From a virus, in the IMG/VR virus record IMGVR_UViG_3300050137_000156, positions 1 to 50,570 of that record: a stretch of 50,570 bases of DNA; one strand, 5' to 3'. Shown here one piece after another: positions 1 to 50,570 of this stretch; positions within the stretch are counted from its first letter, which is position 1; the number at the start of each line of letters is the position of its first letter. Under the pieces are notes generated by a model. The model saw nothing but the letters and a program-made list of their open reading frames with translations. It was not told where the DNA came from and searched no databases. The position numbers and the translations under genes were made by a program.

Positions 1-12
1 GGGTTCCGTCCG
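1..12. repeat. Partial copy of the dispersed 22-bp palindrome at the window edge
   Basis: The first bases, GGGTTCCGTCCG, match the right half of the palindrome found 17 more times in the window. The left half would lie outside. It is 28 bases in front of the HNH gene start. Confidence 0.75.
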
Positions 13-39
13 CGGGGCGGCATCGGGATCCCCCGAGAG

Positions 40-546
40 ATGCGCCACAGATCGCCCCTCCGCCCGAAGCTCTACGGGTGCGTCCGCGTGGATGGGGAGA
101 AGACGACCTGCTTCGTCGCGGAGTACCTCGCGGGCGACCGAGTCAGGGTGCGGCGCCAGACCGGGGTGATCGTGACGTACCCGGTCCGGCAGATCCGGTC
201 GTACCTCTGCGACTCGTTCAAGAAGAAGATGCGCGAGTACAGGGCGTCGCGCTTCGGGGTCTCGAAGTACTGCCCGTGCGACTACTGCGGTCGGAAGCTC
301 GAGTTCCCCGACGCGACGGTCGACCACGTCGTCCCCCGCGCCCTCAACGGGGCGAACCACCGGGGGAACTACGCGATCGCCTGCCGGTCCTGCAACAACC
401 TGAAATCACACCGCACCCCCGAGGAGTTCGCCGCCTTCCTGAGGGGAGAGCCGGACGGAACCCGGGTTCCGTCCATCCCGGTCGATCGCCCGACGTGGTC
501 GGAGTTCATCGACGACATCCTCGAGCCCGAGCGGTTCCGCGGGTAA
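40..546 (+). CDS. HNH endonuclease
   Basis: This 168-residue protein carries a clear HNH nuclease core. Zinc-binding cysteines are at about residues 78, 80, 83, 115 and 118, the DH pair of the active site is at 95-96, an Asn is at 110, and NN..H lies at 119-124. HNH enzymes nick or cut DNA; in phages they are either free-standing homing enzymes or packaging helpers. It is one of only three plus-strand genes in the window. The first 70 residues are basic and match nothing I recognise. A copy of the palindrome is translated in frame near the C terminus as DGTRVPS (about residues 139-145), followed by a short acidic tail. The position far from terminase argues for a free-standing, possibly mobile, enzyme rather than a packaging partner. 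Confidence 0.93.
   Translation: MRHRSPLRPKLYGCVRVDGEKTTCFVAEYLAGDRVRVRRQTGVIVTYPVRQIRSYLCDSFKKKMREYRASRFGVSKYCPCDYCGRKLEFPDATVDHVVPRALNGANHRGNYAIACRSCNNLKSHRTPEEFAAFLRGEPDGTRVPSIPVDRPTWSEFIDDILEPERFRG
453..474. repeat. Dispersed palindrome, copy inside the HNH gene
   Basis: Perfect 22-bp inverted repeat without spacer, core GACGGAACCCGGGTTCCGTC. It is read in frame as DGTRVPS in the HNH gene, 72 bases before its stop. Confidence 0.97.
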
Positions 547-635
547 TCGCGGCATCTCTCTCGCGCATGCTAACCGCCGTCCTCGCCGCCCTGATCGTCG
601 TCGGGGCGGCCCAACTCGTCCAAGGATTCCACACC

Positions 636-866
636 ATGTCCGCACTCTCCGACCTCCAGGCGGCCGTCGCCGCCAACACGACCGCCGTGGCCAACGCCGT
701 CGCGAACGCCCAGCCGAGCGACGCGACCCAGCTCGCCGCCCTGACGGCGCAGCTCACCGCGAACACCGCCGCCCTCACCGGCATCGGCGCCGCCCCGGCG
801 CCCGCCCCGACGGCCCCCGCCGCCCCGGCGCCCGCCCCGACGGCCCCCGCCACTCCGGCGCCCTAA
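636..866 (+). CDS. Small Ala/Pro-rich phage protein
   Basis: This 76-residue protein starts at ATG 636 behind an AAGGA ribosome site (about 622-626). An upstream in-frame ATG at 567 would add a hydrophobic 23-residue segment (MLTAVLAALIVVGAAQLVQG) that could be a signal or membrane anchor, so the start is open. The first half is a predicted helix rich in Ala, Asn, Thr and Val with heptad-like spacing, as in short coiled-coil structural proteins of phages. The end is a low-complexity Ala-Pro-Thr tail produced by a 30-base tandem repeat. It lies 90 bases after the HNH gene on the same strand and is followed by a terminator. No function is assigned. Confidence 0.7.
   Translation: MSALSDLQAAVAANTTAVANAVANAQPSDATQLAALTAQLTANTAALTGIGAAPAPAPTAPAAPAPAPTAPATPAP
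791..863 (+). repeat. 30-bp tandem repeat coding the Ala/Pro tail
   Basis: Positions 791-820 and 821-850 are identical, and 851-863 is a partial, slightly diverged third unit. Ten codons per unit keep the reading frame, so copy number could vary without breaking the gene. Confidence 0.93.
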
Positions 867-883
867 CCCCGACCCTCCACCCG

Positions 884-918
884 AAAACGCCGCGGCGGGC
901 CTCCTCGTCGCGGCGTTT
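884..918. terminator. Bidirectional intrinsic terminator between convergent operons
   Basis: A 10-bp stem (885-894 with 909-918, AAACGCCGCG/CGCGGCGTTT) closes a 14-base loop. T runs follow on both strands (GTTT on plus, GTTTT on minus). It lies between the plus-strand gene ending at 866 and the minus-strand endolysin ending at 1036, so it can end both transcripts. Confidence 0.8.
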
Positions 919-996
919 GCCATTTCTGGGGCGACCCCGGCGGAGAACCAACGAAGAAAGGCGCCCCGGGCCGGAGCCCAGAGCGCCAATGAAGTC

Positions 997-1018
997 GGAC
1001 GGAACCCGGGTTCCGTCC
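997..1018. repeat. Dispersed palindrome, downstream of endolysin
   Basis: Perfect 22-bp copy, 17 bases beyond the stop of the endolysin gene and 79 bases from the terminator hairpin, in the convergent gap. Confidence 0.97.
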
Positions 1019-1035
1019 TCGGTGAGTCTACTCCC

Positions 1036-1734
1036 TCACGCGGAGAGACCCCCGATGAACGCCCGGAGGTCGTCCTCCGTCCCGGCGTACACGTCGAGGT
1101 CGACCGGGCACGCGACGCCGGCGAGTCGCCCCGCGTCGGTGCACTGCCAGAACGACGCCCCGGGCCACGGCGTCAGCGCGACGTTCGGTCGCTCGGCGCC
1201 CGTCGGGTACCGGCCGGCGAACGGGTAGCTCGCGAGCCAGAGGGGCGACGTCGCGAGCGTCGCGCACTGCCCGAGACCGACGCGGGCGTCCCAGTCCTTG
1301 AACGTGTAGATCGCCGGGTTGACCCGCCAGAGGTCCCGCACGGCGTCGCGGTTCGGGACGCACCACGCGCGGATGCTCTCCGCGGTGATGCCCCACGTCG
1401 CCCAGTCCTGCGGGAGGGGCCACTCGAGGTCGATCGCGGGCGGGAGGTCGCCGGGCTGCCAGAGGCTCGCGGCGCGCCAGAGTCTCGCCTGGTCGCCGGG
1501 CGCGCGGTTCGGGTGGGTCGAGGACGCGGGGAGAGGGAGCCCGACGAAGTACTCGCCGACGATGAGCCCCGCCGAGCGGGCCCCGATGACGTTGCGCCTA
1601 TGCCACGCGTCTTCGCCGTCGTTGCCTTCGAAGCACTTGATGTAGACGAACGACGCGCCGCCCGCTTTCACGGCTTGCCAGTCAATGAGTCCCTGAGCAG
1701 CGGAGACGTCGAGACCGAGCGTCCACTCCGTCAT
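1036..1734 (-). CDS. GH25-family endolysin (muramidase)
   Basis: This 232-residue protein has the GH25 barrel pattern: LGLDVS at residues 6-11 with the family Asp at 9, IDW at 17-19, the YIKCFEG strand at 31-37, and the catalytic pair in AIDLEW (Asp102, Glu104). GH25 enzymes cut the MurNAc-GlcNAc bond of peptidoglycan and release progeny phage. No signal peptide or extra wall-binding domain is visible, so it needs help to cross the membrane. The adjoining small membrane proteins at 2161-4082 are the likely holin and spanin candidates. Its ATG overlaps the stop of the preceding small gene (ATGA), and it is the last gene of the minus-strand late operon. Confidence 0.93.
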   Translation of the reverse strand: MTEWTLGLDVSAAQGLIDWQAVKAGGASFVYIKCFEGNDGEDAWHRRNVIGARSAGLIVGEYFVGLPLPASSTHPNRAPGDQARLWRAASLWQPGDLPPAIDLEWPLPQDWATWGITAESIRAWCVPNRDAVRDLWRVNPAIYTFKDWDARVGLGQCATLATSPLWLASYPFAGRYPTGAERPNVALTPWPGASFWQCTDAGRLAGVACPVDLDVYAGTEDDLRAFIGGLSA

Positions 1735-1874
1735 CGGACGAACTCCCCGAGGGCCTTCCAGTACCCATCGGGGATCTCCTCGGCGTCGCGCTCGTCCTGG
1801 AGGGCGAGCAACCTTCTCGCCTCGGTTACGGGATCCGAAAGTTCGATCGTGTCGTCGTCTTGCGTGTCGGGCAT
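1731..1874 (-). CDS. Small acidic protein upstream of the endolysin
   Basis: This 47-residue acidic protein begins at ATG 1874 with a GAGG ribosome site a few bases upstream. It ends in a TGA that overlaps the endolysin ATG (ATGA), so the two are likely translationally coupled. The sequence begins with an Asp-rich stretch and continues as a charged helix. It matches no family I know. Its place in the lysis cassette is the only hint of role. Confidence 0.7.
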   Translation of the reverse strand: MPDTQDDDTIELSDPVTEARRLLALQDERDAEEIPDGYWKALGEFVR

Positions 1875-1885
1875 CGGAAGAAACC

Positions 1886-2200
1886 TCAGAGGCTCAGGAG
1901 GACGTGCTGGACGTGCTCGGGGACCTTGATCACCTGGAGCTGGATCGGCGCCGCCGCGTCGTCCGTCGTCGCGTAGAGCGGTCGGGGGACGAACGTGTCG
2001 GTCGTCCAGATGTCGAGGTCGGCCCGGGTCGGCCCGATGTAGACCGAGTTGTCGCGCGGTCGCCGCCGGCGGATACCGACGTCGAAGACGATCTCCGGCT
2101 GGTCGTCGCGCGAGACCCGGCACCGGAGCGTCTTCCCGTCGTCGAGGAGGAAGCACGTGTTCAGGCGCGCGAACGTCGTGTCGTACTCGAGTATGACCAT
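1886..2200 (-). CDS. Conserved-looking hypothetical protein (104 aa)
   Basis: This 104-residue soluble protein starts at ATG 2200. It alternates short beta-strand-like stretches (VILEYDTTFAR, TCFLLDDGKTLRCRVS, EIVFDVGI) with turns, suggesting a small beta-rich fold. Its first 40 bases of coding overlap the end of the membrane-protein gene at 2161-2328. No membrane segment is visible. It lies between the endolysin and membrane proteins, so it may be part of the lysis or tail-tip module, but this is inferred from position only. Confidence 0.7.
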   Translation of the reverse strand: MVILEYDTTFARLNTCFLLDDGKTLRCRVSRDDQPEIVFDVGIRRRRPRDNSVYIGPTRADLDIWTTDTFVPRPLYATTDDAAAPIQLQVIKVPEHVQHVLLSL

Positions 2201-2328
2201 GCGGCTTCCACCCACCCGGAGACGGCGACGCCCGCGACGGCGACGAAGACGCAGAGGACGACGAACCCGCCGACGACGTGCCCGGACGCGCGCCGGGCGA
2301 CGCGGTCGAACGCCTCGTCGAAGCTCAC
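2161..2328 (-). CDS. Small single-span membrane protein (lysis cassette)
   Basis: This 55-residue protein starts at GTG 2328, which overlaps the upstream stop (GTGA). A charged N terminus of about 17 residues is followed by one membrane helix (about residues 18-39, rich in Val, Phe, Ala and Gly) and a short basic tail. Size and layout suit a small holin, antiholin or accessory lysis protein. It sits four genes upstream of the GH25 endolysin. The 3' end overlaps the next gene by 40 bases, which lowers certainty. Confidence 0.6.
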   Translation of the reverse strand: MSFDEAFDRVARRASGHVVGGFVVLCVFVAVAGVAVSGWVEAAWSYSSTTRRSRA

Positions 2329-2555
2329 GGGGCGGGACCGAACTTCGCGGTGATCGCCAACTGCGTCGCGGCGTCGACCGTCGCCTTGGCCTGCACCGGC
2401 GTGATCGAGCGCGTCGAGAGCTCGTCCTCGACGGCCGACACGAGGGCCGCCGCGAGGGTGAGCGCCACGCCGAGGTCCGGCACGGCGAGCGCGTTGGTGA
2501 GTCCCGCGATATCCGGCACCAGCTGCACAAGTTGCTCTATTAGCGGGTCGGTCAC
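2325..2555 (-). CDS. Hypothetical helical protein (76 aa)
   Basis: Starts at GTG 2555, overlapping the previous stop (GTGA), and its own TGA overlaps the next GTG. The 76 residues form amphipathic and hydrophobic helices (LIEQLVQLVPDIAGLTNALA, then an Ala-rich LTLAAALVSAVEDEL segment). There is no clear transmembrane core and no Cys. It is part of the chain of tightly coupled small genes between tail fibre and endolysin. Function unknown. Confidence 0.7.
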   Translation of the reverse strand: MTDPLIEQLVQLVPDIAGLTNALAVPDLGVALTLAAALVSAVEDELSTRSITPVQAKATVDAATQLAITAKFGPAP

Positions 2556-2806
2556 TGGCTGACCCACTCGGACGACACGGACAGATTGGTGATGTTCGCC
2601 CCATGGCCAGCGGCGTCGGCCTTGACGATAACGACCGATTCCGGCGTGCTCGGGTCCGGGAGCCCGGCGGTGAGCTCCAGCAGCATGGCCTGCGCGCGGT
2701 CGAACGCTGCTTGTTCTTCTGGAGCTGGCGTACCGTAAATCTTGCACGCCTTGATGTTGCGCGCTGCGCCCGGTTTCGTCCCATACCCTCGAATTGACCA
2801 GCTCAT
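2552..2806 (-). CDS. Hypothetical protein (84 aa)
   Basis: An 84-residue protein from ATG 2806. The N terminus is basic and Gly-rich (IRGYGTKPGAARNIKACKIYG), a helix follows (EEQAAFDRAQAMLLELTAG), and the end is beta-rich. It overlaps the neighbouring genes at both ends through ATGA/GTGA junctions, so it belongs to one translationally coupled lysis-region chain. I do not recognise it. Confidence 0.7.
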   Translation of the reverse strand: MSWSIRGYGTKPGAARNIKACKIYGTPAPEEQAAFDRAQAMLLELTAGLPDPSTPESVVIVKADAAGHGANITNLSVSSEWVSQ

Positions 2807-3090
2807 TTTGCTACTCCGTCTTTCGTCGTTGATCCGCAAAGCCCCGCGTCGCTCGACGTCCAGAGCCCGCCGTCGGGCCCGCACCAGATGGCCTGCGTAG
2901 CAGCAACGCACGCCTCGGCCTGGCTGCGCGAGGTCGCGAGCGCGACGCACGCCGCACTCTGCGCGCCGTACGCGGCCTCGCCGCCGTCTTGGGTCGCGGA
3001 GCCGCACCGCGTGAGGTCGAGCGCCAGCGCGGTCAGCAGCGCACCCACCATCGCGCAACCGATGAGGGCGTCGAGATGGTCGCGCTTCAC
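2803..3090 (-). CDS. Exported or membrane-anchored Cys-rich small protein
   Basis: A 95-residue protein from GTG 3090, coupled to the upstream gene (GTGA). An N-terminal hydrophobic stretch (about residues 9-26, IGCAMVGALLTALALDL) acts as anchor or signal; Cys29 follows in TRCGS, which is not a strict lipobox. Later cysteines (about 48, 61, 70 and 84) could form disulfides outside the cytoplasm. Exported small Cys proteins next to endolysins are often Rz1-like outer-membrane spanin parts, but the Pro-rich signature of Rz1 is absent. Spanin-like or periplasmic function is inference. Confidence 0.65.
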   Translation of the reverse strand: MKRDHLDALIGCAMVGALLTALALDLTRCGSATQDGGEAAYGAQSAACVALATSRSQAEACVAATQAIWCGPDGGLWTSSDAGLCGSTTKDGVAK

Positions 3091-3359
3091 GTTTGCACCG
3101 GCGTGGATGGGACGATCTCGGCGACGCTGTTCGGCGTCGGCCCGACCGCCACGACGACGGGCGCCGGCGCCTTGTCGGTCAGGCTCCCCGAGATGTGCCC
3201 GAAAATCACGACCGCGGCGAGACAGGCGCCGGCCGTGAGGTGAAACGGGAGCGGCGCCCCGTCCTGCCCCGCGCGCGCGAGGTCTTCCGCCACGACAGCG
3301 CCCAGGGCGGCGATGCTCATGACGGCGTGCTTCCAGTCGTATCGATTCGCGAATGACAT
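3087..3359 (-). CDS. Holin-like protein with hydrophobic segments
   Basis: A 90-residue protein from ATG 3359 behind a strong AAAGGAG site. Two hydrophobic stretches are visible: residues about 13-24 (VMSIAALGAVVA, fairly weak) and 42-56 (TAGACLAAVVIFGHI). A Pro/Val-rich tail follows (APAPVVVAVGPTP). Topology and place in the endolysin cassette fit a class II holin or a phage r1t-type holin, which would make the lesion that lets the leaderless GH25 enzyme reach the wall. It has the best ribosome site of the cassette. Assignment as holin is inferred from position and hydropathy. Confidence 0.65.
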   Translation of the reverse strand: MSFANRYDWKHAVMSIAALGAVVAEDLARAGQDGAPLPFHLTAGACLAAVVIFGHISGSLTDKAPAPVVVAVGPTPNSVAEIVPSTPVQT

Positions 3360-3370
3360 GGTGACTCCTT

Positions 3371-3724
3371 TCAGTGGGGCAATAGCATGGACAATTCGTA
3401 GAGTAACCCGCAGAGGGCCAGGAAGACGGCCGACCCGATGCTCACGGCGAGGCCGACCTTCACGTTCCGCCAAAACTCGCGGTCCTCTCGCTCGCGCTCC
3501 GCAAGGCGCGATTCGGCCCGGTCGGCGCGGTCCTTGTCGTTCGCCGCGCCGCGAATCTCCGCGAGCGCGACGAGGCGACGGAGGTTGTGCACGCCGGTCG
3601 GCGTCTCCGTCCTGGAGAGGGCGCTGTTCTCGCGGCTCTCGAGCTCGGCCTCCGCTTCCGGTGGCCAGCTCTTGCCGTCCTTGTAGGCGCTGAGCATGGG
3701 GTCGAGCGGATGCTTACGGCTCAC
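3371..3724 (-). CDS. Coiled-coil protein with C-terminal membrane helix
   Basis: A 117-residue protein from GTG 3724, overlapping the upstream stop. Residues about 1-85 are charged and strongly helical (DKDRADRAESRLAEREREDR), and a single membrane helix (VGLAVSIGSAVFLALCGLLY, about 89-108) lies near the C terminus. Tail-anchored helical proteins of this type in lysis cassettes can be haemolysin-XhlA-like or spanin-like. It is one of several tail-anchored small proteins here. Which of them is the true spanin or holin partner cannot be told from sequence. Confidence 0.65.
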   Translation of the reverse strand: MSRKHPLDPMLSAYKDGKSWPPEAEAELESRENSALSRTETPTGVHNLRRLVALAEIRGAANDKDRADRAESRLAEREREDREFWRNVKVGLAVSIGSAVFLALCGLLYELSMLLPH

Positions 3725-3927
3725 GATCGCCCCACGAAGAGCCCGAGCAGGAACGCCGCAAGGACGTAGAGCGCGACCACGTAGTGCGGCGCGACCCGCT
3801 GGAGCTCGAGCGCGAGCAGGCGCGACCCAAGGTCCTGGACGTCGGCCTCAACGAGGCCGAGACCCTGCTCGGTCTTGAGGCACCGGGCGCGGATGCCCTC
3901 GGCGGGCGTTTCGTCTTCGGGGCTCAT
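3721..3927 (-). CDS. Tail-anchored small protein (68 aa)
   Basis: A 68-residue protein from ATG 3927. An acidic N terminus and a helical middle (LGLVEADVQDLGSRLLALEL) lead to a C-terminal membrane helix (about residues 47-65, VVALYVLAAFLLGLFVG) and a short RS end. The pattern resembles the next gene downstream (helix followed by C-terminal anchor), so the pair may form a hetero-oligomeric membrane complex. Both ends overlap neighbours by ATGA/GTGA. Role in lysis is inferred from context. Confidence 0.65.
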   Translation of the reverse strand: MSPEDETPAEGIRARCLKTEQGLGLVEADVQDLGSRLLALELQRVAPHYVVALYVLAAFLLGLFVGRS

Positions 3928-4082
3928 GGCGACCTCGCGGGTGCGCCCGACGAGTAGCGACCGGGCCGGACGGTTTCGATTCGGGTCTCATGCAGCGCGC
4001 GCCACGTGTCCGCGTACTCCTCGAGCGCCGGCATCGCGGGCGGCTCGCTCGGGGTTTCGGGCGGGGGAGGCAGGATGGTCAT
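3924..4082 (-). CDS. Short proline-rich protein (52 aa)
   Basis: This short ORF begins at ATG 4082 and ends in TGA overlapping the ATG of the 68-residue membrane protein (CCATGAG). Translation gives a Pro-rich start (MTILPPPPETPSEPPAMPAL), a short helix with EEYADTWRALHETRIE, and a basic tail. The coupling at its 3' end and continued coding character support a real gene, though the ribosome site is weak. Pro-rich starts are found in Rz1-like proteins, but there is no lipobox. Function unknown. Confidence 0.6.
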   Translation of the reverse strand: MTILPPPPETPSEPPAMPALEEYADTWRALHETRIETVRPGRYSSGAPARSP

Positions 4083-4151
4083 GATCAGGTATCCCACTTA
4101 GCGACGTTGTACGCGGCAATCTGCGCGAGCACTTGGGCACTTAGGACGCGG
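4083..4151 (-). other. Short gap with a start-less minus-strand frame
   Basis: Between two minus-strand genes lie 69 bases. A frame shifted by one relative to the end of the gene at 4152-4898 reads FRDRVLSAQVLAQIAAYNVA and then stops before ATG 4082. It looks protein-like but has no ATG, and its only GTG would leave 15 residues. It may be the remnant of a gene or of a longer C terminus of the neighbour. Confidence 0.4.
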
Positions 4152-4898
4152 TCACGGAACCCCGTAAAGCGCCTGCATCATCGCGTGAATCGCAGCATCC
4201 TCTTGTGTCTTCGTCAGACGGTTGACCACGCAGCCCCGGTACCAGTCCCCGTGCCAGCCCTGCGACGCACTGTTGCTGCCCATCTGATACCCGGCTGTCC
4301 CGGTATCACTATGAGACAAGTTGCCGCCTGCGACGGTCTCGGGCGTATTGTCAATCGCGTAACCCATCGTCTGAGTATTCCCGAACGAGGGCAGCTTGTA
4401 CGTATAGAGGTGCACTCCGCTGGCAGGGTTCGCCGCACACGTGATGTTGACCGCCACACCATCCGAATAAATGGTCAATCCGCCCGCGGACGTTGTCGCC
4501 TGCAGCGTCGCGTATGGCGTCCCAAGACCAAACGTAAACAGCGTCAAAATCGCCGCTACGCTGGTGGGCGCCGCGACGAAATAGGCGGTTCGCGCGCTGC
4601 CCGACGGTACGGCACGAGTCGCGCTCGTCATCGACTGCAACCCACTGAGCGTGATCTTCGGGAGCCCATTGACTCCGCCCGCCGCGCTGTATCCGGTGGC
4701 GCCCGCGCAATTATTCGCCGAACCGCTCTGGTCCTGCATCGCGCTTGCCGCGCTCGAGACCGCGGTCACGAATCGTGAATCGAGGTCCAAAGCGAGGGCA
4801 GACCCAAAGAGGCCAAGCGGTGTCGTGGGTGCGACGATCGAGCCCGAAGACGAGGCTCCGAGGCTCAAGCTCAACCCGAGTCCCCTCGGGGGGCTCAT
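4152..4898 (-). CDS. Putative LamG-like (jelly-roll) virion-associated protein
   Basis: A 248-residue protein with small residues, Ser/Thr/Gly and alternating strands. An N-terminal DLDSRFVTAVSSAASAMQDQ section is followed by strands such as RTAYFVAA, GLTIYSDGVAVNITC and HLYTYKLPSF, and by a closing helix (TKTQEDAAIHAMMQALYG). This order is common in LamG/concanavalin-like domain proteins next to phage tail fibres, where the domain binds glycans. It lies two genes downstream of the large tailspike and is coupled to the gene before it (ATGA). A receptor-binding accessory or fibre-tip role is inferred. Base composition is lower in GC than the baseplate genes, as for the tailspike. Confidence 0.6.
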   Translation of the reverse strand: MSPPRGLGLSLSLGASSSGSIVAPTTPLGLFGSALALDLDSRFVTAVSSAASAMQDQSGSANNCAGATGYSAAGGVNGLPKITLSGLQSMTSATRAVPSGSARTAYFVAAPTSVAAILTLFTFGLGTPYATLQATTSAGGLTIYSDGVAVNITCAANPASGVHLYTYKLPSFGNTQTMGYAIDNTPETVAGGNLSHSDTGTAGYQMGSNSASQGWHGDWYRGCVVNRLTKTQEDAAIHAMMQALYGVP

Positions 4899-5506
4899 TT
4901 TACCGGAGAGCCTCGAGTTCCGGAGGCCACCTTGTCAGCCTTCGCCTTCGCCTCTCGCAGGATTGTTGCGACGTTTCTAAGGGCGAGTGCAGCGTCGCCC
5001 GCCTCCGCGAACGATTCGCACGTGTCGAGCGCACGAATCGCCGCACGGTGCGTGTGCCCGTACTGCGCTGCGCGTGTTTGGTGCTCTTTGACGGACGCGA
5101 GGATCGTGTCCGTATGCTCCGTCATGAGTCGGCCCGCCTTGCAGTCAGGGTGCCCGTGCACGGCCTTGTCAATGGCCCCGTGGAGTTCTGCTCGATCGGC
5201 ATTGTACTGGCCGGCTAGTTTCTCGAGGTAGTCGGCCGCCGCGGTCTGGCCTGCGGCGCGAAGGGCAGTCGCATGCGCGGCGGCATCTTCAGGGGCAGCG
5301 GGGTATGGGTCGCGACCATTGGTGATGACGCTCTTGCGGGCCACGCGAGTCGGGTCACTCGCGTGCAGGCCGTCGACCGCGGCGATCACCGTCTGGTGCA
5401 CAAGGGTCTCGTCGCCCAAAAACGTGACCACCAAGTAGCGGAGTTCGCCGCTCGGAGGCGCGAGCGTTGCCGGGGTCGTCGATATTGCCGTGTTGTCTTC
5501 GCTCAT
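4895..5506 (-). CDS. Hypothetical helical protein following the tailspike
   Basis: A 203-residue protein from ATG 5506, chosen because an AAGGA site lies five bases upstream; the longer reading to 5548 lacks one. Residues about 20-60 are beta-like (ELRYLVVTFLGDETLVHQTV) and the rest is Ala-rich and strongly helical with many His, Lys and Glu residues, ending in a basic tail. It is 7 bases from the tailspike stop. This position is typical for tail-fibre assembly chaperones or caps, and a helical chaperone would fit. No family is recognised. Confidence 0.65.
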   Translation of the reverse strand: MSEDNTAISTTPATLAPPSGELRYLVVTFLGDETLVHQTVIAAVDGLHASDPTRVARKSVITNGRDPYPAAPEDAAAHATALRAAGQTAAADYLEKLAGQYNADRAELHGAIDKAVHGHPDCKAGRLMTEHTDTILASVKEHQTRAAQYGHTHRAAIRALDTCESFAEAGDAALALRNVATILREAKAKADKVASGTRGSPVK

Positions 5507-5513
5507 GGTGTCC

Positions 5514-8500
5514 TTACGCGTCCAACGTTGATCGTCGCCAAGTGCCACGCATTGTGCCCGTGCCGATATAGGTCTCCGTGCACTGTATCCAAGCCGACTT
5601 GCCGGGGGCGATCACGATCGGGGTTCCGGCGTCCGGGCCGGTGATCGAAAGGCTCACGGTCGTGGAGTTGCGCACGAGCCGTTTGCGGCCACGCAGGTTG
5701 TACGGGATGACAACGCCTGTTGTGGCGCTGAGGAGCAACGAAGTATCCGTAAACTCCCACTCGCCAAAAAACGCGTCGTTCCCGGCAATCGACATCGCCG
5801 CGGTACTCGAGAAATTCATTACGATGAGCTGGTCTTCCCACTGCTGCATCAATATGGGTCCGACGTTGCCGCCCGGCTGCAAGATGCTCGTCCCTGAGAT
5901 GCCAGGGTCACTCAGCGATGTGACGTCGACCATCTGCGAATTGACGAGCACAGGGTCCGCCCAGTATGTACCGGCGAAACTGAACTGGTAGATGGCGCCG
6001 GCCATATACGTATTGACCTGGAAGGCGCCCGCGGCCGTGCGAGTGGGCGCCGAAAGGAATCCGGTGAACGTGAATAGCGGCAGAGACCCAACGCTCAGGC
6101 ACGAAACGGCGCCGCCATGGATGTAAAACGACCCGACCTCGGCCAGAAACACATTGCCGACGAGCATCGAGTTGAATTCTTGATACAGATAGCAAGATTC
6201 GACATGGATATTATAGCTACCGTTCCCGTAGAGAACCCCGAGACCGTTCGAATCGAAATAACAGTGCGCCAGGTGGCAATCGAAGGTCGTGGACGCGACG
6301 GTCCATAGCCCTCCTCCGCCGTTGCACCTAGATATCTCGGTCTGCTCCGAGAAGGCACCCACGCCCCACGAGTAGCAAGTGTAGTCCTGCCCGTTGACCC
6401 CAGAAGGCAGGGCGGCGGCTATATTGAAGTTGCACTCATCGATGCTCGCCTTGTAGCTGTATTCCCAAAGAGAGATACATCTTGGGGCCACGAACGTGCA
6501 TCGGCGGATGGCTGTATTGATCGTCGACTGGAGGCATAGTCCAGTCCCGTGCGCAACGAAGCACAGATCCTCAAAGGTGAATTGCTGTATAAACCCGGTG
6601 GTGGACAGTCCGTGCCACGGGGTCCAAACGGGTGTGCCTGCGTCTGGCAGTAGGTAGCCGGATAGCTCTCTCGTCCAGTTCGTAAACCCCTTGACGTAGC
6701 CCTGGTGCCCTCCTGGGTTGTTTGCCGTCGCAGTCAGAGTGGTAGACCGATACGACGGATCGAAATTCTGTAGCCACAACGTAGTCTGGCTGGCGACCAT
6801 TGCTAGGTTGGTCGTTGGTGTCGCGTATGAGCTCGTATGCTGCGCCTGAGAGCAAATGCGAATCGAGCCAAAGAGCTGACCGTTACTAGCCGTATTCACC
6901 GCTCCGTTGCACGGCCATTGCGAGGACGAGTAGCCGATTGTAAAATCTTCATACCACTTTTGAACGACCGTGCCCGAAGCCGAGAACGAGCCGGCGACCT
7001 GCATCGTACCGCTCTGATCGATAAGTGTCCGGCACGTGGTCCCGTCGTAACTTAGTTCGATGTGCGATAGCGCGCTCGCTGCGAGCGGATAGGTGCCGCC
7101 CGACAAGTGCGATTGCAGGCCGGACACACTCGTCGTGAGTGTTGTATTGACTTGCAATACGCCGCCTATGTTGTAGACGTCAAGACAGGCGGAGGCCCCT
7201 GCCTGTAAGGCCACCCCACCCCGGGAACCGACGATCGGCGAATTGTTGCCTATCGCGGGTCCGGTCAGAGGATCGAAGAATAGCGCAACGTCGAGTTGCG
7301 CAAGAGCGTTGATATTTCCTACGCCGGTTTCCTTCAAAAGAAGCGTCGGGGACGCGAAAAGTGCCAGCGAGTTGGTCTCGTACTGCCAGCAGTAGATATT
7401 GCCAATCTTGACGAACGGTGGGTCAATCGTCGTAGTGCAAGCGACGTTCGGCCCGATCCATAGTGTGTTGTTCGTGATCGGATCCGTGTACATCGACTGA
7501 ACGAAATACGTATTCCCGACACCGATGGCGCTAGAGTCGCGCTTGGTTTGGTCTCCACGGAGGCGTACGCCTCCGGTCGGGCCCGCGGGCGAAAAGAAAA
7601 TCGGCTGGCTGAAGTAATAGGCACCGGTCGACGTGTACGGGAAATACATGTCCAGCGATGCGGCGGTCTTCTGGCCGTCAATCGCATTCTGGGCGGGTCC
7701 CCAGTTGTCAGTGGTCGAGTTGTCGTCTTTACATCCGAGCGATAGCGCGTTGAGGACGGGGCGGTGGCCCTGAGGCGTGGCGAGGCCGCCCGCGTTCGCG
7801 AGCACCTGCCCCGGTAGCTGCTGCTGCTGCGCGATCGGGAGCGTCGATGCGCCGAAGGTGACGACGGCGCCGGGCGCCACGGTGCCCGAGCCCGCGTCTC
7901 CGCCCGCGTTGAAGAGGGTGATCGTGCCGGCGCCCGTCGTGGTCGAGCGCGCGGTGACGAGGTAAGGGCCGTGCGCTCCGACCGTCCCACCCGTCATTGT
8001 CGGGGTCGCGTTCGTCGTGTCGAGTACACCGACGGTACTTGTTGCGCCGATCGCAGGTCGCGTGAACGTCCCGGTCGTCGTCGACCCATAACCACTCCCG
8101 CCGCCTCCCGCGGTGCGGAGCCCTGCGTTGACGACGGACGTCCAGCCGTTCACCGGATCTTGCTCGGCGACCTCGAGGGACGCGAGCACTCGGTTCCCGT
8201 TCGCGGCGGGGACGTTGACCTTGAACGTCGTCGTCCAGGCGGCGACGATGCTGCCGTTCGCGTCGCGACCCGTCCCGAGCGCGGAGAGGGGCGAGACGCC
8301 CACCGTGCTCTGGAAGATGACCGCGGTCCCGACGTTCGCGGGCGACGTGAACGAGAACGTCTTGTTCGTCTGGTTCACGACGAGCGACGCGTTGATGAGC
8401 GCGAGCCCGGCGGGGCCCGTGACGTCGTCGCAGGAGATCGCCTTGAGTCCCCAGAAGAGCGCGCCCGACGGCGCCGCGAGCGCGCCGTTGATCGTCGAGC

Positions 8501-8561
8501 TCGCCGCGATGTCGGCGGGCGTCGGTCCGCCGGAGATCGTGCAGGTGGGGGAGAGGCTCAT
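5514..8561 (-). CDS. Large tailspike / receptor-binding protein with beta-helix
   Basis: A 1015-residue Gly/Ser/Thr/Asn-rich protein from ATG 8561 behind a GGAAAG site. Residues about 1-240 are Ala/Thr-rich virion-attachment-like strands. About 400-540 read as a LamG-like jelly roll. About 640-880 show the repeated short strands and turns of a right-handed beta-helix (DLCFVAHGTGLCLQS, RRCTFV, DECNFN, RCNGGGG, AHCYFDSNG, ESCYLY). The end folds as a small beta domain. Phage spikes of this kind bind, and often degrade, surface polysaccharide. No catalytic pair can be named. The distal part is clearly AT-richer than neighbouring genes, which suggests transfer of the host-range region. A palindrome copy and a divergent moron promoter lie just upstream. 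Confidence 0.85.
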   Translation of the reverse strand: MSLSPTCTISGGPTPADIAASSTINGALAAPSGALFWGLKAISCDDVTGPAGLALINASLVVNQTNKTFSFTSPANVGTAVIFQSTVGVSPLSALGTGRDANGSIVAAWTTTFKVNVPAANGNRVLASLEVAEQDPVNGWTSVVNAGLRTAGGGGSGYGSTTTGTFTRPAIGATSTVGVLDTTNATPTMTGGTVGAHGPYLVTARSTTTGAGTITLFNAGGDAGSGTVAPGAVVTFGASTLPIAQQQQLPGQVLANAGGLATPQGHRPVLNALSLGCKDDNSTTDNWGPAQNAIDGQKTAASLDMYFPYTSTGAYYFSQPIFFSPAGPTGGVRLRGDQTKRDSSAIGVGNTYFVQSMYTDPITNNTLWIGPNVACTTTIDPPFVKIGNIYCWQYETNSLALFASPTLLLKETGVGNINALAQLDVALFFDPLTGPAIGNNSPIVGSRGGVALQAGASACLDVYNIGGVLQVNTTLTTSVSGLQSHLSGGTYPLAASALSHIELSYDGTTCRTLIDQSGTMQVAGSFSASGTVVQKWYEDFTIGYSSSQWPCNGAVNTASNGQLFGSIRICSQAQHTSSYATPTTNLAMVASQTTLWLQNFDPSYRSTTLTATANNPGGHQGYVKGFTNWTRELSGYLLPDAGTPVWTPWHGLSTTGFIQQFTFEDLCFVAHGTGLCLQSTINTAIRRCTFVAPRCISLWEYSYKASIDECNFNIAAALPSGVNGQDYTCYSWGVGAFSEQTEISRCNGGGGLWTVASTTFDCHLAHCYFDSNGLGVLYGNGSYNIHVESCYLYQEFNSMLVGNVFLAEVGSFYIHGGAVSCLSVGSLPLFTFTGFLSAPTRTAAGAFQVNTYMAGAIYQFSFAGTYWADPVLVNSQMVDVTSLSDPGISGTSILQPGGNVGPILMQQWEDQLIVMNFSSTAAMSIAGNDAFFGEWEFTDTSLLLSATTGVVIPYNLRGRKRLVRNSTTVSLSITGPDAGTPIVIAPGKSAWIQCTETYIGTGTMRGTWRRSTLDA

Positions 8562-8596
8562 TCAGGCTTTCCGCGGGGGATGCGTGGGTCGGCGGA

Positions 8597-8618
8597 GGAC
8601 GGAACCCGGGTTCCGTCC
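8597..8618. repeat. Dispersed palindrome, between divergent genes
   Basis: Perfect 22-bp copy, 35 bases upstream of the tailspike start and 13 bases before the putative moron promoter. It is the only copy that lies between two divergent gene starts. Confidence 0.97.
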
Positions 8619-8630
8619 GTCGGAGAATCG

Positions 8631-8660
8631 TTGGACAGTGATGTCCAAGTGAGCTAGGCT
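8631..8660 (+). promoter_or_regulatory. Putative moron promoter overlapped by an inverted repeat
   Basis: A TGGACA -35 element (8632-8637) is followed by a 17-base spacer and a weak TAGGCT -10 element (8655-8660), 41 bases before the lipoprotein ATG. An inverted repeat TTGGACA-GTGA-TGTCCAA (8631-8648) covers the -35 element and could be an operator. The assignment rests on consensus match only. Confidence 0.55.
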
Positions 8661-8700
8661 CTGATCGTCGGGGCCGCGCGCCTCGGCGGAGGATTCGACG

Positions 8701-9180
8701 ATGCTCAAGCTCATGTTCGCGTGCGTGCTCCTCGTCTCGGGCTGCGTCGCCCCGACGATCGATTCTGCGGCGTCTTCGCCCGGGGAGGGGTCGGATACCC
8801 AGTCGGCGCAGGCGGACTCCGTGGCGGGGCAGGGAGGCGGGGCGATCGCGGAGCTCGTCGCCCCCGCTCCGGGAGCTTCGAAGGACCGGGCCGACGTCGT
8901 CGCTCGGCTGAGCGAGTCGACACTCCCGATCGTCGAGCCTCCGAGCGCCGGTCATCCGGAGGACGAGTGCGGCATGGCAGGCCTCGGCGACGGCTCGTTG
9001 TGTGTCCCCGTCTCGGGCCTCGTGTACGAGTGCCCCGTGAACCGCGTCGGCGAGCCGACCGCTATCCCGACTCTGATCGACGTCGGGCTCTCGTGCGAGC
9101 AGATGCCCGGCTACGCGCCCGCGTGCCGCATCTACATGGTCTGCACGTTCACTGGAACCGCATATCCGCGACGGTCATGA
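8701..9180 (+). CDS. Lipoprotein moron on the opposite strand
   Basis: A 159-residue protein from ATG 8701 behind GGAGGA. The N terminus is a lipoprotein signal: basic start, hydrophobic core and lipobox VSGC with the lipidated Cys at residue 15. A Ser/Gly/Ala-rich linker follows, then a C-terminal part with at least six cysteines that could form disulfides in the periplasm. It sits alone on the plus strand inside the late tail operon, with its own promoter-like element. Its 3' end overlaps the convergent fibre gene by 32 bases. This is the classic layout of a moron expressed from a prophage. Phage lipoproteins can block superinfection or change the surface, but its own role is unknown. Confidence 0.85.
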   Translation: MLKLMFACVLLVSGCVAPTIDSAASSPGEGSDTQSAQADSVAGQGGGAIAELVAPAPGASKDRADVVARLSESTLPIVEPPSAGHPEDECGMAGLGDGSLCVPVSGLVYECPVNRVGEPTAIPTLIDVGLSCEQMPGYAPACRIYMVCTFTGTAYPRRS

Positions 9181-9916
9181 AGGCTTCGATCCCGTAGTAC
9201 TGGTTCGCGGCGATCGCGTTCGTCCCGTTCTCGTCGAGGATCTCCGCGAAGTAGAAGTACCTGCTTAGGTCGATGACGTTGTTCTGATCGCAGATGTAAG
9301 CCAACGAGACGGGTACCCCGACGAACGCGTTATAGGCCGCGAGACTCCCCGCACCCAGGGACACCGATCCGCCGGAGCGGAGCCCGACGACGGTCCCGGC
9401 CGATCCGCTGACGTCGAGCCGGCTGATGCCGTAGCTCGGCTGGTTCGACGGAAGCCCCGAGTGGGTCGACCCGATCGTGAAGTCGAGGTCGAGCGACGTG
9501 AGGGTCGCGCCGTCGTGGAGGCGGAGTGGGATGTTGATCGGGGCGGCGCCGACCGCCTGCCCGAGTAGATAGCCGTTGATACTCGTGACCCAGTTCGTGT
9601 TCGGGTTCTGCGGGAGCATCGGGCTCACCGTGTGGTGCGTCCGCGTCGCCGAGAACGTAGGCCAGTCCGTCGCGCCGCCGGCGAGCTGGATCCCACCGAC
9701 TGCTGTCGTCTTGAGCCCGCCCGCGATCGAAATGACGATGTTCGCAGCGTGGCTCGCCGTGATCGACGCCGTCGACGCCATCGTGACGGCGCCCGCGAGC
9801 TGGTCGCCCGCCGTGCTCTTATCCAACGCTAGCGAGTGGTCAGTGTCGAGTTGGTTGAGCTGAGCACTCGTGAGCTTCGCCCCAAACGAGAACGGGCCGA
9901 TGATAGAGAAACTCAC
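9149..9916 (-). CDS. Probable tail-fibre or baseplate-associated structural protein
   Basis: A 255-residue Ser/Thr/Ala/Gly-rich protein, probably trimeric. Its N terminus (IGPFSFGAKLTSAQLNQLDT) resembles the adhesion ends of short fibres. The central part has repeated strands with hydrophobic alternation, and the C-terminal section is mixed (VSLAYICDQNNVIDLSRYFY). It lies directly downstream of the gpI-like gene and upstream of the tailspike, where P2-like phages carry fibre genes. It has no enzymatic motif. A role as fibre or spike adaptor is inferred from order and composition. Confidence 0.65.
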   Translation of the reverse strand: MSFSIIGPFSFGAKLTSAQLNQLDTDHSLALDKSTAGDQLAGAVTMASTASITASHAANIVISIAGGLKTTAVGGIQLAGGATDWPTFSATRTHHTVSPMLPQNPNTNWVTSINGYLLGQAVGAAPINIPLRLHDGATLTSLDLDFTIGSTHSGLPSNQPSYGISRLDVSGSAGTVVGLRSGGSVSLGAGSLAAYNAFVGVPVSLAYICDQNNVIDLSRYFYFAEILDENGTNAIAANQYYGIEAFMTVADMRFQ

Positions 9917-9938
9917 GATCGCTCAATCCTTTCGGTGG

Positions 9939-10916
9939 TCATGAGTCGAACGCTTCTAGATCGAGGTTCGGCTCGTCGAGGTAGAACCCGATCGCGCCGT
10001 GCGAGCTCTCGACGAACCAGTCGAACGTGTGGTCGGCGGGGAGGAGCCAATCCAAAATCGGGTTGATCGCGTTCACTGCCTGGAAGAACGCGCCGTTCAA
10101 CGTCCCGTCGGGGTTCGTGTAGCCGGGCACCGCGAGCGGGTTCACTTCGACGAGAATTCGCGCGATCGTCGACGTCCACGGCGAGAGCTGGTTCGTGAGC
10201 GACCAGTGGATCGTCGGGGCGCCCGAGCTCCCGCCGACGCCGTTGTCGGTCGCGGGCGAGCCGTTGTTCACGAGCACGAGACTCGACGCGCTCACGCGCG
10301 ACTGAATCGGGTACGTCCCCGCGTTGCCTGGGGTCGCGACGTTCGAGAGCGTGATCTGCTTGCCCGGCGCGTCGGTCGGGACGTTCGCGAGGAACGCGAC
10401 GGTGACGAGGTTACCCGACACGCCGGTGATCTTCGCCGTCGTCCCACCGAGCCCCGGCCACCACGTGTTCGCTTGAGCGGGCGTGATGAGCACGAGCTGC
10501 GAGAAGAGCGCGCCGAGGACGGGCGAGATCGCCGCGGCGATCCCCGTCATGTCGTTCGTCGCCGCCGACTTCGCCGCCGCGGTCGCGACGCGCGCCTGCC
10601 TCGCACTCTGCGTGTCGCCCGGGACGGGCGGGACGCCGAAGATCTTCTCCCACCGGGGGAGGAGTCCACCGACGGTCGAGTTGACCGGGTTCATCTCGTT
10701 CGCGAACCGCTCGTTCGCGCCGAAGAGGTCGGACTCGATGGCGCGCGCGTACGCCATGTTCTCGGCGCCGACGATGCTCTCGTCGGTCGGGTCGAACGCC
10801 TTCCCTCGCCGAGCCGCGATCGACTCGAAGATGCGCTGGAGTCGGGGGATGGCACTCCCCGCGTCGCCACCCCCGGTCCTCTCGGGGCTCGGTGAGAAAC
10901 CGCCAGTAAACGGCAT
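9939..10916 (-). CDS. Tail protein in the gpI / DUF2313 (Mu gp48-like) position
   Basis: A 325-residue protein. ATG 10916 shares one base with the upstream stop (TAATG). The N-terminal half is helical (residues about 20-125, with RLQRIFESIAARRGKAFDP and LPRWEKIFGVPP), the pattern of the baseplate-periphery proteins that follow baseplate J in P2 and Mu. The middle 140 residues are beta-rich and appear to be an inserted domain. The C terminus again resembles the family (LLPADHTFDWFVESSHGAIGF). It probably joins the baseplate wedge to the fibres. The insertion makes it longer than the usual 180-200 residues. Confidence 0.6.
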   Translation of the reverse strand: MPFTGGFSPSPERTGGGDAGSAIPRLQRIFESIAARRGKAFDPTDESIVGAENMAYARAIESDLFGANERFANEMNPVNSTVGGLLPRWEKIFGVPPVPGDTQSARQARVATAAAKSAATNDMTGIAAAISPVLGALFSQLVLITPAQANTWWPGLGGTTAKITGVSGNLVTVAFLANVPTDAPGKQITLSNVATPGNAGTYPIQSRVSASSLVLVNNGSPATDNGVGGSSGAPTIHWSLTNQLSPWTSTIARILVEVNPLAVPGYTNPDGTLNGAFFQAVNAINPILDWLLPADHTFDWFVESSHGAIGFYLDEPNLDLEAFDS

Positions 10917-11431
10917 TAGATCGAGAAGACCCCGACCGTGGTCCCGTCGCTCGGGTCGTACAGGGTGCTCGTCCCGACGGTGAAGATCTTGACGGTGATC
11001 ACGTTCGGCGCAGTAACCGCCGCCTTCACGTCGTAGTTCGTCGTGCTCCCGAGCTCGAGGTTCGCCCACGCGGCGAGGAGATTCACCGCGAAGCCGGCGG
11101 GGGTCGCGCCGGGGAGGTTTGCCGGGATCTCGTCGAAGACGGTCGCGGGGTACATCAGCGTGTAGGTCCCGGCCCCGGAACGCGCGACGGCGGGCGCCGC
11201 GTTGTTGCCGTTGTTCCACAACTCGCCGCGCGCGTTCGTCGTCGCGAACGCGGGGGCGCTGCTCCCGTTCGGGACGAAGCGCGCCCAGACCGCGGGGCGA
11301 GTGCGCGTCATCTCCGCGAGGTCGTTGTACGCCGGGTTCGTCCCCGACGCCGAGCGGTCGGTCGTCGAGTCTCGGACCGCCGAGTAGTCCTGGAGCGGAC
11401 CGCCGTACGACGCGATGGATTTCTGGAGCAC
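10916..11431 (-). CDS. Baseplate-region structural protein of unknown family
   Basis: A 171-residue protein between the baseplate J and gpI-like genes. It begins LQKSIASYGGPLQDYSAVRD, then has a WARFVPNG strand region and a beta-rich C-terminal half ending DGTTVGVFSI. No signal or membrane segment is present. Its composition is that of a folded virion protein. Its TAA overlaps the next ATG by one base, so it is part of the baseplate operon. I do not recognise the family. Confidence 0.65.
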   Translation of the reverse strand: MLQKSIASYGGPLQDYSAVRDSTTDRSASGTNPAYNDLAEMTRTRPAVWARFVPNGSSAPAFATTNARGELWNNGNNAAPAVARSGAGTYTLMYPATVFDEIPANLPGATPAGFAVNLLAAWANLELGSTTNYDVKAAVTAPNVITVKIFTVGTSTLYDPSDGTTVGVFSI

Positions 11432-11439
11432 TCAGGACC

Positions 11440-13053
11440 TCACTGCGCGTACCAGGAGAGGCTCCCGGGAACGAGGTGGTTCGGGGGAGACGACGTCAGC
11501 GTGAACGGGTCGCTCGTCGTGATCGTCGCGACCGACGGGACCGTGGGCGACGTGTGCGACCGGTAGAGGAACGTCGCCGAGAGGACCTCCTGCCCGGCGT
11601 TCTCGACGACGCGGAGGAAATTCGCGTCGAGGTTCGAGAACCAGATCTGCGAAGTCGACGGGTGTCGGAACGCGCGCGTGAGCACGATCGCACTCACCGA
11701 CCACTCGCCGGGCCCGAGGTTCGCGAACCCCTGGAGCATCGCCGCCAGGTAGTTCTCCTGCTGGACCGCCTGAGGAAAGACCGCGACGACGTCCTGGTTC
11801 GAGAAGTCGTTCGCGAGGTTCGGCCACGGCGTGTCGATCGTCACGTCGTACGCGCCCGGCGTCCCCGAGACAGCGAGCACGATCGCCGTGTAGAGCTGCC
11901 AGTTGCTGGCGCTTGCGTACGCGACGTGACTGACTCCCGGTGACGGGGGGGTCGCCTCGTTCACTGTGAACCGGACCGACGACGCGACCGCCGTGACTGC
12001 GCACGGTGCCCCGCTCACGCTCGACGGCCAAGGCGTGCCGTCGAGCCACCCGCCGCCGGGGCCGGCCGGCTGCGCCGTCGGAGCGGCGGGGAGCGAGAGG
12101 AGGAGCGCGACGTCGGAGACCTGGTCGGCGATACTCGTCCCGACGACGACCGCTCGACCCGGGTACTTGCCCTGGACATACGGGACGACGGTCCCGTTGA
12201 TCAGCGCGGTCGGGAGCGAACGATTCTTGCTCGTCGACGAGAGGACGCCCTCGATCTGCGGGTCACCCCAGACGGCGAAAAACATCCCGGCGGGGCCGAG
12301 GAGCGCGGGGTACACGGCGCAATCCTGGACGTCGGGCGAGCTATTGCGCGCGTCGTTCGCGACGTCCGACCAGTTCCCCGCGACGGGTGGAAACTGGAGG
12401 CGCGAGTAGAGTCGCGACCGCGGCGGTTCGTCCTGCGTCGCCTCGCTGTCGTTACCCCCCGACAGGCCGTCGGTCCCGCCCGTCGTGCCCACCGTCGCGA
12501 CGTTCGAGACGTACGGGATGAGCGTCACCCACGTCAGCGCGTCGCCGTTCGCGTGGTCGGTCGCCGCCCCGGCGTCCTGCGACTGGACGGGCACGTAGAG
12601 GTTCGCGGGTTGCCCCATCCCCGGGTTGCCCGGCCCGTACGAGCCGCCCGCCGTCACCGTGAAGCGGAGTCCCCCCGCGTCGAGGAGCGTCGCGTTGAGC
12701 GGGATGATCGTGTACCCCTGCGTGAGCGAGTACGCGGGGAGGATGACGCCCGCGCTCTGCGTCGCCCCTCGGCGCGCGAGCTTGAAGAGCGCGAGCCACC
12801 GGTCGAGGAAGGCACCCCCCGCGGTGTCGGGCATCTGGTTGTCGGTGTTGACGACGCCGTTCGCCAGGCCGACGCAGATCTCGTTCGCGAGCCCGTCCGC
12901 CGTCCCGTAGTAGTCGCTCGTCGGTCCGACGTTCGGGTTCGAGATCCCGAGCGACCGGAGGTGGTTCGAGAGCGTCCGGAGGATGTCGTTCCGGATCTCC
13001 GGCTGCGACTTCGTCTGGGTGGTGAAGATCGGTACGTTCGCGGGCTGGGTCAC
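11440..13053 (-). CDS. Baseplate J-like protein
   Basis: A 537-residue protein of the baseplate J family (P2 gpJ, Mu gp47, T4 gp6 relatives), which forms the wedge ring of contractile baseplates. Family features: the N-terminal helix (QPEIRNDILRTLSNHLRSLG), the GGAFLDRWLALFKLARRGA helix-turn near residues 80-98, and the G-rich beta section (VTAGGSYGPGNPG). The long middle and C-terminal beta domains are larger than in P2 gpJ (about 300 residues). The gene lies directly downstream of the gp25-like gene, the conserved order. Confidence 0.88.
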   Translation of the reverse strand: MTQPANVPIFTTQTKSQPEIRNDILRTLSNHLRSLGISNPNVGPTSDYYGTADGLANEICVGLANGVVNTDNQMPDTAGGAFLDRWLALFKLARRGATQSAGVILPAYSLTQGYTIIPLNATLLDAGGLRFTVTAGGSYGPGNPGMGQPANLYVPVQSQDAGAATDHANGDALTWVTLIPYVSNVATVGTTGGTDGLSGGNDSEATQDEPPRSRLYSRLQFPPVAGNWSDVANDARNSSPDVQDCAVYPALLGPAGMFFAVWGDPQIEGVLSSTSKNRSLPTALINGTVVPYVQGKYPGRAVVVGTSIADQVSDVALLLSLPAAPTAQPAGPGGGWLDGTPWPSSVSGAPCAVTAVASSVRFTVNEATPPSPGVSHVAYASASNWQLYTAIVLAVSGTPGAYDVTIDTPWPNLANDFSNQDVVAVFPQAVQQENYLAAMLQGFANLGPGEWSVSAIVLTRAFRHPSTSQIWFSNLDANFLRVVENAGQEVLSATFLYRSHTSPTVPSVATITTSDPFTLTSSPPNHLVPGSLSWYAQ

Positions 13054-13054
13054 G

Positions 13055-13495
13055 TCACGCTCCGATGATCGTCTGGACCGGCTGCCCGTTCGTCAGGTCG
13101 ATCCAGTCGACCGACGCGATCCCCTGGTCCTTGCCCGGTTGACTCACGGTGATCTGCTTGATCCGGACGAGCTTCTGCGCGACGAGGTACGCGAGCGAGT
13201 TCGCGACGATCGTCGAGAGCGCCTGCTTGAAGTTCGGGCCCTTCTCGGTGAGCGTCGACAAGTCGATGTCCTCGATCGCGATGAGCACGAGCTGGGCGAC
13301 CGTCTGCATCCCCTGGAGCCGCCCGTCCGCGAGCATCACGTAGTCGTGCGTCTTCTGGTCGAGGTACCGGCCCGTGAGCGAGCCGCCCGTGCTCGCGTCG
13401 GGGAGCGGAGACGTCGGCGACTGCCCGAGCGTCTCCGGTTGCCCGTAGCCGGCCGGGAAGAGGCCCGCTGCGAAGAATCCTACTCCGATGGGCAT
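13055..13495 (-). CDS. Probable gp25/gpW-like baseplate wedge protein
   Basis: A 146-residue protein upstream of baseplate J, the place where gp25/gpW is always found. A disordered N terminus of about 45 residues precedes helices (LADGRLQGMQTVAQLVLIAI, NFKQALSTIVANSLAYLVAQ) and a closing beta hairpin with ITVSQPG and IDLTNGQPVQT. This helix-then-hairpin order matches the small wedge protein that binds gpJ. The conserved EPR motif of T4 gp25 is not evident, so the call depends mainly on gene order. Confidence 0.55.
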   Translation of the reverse strand: MPIGVGFFAAGLFPAGYGQPETLGQSPTSPLPDASTGGSLTGRYLDQKTHDYVMLADGRLQGMQTVAQLVLIAIEDIDLSTLTEKGPNFKQALSTIVANSLAYLVAQKLVRIKQITVSQPGKDQGIASVDWIDLTNGQPVQTIIGA

Positions 13496-13498
13496 GGT

Positions 13499-13759
13499 CT
13501 ATTGCGAGGGACAAGGGATCGCGACCGCGTCAAACGCTTGGCCGACGAGATCTTCGATCGACGCGAAGTACGCGACGATCGCCGCGAGCCCGCCGAACGG
13601 AATTGGGGGGAAGGGGACGGGGAACGTCCCCCACGGCGGGAGTTGGATGTTACAGCAGAACCCGAACGTGACGACGGGAGGTGTGAAGGCCGGGATCCCG
13701 ACGCCCGGAGGGAGCGGGAGTGCGGGAAAAAAGTCGGAAGGGATCGGGGTGCACGGCAT
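13499..13759 (-). CDS. Small Pro/Phe-rich protein with CC motif
   Basis: An 86-residue protein, rich in Pro, Phe and Gly, with a vicinal CC at about residues 35-36 (FGFCCNIQLPPWG), a Cys at 3 and a Cys near the C terminus (IPCPSQ). It lies between the spike and gp25-like genes with 4-base gaps. Short Pro-rich proteins here could cap the spike or act as a trimerisation plug, as PAAR proteins do, but the PAAR repeat is absent. The function is unknown. Confidence 0.65.
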   Translation of the reverse strand: MPCTPIPSDFFPALPLPPGVGIPAFTPPVVTFGFCCNIQLPPWGTFPVPFPPIPFGGLAAIVAYFASIEDLVGQAFDAVAIPCPSQ

Positions 13760-13763
13760 CGAA

Positions 13764-14669
13764 TTAGGTCGCGCTGGTCGACTCGGTACCCGTCGCTTTG
13801 GCGATCGTCGCCATCAGGATAGTCGTCGCGGAACCGAACGTGTCCGCCGCCGCCGCCATCGTAGCCGCCGCCCCACCTACGACGGGGACGGCGGAGACCG
13901 CGGTCGCGAACGCGTCGACGGCGAGTACGAATATCGCGAGGTCAGCCGCGAACGCCGCCATCAAGATCTGGAGGGGAGGCGCGAGCGTGATCGGTAATGG
14001 GAGCGTCCCGCTCCCGAGTTTGACCGCCGACCCCTTGAGCGAGATGACGTCCGCCTTCACAGCGTACGTCGAGACCGTCGCGCTGATCGGCGCCGGGAGG
14101 GAAAGCCCGCCCGCATCGATCTTGACCCCGTGGTGGGTCCGGAGGTGGTAGCCGCTCGAGTCGTGCCAGGCGCCGCCCCAGGGCCCGTAGTAGCGCCACT
14201 CGCCGCCGAGGTGCGGCTGTCCGTCGATCCCCTGGTAGTACGACGAGACGCCGCACCAGATCGTGTTCCCCGTCTTCGTGTTGTCGTCGGTCGTGTACTG
14301 CCGGGACGACCCGTCCGCCTTGACGAACGACCGGGCCATCCCCGACGTCGCGTAGAAGCACCCCTCGCCGGGCGCCAGGTTCGCGTAGATGTCGTTCGCG
14401 CGGAGGTCGCGGTACGCGAAAGCGATGTCGTGGTCCCCCCGCTTGAGGACGATCGTCTGACAGCTCGCCTGCCCCTGCGTCGGGAGCGCTGCGCGCGCTG
14501 CGAGACCGGGAGCGCCGAACCAGCACTCGGCGAGGTCCGAGTCCGCCCGGTCCTTCGTGACGTCGCCGAGCTGCGCCGTCAGCGTGCCCGTCTTGATGTC
14601 GAGCGTCGTGGCCAGGACGTCGAGGCCGACGTCGAAGAGCCTCGAGAAGACCTCGCCGATGGTGATCAT
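13764..14669 (-). CDS. Baseplate spike (gpV / Mu gp45-like)
   Basis: A 301-residue protein following the hub gene. Residues about 20-55 read as the N-terminal OB-like region (GTLTAQLGDVTKDRADSDLAE). Later parts match baseplate spike proteins: LKRGDHDIAFAYRDLRANDI, LAPGEGCFYATSG, and a Gly/Tyr-rich beta section. A strand-rich region near residues 180-220 probably forms the trimeric beta-prism. The last 80 residues are hydrophobic and Ala-rich (IFVLAVDAFATAVSAVPVVG), unusual for a spike and perhaps membrane-interacting. It would form the membrane-piercing needle under the tube. Confidence 0.75.
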   Translation of the reverse strand: MITIGEVFSRLFDVGLDVLATTLDIKTGTLTAQLGDVTKDRADSDLAECWFGAPGLAARAALPTQGQASCQTIVLKRGDHDIAFAYRDLRANDIYANLAPGEGCFYATSGMARSFVKADGSSRQYTTDDNTKTGNTIWCGVSSYYQGIDGQPHLGGEWRYYGPWGGAWHDSSGYHLRTHHGVKIDAGGLSLPAPISATVSTYAVKADVISLKGSAVKLGSGTLPLPITLAPPLQILMAAFAADLAIFVLAVDAFATAVSAVPVVGGAAATMAAAADTFGSATTILMATIAKATGTESTSAT

Positions 14670-16052
14670 CTAGAACTGGATCGAACCAGGGAGCACCATG
14701 TCGATCGTCGACCGCGCGCCGCCCTTCGCACTCTTCCTGAAGTTCCTAGCGAGTACCCACATCGGCCCGTTCCAATCGGCGACCGGTTGCTGATCGAGCA
14801 CAGCGCAGATCGTATCGACTGCGATGGGCTGCCCGTTGAGCACGTGCCCCATGATCTCGTATCGAGCGGTGAGCGCCTTGCGCATCCGGAGCGAGAGCTC
14901 GCGGCGGAGGAACGCTTCGAGTTGCTCCTGCGTGTGGCTCTCGGGGTCGTAGAGGAACGCGGGTCGCGCTGCGTCCTCGACGAGCGGCGGGAACGCAGCG
15001 GTGATCGGGTCGATGTCGATGAGGGGGACGTCCGAGTACGCGCTGATGATCTTCGAGTTGTCCGCGTTGACGGCGCGGTTCACGATCCCGGCGCGGAGCC
15101 TCGACTTCGCGAAGTTGCCCCCACCGCCGAACCCCGACGCGTAGATGATCGACGGTTGGTCCTTCCGGTTTTTCGCGAAGGTCCCGCGCTCGACGTTGTT
15201 CATCACGCGCTTCTCGTCGAAGGCGTGGCAGATCCCGTACCGGGGCGGCTGCGTGTAGTCGGGCGACGCGACCGAGATGCTCTCGCCGTCGACGTAGGGG
15301 CGGATCCAGAGCCCGAAGCGCTGGGCGACGCGCGACGTGAAGGCGAAGAGCCCCTCGTTCGGGTAGGGCTTCTCCTGCCCGAGCGTAAAGTGCTTGGTCG
15401 GGCGCCCCTTTGATGTCGTCTTGGAGCGTTGCGCAAGAGCCGATTGCTGCGCCTGCTGCAACTGACTTTCCGCGTTACGAACCGCTTCTTGGTTCTCCGG
15501 AGTAAACGGCTTACTCCTGGCGTTGCTCACATTTTGTTGAGCCGCCTGAATCGCTGCCGCCGATGACGTCTCGCCCACAGTCAATCCCGTAATCGCGTTT
15601 CGGTTTGCGATCGAGTCGGCGAAGACTGTGATGTTCGGGTTGATTGTCGAGTAAGCAGCGACGATGAGGTCGAGCAACGTCATACCCGGCAAAAACCGCG
15701 TCTGGGGGTCGACCTGCCCGTCGACCGCAACCGAAAGCCAGTCCCGCGCCTCGCACCGGACGACGTTCCCCTCGTCGCGCGAGAACGTCGCCTGGGGCTC
15801 GTCGAGGATCGACCGGCTCTGGACCTTGCCGTCGACGCACGGCTCGACGATAGCGCCAGGGACGAGCACGCCCGCGTCGGTCCGCGATAGCTCCCGCTGG
15901 TCGAGCGTGAACGAGAGCGAGTCGCTCGCCTCGAGATAGTTCTCCTTGTAGTCGTACTCGAGGAAGCGGTCGAACTCGACGGCCGTCGACCCGCTCGTCA
16001 CGCGGATGGTCATCTCGCCGATGGCCGGGTTGGTGACGTCGGTCAGGCCCAT
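14670..16052 (-). CDS. Baseplate hub protein (gpD / Mu gp44-like)
   Basis: A 460-residue protein in the gp27/gpD hub family. The N-terminal beta domain (FLEYDYKENYLEASDSLSFT) is followed by a receptor-like section with FLPGMTLLDLIVAAY, then the Gly/Arg-rich second domain (FTSRVAQRFGLWIRPYVDGE). An unusual Gln/Ala coiled-coil insertion occurs near residues 170-215. The hub is the trimeric adaptor between spike and tube. Its stop directly abuts the spike gene start. A shortened copy of its N-terminal region lies just upstream (16062-16240). Confidence 0.85.
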   Translation of the reverse strand: MGLTDVTNPAIGEMTIRVTSGSTAVEFDRFLEYDYKENYLEASDSLSFTLDQRELSRTDAGVLVPGAIVEPCVDGKVQSRSILDEPQATFSRDEGNVVRCEARDWLSVAVDGQVDPQTRFLPGMTLLDLIVAAYSTINPNITVFADSIANRNAITGLTVGETSSAAAIQAAQQNVSNARSKPFTPENQEAVRNAESQLQQAQQSALAQRSKTTSKGRPTKHFTLGQEKPYPNEGLFAFTSRVAQRFGLWIRPYVDGESISVASPDYTQPPRYGICHAFDEKRVMNNVERGTFAKNRKDQPSIIYASGFGGGGNFAKSRLRAGIVNRAVNADNSKIISAYSDVPLIDIDPITAAFPPLVEDAARPAFLYDPESHTQEQLEAFLRRELSLRMRKALTARYEIMGHVLNGQPIAVDTICAVLDQQPVADWNGPMWVLARNFRKSAKGGARSTIDMVLPGSIQF

Positions 16053-16061
16053 GGTGTCTGT

Positions 16062-16283
16062 TCAGATCTCGAAAGCTCTTTGCATCAGCTCTCGCAGCGT
16101 CATCGTCGATACGAACCGCGCGCCTGGGTCAGCCTGACCGTCGATCGTAGACGTCGTCCAGTCGACCGTCGCTTCGAAGTGAACGAGCGTCGACGTGCCG
16201 CCCGCGAGGTACGCCTCCCTGTAATCGAAGGAGATGACTCGGACGGAACCCGGGTTCCGTCCTCGCTTACGCTGCCTGGGCAT
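16062..16283 (-). pseudogene. Truncated duplicate of the baseplate hub N terminus
   Basis: The 73-codon frame reads SFDYREAYLAGG then DWTTSTIDGQADPGARFVST and MTLRELMQRAF. This lines up with two separated parts of the adjacent hub protein: YDYKENYLEAS and DWLSVAVDGQVDPQTRFLPG plus MTLLDLIVAAY. About 50 hub residues between these parts are missing. No ATG or GTG exists after the palindrome; the only ATG (16283) lies within the end of the preceding gene and would translate the palindrome as GRNPGSV. It is best read as a remnant of duplication, with the palindrome at the break point. A short functional protein cannot be excluded. Confidence 0.7.
16241..16262. repeat. Dispersed palindrome, at the hub-duplicate junction
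   Basis: Perfect 22-bp copy, 4 bases downstream of the DNA-circulation gene stop and exactly at the broken 5' end of the duplicated hub fragment. Confidence 0.97.
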
Positions 16284-17313
16284 AGTACCGAACGGACGTC
16301 CCGGCAGGCAACACAGGGGTCGCGACGAGTGCGGCGTTGAGCACGATGAAGTCGGTGATGTCGGCGCCGACGAAGAGCGCCGCCTGAGACAGCGTCGAGT
16401 CCTTCGGGATGCTCTTCGTCAGCACCGGCGCGGAGCCGGCGAGCGGCGGGAGCGCCTTCGCGTTGTAAGCCGCGTCCTTCACCCTCTGCGCTCCCTGGAA
16501 GATCGGCCACGCGAGGGGACCGAGGACGGGCGACATGGCGAGCGCCTGCTGGACGCGGTTCGCCTGGTAGATGATGTTGTCGACGCGCCCCGCGTACGAC
16601 TTCGCGAGCACGGTCGGGACGTCGATGACGCCGACGACCGCGTTCGCGAGCGAGTCGAACGAGAACTCGAGCGATGGGAGTGGGTTCGCCTGCGCCGAGA
16701 GCGCGGCCTCCAGCGTCGCGATGTTCTCGTCGAGGTCGTCGGCGTTCGCCGTCAGGCTCGCGATCGGCGACGCGTTCGAGAGGTCCTGCCCGACCTGGTC
16801 CGCCTGCGTGTCGTCGCTCTCGACCCACGTCGCCTGGACCCAGACGCCGCCGCGGACCTTGCCCGACCACGTCGTCTTCGAGACGTCGATCTTGCAGTTG
16901 AGCGGGCCGAGCTCGGGGTGGACGAGCGTGCCGCTCGTGCCCTCGAGGCACTGCGCGATGAAGAGCCGCCACTGGTACGGGTAGAGCGCGCCCTGGGGCC
17001 AGTTCTCGCTCTGCCCCGAGTAGATGTGGTTGAGGAACGGGATCCTCGCCGTGATCTGGATCGGGTGCCGGCCCGTCCCCTCGACGTACCCGCCGTTCCG
17101 GTCCGCGAAGCGGTGGATGACGAGGTCTTGCCGGATCTCGACGTCGTCCTCGACGCTCGGGAAGGAGACGCCCTTCCACTGGAAGCCCTTGAGCTGCGCG
17201 AAGAGGTCGTCGACGCTCCCGGTCGGGACGCCGCCCGACGAGCCCGTCCCGCCCACGTTGCCGCTCGGGGGCTGGCCCGTCGTCGAGAAGCTGGAGAGGG
17301 TCGGGGCGGTCAT
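16267..17313 (-). CDS. DNA-circulation / tail protein (Mu gp43-like)
   Basis: A 348-residue protein. Residues about 35-130 contain the DNA_circ_N-type domain: a region around FQWKGVSFPSVEDDVEIRQD, the GRHPIQITARIPF strand, then the ALYPYQWRLFIAQCLEG helix and the HPELGPLNCKI strand. In Mu-like phages this protein lies between tape measure and hub and belongs to the baseplate or tail tip. The middle is a long helical section. The last 30 residues (FIVLNAALVATPVLPAGTSV) resemble a LysM-type end. The family name circulation protein is historical; a baseplate role is better supported by gene order. Confidence 0.82.
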   Translation of the reverse strand: MTAPTLSSFSTTGQPPSGNVGGTGSSGGVPTGSVDDLFAQLKGFQWKGVSFPSVEDDVEIRQDLVIHRFADRNGGYVEGTGRHPIQITARIPFLNHIYSGQSENWPQGALYPYQWRLFIAQCLEGTSGTLVHPELGPLNCKIDVSKTTWSGKVRGGVWVQATWVESDDTQADQVGQDLSNASPIASLTANADDLDENIATLEAALSAQANPLPSLEFSFDSLANAVVGVIDVPTVLAKSYAGRVDNIIYQANRVQQALAMSPVLGPLAWPIFQGAQRVKDAAYNAKALPPLAGSAPVLTKSIPKDSTLSQAALFVGADITDFIVLNAALVATPVLPAGTSVRYYAQAA

Positions 17314-17320
17314 TGCGAGA

Positions 17321-19561
17321 TCATCCTGAGCGCGCGGCTGACCCGATCGGTGTCCCCGGCGAACCGGCGGACACGGGCTGCACGCCCGTCGGGACCGAGT
17401 TCTTCATGTGAGCGAGCGCGGTCGTCGCGTCCTTCAAGCTCTTGACCATGTCGTCGAGCGCCGCCTTCTGGAGCGCGTACTGCGCCTTCTGGTCGGCCGC
17501 GACCTCCGCCGAGACGCCCGTCAGCTTTGCGACGACGCCGGGCCCGCCCTGCATCGCGGCCTGCTTCTCCGCGACGACTTGTTCCTGAGCCTTCTCGGCC
17601 GCCGCCATCTTCGCGATGTCCTCGGGCGTGACCGTCCCGCTCTTCGCCTTGCGCGAGAGGACCGCAGCGTCGATCGACCCGGAGACGCCCGAGAGCACCG
17701 AGCGCCCCGCGAGGTCGCGGTTCGTCGAGAAGTACGCGTCGATCGCGCTCATCCCCGCGACGGTGATCGCCGCCGCGCCGGCGGCGACGGCGACGCCCGC
17801 GCCCACCTTGCCGAGCGCACCCATGCCGCCCGCCGCGCCGCCGACTCCGCCGCCACCGCCGAGCATCGTCATCAGGACGCTCTTGATCCCCTGCCCGATC
17901 GCCGCCGCCGCAATGTCCTTCGTCACGGCGAGCGCGATGATCTGTCCGATGCCCGCGAGCGGGTTCTTGATCAGGTAGTCGGCGACCTTGCCGAACGCCG
18001 TGATGACCTCGTCGATCGTCGTGATGACGCGCGGGTCGGAGAGCTTGTTCGCGAACGTCTCGAGCGCCGGCGCGAGCTGCTCCTTCAGCGACTCCTCGAT
18101 CTGGTTCATCGCCGAGCCGAACTTCTCGGCCGGCTGACTCATTGTCTGCGCGAACTGGGAGTTCAGGTCCCCGGCGGTCATCGTCGCCCCAGTGACCTCC
18201 CGCATGTTCGCCTGCACGGCGGCGACACCAGCCGCGACGTTATTCGACTTGCCCGCGCCCTGAATGTACGATCCCTCGAGCTCGCGGAACATCGCGCCGC
18301 CGCGAACGCCGAAGAGCGAGTTGATCTCCTGGATGTTCCCCTTCGTCTTCTTGAAGACGTCGGTGACGAGCGACTCGGGCGACGCGATGCGCCCGTACTT
18401 GTCCGTCTCAAAGAGCGCCCCGCCCGTCTTCTTCTTGAACGACGCGTTCGCCTTCGTCGCCTCGAGCGCGATGTCCTTGACGAACGTCCCGGCCTCGCCC
18501 GCGTCCCCGCCCGCCTTGGCGATCTGCCCGAACCCGAGCAGCGTCCGCTGGTTCGCCGTCACGTCGCCGGCGAACGAGCTCCGCGTCGAGCCGGTGATCC
18601 CCATGACCTTCGCCGCGTCCGTGAGCGACATCGATCCTTGCTTCGACTGCGCGTACGCGTTGAGCAGGAGCTGCTGCATCTGCTCTGGGCCGAGGTCCGC
18701 GTTTTGGCTCTGGAGAGTGCCCGCTGCTTGGGCGAGCTCGCTCATCCCCGTCCCGGTGACCTTCGAGAGCTTCGCGAAGAAGCCCATGTTCCCCATCGCG
18801 CCCTTGAAGTCGCCCCGCCTCGCGTTCTGCGCGTAGACGAGCCCCGCCTGCACGATGTCCCCACGGTCGATCCCCGTCTCGCGCGCGACCGCACCCGCCT
18901 GCCCGAGGACGCTCTTCACGTCCGCGCCCGGGGGAGGCTTGCTCCCCGTCGTCACCTGGTTCACGAGCAGCGCCGCCGCACGCTCGTCGCTCATCTCGCC
19001 GCGGACCGCGCTCGCCGCCGCGAATGCGCCCCCGATGCCAGCGCCGGCCGCGAGCATAGACGCGGCGCCGCCAAGGCGCCCTCCCCACGTCTTCGCGTAC
19101 TTCCCCGCGCCGAGAGCGACCTTCTCGCGCGCCCGCGTCCCCTCGGCCGCCTCGCGGGCGATCGCCTTCGACCGCATCTCAGAGAACTTGATGTAGTCGC
19201 GCGCGCTCTGCGCGTTGATACGCTCGATCTCTCGCGCTTCCTCCTTCGCTGCCTTGATCGCGTCTCGCCCCGCCATCTCGGACGATCGCCGGACGATGTC
19301 CGCTCGGCGCTTCAGCTCACGCTCTTGCGCGACAGTCTGCTCGCGTTCGATCTTCGCGACGAGCTTATCGGTCTTCTCCATCGCGCGGATCTTGTCGCGC
19401 GCTTCCTTCTCCGCGTTGTTGACGCGCGACCTCGCGCCCTTCTCGGACGCGCCGACCATCGCGTCCTCGAACTTCTTCGCCTGCGTCGAGACGCGCGCGA
19501 ACGCGGCGGAGACCTCCGGGATCCCCGCCGTCGCGAAGCGAATTACGATCGGCTCGATCAT
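17321..19561 (-). CDS. Tail tape measure protein
   Basis: A 746-residue protein, the longest in the tail-core block, between the chaperone-like and DNA-circulation genes. The N-terminal 140 residues are charged coiled coil (KEARDKIRAMEKTDKLVAKI). A conserved tape-measure core with Gly/Ala-rich helices follows, then a hydrophobic segment near residues 560-620 (LGGGGGVGGAAGGMGALGKV and further Ala/Val runs), a typical membrane-active region. The C terminus is helical. Tape measures set tail length and are ejected ahead of DNA. The moderate length suggests a fairly short contractile tail. A palindrome lies in the 99-base gap before it. Confidence 0.9.
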   Translation of the reverse strand: MIEPIVIRFATAGIPEVSAAFARVSTQAKKFEDAMVGASEKGARSRVNNAEKEARDKIRAMEKTDKLVAKIEREQTVAQERELKRRADIVRRSSEMAGRDAIKAAKEEAREIERINAQSARDYIKFSEMRSKAIAREAAEGTRAREKVALGAGKYAKTWGGRLGGAASMLAAGAGIGGAFAAASAVRGEMSDERAAALLVNQVTTGSKPPPGADVKSVLGQAGAVARETGIDRGDIVQAGLVYAQNARRGDFKGAMGNMGFFAKLSKVTGTGMSELAQAAGTLQSQNADLGPEQMQQLLLNAYAQSKQGSMSLTDAAKVMGITGSTRSSFAGDVTANQRTLLGFGQIAKAGGDAGEAGTFVKDIALEATKANASFKKKTGGALFETDKYGRIASPESLVTDVFKKTKGNIQEINSLFGVRGGAMFRELEGSYIQGAGKSNNVAAGVAAVQANMREVTGATMTAGDLNSQFAQTMSQPAEKFGSAMNQIEESLKEQLAPALETFANKLSDPRVITTIDEVITAFGKVADYLIKNPLAGIGQIIALAVTKDIAAAAIGQGIKSVLMTMLGGGGGVGGAAGGMGALGKVGAGVAVAAGAAAITVAGMSAIDAYFSTNRDLAGRSVLSGVSGSIDAAVLSRKAKSGTVTPEDIAKMAAAEKAQEQVVAEKQAAMQGGPGVVAKLTGVSAEVAADQKAQYALQKAALDDMVKSLKDATTALAHMKNSVPTGVQPVSAGSPGTPIGSAARSG

Positions 19562-19660
19562 TTGGAGTCGGGATCAGAAATGAGAAAAAGGCCGTCGATG
19601 CGCACGCCGAAGAGCGCGGCTCGACGGCCAGTCCGTAGGACGGAACCCGGGTTCCGTCCG
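19562..19660. other. Gap before the tape measure gene
   Basis: The gap carries the palindrome copy at 19638-19659 and otherwise no recognisable promoter. The 76 bases next to the tape measure start contain no strong ribosome site; a short run of A and G (AATGAGAAAAAGG on plus) is present. Confidence 0.6.
19638..19659. repeat. Dispersed palindrome, after the chaperone-like gene
   Basis: Perfect 22-bp copy, one base beyond the stop codon of the gene at 19661-20347. Confidence 0.97.
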
Positions 19661-20347
19661 TCAGCCCTCAGGAGCGGGAGCCGGGCTTTCGCTTGAAGAG
19701 TTCGGGGTAGAGGGCTCGCCGAGCGGCTCCCCAGACGAGGAAGTGGCAGTCGAGGAAGCCGCATTCAACCGAGAGACCAGGTACATCACCAAGTCGGTCA
19801 GCGCCTCCCCACTGCAAGAGACTAAAGGGCGCCGACTCGCCTCCTTGGCGAGTAGCTGGAACCACGCTTCGAGCTCGGCCCCGTCGAGCTGGGAGACGAT
19901 CGGACCGCTCTCGGCGCGGAAGATGTTGTACCCCGCGACGAGCACTGCGATCTCGTCATCGGTCAGGTTCTCGCGGAGGTCCTTCGCGCTCGTGAAGACC
20001 GGGAACGCGGGCGAGTCCGGCTGCCGGCACGCGAGCACGATGAGCTCGACGCCCTTTCGCTCGAGGTAGAACTCCTCGAAGGCGACGCTCCCCTTCGCGC
20101 CCTCGCCGAGCTTCTCGCTCGTCGCCGTGTGGGCGTTGAAGATCGCCGTCTCGAGCTCGCCCGACGTGAGCACCCGGAAGACGAGCGTCCCGACGTCCTG
20201 CCCGCGCGCGCGGAACGTGTGAGACGCCGACGTCGGGCGGGGTAGCTCGGAGAACCGGTTCCAGAGCTTCGACGAGTTCGCCTCGTCCGCCGGGGTCGGC
20301 CCGTTGCCCTTCGAGGCGGGCCTCGTCTGGAGCGCGCCGGGGATCAC
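19661..20347 (-). CDS. Probable tail assembly chaperone
   Basis: A 228-residue protein between tail tube and tape measure, the standard site of the tail assembly chaperone. The central helical region (VAFEEFYLERKGVELIVLAC, LTDDEIAVLVAGYNIFRAES) fits that class, with a low-complexity Ser/Pro/Glu tail. Many phages make a second, longer form by ribosomal frameshift. The overlapping frame at 19668-19865 ends before this gene does, so no classic extension is seen. Starts with ATGA coupling to the tube gene. Confidence 0.6.
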   Translation of the reverse strand: MIPGALQTRPASKGNGPTPADEANSSKLWNRFSELPRPTSASHTFRARGQDVGTLVFRVLTSGELETAIFNAHTATSEKLGEGAKGSVAFEEFYLERKGVELIVLACRQPDSPAFPVFTSAKDLRENLTDDEIAVLVAGYNIFRAESGPIVSQLDGAELEAWFQLLAKEASRRPLVSCSGEALTDLVMYLVSRLNAASSTATSSSGEPLGEPSTPNSSSESPAPAPEG

Positions 20348-20721
20348 TTGAAGAGCTTCATCGGCATGATCATGCGGAAGTTGTACCGCATCTGCTGGTT
20401 CACGCCGTGCTTGCCGTTGTCCTGGATGATGAAGGCGTCGCCCTTCATGACCTTCCCGCCGGGCCCGATCACCTGCACGGCGACGAGCGTCAGCGAGAGG
20501 ATGTACGGGCCCGCGTCGAACTCGAACCCGCCCTGCGGCGCCGCGTTGTTCACGTCGACCTCGAGCATCGGCGAGCCGGGGCTCATCCCCGCGAAGCCCT
20601 TGATGACGGTGTCGACTTGCTGCGCGTTCGCGGTGCGAGCGAAGTCGATCTCCTGTTCCTCGGCGAGGAGCACGCCCCCGACGACGCCCACGAGAATCGA
20701 ATAAAGTTGGCTGTTGGCCAT
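20344..20721 (-). CDS. Tail tube protein
   Basis: A 125-residue protein immediately downstream of the sheath gene. The size and beta-rich sequence (LYSILVGVVGGVLLAEEQEI, GFEFDAGPYILSLTLVAVQV, MRYNFRMIMPMKLFK) agree with tube proteins of contractile phages, which polymerise into the inner hollow tube. Gene order sheath-tube-chaperone-tape measure is conserved. The stop overlaps the start of the following gene (ATGA). Confidence 0.8.
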   Translation of the reverse strand: MANSQLYSILVGVVGGVLLAEEQEIDFARTANAQQVDTVIKGFAGMSPGSPMLEVDVNNAAPQGGFEFDAGPYILSLTLVAVQVIGPGGKVMKGDAFIIQDNGKHGVNQQMRYNFRMIMPMKLFK

Positions 20722-20761
20722 TGTCCGTTCTTTCGTTCAGCCGACTTGATTCGGTTCTGGG

Positions 20762-22543
20762 CTAGCCGACCTTATTGGCCACGATGCCCGTCTGGTCGAG
20801 GATGTCCGCGGTCTGGAGATCGAAGCTCGCCGACACTCGGTTGCGCGGTGACGACTCGCGCTGGACGATGGCGTTCTCGTTCGTCGCGTCTGTGTTCTGG
20901 AGCAGGCCCGCGATCCCCATCTTCTCGGTGAGGTCCTTCAGCGCGTTGCCGATGAGCGTCGCGTTCGTCGCGAAGACGTTCGGCGGGACGCCGCCCTGGG
21001 GGTTCTGCCCCGTCGCTGGCGCGTCGAGGAGGTCCTTCGCCGCAAACTGCTGCGAGACCACCGTCGCCGCCGCGGTCGCCCACGCGTCGACGATCGCAAC
21101 CTTGTGCGGGTCGCGCGCCCGGTAGTCCGCGGTCGCGCCGTTCAGGCTGCACGTCGTGACGCGCTTGACCATCTGGAGCGTCCCGTCCGAGAGGATCGCG
21201 TACGGGGTGAGGCCGTTGTTCAGCGCGCTCGTGATCTGCGCCGTCGACGGCCCCGCGTTCGGCCCGTTGCGCGACGCGGTCAGGAGCCACGTCGCCTGGT
21301 CGTTGAACTGCGCGTTCCCCGTCGGGAAGAGGGAGAAGTTCAAGCGCCCGACGTAGCGGTACCCGGTGTTCCCGCTCTGCTCGTAGAAGGCGACGATGCC
21401 CGCTTGGTTCGCCGCGAGCTCGAGGGGCGTGATGTCCGTCGCCGCCCCCCACTGGAGCTCGCACCGCCCCGCGTTGAGGCCCGTCGCGACGGTGATCGCG
21501 TTCGCGATGGTGTCGACCGAGCCGGCGAAGACGCGTTGGCGGATGCCCGAGAGCGGGAGCGCCTGCGAGTTGACCTGCGTGACGACGCGCCCGACGTTCG
21601 TCGCGTCGGAGTCGCAGACGACGATGTCGTAGTACCCGACCGCGAGGACCGTCGCGAGGGCGTTCGTCACGTTGTCGGCGGTCGCGCCCCCGCCGAGCTG
21701 CGCGACCTGCGCCGCCGTCGAGAGCGTGCCCCAGTTCGTGTAGACCGACGAGCCGTCGGCCGTCGTCGCGCCGATCGTCGTCCCGAACGCGGGCGGGCTC
21801 CCGCCGCCCGTGCCGCCCGTCGTGACCTTGTAGTAGTAGCCGTTCGCCGTAGCGGGGGCGATGAACGTCCCGGTCACGGTGACGATGCTCGTCGACCAGA
21901 GGACGCCGTAGTCGGTGACGGTGACGCCGCCCGGCGCGAACGTCGGGCCCGCGAGGACGCCGACCTTGATCTGGTTGCCCTCGGGCCCGTGGTTCTTCGC
22001 CGTGATGGCGATCGACCCCGCGGTGTTCGTCGCGGTGATCGCCCAGTTGACGTTGTTGTTGATGTTCGCAGCGACGTTCCCACCCTGGACCGTCGCCGTG
22101 TCGCCGACGTTGACCGCTGTGTCGACGAACTCGTCGCCGTAGAAGAAGCGGATGTTCCCGCCGCTCGTCGCCGTCCCCGTGATGAGGACGATCCCCGACG
22201 CCTGAGCGCCCGCCGACTCGGCGACGCAGCAGAAGTAGATCGGCGTCGTCTTGTTGACCTTGTTCGCCCGCTTCCACGCCCGGTGGACCTGAGAGCCCGG
22301 CCCCGTGAGCGTGATGACGTCCGCCTCGCTCTGCGCTGGCGTCGACGTGTCGGGCCCGTAGACGACCGTGTCGGGCGTCGCGATGCCCGTGCTCGTCTTG
22401 TTCCCGAGGATGAAGATCTTCTGCCCGACGGGTGCCCCGGCAGTCGGGCCCGCGGCGAGGTTGACCTGCACGAACGTCCCCGGATTGGGGAAGTTGGCAG
22501 AGAGCCCGACGAGAATTATTGAGGCGAGACCGAGGATTCCCAT
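20762..22543 (-). CDS. Tail sheath protein
   Basis: A 593-residue protein from ATG 22543 behind AGGAG. The N-terminal part (FPNPGTFVQVNLAAGP, GQKIFILGNK) and the C-terminal sections with LQMVKRVTTCSLNGATADYR and FDLQTADILDQTGIVANKVG are typical of Mu gpL-type sheath proteins, which contract to drive the tube into the cell. It is about 100 residues longer than Mu gpL; the excess is a Thr/Gly-rich beta domain near residues 150-290, probably an outward decoration domain. Confidence 0.9.
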   Translation of the reverse strand: MGILGLASIILVGLSANFPNPGTFVQVNLAAGPTAGAPVGQKIFILGNKTSTGIATPDTVVYGPDTSTPAQSEADVITLTGPGSQVHRAWKRANKVNKTTPIYFCCVAESAGAQASGIVLITGTATSGGNIRFFYGDEFVDTAVNVGDTATVQGGNVAANINNNVNWAITATNTAGSIAITAKNHGPEGNQIKVGVLAGPTFAPGGVTVTDYGVLWSTSIVTVTGTFIAPATANGYYYKVTTGGTGGGSPPAFGTTIGATTADGSSVYTNWGTLSTAAQVAQLGGGATADNVTNALATVLAVGYYDIVVCDSDATNVGRVVTQVNSQALPLSGIRQRVFAGSVDTIANAITVATGLNAGRCELQWGAATDITPLELAANQAGIVAFYEQSGNTGYRYVGRLNFSLFPTGNAQFNDQATWLLTASRNGPNAGPSTAQITSALNNGLTPYAILSDGTLQMVKRVTTCSLNGATADYRARDPHKVAIVDAWATAAATVVSQQFAAKDLLDAPATGQNPQGGVPPNVFATNATLIGNALKDLTEKMGIAGLLQNTDATNENAIVQRESSPRNRVSASFDLQTADILDQTGIVANKVG

Positions 22544-22552
22544 CGCGTGCTC

Positions 22553-23071
22553 CTACTTGCTCGTCTCGGTTGCGGAGGCGAGGGAGACGAGCCCGGGCTT
22601 CGGGCCCTTCGACTCGGCTTCCTTCGCCGCCTTCAGGTGCGCGGCCTGGCGCGCGTCGCGCTCGGCCTGGACCTTCTTCGCCTCGTCGCCGGCGGACGTC
22701 TCGGGGTGCTCGCCGCCGAAGTCGGGCTCGAAGAGGATGCCCGCGGCGCTCGCGGTCGCGAGGTCGGCGGCCCAGAGGTCGCCCTGCTGGAGGTGCCTCA
22801 CGTACTCGCCGTAGTGGGGATCGTCGACGGGGATCGTCACGACCTCGTCGACGAGCTTCACGAACCCGCCGTGGTTGCCCGTGTACTGCTCGCCCGAGAC
22901 GGGGTGGACGAAGACGTCTTCCTTCCCGAGCGTCGCGTCGAACTTGAGCCCGACGTGGCGGCGCGTGCCGGTGTCCATCAGCGCCCGGTAGTCGGGGACC
23001 ATCGCGAGCCCGCGGTGGAGCACGCGGAGCGGGACCGCCGGGAGCTGCTTCTCTTGGATTCGGTGAGCCAT
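22553..23071 (-). CDS. Hypothetical neck/tail protein upstream of sheath
   Basis: A 172-residue protein. The N-terminal 110 residues are a mixed fold with RRHVGLKFDATLGKEDVFVH and VTIPVDDPHYGEYVRHLQQG. The last 50 residues are a charged Ala/Lys/Glu helix (EAKKVQAERDARQAAHLKAA). It sits between the tail-terminator-like gene and the sheath, in the place of Mu gpK-like small genes. It has no enzymatic motif. Structural or assembly role inferred. Confidence 0.65.
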   Translation of the reverse strand: MAHRIQEKQLPAVPLRVLHRGLAMVPDYRALMDTGTRRHVGLKFDATLGKEDVFVHPVSGEQYTGNHGGFVKLVDEVVTIPVDDPHYGEYVRHLQQGDLWAADLATASAAGILFEPDFGGEHPETSAGDEAKKVQAERDARQAAHLKAAKEAESKGPKPGLVSLASATETSK

Positions 23072-23090
23072 CGGGGGTGGGGTCCTTCAA

Positions 23091-24140
23091 TCAGGTGAAA
23101 GCGAACGCCCCGGGGAGCGTCACGGACTGGCCGTCTCGGTTAAGCACTGTGAGGTCGAGCGTGCCCGCGCCGGAGACGGCGGGCGTCACGATGGTGAGGC
23201 TCGTCGACGCGTTGAACGCGACGCTCGTCACGAACTGGGGGTTCGCCGGTGGGCCGAAGAAGACGGTCGGGGGACCGGAGAGGAAGAGCGTGCCCGTGAT
23301 GTTGACCGTCGTCCCGCCGGCGGAGGTGCCCGTCGCGACGTCGAGACTAGTGATGGTCGGCGCCTGCTGGGTATCGACCTGGGAGATCGTCGACGCGCTC
23401 GCGAGGACCTTCGACCCGTCGTCGCCGAGGAGGTTGCCCGTGATGTCGGCGCCCGCGAACTTCGAGGGTCCGCCGACGGTCGGCGCGTACTCGTCGCGCT
23501 CGATGATGTACCCGCGCATGATGAGCGCCGGGAACCACTCCTCGTTCGTGCCCGGCATCCGGCCGTACTCGAAGCCGGTCGAGACGCCCGCGACGCGCTT
23601 GTCGATCGGCGTCCCGAACCCGATCTCCTCGAGATTCGCGAACTGGGGCGCGTCGAACTGCTGACCGAGCGACCCGCCGGGGGGCGTGTACCCGGGGTCC
23701 CACGCGTCGTTCACCTTCTTGCGGATCGCGTCGTAGACGGCCTTCAGCAGCGGGAGGATGCGCTCGCTCGCGGCCGAGTCGATCGGCGGGAGCGCGTAGA
23801 CGACGTTGATCCCGCAGATGTCGTGGTCGTGTCCGAGCGTCCACTGCTCGGTCTGCCCCTGCGTGCGCCAGACGTAGAGCGACGGGAAGTGAAACTGGTT
23901 CTCCAGGAACTCCGGCATCGGCTCGTACGGGTACGACTGGATGACCGCCTTCGTCATCCCGACGCCCACCGCCGCTGCCTCCTGGAGGAGCCTCGGCCCC
24001 GGGTACGTCGTGATGACGTACGTCAGGAAATCTAGGAGGTAGAAGATCGCCGGGTCGGCATCTTGGAGCGATGAGTTCCCGCCCGTCGTCGAGACAGGCT
24101 GTAATGTCTGACCGGTAAGAAATTGGTTGTAGTCGCTCAT
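23091..24140 (-). CDS. Tail terminator-like protein fused to a C-terminal IPT/TIG domain
   Basis: A 349-residue protein. Residues 1-240 form a mixed alpha/beta domain (LQDADPAIFYLLDFLTYVIT, FHFPSLYVWRTQGQTEQWTL, RILPLLKAVYDAIRKKVND) in the gene position of tail terminators or completion proteins. From about residue 262 comes a clear IPT/TIG immunoglobulin-like domain: APTITSLDVATGTSAGGTTV, NITGT.F, and a TLDLTVLNRDGQS ending. Such Ig-like domains decorate virions and are thought to bind surface glycans. A fusion here would place the domain at the head-tail joint. Confidence 0.75.
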   Translation of the reverse strand: MSDYNQFLTGQTLQPVSTTGGNSSLQDADPAIFYLLDFLTYVITTYPGPRLLQEAAAVGVGMTKAVIQSYPYEPMPEFLENQFHFPSLYVWRTQGQTEQWTLGHDHDICGINVVYALPPIDSAASERILPLLKAVYDAIRKKVNDAWDPGYTPPGGSLGQQFDAPQFANLEEIGFGTPIDKRVAGVSTGFEYGRMPGTNEEWFPALIMRGYIIERDEYAPTVGGPSKFAGADITGNLLGDDGSKVLASASTISQVDTQQAPTITSLDVATGTSAGGTTVNITGTLFLSGPPTVFFGPPANPQFVTSVAFNASTSLTIVTPAVSGAGTLDLTVLNRDGQSVTLPGAFAFT

Positions 24141-24143
24141 CGG

Positions 24144-24371
24144 CTACTCGAGTTCGTCGATCTCGTTCGCCGCCCCGTCGAGGTGGTCCGCCCACTGCCG
24201 GTAGCGCCGCGACATGCAGTCGGCGACGCCCGCGAGTGCCTTCACCGCGATCTGGTCATCCCGCGTGAGCGTCCCGGCGAGGAGCTTCGCCTGCGCGAAG
24301 TGCTTCTGCGTCTGCTCCGCGCTGATCTCGCGCAGGTGCTTCGCGAGTCCGCGGAGGTCGTCGCTCGTCAC
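24144..24371 (-). CDS. Small helical protein (75 aa)
   Basis: A 75-residue protein from GTG 24371, overlapping the previous stop (GTGA). It is wholly helical with acidic ends and a Cys at 52 (VADCMSRRYRQWADHLDGAA). It lies between the gp10-like and terminator-like genes. It could be a neck assembly factor. It matches no family I know. Confidence 0.65.
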   Translation of the reverse strand: MTSDDLRGLAKHLREISAEQTQKHFAQAKLLAGTLTRDDQIAVKALAGVADCMSRRYRQWADHLDGAANEIDELE

Positions 24372-24808
24372 CGCGCCCTCCGGATCGCCTCGCTGACGTA
24401 GTACGCGGCGCCGAAGTTCGCCGTCATCTCGCCCCGCTCCCGCGCCTGTCGGACGAACGGACGCTCGGACGTCCCGGGGTGCTTGACGAAGCGCCGGTAG
24501 AACGCCGTCCCGTTCACCTCGAACCGGAGGAACGGCCTGCCATTGATCGTGTGCGGTCGCGTCCCCCGGTCGAGGAGTCGGCTCGCGCCGCCGAACGAGA
24601 CCGACCCGCGGCCGAAGCCCGAGTACGTGCCCTTGATGCTCGCCCTCGTCTTGCCCGACTTGTCTTTGAAGAGGCTCGTCGCCTTGCCCGACTCCTCGGT
24701 CGCCTTGATGGCGTCGCGGAGCGCGAAGTTCGCCGCCTGGACGATCCCCGCCTCGAGCATCTCCCAGCCGCGGAGGAACGCCGCCGTCTCGACCCGCATG
24801 TGCGACAT
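24368..24808 (-). CDS. HK97 gp10-like neck/tail completion protein
   Basis: A 146-residue protein with the HK97-gp10 pattern: an N-terminal helix with VQAANFALRDAIKATEESGK, then KTRASIKGTYSGFGRGSVSF, a LLDRGTRPHTINGRPFLRFE segment and the ending KHPGTSERPFVRQA followed by a helix. This family caps or completes tails next to the neck. The ATG shares a base with the stop of the preceding zinc-ribbon gene (TGATG). Confidence 0.82.
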   Translation of the reverse strand: MSHMRVETAAFLRGWEMLEAGIVQAANFALRDAIKATEESGKATSLFKDKSGKTRASIKGTYSGFGRGSVSFGGASRLLDRGTRPHTINGRPFLRFEVNGTAFYRRFVKHPGTSERPFVRQARERGEMTANFGAAYYVSEAIRRAR

Positions 24809-25308
24809 CAGGCACCGTCGCCGACGGAACCCGGGTTCCGTCCGGGGGGCGCGTCGAGCTCCAGCCCGCCGTCCCCGGTTGCCGGGGCAGGGGTGCCCCT
24901 AGAATCGTCTTTCGGGTCGGGGACGGCCTTCCGGGCCTGCCGCGCCCGGACGAGCGCTACGAAGTCCCTGTAGGCGCCCGGCTCGGTCACCGAGAGGACC
25001 TCCAGGGCGAACTCCGCCGCGTACCCACGGGCGAGCGTGATGTCGACGCCCGTCTTCGCGTCGCCCTTCCCACTCTCGAACTTGGTCACGAGGAACCGCC
25101 GGTCGACGTGGGGGACGATCGTGACCCTCGGCATCGGCTCGCCGAACGCCGTCGTCGCCCCGCACTTGTCGCAGCGGTACGCGTCGACCTTCGCCGGGTC
25201 GGTCGGGACCTCGTCCTTGTGGCCGCACGACCAGCAGGTGAGTTCCCAGCCCGGGCGAGCGGCGAGGCGCGCGAGGGCGCGGTCGACGGAGCTCTCGATC
25301 TCGGTCAC
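24808..25308 (-). CDS. Zinc-ribbon protein with palindrome-coded C terminus
   Basis: A 166-residue protein from GTG 25308, coupled to the previous stop. A four-cysteine zinc ribbon is formed by C25-x2-C28 (TCWSCGH) and C46-x2-C49 (RCDKCGA). Downstream is a mixed region and a Pro/Asp-rich tail. The palindrome is translated near the end as GRNPGSV, 12 bases before the stop. Structural phage operons sometimes hold zinc-ribbon neck proteins. Nucleic-acid binding is another possibility. No family assigned. Confidence 0.75.
   Translation of the reverse strand: MTEIESSVDRALARLAARPGWELTCWSCGHKDEVPTDPAKVDAYRCDKCGATTAFGEPMPRVTIVPHVDRRFLVTKFESGKGDAKTGVDITLARGYAAEFALEVLSVTEPGAYRDFVALVRARQARKAVPDPKDDSRGTPAPATGDGGLELDAPPGRNPGSVGDGA
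24823..24842. repeat. Dispersed palindrome, inside the zinc-ribbon gene
   Basis: A 20-bp perfect palindrome (outer G/C pair missing), in frame as GRNPGSV just before the stop of the gene at 24808-25308. Confidence 0.97.
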
Positions 25309-25574
25309 GTGTCCTGGTCCTCGAAGATGGCGCGCGCGATCCGGAGCTTGAACATCTCGACGATCCCGAGCAGCTTGTGGGCACTCGCCTTGTCGTCGAA
25401 GACGTAGTCCGTCCGGTGCATCCCGTCGGCCCGCTCGACCGCGAAAGCGAAGCAGGTGAACTCGCCCCGCTCCGCCTCGGCGAGGAGGGCGCGGAGCATG
25501 TCGGCGATCTCCTTCGGCGCGGGGCTCCCGAACTCGACGATCCGGAGACTCGTCTTCTCGACGGGGTCGCTCAC
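25305..25574 (-). CDS. Hypothetical protein (89 aa)
   Basis: An 89-residue protein from GTG 25574, coupled at both ends by GTGA overlaps. A helical stretch (KEIADMLRALLAEAERGEFT) is followed by strands (CFAFAVERADG, TDYVFDD) and another helix (AHKLLGIVEMFKLRIARAIF). The pattern resembles small regulatory or adaptor folds that often occur in phage genomes as short cytosolic proteins. Function unknown. Confidence 0.7.
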   Translation of the reverse strand: MSDPVEKTSLRIVEFGSPAPKEIADMLRALLAEAERGEFTCFAFAVERADGMHRTDYVFDDKASAHKLLGIVEMFKLRIARAIFEDQDT

Positions 25575-26083
25575 GTCGGCACGCGCCCCGACTGACGGAG
25601 GATGACGTGGTAGTGGAGGGAGGTCGCCTCTTCCCCACGCTTCTCGAAGATGGTCCCGTTCTCGGGGATGCCGAACGTCCCGTTCGGCGTGCTCACGATC
25701 CAGATCAACTGGACCGCCTGCCCGTTCGGCTCCGGGTCGAACGTCGCGTCGTCGAACCCGCCCGAGGGCCCGAACGCGGACGCCGCGAAGACGGGCGACA
25801 TCGGCCCGACCTTGAGGTCCCGGTTCGTGTACTGCCCGCCCGAGCTCACGGCCTCGGTGCGGGAGATCTGCCTCACGCGGACCGGGTACGAGACCCCGTC
25901 CGCACCGAGGTTCGTCAACACGACGTCGACGTCGACCTTCGTCGTCCCGGGGAGCCCGGGGCGGGAGCCGCTCCACGTGCGGCGCCGCACCTTCACCTGG
26001 AAGGGCCGGATGTTGAGCATCCCGCCGATCGCGCGCACCGCGTCGAGCGGCGCGAGGATGTCCTCCCCGAAGGTGTCGCCCAT
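25571..26083 (-). CDS. Neck-region structural protein (170 aa)
   Basis: A 170-residue beta-rich protein in the head-tail connector block. It begins with a short helix (LAPLDAVRAIGGML), then strands RPFQVKVRRRTWSG and VDVDVVLTNLGADGVSYPVR. A distinctive end reads QLIWIVSTPNGTFG and TSLHYHVILRQSG. No enzyme motif or membrane segment. Gene order suggests a head-tail joining protein. Family not recognised. Confidence 0.65.
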   Translation of the reverse strand: MGDTFGEDILAPLDAVRAIGGMLNIRPFQVKVRRRTWSGSRPGLPGTTKVDVDVVLTNLGADGVSYPVRVRQISRTEAVSSGGQYTNRDLKVGPMSPVFAASAFGPSGGFDDATFDPEPNGQAVQLIWIVSTPNGTFGIPENGTIFEKRGEEATSLHYHVILRQSGRVPT

Positions 26084-26094
26084 GGCCGGTTACC

Positions 26095-26628
26095 TCAGCG
26101 ACCCCACGGGAAACCTCCCCGCCACGGGTCGCGCGAGTAGTTGTCGTTCGCGAAGACGTCGTCGTCGCGGATGATCGGCGCCGACGAGAACATGTCCGCG
26201 CGCGGACCCTTCATGCCGAGCATGCGGCAGAGCGCGTGGACGCCCTTCCTACCCTCGGCGCGGAGGCGCTTGGTCTCCCTCACCGAGTCGAGCGACGTCG
26301 CGTCCTCGTCGACCGAGAGCGCGCCGACGAACGAGTCGAGCCGCGCGATGTTCGCTTCGATCTGGATGAGCCCCCGGAGAAACGGCATCGTGAACGCGAC
26401 GTTCTGCGCCGTCCCGCCGGGCGTCACCCCGACGGGGCCCGTCACCGCGGCGGATCCGTAGATCGTCGACTTCACGAAATTCTCGGTCGACGAGTCAGGA
26501 CGCGAACCGCCGTCCGCGATCGACTGAGTCGCAGTTAGTGCACTCTCGAGGCGGGGCTCAGCCTGGAGATAGATCGCACCGAACCCGACGAAGTGTCGAA
26601 CCCAGACACGATCCTGCTCTTGGTACAT
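26095..26628 (-). CDS. Connector-region hypothetical protein (177 aa)
   Basis: A 177-residue protein from ATG 26628. Only 2 bases separate the 22-base repeat window from the start codon, so the palindrome occupies the place where a ribosome site would be and none is visible; initiation may depend on coupling to the gene before. The sequence has an aromatic start (RVWVRHFVGFGAIYLQAEPR), a Thr/Gly-rich middle, and a helical section with charged residues ending in an aromatic tail. Position suggests a connector role. Confidence 0.6.
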   Translation of the reverse strand: MYQEQDRVWVRHFVGFGAIYLQAEPRLESALTATQSIADGGSRPDSSTENFVKSTIYGSAAVTGPVGVTPGGTAQNVAFTMPFLRGLIQIEANIARLDSFVGALSVDEDATSLDSVRETKRLRAEGRKGVHALCRMLGMKGPRADMFSSAPIIRDDDVFANDNYSRDPWRGGFPWGR

Positions 26629-26630
26629 GC

Positions 26631-26652
26631 GGACGGAACCCGGGTTCCGTCT
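26631..26652. repeat. Dispersed palindrome, between two neck genes
   Basis: 20-bp perfect core at 26632-26651 with the last outer base changed. It fills the gap between the stop at 26654 and the start codon at 26628. Confidence 0.97.
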
Positions 26653-26653
26653 T

Positions 26654-26938
26654 TCAGAACGTGATGCCGGATGGGACCTGCGTGAGCCCGACCGCCGGGG
26701 CCGCGCCGACAACGAGCGTCCACGGGCCGGGGGTGGAGAGGGGCACGAGGCGCACGGGGCGCTGCATGACCGACGCCGCGATGTACGCGACCGTGTACGC
26801 GGACGCGATGGTCGGGGCGACGAAGTCGGGGAGCACCGGCTGCCCGGTGCCTCCCGACCCGCTCCCGAGCACGGTCTGGGGGTTGCCCCCGGGGGTGTAG
26901 TCGTCGATGAGTCGGTACGTGTTCGCGTTGGTTGCCAT
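26654..26938 (-). CDS. Hypothetical protein (94 aa), virion-like composition
   Basis: A 94-residue protein from ATG 26938 with AAAGGA nearby. The first 35 residues are Gly/Ser/Thr-rich (DYTPGGNPQTVLGSGSGGTG), followed by a hydrophobic helical stretch (APTIASAYTVAYIAASVMQR) and strands. It resembles small decoration or minor capsid proteins, given its place two genes downstream of the capsid gene, but this is inference from order. Confidence 0.65.
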   Translation of the reverse strand: MATNANTYRLIDDYTPGGNPQTVLGSGSGGTGQPVLPDFVAPTIASAYTVAYIAASVMQRPVRLVPLSTPGPWTLVVGAAPAVGLTQVPSGITF

Positions 26939-26996
26939 GGTCCTTTACCTTCGTGCCTTTCGGGGATCAGGCGACGCGCACGCGAACGCGCGGTCG

Positions 26997-27698
26997 CTAC
27001 TTCTTGTGCTTCTCGCGGGACGCCTGCGCCCGCTCTTGCTCGACCGACTCGGCCGCCGCCGCCGCTTCCGCGTCGCGCTTGGCGTCCCACGCCTTGCGCT
27101 CCTCGCGGTCGGCGATCTCCTTCTCCGCCTTCTCGCGGGCCGAGGCGGACGCAGCGTGGCGAGCCTCCGCCATCCGCTGCCGCTGCCACTCCTCGAATTC
27201 CGCCGTCTCTGCCGCCTTGAGGCGCGCCGCGACGTCGTCGAGCGCAGGCGAGAGCTGGATGAACCCCGGCTGGATGCGCACCCGCTGCGAGCCGAGTCGC
27301 TCGAGCTGGGGACCGCACCCGGCGACGGTCGTCTTCTCGTGCCCCTCGTCCGTGAAGTTCTTGCAGTCGAACGGGGCGTGGAGGCAGTCGATGTGGTGGC
27401 ACTGGTAGGTCTGGATCTGCCGGTCGTACTCGCTCGGCAGCGCCTTCTCTTCCCCCGCCTTGACGTAGTACGTGTGCGTGCCGTGCTTCTCGTCGTACGT
27501 CATGATGCGCGGCTGGCCCTGCGCGTTGAGGCGCTTGCCGGGCTTCGGCGTCTCGATCTGGATCTCGAGCTTCACGGTCCGCTCGGTCGGGTTCCTCCAG
27601 ATCGTCTGCTGCTGGCTGTCCTCCTCGCCCTGGGGCGGCGGGTACGCGCGCTCGGCGAGGGGGACGATGTCGCGGGCTTCGCTTCGGTCGGTTCGCAT
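26997..27698 (-). CDS. Coiled-coil protein with Cys/His cluster, next to capsid
   Basis: A 233-residue protein from ATG 27698 (a TTG at 27746 would be an alternative). A Cys/His cluster in the middle (QCHHIDCLHAPFDCKNF) may bind zinc. The C-terminal 80 residues are a highly charged Ala/Glu/Arg/Lys coiled coil (ASAREKAEKEIADREERKAW). It directly follows the major capsid gene. Candidate roles are head fibre, decoration or assembly factor. No family recognised. Confidence 0.7.
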   Translation of the reverse strand: MRTDRSEARDIVPLAERAYPPPQGEEDSQQQTIWRNPTERTVKLEIQIETPKPGKRLNAQGQPRIMTYDEKHGTHTYYVKAGEEKALPSEYDRQIQTYQCHHIDCLHAPFDCKNFTDEGHEKTTVAGCGPQLERLGSQRVRIQPGFIQLSPALDDVAARLKAAETAEFEEWQRQRMAEARHAASASAREKAEKEIADREERKAWDAKRDAEAAAAAESVEQERAQASREKHKK

Positions 27699-27822
27699 GG
27701 GGGTCTGGTCTTTCGGTTTCTTCGGTTGGAAGACGAGAGCCAGCAACCCCGCATGAGGGGGACGCCCTGGGTGGCTCCGTCGACGGAATCTTGTTGTCCC
27801 GAAGAGGTGAAACGAGGACGGT

Positions 27823-27844
27823 GAGGCGCGGTCTCCCGCGCCTC
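27823..27844 (-). terminator. Hairpin downstream of the major capsid gene
   Basis: A perfect 9-bp GC stem (GAGGCGCGG/CCGCGCCTC) with a GAGA tetraloop on the minus strand lies 14 bases after the capsid stop. There is no T run directly after it, so it may attenuate transcription or protect the capsid mRNA end rather than stop transcription fully. Confidence 0.55.
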
Positions 27845-27857
27845 TACCCGTTACCGG

Positions 27858-28967
27858 TCACTGCTCCGAGATGTCGACGAGGAGCCCGTGCGCATTGCGT
27901 CGCGTGAAAGCGAGCTGGCAGCGGATCATCATCGTGACCTTGATCGAGTCGCCCGTCTTCCCGAGCTCGGCGACGCGCATCGGCATCCCCGTCGCCTGGA
28001 TCGGCGCCATGCCCCCAGAGCTCCCCTCGATGCCGAGCATCGTCAGGAACGCGATGTCCTTCCCGCTCATCGTCCGCGGGAGGTACTTCACCATCATCTT
28101 GTCCGTGTTGAGGAGCGCGAGCTTCCCCGACGGGTTCAGGCGGTTCCGGATGACCTGGCGCCCCTTGTACATGAGCGCGTCGAACTGACCGCTCGAGTTC
28201 GGCGGCACGCCGAGCCCGTAGACGGGCGAGCCCGCCTGGTCGTTCATGCGGATCAGCGGGAGCTGCGACGGGTTCGTCGCCGTGCCCTGGAAGATGCCCG
28301 CGTACTTGTTCGCGACGCCCGCGCTCGTCATCACGAGGTTCCACGGGATCGAAGCCCCGAGGAAGATGTTCGAGTCGACCGTGTCGAGGAGCTGGGACGT
28401 CAGCGCGCGCGGCACGCCACCGTTCGAGACGGAGAGGGCGTTCCACTCCGAGTACGTCGCCGGGTTGATCCCGAGGTAGACGCCGCCGCCGAGCCCACCG
28501 CCGTAGACGCCGACGATCGTCGGGTTGCCGAACGAGTCGACGCCCGTCCCGACGAGTGAGTCGTTCTCGATCTGCGACGCGATGGCCGCGCCGGCGGAGA
28601 GCACGCGAGCGCCAAAGATGTCCTTGATCTGCTGGGGCATCCCCTGCGGACCGGAAGTGAACGCCGCGTCGATCTCCGTCTCGGTGATCTGGAACGAGGA
28701 GCGGTAGGTCGCCCAGGGAGCGAACGCGGGGACGTCGATGTCCGTCGCGTACTCCGTCGCCGGCACGTCCGAGCCCTCGGCCACGGTCTGCGCCGTCGCA
28801 CCCGTGAACTCGACGTCGAACGCGACGTTCCTCCCCTTGCCCTCCGAGACGCCCTTGCGCGCCTGGAGCTGCCCGAGCAGGAAGGTCGTGCGGTTCCACT
28901 GCCGCTGGAGGTCCCCCTCGAAGAGCTGGGGCAGTGCGTTGAAGATTGTGGTGAGCGACTCACTCAT
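27858..28967 (-). CDS. Major capsid protein (HK97 fold)
   Basis: A 369-residue protein from ATG 28967 behind GGAAAG. The order of segments fits HK97-type capsid proteins: helical N-terminal arm (DLQRQWNRTTFLLGQLQARK), E-loop strands (YRSSFQITETEIDAAF), spine helix with ARVLSAGAAIASQIENDSLV, and P-domain ending with MMIRCQLAFTRRNAHGLLVD. The adjacent scaffold gene and hairpin after the stop support high late expression. No protease is encoded nearby. Confidence 0.9.
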   Translation of the reverse strand: MSESLTTIFNALPQLFEGDLQRQWNRTTFLLGQLQARKGVSEGKGRNVAFDVEFTGATAQTVAEGSDVPATEYATDIDVPAFAPWATYRSSFQITETEIDAAFTSGPQGMPQQIKDIFGARVLSAGAAIASQIENDSLVGTGVDSFGNPTIVGVYGGGLGGGVYLGINPATYSEWNALSVSNGGVPRALTSQLLDTVDSNIFLGASIPWNLVMTSAGVANKYAGIFQGTATNPSQLPLIRMNDQAGSPVYGLGVPPNSSGQFDALMYKGRQVIRNRLNPSGKLALLNTDKMMVKYLPRTMSGKDIAFLTMLGIEGSSGGMAPIQATGMPMRVAELGKTGDSIKVTMMIRCQLAFTRRNAHGLLVDISEQ

Positions 28968-29023
28968 GACGGTTCTTTCCTTTGTTCAAAACCGCCGATG
29001 GCTCGTCGCCCAGCGGGTGTCGT

Positions 29024-29785
29024 TTACAGTTCGCCAAGTCGCTCTTTGATCGCCGACCCGATCATCGACCACTGCTGGTCGTTCGTCGGCTTCGCGCCGG
29101 CCGGCAGTCCGCCGGGCCCGGGCTTCGTGCTCCCCGACCCGCGCACGCCGCTCGGCGGGAGGTAGATCTTCGCGTCGTCGCTCTTCGCCCAGCCGGCGAG
29201 ACCCGCCGCGAGCTCGACCTCGGCTCCGGTGTCGTCGACGAAGACCATCTCGTCGCTCTCGTCGTCGCGCATGCGGATGCGCCCCTCTTGCTGGAGCACG
29301 GCAAACGCTCCCTTGAAGCGCGCGCCGTCGATGCCGAGCGCCGCGAGCTGTTCGGCCGTCGTCTGCCGGAGCGCGGACGACCGCATCTTCGCCTGCGCCT
29401 CGGACGCCTTGCGGTTGCTCGCCTCGAGCGCGTCCTTCGTCTCCTGGATCGACCGGCGGAGCGTCGCGAGCTCGACGGATTCCTTGCCGCCCTTGCCGCT
29501 CTTGCCACCGACGCCGTCGTCGGGAGTCTCCGTCGGCTTGAACGCCGCGAGCTTCTCGTCGAGCAGGGTGGCGAAACGGGTCTCGGCCGCCTTCGCGTCC
29601 TCGCCGCGCTTCTTGTCGCTCATCTTGTCGCGGGCCGCGATCGTCTGGTTGACGACCCCCGCGACGATGGCCTTGATCCCCGCGAGCTGGGCGTCGTTGA
29701 AGACGCTCGCCCCTCCACCCCCTCCACCCCCTTCGTCGTCGGAAGGAGCACGCAGGCAGTATCCACGCAGGTGTCGGAAGAGCAT
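29024..29785 (-). CDS. Capsid scaffolding protein
   Basis: A 253-residue protein directly upstream of the capsid gene. It shows the features of phage scaffolds: an Asp/Gly-rich flexible start, a long coiled-coil middle (RRSIQETKDALEASNRKASE), and a helical C-terminal coat-binding end (NDQQWSMIGSAIKERLGEL). It would direct procapsid assembly and leave before DNA packaging. ATG 29785 begins a run of low-complexity Gly. Confidence 0.85.
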   Translation of the reverse strand: MLFRHLRGYCLRAPSDDEGGGGGGGASVFNDAQLAGIKAIVAGVVNQTIAARDKMSDKKRGEDAKAAETRFATLLDEKLAAFKPTETPDDGVGGKSGKGGKESVELATLRRSIQETKDALEASNRKASEAQAKMRSSALRQTTAEQLAALGIDGARFKGAFAVLQQEGRIRMRDDESDEMVFVDDTGAEVELAAGLAGWAKSDDAKIYLPPSGVRGSGSTKPGPGGLPAGAKPTNDQQWSMIGSAIKERLGEL

Positions 29786-29949
29786 GAGGGATTCTCCGCG
29801 GGTTCTCGGTCGCCTTTCGGGCTCCCGTCGTGGCGTGTTCGGTATCGCCCTTCGGCGAGGGACAGCGACGCCTCGGCGCCGCCCCTCTCGGGCGTGTGGC
29901 GGGTACTACGAGCTCTCGACGCCTCCCCGCCCGGGGGACGTCGCTCGAA
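29786..29949. other. Gap between scaffold and small gene
   Basis: 164 bases without a gene. It contains only short GC hairpins, such as TCGCC-GAAG-GGCGA on the minus strand and a CCCCGGG-type run. No clear promoter consensus was seen. Confidence 0.5.
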
Positions 29950-30156
29950 TCAGACCGGGATCAGGTACGGCCCGGCGTAGCCGAGCGTCGTCACTTCGAC
30001 CTTCACGTGCTCGCGAAGCTCTTCGCGAGCCGCGCGGCGGAGCATGGCCATGGTCTCGCGCTCGCCGTCGGTGAAGCCCGGCACGAAGAGCGGGTAGCGC
30101 TTGTCGATGTCGCGTCGCTCCTCGTGGTACCGGGAGAACATCGACTCGTTCGCCAT
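29950..30156 (-). CDS. Hypothetical charged protein (68 aa; start uncertain)
   Basis: A 68-residue protein from ATG 30156, or 92 residues from ATG 30228. With the longer start the palindrome is translated as DGTRVPS in the N-terminal part. Neither start has a good ribosome site; the longer is just two bases past the preceding stop. The protein is helical and charged (SRYHEERRDIDKRYPLFVPG, ETMAMLRRAAREELREHVKV) with a beta-like end. It lies in the capsid assembly block. Function unknown. Confidence 0.6.
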   Translation of the reverse strand: MANESMFSRYHEERRDIDKRYPLFVPGFTDGERETMAMLRRAAREELREHVKVEVTTLGYAGPYLIPV

Positions 30157-30174
30157 CACGAAGTCGCGCGAGAC

Positions 30175-30196
30175 GGACGGAACCCGGGTTCCGTCC
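30175..30196. repeat. Dispersed palindrome, near 30.2 kb
   Basis: Perfect 22-bp copy. It lies 34 bases after the stop at 30231 and 18 bases before ATG 30156. Confidence 0.97.
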
Positions 30197-30230
30197 TCGG
30201 CTCGGTGGGTGCGCTCGCGCCTCGCCATCG

Positions 30231-30404
30231 TCAGTACGGGGGGCAGCGGTCGCCGGTCTTCAGGTACGCGTCCCAGAGTGCGTTCTCGCGCTCTCGCTCG
30301 GCGTCGACCCGCGCACTCCGCGCCGAGTGCGCCCGCTTCATCCGCTCCTCGTAGAGCGCTGTCGACTCTGGGAGCGTGAGCGGCGGGAGCTTCGCGTCGG
30401 CCAT
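30231..30404 (-). CDS. Small helical protein (57 aa)
   Basis: A short ORF from ATG 30404 that overlaps the histidine-phosphatase stop (TGATG). Translation begins MADAKLPPLTLPESTALYEE, is almost fully helical in the middle (RSARVDAERERENALWDAYL) and ends KTGDRCPPY. Stop/start overlap and the coding pattern support a real gene. Unknown function. Confidence 0.65.
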   Translation of the reverse strand: MADAKLPPLTLPESTALYEERMKRAHSARSARVDAERERENALWDAYLKTGDRCPPY

Positions 30405-30901
30405 CAGTAGTGGTCGATGCCACCGAGGTCACTCGGGACGACGCGCTCCTTCTCTTTCCACTCGGCGTTCTTCCGCTTCACCTTGTAGATGCGGAGCTCG
30501 GCCTGCGCGAACGGGTCCGGGTGCGTCGGCTTATCGAGCACGCGCAGACCCGCGGTGATCGCCTCGTGGTGACTCACGATGCCGACGCGCGACATCGACT
30601 TATCGTCGGCGAGCTCCACGATGAGAGCCTTGATCGACATCTGGGGACCGATGCGCGCGTCCGGCTTGACGTCGGGCTTCGCATATCCCGCCTCTTCGAT
30701 CGCGTGCGCGATGGTCTCGGCCGTCTCCTGCGTGCGCGTCATCGGGCTCGCGTAGAGCACCGTCGGGATCTGGTCGTTCTCGGTCATCCACTGACCGAGC
30801 GCCGTCGCCGCCTCGGTGCCCTCGTCCGAGATGCCCGGGTCGGGATCGTCGTCGTAGTCCGTCGACTCCGGGTTCGCGTGCCTGATGACGTAGACGCGCA
30901 T
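30404..30901 (-). CDS. Histidine phosphatase superfamily (SixA/phosphoglycerate mutase-like)
   Basis: A 165-residue protein with all main marks of the histidine phosphatase fold: R7-H8 in VYVIRHA (RHG-type active site), the ASPMTRTQETAE segment with Arg56, and the second catalytic His in IVSHHEA (111-112). Enzymes of the family remove phosphate through a phospho-histidine intermediate; SixA-size members act on phosphohistidine or small metabolites. It lies between the scaffold and portal genes with a TGATG overlap, an unusual place for an enzyme. Substrate cannot be predicted. Confidence 0.88.
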   Translation of the reverse strand: MRVYVIRHANPESTDYDDDPDPGISDEGTEAATALGQWMTENDQIPTVLYASPMTRTQETAETIAHAIEEAGYAKPDVKPDARIGPQMSIKALIVELADDKSMSRVGIVSHHEAITAGLRVLDKPTHPDPFAQAELRIYKVKRKNAEWKEKERVVPSDLGGIDHY

Positions 30902-30905
30902 CGGC

Positions 30906-31301
30906 TTACGACTGGTAGCGGAGGTTGACCCAGACGCTGTTCGTCGCGTCGAGCGTGAGGTTCGCGAACGTCGTCGAGACCGCGTAGCAGATCCCGTTGA
31001 CGAACGAGAGCCCGTACATCGTCATCCCGCCGGGCCCGTCGTTCAGCCAGAGGTCGAGCGGCGTGTTCGTCGTGAGGGGGATCGGCGGGAGGATCGGGAC
31101 CGCTGTGTTCGCGGGCACCGCCGTCGCGTCGAAGATCATGAGGTAGAGGGTCGGCGTCCCGCTGTTCACCGCGAGGACGTTGAGCAGGACGTCCCCAGAC
31201 GTGTTCGGGAGCACCCTCGAGTTGACGCCGCCCTGCGAGTCGTCCTGCCAGAGCCAGTTCGGCGGGACGACCTTCGGGAGCTGGCGAGTCGCTGCGGGCA
31301 T
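30906..31301 (-). CDS. Hypothetical beta-rich structural protein (131 aa)
   Basis: A 131-residue protein immediately downstream of the portal. It is rich in strands (DVLLNVLAVNSGTPTLYLMI, MYGLSFVNGICYAVSTTFAN) with Pro-rich turns, much like small virion proteins that act as decoration or fibre anchors. Stops just ahead of the phosphatase start. No known family. Confidence 0.65.
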   Translation of the reverse strand: MPAATRQLPKVVPPNWLWQDDSQGGVNSRVLPNTSGDVLLNVLAVNSGTPTLYLMIFDATAVPANTAVPILPPIPLTTNTPLDLWLNDGPGGMTMYGLSFVNGICYAVSTTFANLTLDATNSVWVNLRYQS

Positions 31302-31304
31302 CGG

Positions 31305-32996
31305 TCAGTCCTCACCCTTCGCGTCGTCCGGTTTCTTATCCCCGCCCTTCGGCGGGAAGCCGGGAGCCGCGCCCGGGGGCGGAGGCGGACCCTGCTTGAT
31401 GATCTGCTTGTCGAGGTCCATCTGCATCTGCCGCTTCTCTTCCTCGGCGTCGATGCCCTGGTCGATCTCCTCGGCCATCTGCGCGACCGTCGCCGGCGGT
31501 AGGCCCGGCACGAGCACCGTCGCCACGCGCTTCGCGTGCTCCTTGCGGAACGTCGGCGACGGGATGGCCACGAGCGCGAGCGACGTCGCCTCCTGGATGA
31601 CCGCGGCGCGGTCGTACGTCTCGTAGTTGTCGATGCCCGACGTGACCCAGACGACTTCTTCGGCACGCGCCTTCGAGATGGCGTCGTAGACGCTCCCGAA
31701 GAAGGCCCGGACGTAGCGCCCGAGCGCCCCGAGCACCTTGTCCGTCTTGTCCTGGTCCTTCTGCTTCGAGAGGCCCGAGCGACCGAGCGCGCCCGCCGAG
31801 GGGCGGATGCTCGCCGACATCTGGTGGTTCACCGCGAACATCGCCTCGCGCACGTGGTCGACCTGCTTGTCGATGATCTCGTACGCGTGCCCGTGCGGCT
31901 CCGCGAAGTCGAGCTTGTCCTCGTGCCCGAGCGTGAGGAACCCCTTTTTGTTGAACTGCGCGATCGGGTCCTCGCCGCGGTGCGGGTCCTCCGCCGCCTC
32001 CGAGTTCGACTCGCCGATCGCCGGCATCTCCGGCCCCTGCGTCACGTAGGGGATCGAGACGCACGACCGCTTCTCCGCGCCGACGAGCTCGGACCGACGC
32101 ACCCAGTGCTCGAGCGCGAGCGGGCCGATCTTGTTGCCGACCCAGAGGCCCTTCGGGAGCTCGAACCGGAGCAGGGGCACGCGGTCGAAGCTCGTCGACC
32201 CGCCCTGTACCCAGGGGATCGCGTCCTCGGGGCGCGGGTCGGTCTGCCCAGGCACGTACGTAACGGCGTACTGGTCCCAGCGAGCGCACGCGTCGGGCTC
32301 GTCGCTAATCGACCAGATCGTGAACGTCTCGGTGACGCTCTCTCGGGTGCTCGCCGGCGTCGCCCGCTCCTGTTCCTTGCGGAAGAGGATGACCCACGCG
32401 AACGTGCTCGTTTTCTTGCAGTCGGGCCCCTTCTCGACCTTGAGCTTCCAGTCGATGACCTGGTCGGGCGGGACCTCGTAGACGTAGCAGCGGCGCGCGC
32501 CGCTCGCCTCCTCGTCCGCCATGTTCACGGGAGCGGGGCCCGTCGCCATCGGAGCGTCGACCATCAGGTACGCGCGCCGGTGCTTCAGGCCCGTCGTCAG
32601 GATGTCGGCCGCCATGTCGGCGAGCCCGTTCCCCTCGCCGTCGACGTCCTTCGCGAAGTCCGCGTAGAACTCCTCGTCGGGGAAGACGCCGGGCGTGTCC
32701 GGGTTCTTCGCGTCGCCCGCGGGGACGACCGCTAAGGGCTGCGAGAAGAGGTCCGAGACGAACTGGTCGACGATCTCCCCGAAGTAGGGGACGTAGGCGG
32801 TCGTCGAGATGCGGCTCGCGTAGAGCGTCGGGTGCTCCATCGGCAGGGGAGCGATGTAATCGCTCGCCTTCCTCATCATCTGCCAGCCGCCCTCGTAGAG
32901 GTCCTCGACCTGCGTGTACTGGCGGCCCGGGTACTCCCCGTGGTGCTGCGTCAGCAGCGCGTAGAGCAGGCCGCTCTTTGAGGGGGCGTCGGGCAT
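31305..32996 (-). CDS. Portal protein
   Basis: A 563-residue protein. Portal features: the N-terminal helices (YEGGWQMMRKASDYIAPLPM), wing strands, a FDRVPLLRFELPKG segment, the stem region LGRSGLSKQKDQDKTDKVLG and the C-terminal barrel helices (PATVAQMAEEIDQGIDAEEE) with a flexible Pro/Gly/Lys tail. It forms the dodecameric channel through which the terminase pumps DNA. It lies in the block with terminase and scaffold, as expected. Confidence 0.88.
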   Translation of the reverse strand: MPDAPSKSGLLYALLTQHHGEYPGRQYTQVEDLYEGGWQMMRKASDYIAPLPMEHPTLYASRISTTAYVPYFGEIVDQFVSDLFSQPLAVVPAGDAKNPDTPGVFPDEEFYADFAKDVDGEGNGLADMAADILTTGLKHRRAYLMVDAPMATGPAPVNMADEEASGARRCYVYEVPPDQVIDWKLKVEKGPDCKKTSTFAWVILFRKEQERATPASTRESVTETFTIWSISDEPDACARWDQYAVTYVPGQTDPRPEDAIPWVQGGSTSFDRVPLLRFELPKGLWVGNKIGPLALEHWVRRSELVGAEKRSCVSIPYVTQGPEMPAIGESNSEAAEDPHRGEDPIAQFNKKGFLTLGHEDKLDFAEPHGHAYEIIDKQVDHVREAMFAVNHQMSASIRPSAGALGRSGLSKQKDQDKTDKVLGALGRYVRAFFGSVYDAISKARAEEVVWVTSGIDNYETYDRAAVIQEATSLALVAIPSPTFRKEHAKRVATVLVPGLPPATVAQMAEEIDQGIDAEEEKRQMQMDLDKQIIKQGPPPPPGAAPGFPPKGGDKKPDDAKGED

Positions 32997-33010
32997 CGGG
33001 TCCGCATCGA

Positions 33011-33030
33011 GGACGGAACCCGGGTTCCGT
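33011..33030. repeat. Dispersed palindrome, before the portal gene
   Basis: 18-bp perfect core at 33013-33030; the outer right bases read TTC instead of TCC. It directly abuts the stop of the P-loop gene (33031). Confidence 0.95.
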
Positions 33031-33432
33031 TCACTCCTGGAGTTGCACTTCCACGCCGCGGCGCACGAGCTCGGGCCAGACCTCCGACCAGATCGTCTCG
33101 CACCCCTTCGCCATCGACTCCTGCCCCTTGCTCCGGGTCTCGAGGGGCCGGTGGAGCCACGCGACGACGTCCGCCGGCTTCTCGTCCGGGTTCGCCGCCA
33201 TCCACTTCCGGAGCGCCCGCACCGCGGTCACGCCCTCGACGATCCACGGGCCCGGCTCACCGAGCCACTTCGCGACCTCGGCCGACGCCTGGCTCCACTC
33301 GTGGACGCCGACCAGGCTGTCGGTGTGCCGGACGCGGAAGCCGTCGGAGACGCGAGACTTCGCGAGGTGCGTCTTGCCCGTCCGCGGCCCGCCCGTCAGG
33401 ACGACGCGCCCCGAGCGGGGGAGGTAGATCAC
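33031..33432 (-). CDS. Small P-loop nucleotide-binding protein
   Basis: A 133-residue protein with a Walker A motif at residues 14-21 (GGPRTGKT), an early beta strand (RVVLTGG) and a second strand near residues 62-66 (PWIVEG). This is the minimal order of small nucleotide-kinase-like P-loop proteins. GTG 33432 overlaps the previous stop. It has no lid domain and is short for a kinase, so ATP/GTP binding is likely but activity is unclear. Its place between terminase and portal is unusual. Confidence 0.75.
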   Translation of the reverse strand: MIYLPRSGRVVLTGGPRTGKTHLAKSRVSDGFRVRHTDSLVGVHEWSQASAEVAKWLGEPGPWIVEGVTAVRALRKWMAANPDEKPADVVAWLHRPLETRSKGQESMAKGCETIWSEVWPELVRRGVEVQLQE

Positions 33433-33701
33433 CGCGACGCGGGGCCGCTACCGGCCCGCTCGCGCGCTTTCGAGTTCGGGTCGGGGTACCGGCGCCTGAC
33501 GTTCGTGAAGAGGTCGAGACCGCCTCCGTCGACGATGTCGTTCGTGTTCGCTGTCTGCCTCGACGAGTAGTCGACGGCGACGGAACCCGGGTTCCGTCCG
33601 ACTCGGTCCGCGTTGAGCGTCACCCCGCCGTCGGTGCAGCAGAACGCGCGGTGGAACGCCGCGTCGAGCCAGTGCCGGAGCATGAGCGAGAGCTTCATCA
33701 T
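33429..33701 (-). CDS. Small protein with palindrome in its middle
   Basis: A 90-residue protein from ATG 33701 (a second Met follows). The N terminus is basic and helical with CC at 21-22 (RHWLDAAFHRAFCCTDGG). The palindrome is read in frame as GRNPGSV near residues 35-41. The second half is basic and flexible. Coupled at both ends (ATGA, GTGA). The palindrome divides two halves that differ in composition, as if inserted or used as a joining point. Confidence 0.65.
   Translation of the reverse strand: MMKLSLMLRHWLDAAFHRAFCCTDGGVTLNADRVGRNPGSVAVDYSSRQTANTNDIVDGGGLDLFTNVRRRYPDPNSKARERAGSGPASR
33579..33598. repeat. Dispersed palindrome, inside the gene at 33429-33701
   Basis: 20-bp perfect palindrome, translated in frame as GRNPGSV in the middle of a 90-residue protein. 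Confidence 0.97.
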
Positions 33702-33958
33702 CGCCCCGTGAGCTTGAGCGGGAGGTTCTTCGGGTCGAGCAGGGGAGACCGGAACGTCGCGTCGGGGTCCTCCTTGCGGGGCTGACCGAACGGGTTCTTC
33801 GGGGCGAACTGCGGCGCCTGCCCCCGCCTCTTCTTCACGCGCGTCCGGGACGGGCGGTCGTCGAGGACCGGCTCGTCGGCGTACTCCTCGTCGATCGGGG
33901 ACGGGAACGACTCGGCGATCGCACCCGGGCTCGCGGCGTAACCCGTCTTGTACTTCAT
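33698..33958 (-). CDS. Small charged, Pro-rich protein (86 aa)
   Basis: An 86-residue protein 7 bases after the terminase stop. It is flexible, with acidic then basic parts (SPIDEEYADEPVLDDRPSRT, KKRRGQAPQFAPKNPFGQPR) and no clear fold. Such small disordered proteins occur beside terminases as packaging or head-completion helpers. Unknown family. Confidence 0.65.
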   Translation of the reverse strand: MKYKTGYAASPGAIAESFPSPIDEEYADEPVLDDRPSRTRVKKRRGQAPQFAPKNPFGQPRKEDPDATFRSPLLDPKNLPLKLTGR

Positions 33959-33965
33959 GCTCCGC

Positions 33966-35312
33966 CTAGTACCGCGAGAGGTTCATCGCTTCGAGCGACT
34001 TGTTCTCGCGCTTCTTCACGGGGGCGAAGGCGAGACTCGAGAGTGCCCAGACGACCGCGTCGAGCCGGTTCGGGCTCGTCATGCCGGTCAGGGGCTCCCA
34101 CGTGCACATCTCGTCCTCGAGGTTAGGGAAGCACCCGACGTGGTGGACGCGCTTGCGCTGGTAGAGCGAGGAGATCGGCTCGGCGCGCGCCCGCTTGCCC
34201 TGCGACGCCCAGACGCCCTCGTACGGGAGGTCGTTCCGGATGGTCCGGAGCGTGCTCTCGACCATCTCCCCGCCGTTGTTCTCCTCGCCGATGAGGCGGT
34301 CGCAGTCGAAGTCGTCGAAGACCTTGATCGCTCGCCGTCCCCAGTCGAGCGGCTTGAAGCGCCCGCTCGCGTCGGCGAAGACGTAGAACTCCTTGTTCGA
34401 GTCCATCGCGGCGCCGACGATGCCCGTCTCGTCGCTCGTCTCCTTCGACTTCGCGGCCGGGTCGATCGCGACGACCGCTCGAACGATATTCGCCGGGAGC
34501 TTGTCGACCCGCATCCCGGGCCACTCGAACATGTCCCGGCTGAAGAGCGCCCCCTCGACGTCCTCGAGCAGCTCGGCCTCGAGCTCCTGCCGCCCGAGCC
34601 GCGTCCCCTCGTACTTCGAGACGACGTCGCGGTAGAACTCGTCGGCGAGGTTCGCGCGGTTGTCGTACGTCGACCCGCGCGTCATCGCGACGTCCTTGCT
34701 CGCCCGCTTCATGAGCTGGCGGACGAGCGGCTTCGGCTTCGGAGTCGTCGTGACGACTCCGCGTAGTTTGAGTCCCCCTGTCGGCCGGAGGCGGAAACCG
34801 AACTGGAGCTGGTCCCACGCGTCGGGGTAGGGCCACGCCGCGAGCTCGTCGCACCAGTACGTGTCGGCCTGCTTGTTCCGGAACCGCTCGGGCTCGTCCG
34901 CGCTGATGAGCGTCGCCCTCGCGCCGTTCGGCCACGTGAGCCGAAGCTTCGACGGCTCGTAGTCGGGGTAGTTCCACGGGGGCGAGCACGCGAGGATCCC
35001 GCTCTCGCCCTCGATCATCGCCTCGCGAATGTCGTTCGACGTCGGGCCAGCGAGGACGAGCCGTCGAGAACCGCGCGCGACGCGACTGATGATCCACTCG
35101 GCGCCCGTCCGCGTCTTGCCGAACCCTCGCCCTGCGAGCAGGAGCCAGATCGTCCACCAGTCACCGTCGGGCTCGAGCTGCTCGCCCCGCGCCCAGAAGG
35201 GCCACGAGAACGAGAGGGCGTCGATCTCAGTGGGGCTGAGACTCTCCACGATCGCCCGCTGCTCCGCGGGCGGCAGCGATGCGAGCGATTCGGCTGAGAA
35301 CGTCCTCTGCAT
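33966..35312 (-). CDS. terL: Terminase large subunit
   Basis: A 448-residue packaging ATPase/nuclease. Walker A LAGRGFGKT is at residues 59-67, Walker B with the catalytic pair D155-E156 lies in YWCDE, and the coupling motif region (VTTTPKPKPLVRQL) follows near 187-200. The RNase H-like nuclease domain shows its acidic residues in AIDPA (D284) and in the final RLDAVVWAL (D418). It cuts concatemeric DNA and pumps it into the procapsid through the portal. Its start overlaps the TerS gene by 86 bases. Length is normal for the family. Confidence 0.96.
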   Translation of the reverse strand: MQRTFSAESLASLPPAEQRAIVESLSPTEIDALSFSWPFWARGEQLEPDGDWWTIWLLLAGRGFGKTRTGAEWIISRVARGSRRLVLAGPTSNDIREAMIEGESGILACSPPWNYPDYEPSKLRLTWPNGARATLISADEPERFRNKQADTYWCDELAAWPYPDAWDQLQFGFRLRPTGGLKLRGVVTTTPKPKPLVRQLMKRASKDVAMTRGSTYDNRANLADEFYRDVVSKYEGTRLGRQELEAELLEDVEGALFSRDMFEWPGMRVDKLPANIVRAVVAIDPAAKSKETSDETGIVGAAMDSNKEFYVFADASGRFKPLDWGRRAIKVFDDFDCDRLIGEENNGGEMVESTLRTIRNDLPYEGVWASQGKRARAEPISSLYQRKRVHHVGCFPNLEDEMCTWEPLTGMTSPNRLDAVVWALSSLAFAPVKKRENKSLEAMNLSRY

Positions 35313-35832
35313 TCGTGTGCTTCACTTCGAGCTCGCCCTCGTGCTTGTGCTCGACCTTGACGGGGAGCATGACGCCGTTGATCGTCGCGAGCTCGCGGAC
35401 GATCCGCATCAGCGTCCGGACGTGACCGGCCATCGCCGTCGACGCCGCGATGTCGACCTTCGCGTCGCCCCGACCGAGCGCGAGAGGTCGGAGAGACGCG
35501 ATCGCCTGGTTCTCGATCACGACGGCTTCCTCGAGCCGGTGCGTGTAGATGCGCCGCTTCTCCTCGGAACTCTCGACCCCGAGTTCGCGGCAGTGGCGCT
35601 CGACGTCGAACCGCGCCTGCTTCGGCGAGATGCCGAGCTCCTTGGCGATCCGCGCGTAACTCGCGCCGAAGATCTTCAGGTCGAACGCCTGGAGACGGCG
35701 CTGCTTGCGAGTGAGCGCCGCCGCGACGTCGCCGTTACGCACCTGCCGATTACCGACCCCGCGACGCCACTTCGGCTTCGCGGGAGTACCCATACGATCT
35801 ACTTTCGGCCCAACCTTCGGAACTCGTGCCAC
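35227..35832 (-). CDS. Probable terminase small subunit
   Basis: A 201-residue protein from GTG 35832; ATG 35793 is a second candidate. A helix-turn-helix is visible near residues 57-80 (YARIAKELGISPKQARFDVE), preceded by a very basic N terminus. The later part is helical and would form the oligomer. Location directly upstream of, and overlapping, terL fits TerS, which recognises the phage packaging site and regulates TerL. Not a certain family match. Confidence 0.75.
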   Translation of the reverse strand: MARVPKVGPKVDRMGTPAKPKWRRGVGNRQVRNGDVAAALTRKQRRLQAFDLKIFGASYARIAKELGISPKQARFDVERHCRELGVESSEEKRRIYTHRLEEAVVIENQAIASLRPLALGRGDAKVDIAASTAMAGHVRTLMRIVRELATINGVMLPVKVEHKHEGELEVKHTNAEDVLSRIARIAAARGAAGDRGESQPH

Positions 35833-35835
35833 GAT

Positions 35836-36057
35836 CTAGACCCGAGGGGGCCAGTTCCAGCAACCGGGCGCCGGCGGGTCCGCGTACTTCACGCGGTTGA
35901 AGAAGATGCCCATCGGGTTGAGGACCACGACCGTGACCTCGTCCCCGTCGTGTACTTCGGCGACGATGGCGGCGCGCGGCACGCTCTTGAACTCCCCGCC
36001 CGGCGTGCCGTACGCCTGGTAGTGCACGATACGTCCGACGGATGCGTTCTGGCTCAT
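35836..36057 (-). CDS. Conserved small phage protein (GRIVHY-type)
   Basis: A 73-residue protein of a type often found in phage accessory regions, with the beginning SVGRIVHYQAYGTPGGEFKS, the strand AAIVAEVHDGDEVTVVVLNP and the end PGCWNWPPRV. It is beta-rich, like a small SH3-type barrel. Function is unknown even where conserved. It stands three bases upstream of the TerS start. Confidence 0.8.
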   Translation of the reverse strand: MSQNASVGRIVHYQAYGTPGGEFKSVPRAAIVAEVHDGDEVTVVVLNPMGIFFNRVKYADPPAPGCWNWPPRV

Positions 36058-36084
36058 AAGGGGGTCTCGAATCGGAAGGAAGTC

Positions 36085-36309
36085 TTACGGCGTCGTGCCG
36101 TCGGGGTGCTGCGAGATGAGGCCGGAGAGCTCGTCGCCCGCCTCGTAGTATCGGGCGGTGACGCAGTGGTAGGGGCGCACGGCGGCGAGGACGGACGCGG
36201 CGCGGTCCGCCTTGTCCTGGGTCTCGTAGAGCGCGAGCGCCCCGCTGAGCTCCCGGACGAGGTGCTCGCCGACGAGGCCGGGGCCCGCGATGTAGACGCC
36301 GAAGAGCAT
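36085..36309 (-). CDS. Hypothetical protein (74 aa)
   Basis: A 74-residue protein from ATG 36309. Residues 1-35 form a strand and helix (LFGVYIAGPGLVGEHLVREL), and ETQDKADRAASVLAAVRPYH is helical. A palindrome lies 10 bases upstream of the start. Overall it looks like a small cytosolic alpha/beta protein. Not recognised. Confidence 0.65.
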   Translation of the reverse strand: MLFGVYIAGPGLVGEHLVRELSGALALYETQDKADRAASVLAAVRPYHCVTARYYEAGDELSGLISQHPDGTTP

Positions 36310-36319
36310 GGTCGTGTGA

Positions 36320-36341
36320 GGACGGAACCCGGGTTCCGTCC
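36320..36341. repeat. Dispersed palindrome, near 36.3 kb
   Basis: Perfect 22-bp copy between the stop at 36355 (13 bases) and the next start at 36309 (10 bases). Confidence 0.97.
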
Positions 36342-36354
36342 TGAGGGTGGGCGG

Positions 36355-36639
36355 TCAGCCCCGGGCGGGCGGCACTTCCCCTTCGCCCCGGTCGGTCCCG
36401 GTCGCGGGTTCGTACTTCCTCTCGAAGACGGCCTTCGGGTTCAGGTAGACGTAGCCGTCCTCCTGCGTGACGACGTAGTCGCCGGCGACGGGCTCCATGC
36501 GGGCCGTCATCTCGGGGGTCGCGACGACGGTGCTCCCGTCCTCGAGTACGAGGGGGAGTCCGGCGCCGTCGTTCTCTCGCGGGTGGGTAGCGGCGATCTT
36601 GAGCGCGTCGACCGTGACCGGATTCGCTCGGTACTTCAT
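36355..36639 (-). CDS. Conserved small phage protein (MKYRA...VYLNP type)
   Basis: A 94-residue protein from ATG 36639 with an AAGGAACGGG site. It belongs to a small protein type common in phages: MKYRANPVTVDALKI at the start and GDYVVTQEDGYVYLNPKAVF near the end. It is beta-rich. The role is unknown in known homologues. Coupled to the membrane protein before it by ATGA. Confidence 0.82.
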   Translation of the reverse strand: MKYRANPVTVDALKIAATHPRENDGAGLPLVLEDGSTVVATPEMTARMEPVAGDYVVTQEDGYVYLNPKAVFERKYEPATGTDRGEGEVPPARG

Positions 36640-37025
36640 CGGGTCCCGTTCCTTCGCGCGTCGTAGAGTTCGGGTGGCGTCCGGTGCCGACGCTCGTAGA
36701 GGCGCGTGAGGAACACCTTCGGGTCGTCGAGCGGCGGGAGGAGTCGGTTCGCGACCTTCGTCAGGAACACCGCGGTCGGGTAGCACCAGCCGAAGACCCC
36801 GAAGACGACTCGCCCGCTCGGCGTGAAGGCGTGGCAGTTCACCCTGCCGCAAATGACGGGTCGCTCGAGGATGCGACCGAACCGACTCCGCATCCACGCC
36901 GTGTTCCAGGAGATCTTCACGAACTCGAGGAACCGCGCGACGTAGATGAGCGTCCAGCCGAGCGCGTCGACCGCGGCGACTGCACCGAGCACGAGCACGA
37001 AGACGATGAACCAGGTCAGGGGCAT
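36636..37025 (-). CDS. Membrane protein (129 aa)
   Basis: A 129-residue protein from ATG 37025. A strong membrane helix covers residues 4-22 (TWFIVFVLVLGAVAAVDAL), with a possible further membrane-associated region around 73-90 (VVFGVFGWCYPTAVFLTK). The C-terminal part is basic and cytosolic. No lysis gene is nearby, so it is more likely an accessory membrane protein than a holin. Confidence 0.7.
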   Translation of the reverse strand: MPLTWFIVFVLVLGAVAAVDALGWTLIYVARFLEFVKISWNTAWMRSRFGRILERPVICGRVNCHAFTPSGRVVFGVFGWCYPTAVFLTKVANRLLPPLDDPKVFLTRLYERRHRTPPELYDARRNGTR

Positions 37026-37148
37026 GGGCGGGGTCTCGGAAGAACTTGAGGCCTCACGCGCGACTCGAAGGGCGCGGAGGGGAGGGGCAGCGGACGTTCT
37101 CGCCGTCGCGGAGGCCTCGGGGGACGCGTTCGGCCGTGGCCTGCGCAC

Positions 37149-37167
37149 CCCCTACGCGCCTTAGGGG
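37149..37167 (-). terminator. Weak hairpin after the gene at 37193
   Basis: CCCCTA/TAGGGG with a 7-base loop lies 26 bases downstream of the stop on the minus strand, in a 167-base gap that otherwise shows no gene. There is no T run, so this is only a candidate terminator. Confidence 0.35.
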
Positions 37168-37192
37168 TCGGTCGTCGTCGGCGGTCGCGGGA

Positions 37193-37570
37193 CTAGCGCC
37201 GCTGGTTCTTCAGCTCGGCGATGACCTTCCAGAGCCCGGCGATCGCCTGCGAATGCTGCTCCTGCGTGACGTACTCGTCACCGTCCGACAGCGGGCGACT
37301 CACACGTTGGTCGGGCGGCGCGAGTGCCGGCGGGAGCGCCGAGACGCAGAAGATGAATCGGTCCGCGCGCGTCACCTTGAGGAAGGCGAGGCTCTCGGGG
37401 GTCGCGACGAGGACCTTCTTCGGGCCCCGACCGGTCTTCCAGACCACCTTCGACCCGTACTGCCGGTGTAGCCAGCGGAGGAGCTTCCGCGCCGTGTCCC
37501 AGTGCACGCCCCAGACCTTGCCCCAGTAGCGGGCGGCCCTCGGGCGGGCGTGGTCGAGCCGCGGAGTCAC
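37193..37570 (-). CDS. Small DNA-binding-like protein (125 aa)
   Basis: A 125-residue protein from GTG 37570, overlapping the upstream stop (GTGA). The N-terminal half is basic and aromatic and reads like a winged helix (YWGKVWGVHWDTARKLLRWL, YGSKVVWKTGRGPKKVLVAT). The second half ends with an acidic helix. DNA binding is plausible. The palindrome ends only 3 bases upstream of its start codon, inside the preceding gene. Confidence 0.65.
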   Translation of the reverse strand: MTPRLDHARPRAARYWGKVWGVHWDTARKLLRWLHRQYGSKVVWKTGRGPKKVLVATPESLAFLKVTRADRFIFCVSALPPALAPPDQRVSRPLSDGDEYVTQEQHSQAIAGLWKVIAELKNQRR

Positions 37571-38007
37571 TCGGACGGAACCCGGGTTCCGTCCGACTTC
37601 CACACTTCCTCGATTACTACCCACCGATCGCGCCCCGGCTGCGTGACCGCCCTTTGGTAACCCCCGTTCTCGAACTTGAACGTCGCGTTGACGTACGTCG
37701 GCCCCCTCTCGTAAAAGACCCCGCCCGTCCGCCTCCACTCCGCGGCGTCACGCTCGTAAGCAACGCACTCCGACGCGTACTGCTCCTCGGTCAGCTCGAC
37801 GACGAACTCCTCGCCGTCGTCGCCGTACTCGGTGATTCGCCTCTCGGGAGGCGCGGGGGGCATGCGCTGGTGCCGTTGACCTTCGTTCCGCACGTCGAGA
37901 ATGATCGACACGAGCGGCGACCCCGAGTGCGGGCACGACATCCGAATGGGCGGCGCGTCGTACGAGGCGAGTAGCGCAATCGCGTCGGTGAGCTTCGCGT
38001 CGCTCAC
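37567..38007 (-). CDS. Hypothetical protein with palindrome-coded C terminus
   Basis: A 146-residue protein from GTG 38007. It contains a Pro/Arg-rich centre, an acidic stretch (EYGDDGEEFVVELTEEQYAS) and a beta-like part (PTYVNATFKFENGGYQ). The palindrome encodes its last residues (DGTRVPSE, then stop), and the stop overlaps the next GTG. The same arrangement recurs at 42784, which suggests use or insertion of the element at gene ends. Confidence 0.7.
   Translation of the reverse strand: MSDAKLTDAIALLASYDAPPIRMSCPHSGSPLVSIILDVRNEGQRHQRMPPAPPERRITEYGDDGEEFVVELTEEQYASECVAYERDAAEWRRTGGVFYERGPTYVNATFKFENGGYQRAVTQPGRDRWVVIEEVWKSDGTRVPSE
37573..37594. repeat. Dispersed palindrome, at the end of the gene at 37567
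   Basis: Perfect 22-bp copy that codes DGTRVPS, one codon before the stop of the gene and three bases before the GTG of the next. Confidence 0.97.
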
Positions 38008-38339
38008 TTCGTGCCGCCTTCCGCCATCAAATCATTGTGATAATCGCACTTGCCAGCATAGACCCCGCACGGACACTCGCCCTCGTACCGCCGTCCGATT
38101 CGCCCGAACGGGATCGGGTAATTGCCGGGCGCCTCGAACGAGACGAGGGACGGCAACCGAAACAGTGCGCGCGCCTCGGACGCGAAGGCAGCGTATACGG
38201 TACCGCTCACGCGTCCGCCTGAAGGGACCGCTGCGACCGTAACCGTCACGCGGTCGCCAGATAGATACCGGACGCTGGCGATCTGGACCCCGTGACGCGT
38301 GGCCACGCTGGAAAGCAGGGCGATCGATACAGTGCTCAT
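38004..38339 (-). CDS. Hypothetical protein with C-terminal Cys motif
   Basis: A 111-residue protein from ATG 38339. The first half is beta-rich (VQIASVRYLSGDRVTVTVAA). The end carries ECPCGVYAGKCDYH, a likely metal site. The last residues EGGTK and nearby DNA resemble the ends of other genes here (KGGRT, VGGT, EGGAQ), showing shared boundary sequence. Coupled at the 3' end to the next gene (GTGA). Confidence 0.68.
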   Translation of the reverse strand: MSTVSIALLSSVATRHGVQIASVRYLSGDRVTVTVAAVPSGGRVSGTVYAAFASEARALFRLPSLVSFEAPGNYPIPFGRIGRRYEGECPCGVYAGKCDYHNDLMAEGGTK

Positions 38340-38404
38340 CACGTGCCGCCTACCGGCCCGACGATCCACGCGACCGCGTAGATGAGGATGCAACGAGCGC
38401 CCAT
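38339..38404 (-). CDS. Mini-ORF with conserved hydrophobic peptide
   Basis: A 21-codon frame from ATG 38404 reads MGARCILIYAVAWIVGPVGGT, where the stop shares a base with the next ATG (TGATG). It overlaps the C-terminal coding of the gene at 38350-38664. A closely similar peptide ends the mini-gene at 40537-40650. The hydrophobic ILIYAVAWIVG core could span or touch the membrane. That two copies retain the peptide in the same frame supports coding, but overlap with another gene lowers confidence. Confidence 0.45.
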   Translation of the reverse strand: MGARCILIYAVAWIVGPVGGT

Positions 38405-38664
38405 TCGATCGCCGCCTTGTTGCTTCCCAGGCGCTTCGTGAGGGCGTCGAGCGCCGCCGACGCCTCGGTGCCCAAGTGCGCCTCCACGCGTCTCAGGCCG
38501 GCTGCCTTGTACGCGGCATGACTCTTCGTCGGCCCGGACGCGCGGCCCCAATAGAACCGCTCCCCGTCGACCGTCGCGGCATGCTGGCCCTTGTGCTTGG
38601 CCGCGCGGTCGCACGAGACGACGCTGCGCGCGTCGGGCGCGCCGCAGGGGCGTTTGGTGGTCAT
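38350..38664 (-). CDS. Small basic protein with Cys pair (104 aa)
   Basis: A 104-residue protein from ATG 38664 behind GGAAGAG. Residues 5-25 have KRPCGAPDARSVVSCDRAAK, then HKGQHAATVDGERFYWG. This Cys-x-His pattern with a WG end is common in short phage proteins that bind zinc. The second half is helical (SAALDALTKRLGSNKAAIEW). The frame also overlaps a 21-codon ORF at its 3' end. Confidence 0.65.
   Translation of the reverse strand: MTTKRPCGAPDARSVVSCDRAAKHKGQHAATVDGERFYWGRASGPTKSHAAYKAAGLRRVEAHLGTEASAALDALTKRLGSNKAAIEWALVASSSTRSRGSSGR
38353..38396. repeat. 44-bp direct repeat, copy A
   Basis: Matches 40554-40597 with 41 of 44 identical bases, same orientation. It encodes the ILIYAVAW-type peptide in both copies. 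Confidence 0.9.
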
Positions 38665-38843
38665 TTCTCTTCCTCGGTACACACGGACGAGCCGTCGAGC
38701 CGTTGCACCGTCCGGTGAACCGTTCGTCGACCTGGGATCGCTCCGTATACGCGTTCGCCGTCGTCGAGGTCGTACGACCGTGTCTCGATGACGGCGCCGC
38801 AGTACGGACACTTCGATGCACGGTAAATCTTCTCTTCGTCCAC
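38661..38843 (-). CDS. Small zinc-finger-like protein (60 aa)
   Basis: A 60-residue protein from GTG 38843. CPYCG at residues 12-16 is half of a zinc ribbon; only one further Cys is near the C terminus (SSVCTEEEK). It is charged and hydrophilic, with TRSYDLDDGERVYG in the middle. It ends with TGA overlapping the next ATG. Probably a small zinc-binding accessory protein. Confidence 0.65.
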   Translation of the reverse strand: MDEEKIYRASKCPYCGAVIETRSYDLDDGERVYGAIPGRRTVHRTVQRLDGSSVCTEEEK

Positions 38844-38844
38844 G

Positions 38845-39132
38845 TCAGTCGTCCCTGTTCATTGCGCGGTTCCAGTCCTTTGGGTTCACGCTGTTCACCC
38901 GATGAAATTCGTCCTCTGCCTCGCCGTTCCCGACGGCGTTCAGCGGGACCGAGACACCCACCTTCGCCGCCGCTTCGACAACCTTGGAAGGGACGAATCG
39001 CTCCGAGCGCTTGCCGCCGTCGCAGTGTGACGCGTGAAGGACCGTCCCGCCCTCTACCGAGCAAAACCGACCGCAGCAATCGCAAGCCGCAACGGTCACC
39101 GGGCCGCGAACTTCAAGAATCAGCTTGCTCAT
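38845..39132 (-). CDS. Cys-rich small protein (95 aa)
   Basis: A 95-residue protein from ATG 39132 behind a strong AGGAGG site. Cysteines at 17, 19, 20 and 24 (ACDCCGRFC) and a later HCDGG give a possible zinc or Fe-S site. The C-terminal half is charged and helical, ending in NPKDWNRAMNRDD. The strong ribosome site suggests good expression. Not recognised. Confidence 0.7.
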   Translation of the reverse strand: MSKLILEVRGPVTVAACDCCGRFCSVEGGTVLHASHCDGGKRSERFVPSKVVEAAAKVGVSVPLNAVGNGEAEDEFHRVNSVNPKDWNRAMNRDD

Positions 39133-39231
39133 CCCCGAATCCTCCTGAGCAGCTCCGCGCTGCATCTGAGAAGAACCCCCACCCTATGCCCCCTGCTCCG
39201 GTGTCTCCCCGTCCTCCAGGCCATCGGTCGC
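39133..39231. other. 99-base gap
   Basis: Holds the AGGAGG ribosome site of the downstream gene (minus strand) and a C/T-rich plus-strand stretch. No promoter consensus was seen. Confidence 0.5.
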
Positions 39232-39366
39232 TCACGCCGTCTTCGTGAACAACCATCGAAATGGCTGGTAGGGGATGACCCACACAAACATAGAGAAGAC
39301 GATGTTAGGGATCCACGAGCGCTTCACCGCGACCAGTCTATACTCACAATCACCGTTGCATTCCAT
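39232..39366 (-). CDS. Small membrane protein (44 aa)
   Basis: A 44-residue protein from ATG 39366, preceded by AAGGAGA. It begins MECNGDCEYRLVAVKRSWIP and continues as a hydrophobic aromatic helix (NIVFSMFVWVIPYQPFRWLF). It could sit in the inner membrane as a single-span peptide. The strong ribosome site and the boundary element upstream support a gene. Unknown role. Confidence 0.65.
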   Translation of the reverse strand: MECNGDCEYRLVAVKRSWIPNIVFSMFVWVIPYQPFRWLFTKTA

Positions 39367-39395
39367 TTGTCCTGTCTCCTTCGTTTGCGCGCGCA

Positions 39396-39409
39396 TCGCG
39401 CGCAGTGTT
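39396..39409. repeat. Boundary element, copy 1
   Basis: TCGCGCGCAGTGTT on plus, 8 bases downstream (on the minus strand) of the TAA ending the gene at 39417. The same 14-mer occurs at 39722-39735; near copies are at 40797-40808 and 41062-41076. Confidence 0.8.
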
Positions 39410-39416
39410 GCGCGGG

Positions 39417-39701
39417 TTATTCCTCTTTGGCCGGCCCCAGGCTCCGCACCGCGGCGCGCAGGGCCGCCAGCTTCGCTACTGCGTCCTTCGTCGTGGGGCA
39501 CCCGTGCACGAGGTAAAGCATGTCGCTCACGATGCTAGCGAGGATGCTGACGTCGCCGGTTGACGTGCTCAGTGGAGAATGCGCGGCGACGTGGCGAGCG
39601 GCACTCACGCGAGGGTGCCCAGGGTCTCCCATCGACCACCGCTGGTCACCGTCTCCGAAGACGACCTTCCACGCGCCACGTCGCACCTGTTGCTTCGCCA
39701 T
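39417..39701 (-). CDS. Hypothetical protein (94 aa)
   Basis: A 94-residue protein from ATG 39701 with AGGAAGGAC upstream. It starts basic (MAKQQVRRGAWKVVFGDGDQ), has a His/Ser-rich middle and an acidic-hydrophobic helical end (TKDAVAKLAALRAAVRSLGP). Short phage proteins with this layout are often accessory. No family recognised. Confidence 0.7.
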   Translation of the reverse strand: MAKQQVRRGAWKVVFGDGDQRWSMGDPGHPRVSAARHVAAHSPLSTSTGDVSILASIVSDMLYLVHGCPTTKDAVAKLAALRAAVRSLGPAKEE

Positions 39702-39721
39702 CGCCTCTGTCCTTCCTCGAT

Positions 39722-39735
39722 TCGCGCGCAGTGTT
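39722..39735. repeat. Boundary element, copy 2
   Basis: Same 14-mer TCGCGCGCAGTGTT. Its last bases are the TAA (minus strand) of the gene at 39734, so the element includes the stop codon. Confidence 0.85.
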
Positions 39736-40006
39736 ACTCGGCCGCCTCGACCGACACCGACGCCGGTTGCATTGCTTCGACGATGCCAGTCAGCAGGTCT
39801 CGGGCATCCTCAGTGCTGCACTCGCAGTCTCGGAGGTGTCGACCGATGTAGAACTGCTGCATGTTGCGCTCGTGTGGTGTCCAGTCCTGCATGAGGCGAG
39901 CGACCGTCACGAAAAACTTGGCCTGCGAGTCGTCGTCCAATTCCACGAACAGGCCCGCAAGCTGCTCCAACGTCATCGGGACGTCGACCGAGACCGTCAG
40001 TTTCAT
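39734..40006 (-). CDS. Hypothetical protein (90 aa)
   Basis: A 90-residue protein from ATG 40006 with AAGGAGACGAG directly ahead. The N-terminal strand MKLTVSVDVPMTLEQLAGLF is followed by acidic helices (ELDDDSQAKFFVTVARLMQD) and a RHLRDCECSTEDARDLL region. It fits a small all-alpha regulator or assembly factor. Unknown. Confidence 0.7.
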   Translation of the reverse strand: MKLTVSVDVPMTLEQLAGLFVELDDDSQAKFFVTVARLMQDWTPHERNMQQFYIGRHLRDCECSTEDARDLLTGIVEAMQPASVSVEAAE

Positions 40007-40046
40007 CTCGTCTCCTTCATCACGCGCCCAGAAGCGCGCATTTGAG

Positions 40047-40247
40047 TTAGTGCCCGTGTCTCTCGAGAAGCGCCACGGCGGCAACGCAAGCCGCTGCATG
40101 CGGGTTCCCGTACTTCGTAACGTCGTCCACCAGCGCCCGGAGCGCGGCGTGCGCCTCCGCCAGTTCCGCCGCGTGACGGGCGCGCTCGGCGTCGAGGGTG
40201 GCGAGCAGCGGAAACGCCGCGTCGAACATGCTCACTTCGCTCATCAT
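40047..40247 (-). CDS. Small helical protein (66 aa)
   Basis: A 66-residue Ala/His-rich helical protein from ATG 40247 (second Met at 40244). Helices such as LDAERARHAAELAEAHAALR fit a short coiled coil; the end is AACVAAVALLERHGH. It overlaps the previous stop (ATGA). Ribosome site GGAGAAGG is adjacent. Function unknown. Confidence 0.7.
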   Translation of the reverse strand: MMSEVSMFDAAFPLLATLDAERARHAAELAEAHAALRALVDDVTKYGNPHAAACVAAVALLERHGH

Positions 40248-40540
40248 CCTTCTCCCCTCTTCGCGTCCCGTCTGGCCTGGTCTGGGAAACCAGCCATGGT
40301 GAGCGCGTCATCGACGACTTTCTTTCGATGGTCGGAGTCCAGGCACCTGCGCGGCTCCAACAGAATCAGCGCCCTCACCAGCGCCTCCGACTTCGTTCGC
40401 TCGGCGTCGATCTCGGACAACGCCCACTTGATTGCGGTCTGCTGATCGCAATGGAGAACTCCTGGATTGCCGCCGGTCCTGTCAATTAGTTCTGACATCG
40501 CCTCGAGTCGGGCTCGGTTGATCCATGCATCGCCGCTCAC
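40244..40540 (-). CDS. Hypothetical helical protein (98 aa)
   Basis: A 98-residue protein from GTG 40540 coupled to the mini-gene at 40537 (GTGA). It has helical segments NRARLEAMSELIDRTGG and QTAIKWALSEIDAERTKSEA and a final basic helix (VDDALTMAGFPDQARRDAKR). It looks like one of the short accessory proteins that fill this region. No known motif. Confidence 0.68.
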   Translation of the reverse strand: MSGDAWINRARLEAMSELIDRTGGNPGVLHCDQQTAIKWALSEIDAERTKSEALVRALILLEPRRCLDSDHRKKVVDDALTMAGFPDQARRDAKRGEG

Positions 40541-40650
40541 TGCGCGCCCCCTTCCGGCCCAACGAGCCACGCGACCGCGTAGATGAGGATGCGACGAAAC
40601 TTGGTCCGCTCTCGACCGGAGATGACCTTGGCAAATTGGGAGCGGGTCAC
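40537..40650 (-). CDS. Mini-gene carrying the second ILIYAVAW peptide (37 aa)
   Basis: A 37-residue frame from GTG 40650, coupled at both ends by GTGA. A basic N terminus (TRSQFAKVISGRERTKFRR) is followed by ILIYAVAWLVG and a Gly-rich end. The hydrophobic part matches the ORF at 38339-38404, and DNA identity over 44 bases includes it. Layout suits a membrane-anchored micropeptide. That both copies end at coupled start/stop overlaps supports selection for coding or for translational coupling. Confidence 0.55.
   Translation of the reverse strand: MTRSQFAKVISGRERTKFRRILIYAVAWLVGPEGGAQ
40554..40597. repeat. 44-bp direct repeat, copy B
   Basis: Second copy of 38353-38396 with three differences. 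Both sit at the 3' end of a small gene with coupled downstream start. Confidence 0.9.
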
Positions 40651-40841
40651 GTCCTGCCGCCTTTCGCGTTGAGAATCCGGTCCGTCTCTTTGATGAGCGG
40701 ACTACTAATCTTGGGGTCCACGGATTTGCGCCACCATGCGAGCGCGGCGACGGCATCCGCGAGGTCCGCCCGGATATAGTCAACACATACCCTCCTTCGC
40801 GCGCAGTGGCGCGGCCCGATCGTCCTCACGTCATCGTTCAT
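40647..40841 (-). CDS. Small protein read through a boundary element (64 aa)
   Basis: A 64-residue frame from ATG 40841. Residues about 9-17 (GPRHCARRR) are translated from the boundary element CACTGCGCGCG and an AAGGAGG ribosome-type site, normally found between genes. Just after it, ATG TGT TGA shows a start codon that would stop at once. The remaining part (VCVDYIRADLADAVAALAWW and on) looks like a genuine protein. The gene may be a fusion created by loss of a stop and start at a former junction. Confidence 0.5.
   Translation of the reverse strand: MNDDVRTIGPRHCARRRVCVDYIRADLADAVAALAWWRKSVDPKISSPLIKETDRILNAKGGRT
40797..40808. repeat. Boundary element, copy 3 (inside a frame)
   Basis: TCGCGCGCAGTG on plus, 12 bases identical to the other copies, but here inside the reading frame of the gene at 40647-40841. 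Confidence 0.75.
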
Positions 40842-41044
40842 CGGAGCAGGACCAGTTCGTCGATCCACTCGAGCGCCTGGTCCACGAGCTTCACGCTCAC
40901 CTTCTCTCCGTTGCGCAGACGACGGAGGTACTTGGCAGCCCACTCCGCACGGGTGTTCAACGAAGCTCCGCGCGAGGGTACGTGCGCATCATCGAAGATG
41001 ATGGTCGGACCCTTCTTACCCATTCGTATCTCGTGCTGAGTCAT
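40838..41044 (-). CDS. Hypothetical protein (68 aa)
   Basis: A 68-residue protein from ATG 41044 with AGGAGACGAG directly before it. It begins MTQHEIRMGKKGPTIIFDDA, then a helix (NTRAEWAAKYLRRLRNGEKV) and a final acidic helix (KLVDQALEWIDELVLL). It is likely a small folded cytosolic protein. Ends with ATGA overlap. Not recognised. Confidence 0.7.
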   Translation of the reverse strand: MTQHEIRMGKKGPTIIFDDAHVPSRGASLNTRAEWAAKYLRRLRNGEKVSVKLVDQALEWIDELVLLR

Positions 41045-41061
41045 GCTCGTCTCCTATCGCG

Positions 41062-41076
41062 CCGCGCGCAGTTTAG
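41062..41076. repeat. Boundary element, copy 4 (diverged)
   Basis: CCGCGCGCAGTTTAG on plus includes the TAA stop (minus strand) of the gene at 41073, like copy 2, and precedes the same GGAGACGAG leader seen at 40006. Confidence 0.65.
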
Positions 41077-41327
41077 TGCTCGTTTTCATCTCGCTCGAGC
41101 TTGAGCGCCGCGACCGAGTAGGCGGCGGTTTTCAGTTTCTCCCCGACCGTTCCGAGCGTCGCACACGTCTCATCAAACCTGCGCTCCAATTCGAGAAAGT
41201 TTCCGCGCATCGTCGCCACCGCCGCAACGGTGGAGTCGAGAGCGGCGAGGACCTCTACGACGTCCGCGTGTCGCGACGAGAAGTAGTCCTCCAACCGCTC
41301 GCGCGCTTCCTTGCTGAGAACCTGCAC
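41073..41327 (-). CDS. Small coiled-coil protein (84 aa)
   Basis: An 84-residue protein from GTG 41327. It is one long charged helix with heptad pattern (SKEARERLEDYFSSRHADVV, MRGNFLELERRFDETCATLG, KLKTAAYSVAALKLERDENE). It probably forms a coiled-coil dimer. A diverged palindrome lies 18 bases upstream. The region between the palindrome and the preceding gene (41366-41421) has no gene. Confidence 0.68.
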   Translation of the reverse strand: MQVLSKEARERLEDYFSSRHADVVEVLAALDSTVAAVATMRGNFLELERRFDETCATLGTVGEKLKTAAYSVAALKLERDENEH

Positions 41328-41344
41328 GGGCCGATCGTTACCGC

Positions 41345-41365
41345 GGACAGAACCCGGGTTCCGTC
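41345..41365. repeat. Dispersed palindrome, diverged copy
   Basis: One internal base is changed (ACAG instead of ACGG) and one outer base; the centre AACCCGGGTT is intact. On the minus strand RNA the change leaves a G.U pair, so pairing there is kept. Confidence 0.9.
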
Positions 41366-41421
41366 GTCAGAAGCCCACCCCGCGACCGGATGCGCTCGAA
41401 CCGGTCGACGACGAACACCCG

Positions 41422-42552
41422 CTACCGGTTGCCGCGCATCTCCCGGTAGCTCGCCACCGCGTCGAGTAGGAGCTTCGCCGCGTCCCGCTCGACCGCCTCG
41501 ACGAACTTCTCGCGCTCCCGCGACCACCTCACCTTGCCGAGTTCGTCCTCCGGCGCGAGGTCGAGCTTCCTCCGGAGCACGTCCGGCACGTACGTCGCCC
41601 GGTCGACCGCCCGCGTCGCCCCCGGGTCCCCCCAGTGCCCGAGCACCGTCACCTGGGCGTCGACGTACTCCCGACGCGCCCGCTCGACCGACGCGCACAG
41701 CGGCGCGAGCCGCGCCGCCTCCGGACTCAGACCCGCCCACTGCGGCGTCGCGAACGACCCGTAGGCGCGCTCGATGACGCGGGCGTGCTCGATAGGCATC
41801 CTCGCCATCGCGCCCCGCGCCGCCCCCGCGCCGCCCCGGCAAGGGGCGTGCAGCCGCCCTCCCCCGCAGTGCGCCGTCTCCGAGACCGTCATCGTCTGGC
41901 AGTACGCCTCGAGGTCCGCGTCCGCCTTCGCCCAGCGCTCCTCCGGCCGGTACGCCCCGGGGACCCCCCTCGAGTGCTTACCAGGGACGATCCGCACCAT
42001 CTCGGTCGGGACGCTCTCCTCGACCCCCGACCCGCAGACGCACGCCCCCCTCTGACGCGCCGTCCCCTCGACCTCCCCCATCGCCGATCGACACGTGCAC
42101 TGCTTCCTGCGCACGACGTCGGCGACGAAGAACTCGACGCGACCCGCGCCGACCATCCGCCGGAGCGTCAGCCGCGCCTCGTGGCGCGTCGCCCCGACGT
42201 TCTCCGCCGCGAGCACCTCGACGAGCTTCTCCCGCGGCGCCCCCTGGGCCCCCCGCCGGAGCAGGAACGCGACGACCTCGCGGTCGAGCTCCTCGCCGAC
42301 CCGCGGCGGCGCGCGCAGCAGCCGGTCGACGATGGCGCCCTGCGTGCTCTGGACCGTCGCCGACGCGTTCCCGCTCCAGAGGTACAGCAGCTCCGCGCGC
42401 TCCCACTCGTCGAGCTTCCCCGCCTCCCGGTCCCGCTGGCGGCGGACCGTCTTGTTCTCGTGCCCGAACGCCCCCTGCGCCTTGCCCCGCGCGCGCTCGA
42501 CGACTTGCTTCGTCCGTACCGCCCGATCGACCAGATCGCTCGCTGCCGCCAT
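41422..42552 (-). CDS. Large protein of unknown family, basic and Cys-containing
   Basis: A 376-residue basic protein from ATG 42552, the first gene after a good promoter. Residues 1-60 are charged helix; about 80-140 read like a helix-turn-helix or winged-helix unit (REKLVEVLAAENVGATRHEA, LTLRRMVGAGRVEFFVADVV). A Cys/His cluster follows (QCTCRSAMG, CVCGSG, HCGGGRLHAPC). The rest is helical, rich in Arg and Glu. The combination suggests a nucleic-acid-binding regulator, perhaps of the operon downstream. No family recognised. Confidence 0.7.
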   Translation of the reverse strand: MAAASDLVDRAVRTKQVVERARGKAQGAFGHENKTVRRQRDREAGKLDEWERAELLYLWSGNASATVQSTQGAIVDRLLRAPPRVGEELDREVVAFLLRRGAQGAPREKLVEVLAAENVGATRHEARLTLRRMVGAGRVEFFVADVVRRKQCTCRSAMGEVEGTARQRGACVCGSGVEESVPTEMVRIVPGKHSRGVPGAYRPEERWAKADADLEAYCQTMTVSETAHCGGGRLHAPCRGGAGAARGAMARMPIEHARVIERAYGSFATPQWAGLSPEAARLAPLCASVERARREYVDAQVTVLGHWGDPGATRAVDRATYVPDVLRRKLDLAPEDELGKVRWSREREKFVEAVERDAAKLLLDAVASYREMRGNR

Positions 42553-42610
42553 GTGTCCGCGCCCTTTCGCTTGGCCGCGAGCGAGTGTGCCCGCGAGCCC
42601 CTCGACGCGA

Positions 42611-42640
42611 ACTCTACGGTGCGGGTACCGACCCCGTCAA
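42611..42640 (-). promoter_or_regulatory. Sigma70-type promoter candidate
   Basis: On the minus strand TTGACG (42640-42635), an 18-base spacer and TAGAGT (42616-42611) lie 59 bases upstream of ATG 42552. It is in one of the few longer gaps, ahead of a run of small genes that ends at the terminase. Best promoter seen on the minus strand; consensus match only. Confidence 0.6.
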
Positions 42641-42664
42641 CGAACTGGGCAGAAAGGAGTGGGT

Positions 42665-42787
42665 CTAGTTCCTACGCGTCGCGAGCCACATCGAGGCGAG
42701 CCCGGCGCAACGGAAGACGGGGATCTCGAACGCCGAGGCGAGCCTCGGCGCCCAGTGCCAGACCCCCCACGCCCGAGCGCTCGTCAC
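42665..42787 (-). CDS. Short aromatic protein (40 aa)
   Basis: A 40-residue frame from GTG 42787 overlapping the stop of the upstream gene (GTGA), just past a palindrome. It is hydrophobic and Trp-rich (TSARAWGVWHWAPRLASAFE, then IPVFRCAGLASMWLATRRN). It may be membrane-associated. Coupling and position support it, but size makes it uncertain. Confidence 0.5.
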   Translation of the reverse strand: MTSARAWGVWHWAPRLASAFEIPVFRCAGLASMWLATRRN

Positions 42788-43710
42788 GACGGAACCCGGG
42801 TTCCGTCCAGCGTCGGGAGCCGCTTCCTCCGCACGATCTCCGGTATCAGGTCCTTCGACCGACCGTGACTTCTGAATCCCACGATCGAGTGGCGGAACGG
42901 GTTCGCGCAGAGCTCGCACTCGACGCACGTGATCCCGCTCGTCTGCGCCGGACAGACGACGACCCTCCGCCCCGCCGGAGTCCGCACTCCCTTGTCAGGC
43001 GCGTCCGCGGGGAGCACGCACGTCACCGGCAGCGGGTACTCCTCGACCCCGTCAGCGTCGAGCCTCGGCCCGAGCAACGCGTCGGCGTGCTCGAGGGAGT
43101 CGGCCGAGAGGTTCACCGTGAAGCCTTCCAAGATCGCCCACTGGTACGCGGCGAAGTACTCGGCTCGCGTCTTGTGCGTATACGTGAAGCCGCGCCTCCC
43201 CGCGTTCGCCTCCACGAGCTCTCCGAACTTCGCGAGGTCGAGCGACTCCCCTTCGCCGGCGAGGTCGCCCGCCTCGTTGTGCCGCCACACCGCGCCCTCG
43301 GGGAGCGACTTCACGAGCCCGAGGAAACCCTGCCACGAGTGTCCCCTCGACCCGTCCCCGCCGAGACCGCGCCAGTGCGCGCCGAGGTGACCCGACGACG
43401 CGTAGCAAGCGGCGTCGTAGAAGCTACAGCTCGGTGGGCACGTCCCGCGCTCGGAGATCGAGACCGGCATCGGGCCCGTCTTCTTGTTCTGGCTCGAGAG
43501 CGAGAAGAGCACGCGACCCGTCGGCTTCGGGTCGACCCGCTTCGGTTGACTCGCGACCTTCTCGGCGTCCGTCTTCTTCGACCAAATCGAGTACTTCGAA
43601 AGGCACGCCGTGCAGTTCTTGGCAGTCGGCTTGCCACTCTTGCCGATGAACGCGGAGGGGTAGGGCTTCGCCGCCCAACACTGGTTACAGCGTCGCGTCT
43701 CGCCGATCAC
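42784..43710 (-). CDS. DUF7227/GP88-like Cys-rich phage protein
   Basis: A 308-residue protein from GTG 43710. An N-terminal zinc finger has C8, C11, C33 and C36. The core then shows the pattern of a phage and mobile-element family I know as DUF7227 or GP88: LSSQNKKTGPMPVSI, CPPSCSFYDAACYA (C91, C95, C102), AVWRHNEAGDLAGEG, GRRGFTYTHKT, FTVNLSADSLEHAD, RTPAGRRVVVCPAQ and a final CVECELC with IVGFRSHG. The cysteines probably hold a metal centre; the family's activity is not established to my knowledge. The palindrome codes the last residues DGTRVPS before the stop. Confidence 0.78.
   Translation of the reverse strand: MIGETRRCNQCWAAKPYPSAFIGKSGKPTAKNCTACLSKYSIWSKKTDAEKVASQPKRVDPKPTGRVLFSLSSQNKKTGPMPVSISERGTCPPSCSFYDAACYASSGHLGAHWRGLGGDGSRGHSWQGFLGLVKSLPEGAVWRHNEAGDLAGEGESLDLAKFGELVEANAGRRGFTYTHKTRAEYFAAYQWAILEGFTVNLSADSLEHADALLGPRLDADGVEEYPLPVTCVLPADAPDKGVRTPAGRRVVVCPAQTSGITCVECELCANPFRHSIVGFRSHGRSKDLIPEIVRRKRLPTLDGTRVPS
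42788..42807. repeat. Dispersed palindrome, at the end of the DUF7227-like gene
   Basis: 20-bp perfect palindrome coding DGTRVPS directly before the stop, which overlaps the next GTG. This is the same layout as at 37573. Confidence 0.97.
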
Positions 43711-43958
43711 GGGGCCGGGAACAACTTCGGCGTGGGAGAGAGTCGCTCGATGCGCTCGTCGAGGGCCTTCTTCGCCTTCGTGAGTGCGTCTTCTGCGACC
43801 GTCCGCGCGAACCTCGCCGTGTCGTGCGCCTTGCTCGCCTCCCGCTCGTTCTTCGTCGCGATCTCGAACTCGCACGCCGTCTTCGAGACCGCGCTCGTCA
43901 ACTCGAGGATCGTCGTCTCGCTATTCGTCGGTGTCGTCATCTTCGGATTCCCCTTCAT
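43707..43958 (-). CDS. Small coiled-coil protein (83 aa)
   Basis: An 83-residue protein from ATG 43958 (ATG 43940 is also possible). A Thr-rich start is followed by one long charged helix (KTACEFEIATKNEREASKAH, RTVAEDALTKAKKALDERIE) and a short Pro tail. Probably dimeric coiled coil. The stop overlaps the next GTG. Unknown function. Confidence 0.68.
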   Translation of the reverse strand: MKGNPKMTTPTNSETTILELTSAVSKTACEFEIATKNEREASKAHDTARFARTVAEDALTKAKKALDERIERLSPTPKLFPAP

Positions 43959-43976
43959 GCGACTCCCATTGCCGCG

Positions 43977-44489
43977 CTACCCGACGCCCGTCATCCGCTT
44001 GCGCCGGACGTTCTTCAGGAACCGCGCCTTCGTCACGATGTCCATCCTGTCGAGGAAGAGCTTCCCGTTCAGGCTGTCGATCCCCTGCCAGATCGCCCGA
44101 GACCCGCTCGCCCCGCACCCCACCTCGCGCAGCCGACCGTCAAGGCTCCGATACCCGACGACGACCGTCACCGGGCAGATCGTCCTCTCCGGCACGCACA
44201 CGAAGCTCGCGCACGCGCCGAGCTCGTAGCTCTCGCCACTCGTGCTCCGGACCTTCGGGTTGCACAAGATCGACATCCCTCCCGGAGTGCGGAGCGCGAG
44301 CATGCTCCAGCACGGGTCGAAGTCGACCTGCGTCGTCGCGAGTACGTCGACTCCGTCGATCGGCTCGAGGACCGACGAGAGCAGCTCGGCGAGGTCGCGG
44401 AGCGTCGGCGTCCCGAACGCCTCCGGACCGAGCTCGGTCGCGCGCCGACGCATGCGCATTTCATCGGCTGGAAACGTGAGGAGCCTCAC
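43977..44489 (-). CDS. Hypothetical protein (170 aa)
   Basis: A 170-residue protein from GTG 44489, coupled to the methyltransferase stop. It has a helical N terminus (MRRRATELGPEAFGTPTLRD), strands with several Cys (FDPCWSMLALRTPGG, SILCNPKVRS, ACASFVCVPERTICPVTVVV) and a helical end. It resembles small alpha/beta accessory proteins. No family recognised. Confidence 0.65.
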   Translation of the reverse strand: MRLLTFPADEMRMRRRATELGPEAFGTPTLRDLAELLSSVLEPIDGVDVLATTQVDFDPCWSMLALRTPGGMSILCNPKVRSTSGESYELGACASFVCVPERTICPVTVVVGYRSLDGRLREVGCGASGSRAIWQGIDSLNGKLFLDRMDIVTKARFLKNVRRKRMTGVG

Positions 44490-45160
44490 GCCTTCACCCA
44501 GAGGGAGATCCCGTACGTCGCCGGGTCGGGCGTCTCGCGAAGGCACTGGAACCCCGCCCCGATCGCGATCTCCCTCACCCGGTCCCGCTTCTCCGGCGAG
44601 TGCCACTCGATGAGCAGCGCGCAGCACGTCGCGAGGTGGGGGTACTCCGACAAGACCTCGATCTCCGCCCCCTCGCAGTCGACCTTCAGGACGTCGCACG
44701 GCGGGAGGTCGCGCGGGTGGAACCCCTCGACCGGCCACGCGCACGTATCGTCCGCCGCCGCGATGTGGTGGGCGCCCCAGTCCTCGGCCCCGTTCATCTT
44801 CGGCGCGGGGTCCGTCGTCACCGCACGCCGAAAGAGCTCGACGTACCCGTTCCCCGAGATGAGCGCGTGCGTCGTGTTCTCGACGAGGACGTCGGCCGCC
44901 TCCGCGTGAGGCTCGAACGCGATGACCGCGATCCCCGGCCACTTCTTCATCGCCCAGACGACGAACGGGCCCCACGACGCCCCGATGTCGATGACGACCG
45001 CGGGATCTCCTCCCCACCCGAGGAGCTCTTGAGGGAGCCCCGGGTCGTCGTATTCACCGTTGAAGACCTGCCGCGAGAGCTGCTCGCAGACCTCGGCGGT
45101 TCGGGGATGGGCAGACTCCGGGATGCGGAAAGGCCCGAGCGGGCCGTCGATCGTGATCAT
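44486..45160 (-). CDS. FkbM-family methyltransferase
   Basis: A 224-residue SAM-dependent methyltransferase of the FkbM type. Motif I is VVIDIGASWGPF (residues 56-67), the acidic residue after strand two is in AFEPH, and the FkbM signature LKVDCEGAE lies at 158-166. FkbM enzymes methylate sugars or lipids, often O-methylating surface glycans. In an operon with several glycosyltransferases it would modify a phage- or host-surface sugar. ATG 45160 overlaps the previous stop. Confidence 0.9.
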   Translation of the reverse strand: MITIDGPLGPFRIPESAHPRTAEVCEQLSRQVFNGEYDDPGLPQELLGWGGDPAVVIDIGASWGPFVVWAMKKWPGIAVIAFEPHAEAADVLVENTTHALISGNGYVELFRRAVTTDPAPKMNGAEDWGAHHIAAADDTCAWPVEGFHPRDLPPCDVLKVDCEGAEIEVLSEYPHLATCCALLIEWHSPEKRDRVREIAIGAGFQCLRETPDPATYGISLWVKA

Positions 45161-45312
45161 GTCCTCTTCTTCCCTTCGTTCTTCTCGAGTGAGAACTGCC
45201 TCACGCAATTGCCGTAGTGCCCGGGTACCGGACAGGCGCACGCCCCGCACCGGACCGGCTCCGGCGGGTTGAACCGCGCGACGTCGAGCACGCCCGTCGG
45301 GGAGTCGCTCAC
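45157..45312 (-). CDS. Small Cys-rich protein (51 aa)
   Basis: A 51-residue protein from GTG 45312, coupled at both ends. Cysteines in VRCGACACPVPGHYGNC are close enough for a zinc or disulfide knot. It ends basic. It lies between a transglycosylase-like gene and the methyltransferase. Too short for a firm function. Confidence 0.6.
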   Translation of the reverse strand: MSDSPTGVLDVARFNPPEPVRCGACACPVPGHYGNCVRQFSLEKNEGKKRT

Positions 45313-45788
45313 TCCGGCCCCGCACCGATCGCCCGGACGATCCTCAGCACCTCGGCCACCCGCCTGTCCGCCAGACGCCTCGCCGCGCCGCCGCACTGCC
45401 CCGATAAGGGCGCGAGGGGGCTCGCCGGGCACGTCCGCTCCCCGTCGTGCGCGAGGGCCAGCCACGCCACCGCCTGCCCCACCAGCGTGGGCGGCAACGT
45501 CGCGCATCGCTCTTGCCAGGGCCCGCACGAGACCCCCGCCTTCGAGTCCCACGAGAACGGCTTCGGGTGGAGCGACAGGCGGCTCTCGTGCCAGGCCCAC
45601 TGCGCCATCACCGCCGCCTCGACGCTCGCGTCCCCGTAGAGGGGGTCGGGGTCACCCGCTACCGACGTCGCGATGGCGTCCGCGATCGCCAGCGCGTCGG
45701 GGGACTGGCCCGCGGTCGGCGAGAGGAACGACCACGTCGCGACGACGAGTGCGCGCAGGGTCTCGATCGTATTCGCTACGTCGGTCAT
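45309..45788 (-). CDS. Lytic transglycosylase-like protein
   Basis: A 159-residue protein from ATG 45788. The central segment WAWHESRLSLHPKPFSWDSK with Glu68 followed by SCGPWQ (87-92) matches the ES...GxWQ pattern of SLT/lysozyme-like enzymes that cut peptidoglycan. The N terminus is a plain helix with no signal. The gene is coupled to the GT fusion (ATGA). It may be a virion lysozyme or a second wall enzyme separate from the GH25 endolysin. The Cys content is unusual. Activity is inferred from the motif. Confidence 0.62.
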   Translation of the reverse strand: MTDVANTIETLRALVVATWSFLSPTAGQSPDALAIADAIATSVAGDPDPLYGDASVEAAVMAQWAWHESRLSLHPKPFSWDSKAGVSCGPWQERCATLPPTLVGQAVAWLALAHDGERTCPASPLAPLSGQCGGAARRLADRRVAEVLRIVRAIGAGPE

Positions 45789-48238
45789 GCGGATGTCCTC
45801 GGGAGCGGAATCCCGCGCGGACCACCGATGACGTTCGACCCATTCGGACGGAACCCGGGTTCCGTCCGTCTCGCACCCGGAAGGTTCTCGCGAATCGCCC
45901 GGTCGAGCGCCGCCGCCTTGTTCGCGAACGTGAACTGCTTCGCGAAATCGCGCCCGATCGACGAGTGCGTCTGCCCTCCGCTCCCGAGCAGATCCAGCAC
46001 GCCGAATCTCCACGATTCGAGATCGGTGGATACCCACGCCCCGGTCGTCGACCCCCCGTAGAGCGACTGAAGCGCGTCCCCGCCCATCGTCACGACGTTC
46101 ACGCCGATCGCGAGGCACTCAGCAACCGAGACCGAGAACGTCTCGCACGGCCCCGCGGGCGCGTCGAACGGGAACGGGAACATCACAGCCGACGCGAGCT
46201 CGCTGAGCATGTCCCGGCGCGTGAGTCGGCCGAGGAACTTCACGCCCGTATCGCCGAGTCTCTTGATCGCCGCCTTCACGCGCGCCGCGGCGATACCCTG
46301 CTTGTTCTTGACGCCTTCGTAGTGGGCGAGCCACCCCGCGACGTCCCCGACGACGTGGAGCGTCGCCCCGGGTCGCTGCCTCCGGATCTCCGGCCACGCC
46401 TCAAGCAAGTGGTGCAGCCCTCGCGACGGCGACGTGTGGTAGATGCACCGGCCGGGGATCGGGTCGTGCTTCGGGAGGTCGGGCTGGAGCCCGTTCGGCA
46501 TGACGTACCAAGGCGACGACGTGTCGAACACAGGCCGGAGCGCGTCGACCGCGTACTGCGACGGGGCGAGGTTCACGTCCGTCCACTCGAACGCGCCCGG
46601 GCAGGGGATCGCGAACGTGTGGTGCGACGCGACGCGGAGGCAGTCGGTCACGCCGACCAGCGGACTCGTGTCGTAATAGGCGACGAGCACGTCGCGCTTC
46701 GACTTCGGGTCGAAGTCGGTGATCAGGTGATACGACGGTTCGCTCTTCCTGTCGTGCCTCGGTAGGAGGCCCGCGAACGTCGAGTACGCCCGCACGTCGT
46801 AGCCGAGTTTCGGCAGCTCTCGCACGAGGCCCATGAAGCCGGCGCGGCACCCGCCGCCGCTGTTCGAGTCGAAGGGTCGGTCGATGTCGATCGGCTCCGC
46901 CCCGCTCCCGTACGGCGTCAGCACGAGGTCGACCCTCGGGCGCTCGAGAGAGCGCGTATCGCCCACGGGGCGCGTCCAGACGTCGTCGGGCACCTCGGCG
47001 ACCGGAGCGTTCTTCTTTACGATCCCGTCCTCGATCATCTGCTCGAGCTGCGCCGCCAGCGTGCGCCAGTCGTGGGCCCTCGCGTGCTCCCGGCCGAGCG
47101 CCGCGAACTCGCGACGGAACCCGGGTTCCGTCAGGGCCCGGACGACGAGGTCGGCGAACTCCCCCATCCGCTCCTGCACCGGCGCCCGCACGACCGCCGC
47201 CGCGTGCCCGTGGACCTCCTCGAGACAGTCCGCCGACGAGATGACCGGCACCGCGCCCGCCGCGCACGCCTCGAGCGTCGCGACGCTGAACGTCTCGGTG
47301 AAGGCCAGCGGCGAGCAGGGATACGCGAAGCACTCGGCCTCGCAGAGCTCCTTGACGAGCTGGCGGTGCGAGACCCCGCCGACGCGCGTCACCCCGTGCC
47401 CCTCGAGCTTGCGGAGCGCGTTCCGGACGTAGAGCGCCCGCCGCGTGCACTCGTGGTCGACGGGACCGCCGAACCGTTTCGCCGGATCGCAGTGGTGGGC
47501 GATCCACGAGTCGAGACTCTGGTAGTAGATGCGGAGGTTCGCGGTCGGTACCCGCCTCCGGATCTCCGGCCACGCCTGGAGGAGCAGGTGCAGGCCGCGG
47601 TCAGGCGAGGACGTGTACGCGACGCGACCCGGGACCTTCGGTTCGAGTCTTGGGTGTATGCCGATATCGATCCGGGGTTCATCCGAAATCTTATACGCAT
47701 TCGTCGCGAACTGCTCCGGGTAGCACCCGTTCGGGAGTACCGAGAACTTCGCCGCGACCGAGGCGGGGAGACCCGCCGTCACGTACCGCTTCGACGTCTC
47801 GCTCGGCACGAGGTAGAGGTCGACGAACGCGTCGTACCCGTGCGTCTCGTACTCGTGCGTGTCGATCCCGAAGACGGAGACTTGGCGGTTCACGACCCGG
47901 AGCGCCTTCGGGTTCGCGTGCTGGAGGCAGTTCGGGTTCGACGTCGCGATCACCGCGTCCCACTCCCCCATCCTCTCCGAGTAGCCGACGTCCCCCCAGT
48001 ACTTGAAGTCGCGCACCTCGACTCGGTGATCGTTCGAGTCGCCGAACGACGTCCGCTCACCGACCCCGTGGCAGTAGAAGACGACCTCGTGCCCCCGCGC
48101 CGCGAGCTCCCGCGCGTAACACAGGGCGATGAGGTCCGTCCCGGTGAGGCCGCTCTTGTGCCCCTCGAGGTCCGAGAAGTCGAACGGCTCGCGGTGCGCC
48201 CCGAAGGCCACCGTCGCGTATACGAATGCGATCTTCAT
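45785..48238 (-). CDS. Tandem GT4-GT4 glycosyltransferase fusion
   Basis: An 817-residue protein with two full GT-B (GT4-type) units. Unit 1 (about 1-390) begins KIAFVYATVAFG and has YTSSPDRGLHLLLQAWPEI and the donor-site part ETFSVATLEACAAG. Unit 2 (about 430-780) has YHTSPSRGLHHLLEAWPEI and CETFSVSVAECLAIG. The shared motif points to an old duplication. The palindrome occurs twice in frame as TEPGFR, at about 370-375 inside a helix and at about 792-797 in the C-terminal tail. GT4 enzymes add sugars from nucleotide donors. Two sugars may be added in sequence. Confidence 0.9.
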   Translation of the reverse strand: MKIAFVYATVAFGAHREPFDFSDLEGHKSGLTGTDLIALCYARELAARGHEVVFYCHGVGERTSFGDSNDHRVEVRDFKYWGDVGYSERMGEWDAVIATSNPNCLQHANPKALRVVNRQVSVFGIDTHEYETHGYDAFVDLYLVPSETSKRYVTAGLPASVAAKFSVLPNGCYPEQFATNAYKISDEPRIDIGIHPRLEPKVPGRVAYTSSPDRGLHLLLQAWPEIRRRVPTANLRIYYQSLDSWIAHHCDPAKRFGGPVDHECTRRALYVRNALRKLEGHGVTRVGGVSHRQLVKELCEAECFAYPCSPLAFTETFSVATLEACAAGAVPVISSADCLEEVHGHAAAVVRAPVQERMGEFADLVVRALTEPGFRREFAALGREHARAHDWRTLAAQLEQMIEDGIVKKNAPVAEVPDDVWTRPVGDTRSLERPRVDLVLTPYGSGAEPIDIDRPFDSNSGGGCRAGFMGLVRELPKLGYDVRAYSTFAGLLPRHDRKSEPSYHLITDFDPKSKRDVLVAYYDTSPLVGVTDCLRVASHHTFAIPCPGAFEWTDVNLAPSQYAVDALRPVFDTSSPWYVMPNGLQPDLPKHDPIPGRCIYHTSPSRGLHHLLEAWPEIRRQRPGATLHVVGDVAGWLAHYEGVKNKQGIAAARVKAAIKRLGDTGVKFLGRLTRRDMLSELASAVMFPFPFDAPAGPCETFSVSVAECLAIGVNVVTMGGDALQSLYGGSTTGAWVSTDLESWRFGVLDLLGSGGQTHSSIGRDFAKQFTFANKAAALDRAIRENLPGARRTEPGFRPNGSNVIGGPRGIPLPRTSA
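45846..45867. repeat. Dispersed palindrome, in the tail of the GT fusion gene
   Basis: Perfect 22-bp copy read as TEPGFR, about 60 bases before the gene's stop. Confidence 0.97.
47113..47132. repeat. Dispersed palindrome, inside the first GT4 unit
   Basis: 20-bp perfect palindrome read as TEPGFR within a normal-looking GT4 helix (LTEPGFRREFAALGREH). Confidence 0.97.
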
Positions 48239-50570
48239 CAGACTGTCTCCTCGACTCGGAACTCTCGGTACGCGGGCAGCGCGCCGTACTGCGCCGCCTC
48301 CATCAACTTGGCGAAGAGCGAATCCCAGCTCTTCGCGACTCCGTCCCACCCGAGGTCGCGGATCGCGACGCTCGCGATCGTCTCGCGCGAGTCCGGACCC
48401 CCCGCGCCCGCCTGCGACGTCAGTACCGCGACCGAGGCGTCGACGAACCGTCTCTGGTAGTCGTCGCTCACCCAGTCGCCCTCGACCATCGTCCCGAACT
48501 TCCCGACCGTCTCCGGGAGCGCCGCGATCGGCGACGTGACGATCCGCATCCCCGCAGCGCGCGCCTCCATGCAAGCCATGCACGACGTCTCGGTCCACCA
48601 GGTCGGGTAGAGCAGCGCCCCCGACGACCGCATCAAGTAGGCGAGCGCTCGCTTGTTCAATCGCGCGTGGTGCTTCACCCCGAGCGCGTCCATCCGCCGA
48701 ATAAGCGTCGAGATGAGGAACCGGTGGTTCTCGTCCTTCCGCTCATCCGCCTGCCGCGACCAACCGCGGAACCCGTACGCGACCTCGAGCGTCGCCCCCG
48801 GCACTCGCTCGGCGATCGCCGGCCACATGTCGAGCAGCGCGCCGAGCCCGCGGTCCGGCGACGAGACGTAGAGCGCCCGCTTCGTGTCCCGCGCCGGCGG
48901 AGGACCGCCGTACAGGAGGGGTTCGACCCCGTTTCGCGTCAGGAAGACCTGGCTCTCGGGGATCCCGTGCTTCGCGATGAGGTTCTTCGCGTGCCACTCC
49001 GAGAGGGCGAGGAACCGGTCCGCGAGCAGCGAGTGACCGTACGTCATCCCGATCGCCTCCGTGTCGTGGCACCACATCAGCCGGACCGCCGCGTCCCCCT
49101 GGGCGAGGAAGTGCGCGACCCTCCACGCGACGAGCACGTCGCACTTCGGTCGGAGCTCCGGAGTCCACGCCTCGTAGTCGACCCCGCCGAACGTCCCGTC
49201 CTGCCCGGGCGCCCCGAAGACCCTCACCTTGTGCCCGAGCTTCGCGAGCCGCTTCGCCACCTCGACGACCGCGGTCTCGCTGCCCCCCGCGCCCTGCCTG
49301 GCGACCGTCTCGGGGTTCCAGGCCTCCGGGGCCGGGCCGCACATGAAGACGACGTCCAGGGGCGTCCTCGCGGCGGCAATCGGGGTCCCCGCCTTCCCCC
49401 CGTCGATCTCGAACTTGTACCAGTCGGTAGGGCGCGGTTCTCGGTCGCCGTTGCGCTTTGGCTGAGTGATGTACACCGCGTTCTTCGGGACGCTCGGGGA
49501 TGCGATGACGTCAATGGACGGAACCCGGGTTCCGTTCAGAGCGCCGTCGTTGAGCTTCTTCTCGACGACCCCGCCTTCCCCGTCTCCTAGCACTCGGGGG
49601 TCCGGAAACTGCACGCCCTTCCACGTCGTCATGAGCCTCGGGTCGGGCTCCTTCGTGTCGAACGACGCGACGAGCTTCGCCGCCGCGTACCGCTTCCGCG
49701 CGAAGAGGAGCTGGGGGTTCGCGGGCTGCGCCTCGAGCGCGCGCTCCGTCGCTTCGAGCGCGGTCGCCCAGTCCTGCTCCGTCTCGGCCGCCACCCTCAT
49801 CAGGTCGTGGACGACGAAGGCTCGCTCCTGGGGATTCCTCCCGATCGGCGTCCGCGTCTCGGGGCACGAGAGCGCGTCTCGGCACGCGCCGACGACGTTC
49901 CCCATCGAGTCCCGGCCGAGTACCGTCCCCGCCATCATCTCGAGCTTCGCCACCGCGAAGTGTACTTCGAAGTCGTTCGGGCGGATCACCGCGGCTCGCG
50001 CGATCCACGACCGCGCCTCCGAGTACTCGCCCTTACCGGCGAGGTCGAGCGCGAGGGCGCAGTCCGCCGCGCATAGGCACGCGAGCGCGCGCTCCTCCTC
50101 CCAGCCGCTCTGCTCGACGTGCGCCGCGAAGTGGGGGATCGCCTCCGCGAACCTCCCCGCCGCGTGGAGCTCGAACCCGAGGTTGATGTGCGTCCACGGG
50201 TCGTCGTGCCCCTCGACGAAGTACCTCTCAAGGATCGCGAGCGACCGGGAGCGCGCGCCCGTCTCCTTCCTCTGGTGGACCCAGCGGACGTCCCGCATCC
50301 AGTAGTCGGTACCCGGGTCGATCTTGTGCCCGTTCCGCTTCACGAGACCCTCGTGCGTCGGGTGCTCCCAGACCCACGTGCCGTCGTTCGGGACGATGCG
50401 CTCGCGCCACTGCTGGCGCGTCACCGCGCCCGTCTCGGCGTCGTGCTCGTAATCGTAAGGGCCGAGCAAGCGACCGAGCTTCGGGTTCGACTTCTCGACG
50501 TTCGCGATCTCCCGCGCGATGTTCTCCGCGCCGACGACGACGTCGTCTGTATCGAGCCACCCCAGCCACG
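48238..50570 (-). CDS. GT2-TPR-GT4 glycosyltransferase fusion (5' end outside the window)
   Basis: The frame is open to the window edge, giving 777 residues in view. The first visible residues, WLGWLDTDD, are the DxD metal site of a GT2 (GT-A) domain whose start lies outside. A helical repeat (TPR-like) section follows (WTHINLGFELHAAGRFAEAI, DFEVHFAVAKLEMMAGTVLG). The rest is a GT4 (GT-B) domain with YVSSPDRGLGALLDMWPAIA and the MEARAAGMRIVTS region. The palindrome codes NGTRVPS in the linker. Several transferases in one chain suggest synthesis of a defined oligosaccharide. It shares a stop/start with the next GT gene (TGATG). Confidence 0.9.
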   Translation of the reverse strand, partial: WLGWLDTDDVVVGAENIAREIANVEKSNPKLGRLLGPYDYEHDAETGAVTRQQWRERIVPNDGTWVWEHPTHEGLVKRNGHKIDPGTDYWMRDVRWVHQRKETGARSRSLAILERYFVEGHDDPWTHINLGFELHAAGRFAEAIPHFAAHVEQSGWEEERALACLCAADCALALDLAGKGEYSEARSWIARAAVIRPNDFEVHFAVAKLEMMAGTVLGRDSMGNVVGACRDALSCPETRTPIGRNPQERAFVVHDLMRVAAETEQDWATALEATERALEAQPANPQLLFARKRYAAAKLVASFDTKEPDPRLMTTWKGVQFPDPRVLGDGEGGVVEKKLNDGALNGTRVPSIDVIASPSVPKNAVYITQPKRNGDREPRPTDWYKFEIDGGKAGTPIAAARTPLDVVFMCGPAPEAWNPETVARQGAGGSETAVVEVAKRLAKLGHKVRVFGAPGQDGTFGGVDYEAWTPELRPKCDVLVAWRVAHFLAQGDAAVRLMWCHDTEAIGMTYGHSLLADRFLALSEWHAKNLIAKHGIPESQVFLTRNGVEPLLYGGPPPARDTKRALYVSSPDRGLGALLDMWPAIAERVPGATLEVAYGFRGWSRQADERKDENHRFLISTLIRRMDALGVKHHARLNKRALAYLMRSSGALLYPTWWTETSCMACMEARAAGMRIVTSPIAALPETVGKFGTMVEGDWVSDDYQRRFVDASVAVLTSQAGAGGPDSRETIASVAIRDLGWDGVAKSWDSLFAKLMEAAQYGALPAYREFRVEETV
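49516..49535. repeat. Dispersed palindrome, in the GT2-TPR-GT4 gene
   Basis: 18-bp perfect core (49518-49535) with the same TTC outer variant as at 33011. In frame as NGTRVPS in a linker before the GT4 domain. Confidence 0.95.

Follow-up and report, generated by a model that had tools for sequence, protein, structure and literature searches.

A multi-domain glycosyltransferase and methyltransferase module in a contractile-tailed phage, a probable cassette for glycosylation of virion proteins

Described systems closest to the module

The kind of system considered here is already known from a few mycobacteriophages, and within the literature examined the experimental reports of virion glycosylation are confined to these. 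For Corndog-type phages (cluster O), two accounts describe an O-methyltransferase gene and three tandem GT-type genes between the portal and capsid protease genes, and report that the enzymes modify the capsid and the tail tube (PMC4351075; PMC11600133, citing Freeman et al. 2023). The phage analyzed here, a soil-type phage represented by a window of 50,570 nucleotides (positions 1 to 50,570 of the IMG/VR record IMGVR_UViG_3300050137_000156), resembles these in gene content, with phage-encoded glycosyltransferases (GTs) and a methyltransferase whose genes lie between virion genes or close to them, from which several sugars and methylation would be expected. A dispersed palindromic repeat is also found in cluster O genomes and in the window phage alike. 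However, the enzymes are single-domain proteins in the Corndog-type phages, whereas in the window phage and its relatives they are fused (as GT2-TPR-GT4, as GT4-GT4 or as one protein of 1,120-1,142 aa), and the window phage, known here from its genes alone, is contractile-tailed with a genome unlike that of Corndog. Our searches of phage collections did not return the Corndog enzymes.

The peptide S-glycosyltransferases SunS and ThuS act on a cysteine of bacteriocin peptides. Their GT2 and helical domains (PDB 7msn, 7msp, 7msk) are matched by the phage fusion in both sequence (profile matches of 6e-9 to SunS and 2e-7 to ThuS, PDB 7msk) and fold, but unlike the phage fusion they lack a GT4 domain. 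In Listeria, flagellin is glycosylated by the GT domain of the O-GlcNAc transferase GmaR (PDB 22ao); recognition of this protein substrate was proposed to fall to the TPR domain (PMC9638930). GmaR shares with the phage protein an N-terminal GT2 domain followed by TPRs (profile match of 7e-14 across 180 residues), but ends in an anti-repressor domain where the phage protein has a GT4 domain, and the acceptors differ. The GT2-TPR-GT4 architecture recurs in the "beta4glucosyltransferase" of the Manatee Spring podovirus MW202524 (UOF78238), whose name comes from automatic annotation only; its gene adjoins that of the major capsid protein, is followed by further GTs and methyltransferases and has uncultured relatives, but its identity to our protein is only ~32% and the capsid belongs to another family. 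A capsule polysaccharide multi-enzyme of Actinobacillus (PDB 8qoy), which likewise unites several glycan enzymes in one polypeptide, is the best fold match of the GT4-GT4 protein, although its product is a bacterial capsular polysaccharide and the overall TM-score is low (0.23-0.29).

Composition of the module and its closest relatives

On the minus strand of the window a GT2-TPR-GT4 fusion, a GT4-GT4 fusion and an FkbM methyltransferase are encoded by neighboring genes with overlapping start and stop codons, and all three lie where the initial annotation had placed them. The features of the module and its surroundings are:

50254..50568, minus strand: C-terminal part of GT2, WLDTDDVV onwards, the rest lying beyond the contig end (alignment with the complete G001 homologue; PHROG 13126)
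49669..50253, minus strand: TPR domain of GT2-TPR-GT4 (Pfam TPR_2, TPR_14; AlphaFold model of the G001 homologue all-helical at residues 188-382)
49375..49668, minus strand: low-confidence, divergent linker from TPR to GT4 (pLDDT <50 at G001 residues 384-501)
48238..49374, minus strand: GT4 (GT-B) domain of GT2-TPR-GT4 (Pfam Glyco_transf_4, Glyco_trans_1_4; G001 alignment; Foldseek MshA, PimA, AviGT4)
47009..48238, minus strand: first GT4 unit of GT4-GT4, EX7E = ETFSVATLE, E315/E323 (Pfam; G001 alignment; Foldseek MshA, PimA)
45881..46936, minus strand: second GT4 unit of GT4-GT4, EX7E = ETFSVSVAE, E699/E707 (Pfam; G001 alignment)
45309..45788, minus strand: protein of unknown function, 159 aa, inserted between GT4-GT4 and FkbM (no Pfam match; missing in the G001 gene order)
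44486..45160, minus strand: FkbM-family methyltransferase, 224 aa (Pfam PF05050; PHROG 8156 methyltransferase; 58% identity to the G001 homologue)
43977..44459, minus strand: peptide-deformylase-like protein, HExxH metal-binding site lost (Pfam PF01327, 36.6 bits)
27858..28967, minus strand: major capsid protein gene, candidate acceptor (PHROG major head protein; homologous GT modules adjoin the capsid gene in G010 and G012)

That these genes form one coupled operon, as had been claimed, is borne out by the TGATG overlap at the junction of the two fusions and by the 4-nt overlaps of the subsequent ORFs, but FkbM does not follow directly, as two small ORFs (45309-45788, 159 aa; 45157-45312, 51 aa) separate it from GT4-GT4. 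G001, the closest relative, is without these ORFs, and its GT4-GT4 gene overlaps FkbM directly (2740/2743). It otherwise holds the complete module in identical gene order at 58-65% identity, and this comparison of sequences confirms the module as real and beyond chance.

The gene of the first fusion (48238-50568, minus strand) encodes a GT2 fragment, the TPR domain and a GT4 domain. Because the contig ends at 50570, GT2 is represented in the window only from its DXD motif (WLDTDD) onwards; the G001 homologue, complete at 885 aa (5121-7778, minus strand), confirms the full N-terminal GT2. Thus a GT-A-type GT2 domain with a DXD motif followed by TPR-like helices is complete in G001 and partial in the window. 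The linker of the window protein harbors a copy of the palindrome (49516-49537). The second gene (45785-48238, minus strand) encodes a tandem pair of GT4 units, recognized by Pfam Glyco_trans_1_4 (1.2e-19) in two stretches. Inspection of the donor sites, the absence of which had been named as a possible objection, indicates that the motifs are intact in all GT units of the module: 1) the DXD residues D6, D8 and D9 of GT2 are invariant among homologues. 2) All three GT4 units contain an EX7E motif, which in the first fusion takes the form ETSCMACME (E660/E668). 3) The basic residue for the donor phosphate is present as the arginine of SSPDRGL (R573 in GT2-TPR-GT4) or TSPSRGL. The catalytic residues are invariant in 32 homologues.

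In structure prediction, which had been suggested as a check, the N-terminal half, modeled in the G001 homologue, is predicted to match SunS and ThuS, and the C-terminal half of GT2-TPR-GT4 to match MshA and PimA, while the predicted fold as a whole resembles OGT and SPY, TPR-containing protein O-glycosyltransferases. The GT4 parts are predicted to adopt the GT-B fold, in which both the N- and the C-terminal half are Rossmann-like (Foldseek MshA, PimA and AviGT4; TMt ~0.65-0.73). As flexible linkers depress the overall TM-scores of full-length models, the fold comparison of the fusions relied on domain-level matches. The GT2-TPR part is thus related to protein and peptide glycosyltransferases, and transfer to a protein side chain is its predicted activity. 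The FkbM protein scores 27.0 bits against PF05050 (curated cut-off 22.7), gave no match in a search of the PDB and is 38.6% identical to its homologue in the head-gene operon of G010. The deformylase-like gene is a conserved neighbor of the module; its product reads WQGIDSLNG where the PDB sequence has QHEMDHLNG, and that of G001 likewise has WQGIESLDG.

In G010 and G012, phages of the capsid family of the window, all GT domains are contained in one protein of 1,120-1,142 aa, encoded in the midst of the head-gene operon, where FkbM genes are interspersed and homologues of the head genes of the window lie on either side. The set is therefore conserved within one capsid family, and a tree of GT4 domains clusters the five same-capsid phages (92/91), so that inheritance with rearrangement is the probable history of the module. 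Several GT genes with a methyltransferase lie among virion genes in G010, G012 and the Manatee-type phages alike; in the window the module shares the strand of the capsid gene without adjoining it and, in the order of transcription, precedes it by ~16 kb.

Virion-protein glycosylation and alternative functions

We propose, with a probability of roughly two in three, that the module is a virion-protein glycosylation cassette, whose most likely product is a methylated sugar chain on the phage's own capsid or tail proteins. The TPR superhelix of GT2-TPR would bind a virion structural protein, on a side chain of which GT2 would place the first sugar; more sugars would then be added by the GT4 domain of that fusion and by both units of GT4-GT4, and FkbM would O-methylate the glycan. 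The initial annotation had likewise suggested that several enzymes build a whole oligosaccharide, possibly on the virion, and this is favored by the kinship of GT2-TPR with protein glycosyltransferases and by the repeated placement of such modules in head-gene operons. Among virion proteins we infer the capsid protein to be the most likely acceptor; the order of sugar addition is as we would expect it from the domains, and methylation is presumed to fall on the glycan. FkbM enzymes methylate non-sugar substrates too. Serine and threonine are only moderately raised in the structural proteins (up to 21% versus 13.5% overall), and no Ser/Thr-rich acceptor tail was seen by eye in the three capsid sequences.

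Some phages change the serotype of their host, and the GT4 units are similar to transferases of envelope glycolipids, PimA among them; in infected or lysogenic cells the GTs and methyltransferase might accordingly change the lipopolysaccharide or a different surface polysaccharide, thereby blocking superinfecting phages. Superinfection exclusion was part of the initial annotation, but it was dropped as the main interpretation once three checks had been made: a GtrA flippase was not found in the fragmentary records G000, G001 and G002 (the control gave matches in 11 of 14 genomes), the GTs of the module contain no membrane-spanning stretch, and no tyrosine integrase was found in these fragmentary records, so that the combination typical of gtrABC-type serotype conversion (GtrA, GtrB and a membrane-bound GtrC) was not recovered from them. 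Further, homologous modules are embedded in head-gene operons and the relatives of GT2-TPR act on proteins. Soluble GTs could still use lipid-linked intermediates and the records are incomplete, but we consider a role at the host surface unlikely. The kinship with GmaR, the best match of solved structure, would also fit glycosylation, in the course of infection, of a host protein such as flagellin, pilin or one that is secreted; as this match is limited to the shared GT2-TPR part, and the modules are linked to phage head genes rather than to regulators or host-like genes, there is little chance that this is their function.

Phage GTs that glycosylate modified bases and thereby evade restriction are known, and G001 has genes for an MT-A70 enzyme as well as for a C5 cytosine methyltransferase. 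Hypermodification of DNA is nevertheless improbable, since no hydroxymethylase of the thymidylate synthase family was found in the incomplete records by a search whose control responded, the GT that would start the chain is linked to TPRs and akin to protein GTs, and the homologues sit with head genes and not with replication genes. A search of the same incomplete records for TET/JBP gave no match, its control being silent too. Finally, the divergent linkers and the adjoining deformylase-like gene devoid of its active site could be taken to indicate auxiliary genes decaying after capture from a host polysaccharide locus and now functionless. This seems very improbable given that the frames are open, the catalytic residues are invariant, the gene order is kept in G001 at 58-65% identity and the set is rearranged but complete in G010 and G012.

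Distribution in uncultured phages

A close-relative search with GT2-TPR-GT4 alone returned none because it used exact peptides, but a search with a three-row alignment recovered the fusion at no fewer than 81 IMG/VR loci. Among 79 viral loci selected by the GT alone, 58 carry a gene for the major capsid protein on the strand of the GT and upstream of it; the gap has a median of 487 bp and is below 1.5 kb at 51 loci. The 57 podovirus-like loci fall into a single capsid superfamily when clustered by single linkage at 30% identity, and hence the linkage does not represent 57 independent events. Downstream neighbors at other loci include more GTs, methyltransferases, sugar-nucleotide enzymes and virion proteins. 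As the fusion is common in uncultured phages, the generalization that phage GTs usually are single-domain enzymes of DNA or O-antigen modification finds no support here. The sole full-length cellular homologue found is a lone gene in a Desulfobacterales MAG, and a pattern-limited scan, performed as host synteny had been raised as an objection, found no host operon with the same genes in the same order. Scans of viral contigs with GT4-GT4 gave no match besides G001.

By comparison with the mycobacteriophages, the system found here stands out by its unusual multi-domain enzymes, encoded next to the capsid gene in dozens of phages that are uncultured. We tentatively suggest, at somewhat less than even odds, that GmaR/SunS-like GT2-TPR-GT4(-GT4) proteins form a widespread and largely unrecognized system, adjacent to capsid genes in many uncultured phage lineages, which would both initiate and lengthen a methylated oligosaccharide attached to the capsid protein. 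If so, the same idea would have been realized in many uncultured phages by multi-domain relatives of protein glycosyltransferases encoded beside the capsid gene, which would provide a sequence signature for spotting glycosylated virions and single polypeptides that can be expressed for testing initiation and extension on the capsid protein. In many podovirus homologues the second glutamate of EX7E is replaced by K or Q, and hence the chemistry may differ among them, while the copies in the window retain the glutamate.

Module genes and predicted enzymes

The 50,570-bp virus record encodes a contractile-tailed phage, including a tape measure, baseplate proteins and an endolysin, with nearly all genes on the minus strand. 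The initial annotation had placed GT2-TPR-GT4, GT4-GT4 and FkbM methyltransferase genes at its right end, and all three were recovered there.

Window features, the module and adjoining genes in transcription order
33966-35312, terminase
31305-32996, portal
27858-28967, major capsid protein (MCP)
20762-22543, tail sheath
48238-50568, minus strand, GT2-TPR-GT4 protein, first of the module, cut by the contig end
45785-48238, minus strand, GT4-GT4 protein, second
next, minus strand, 159-aa protein of no assigned function, then a 51-aa ORF
44486-45160, minus strand, FkbM methyltransferase
43977-44459, minus strand, deformylase-like protein
42784-43710, minus strand, DUF7227 protein

Consecutive module genes overlap by a few bases, with TGATG joining the two glycosyltransferase (GT) genes, which makes translational coupling plausible. 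The peptide-deformylase-like protein is a pseudo-deformylase, its HExxH metal site showing a conserved replacement (QHEMDHLNG to WQGIDSLNG; WQGIESLDG at the same site of the counterpart in G001, the closest relative, L020:1410-1922, minus strand). The DUF7227 phage protein (Pfam 6e-67) adjoins the module in both the window and G001 (L020:3-959, minus strand).

By residue conservation and structure prediction the module enzymes look functional. Alignments of 32-33 homologues (G001 numbering) showed that the GT2 DXD residues D85, D87 and D88, the GGSE region, and R585, H603-D604, R677 and E767, which form the GT4 donor and catalytic sites, are invariant or nearly so; each of the window's three GT4 units has the EX7E motif, and the donor-site residues are kept in all GT units. 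As modelled by AlphaFold (pLDDT 82), the full-length G001 homologue comprises a GT-A domain, a TPR superhelix, a linker of low confidence and a GT-B domain. In fold-library searches its GT-B part matched MshA, PimA and AviGT4, its GT2 part SunS and ThuS, and the model overall SPY and OGT, which are TPR-bearing protein O-glycosyltransferases. With a pLDDT of 72 and five sequences, the model of GT4-GT4 is less confident, though it still shows GT4 folds.

Spread of the fusion and linkage to capsid genes

A scan of viral contigs with a three-sequence alignment recovered at least 81 relatives of the fusion, most of them full-length. In contigs picked by the GT alone, an MCP homologue lies upstream on the same strand in 58 of 79 loci, at a median gap of 487 bp (less than 1.5 kb in 51 of the 58). 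As 57 of these 58 MCPs belong to one superfamily (single linkage, 30% identity; all 58 fall into 17 groups at 50%), the linkage is best counted as the deep conservation of one arrangement, not as many independent events. Among the 107 proteins encoded by the two next downstream genes of about 55 loci are 13 GT4 and 9 GT2 proteins, 12 methyltransferases plus 5 of the FkbM type, sugar-nucleotide enzymes and virion proteins. Longer phage GT proteins also occur (L177, 1336 aa; L134, 1349 aa; L183, 1575 aa), L183 combining two GT2 stretches, TPR, GT4 regions and a methyltransferase domain in a single polypeptide.

Phages of the window's own capsid family supply independent evidence. In G001 gene content and order match those of the window, at 58-65% identity. 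In G011 the version comprises two genes (760 and 755 aa) that lie upstream of the portal gene; the part of this phage that was examined yielded no FkbM homologue. In G010 and G012 the GT2 and further GT4 regions occur in a single protein (1,142 or 1,120 aa), which ties the GT units to one pathway; its gene sits between homologues of the window head genes 26654-26938 and 26095-26628, and the latter is immediately followed by an FkbM gene (38.6% identity between the G010 and window FkbM proteins). The GT4 tree groups all five same-capsid phages (support 92/91), with the two arrangements separate. Given this grouping and the conserved set, the GTs were probably inherited together, and they sit within the head operon in two of the five phages. 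A stand-alone cellular homologue (L027, from a Desulfobacterales MAG) nests among the phage sequences. G001 and the further relative G002, from the same metagenome (3300010371), match neighbouring stretches of the window, ending at window positions of about 21390 and 21480 respectively, and hence may derive from a single phage genome. G001 also encodes a UvrD-type helicase with a Hint/LAGLIDADG insert, an intein (L021:12741-16097, minus strand), and a helicase with an HNH-bearing intein (L022:4085-6316, minus strand).

Probable target of the module

The initial annotation proposed that the module builds a whole oligosaccharide on the virion or, for superinfection exclusion, on the host surface. 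We favor glycosylation of virion proteins, to which we give about two chances in three. A profile of the fusion retrieved from the PDB GmaR (7e-14), SunS (6e-9) and ThuS (7msk; 2e-7), all GT2 enzymes with protein or peptide acceptors, and it is mainly because of this relationship of the GT2-TPR part that we consider a protein a likelier acceptor than DNA or a lipid-linked molecule. The GT domain of GmaR attaches GlcNAc to flagellin, and its TPR domain is proposed to recognise the protein substrate (PMC9638930). The host-surface alternative fares less well, as neither a GtrA-type flippase, a membrane-spanning stretch in the GTs nor a tyrosine integrase was found in the records of the window, G001 and G002, absences that are only suggestive because these records are incomplete. 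The same incomplete records yielded no thymidylate-synthase-type hydroxymethylase, which tells against modification of DNA by the GTs; a TET/JBP search was silent, as was its control. We retain a small probability for DNA modification because G001 encodes a C5 cytosine methyltransferase and an MT-A70 enzyme.

Virion-protein glycosylation by such gene sets has a precedent. Corndog-type mycobacteriophages carry an O-methyltransferase, two glycosyltransferases and a putative N-acetylglucosaminyltransferase between the portal and protease genes (PMC4351075); their reported targets are capsid and tail tube proteins (Freeman et al. 2023, as cited in PMC11600133), with glycans at the C-termini of the subunits (PMC12619734). 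By this analogy the window module appears to be of a known kind. It differs in its fused, TPR-bearing enzymes, in their relationship to protein glycosyltransferases and in the broad occurrence of the architecture in uncultured phages; a literature search limited to open-licence papers found no description of a GT2-TPR-GT4-type phage architecture.

A dispersed palindrome

A near-perfect 22-bp palindrome, GGACGGAACCCGGGTTCCGTCC, occurs 17 times in the window, against 0.3 copies expected by chance for its 12-bp core when at most one mismatch is allowed.

Palindrome copies in the window (approximate positions)
453-474, 997-1018, 8597-8618, 16241-16262, 19638-19659, 24822-24843
26631-26652, 30175-30196, 33011-33032, 33578-33599, 36320-36341, 37573-37594
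41345-41366, 42787-42808, 45846-45867, 47112-47133, 49516-49537

There are 16 copies in G001 and 8 in G002, and its 14-bp core recurs in the contigs G003 (20), G004 (10) and G005 (7); none was found in G010-G012. The copies concentrate towards the 3' ends of genes: across three records, 30 of 41 have a predicted stop codon no more than 100 nt away, where 11.2 would be expected and the highest count in 2,000 random placements was 21. Positions are also mostly kept: of the 11 G001/G002 copies in or near regions aligned to the window, 9 project to within 90 nt of a window copy, despite only ~72-80% identity there. Within the GT genes the palindrome recurs at comparable places close to the GT4-GT4 stop and inside the GT2-TPR-GT4 linker, but the reading frame differs (EPGFR or GTRVPS), so that selection seems to act on it as DNA or RNA. 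It is likely a regulator-binding site or a transcript-end element; the core, GAAC-N4-GTTC, resembles the LexA box of Gram-positive type. The closest precedent, similar in style, comes from Corndog, which has 34 copies of a 17-bp palindrome (PMC4351075).
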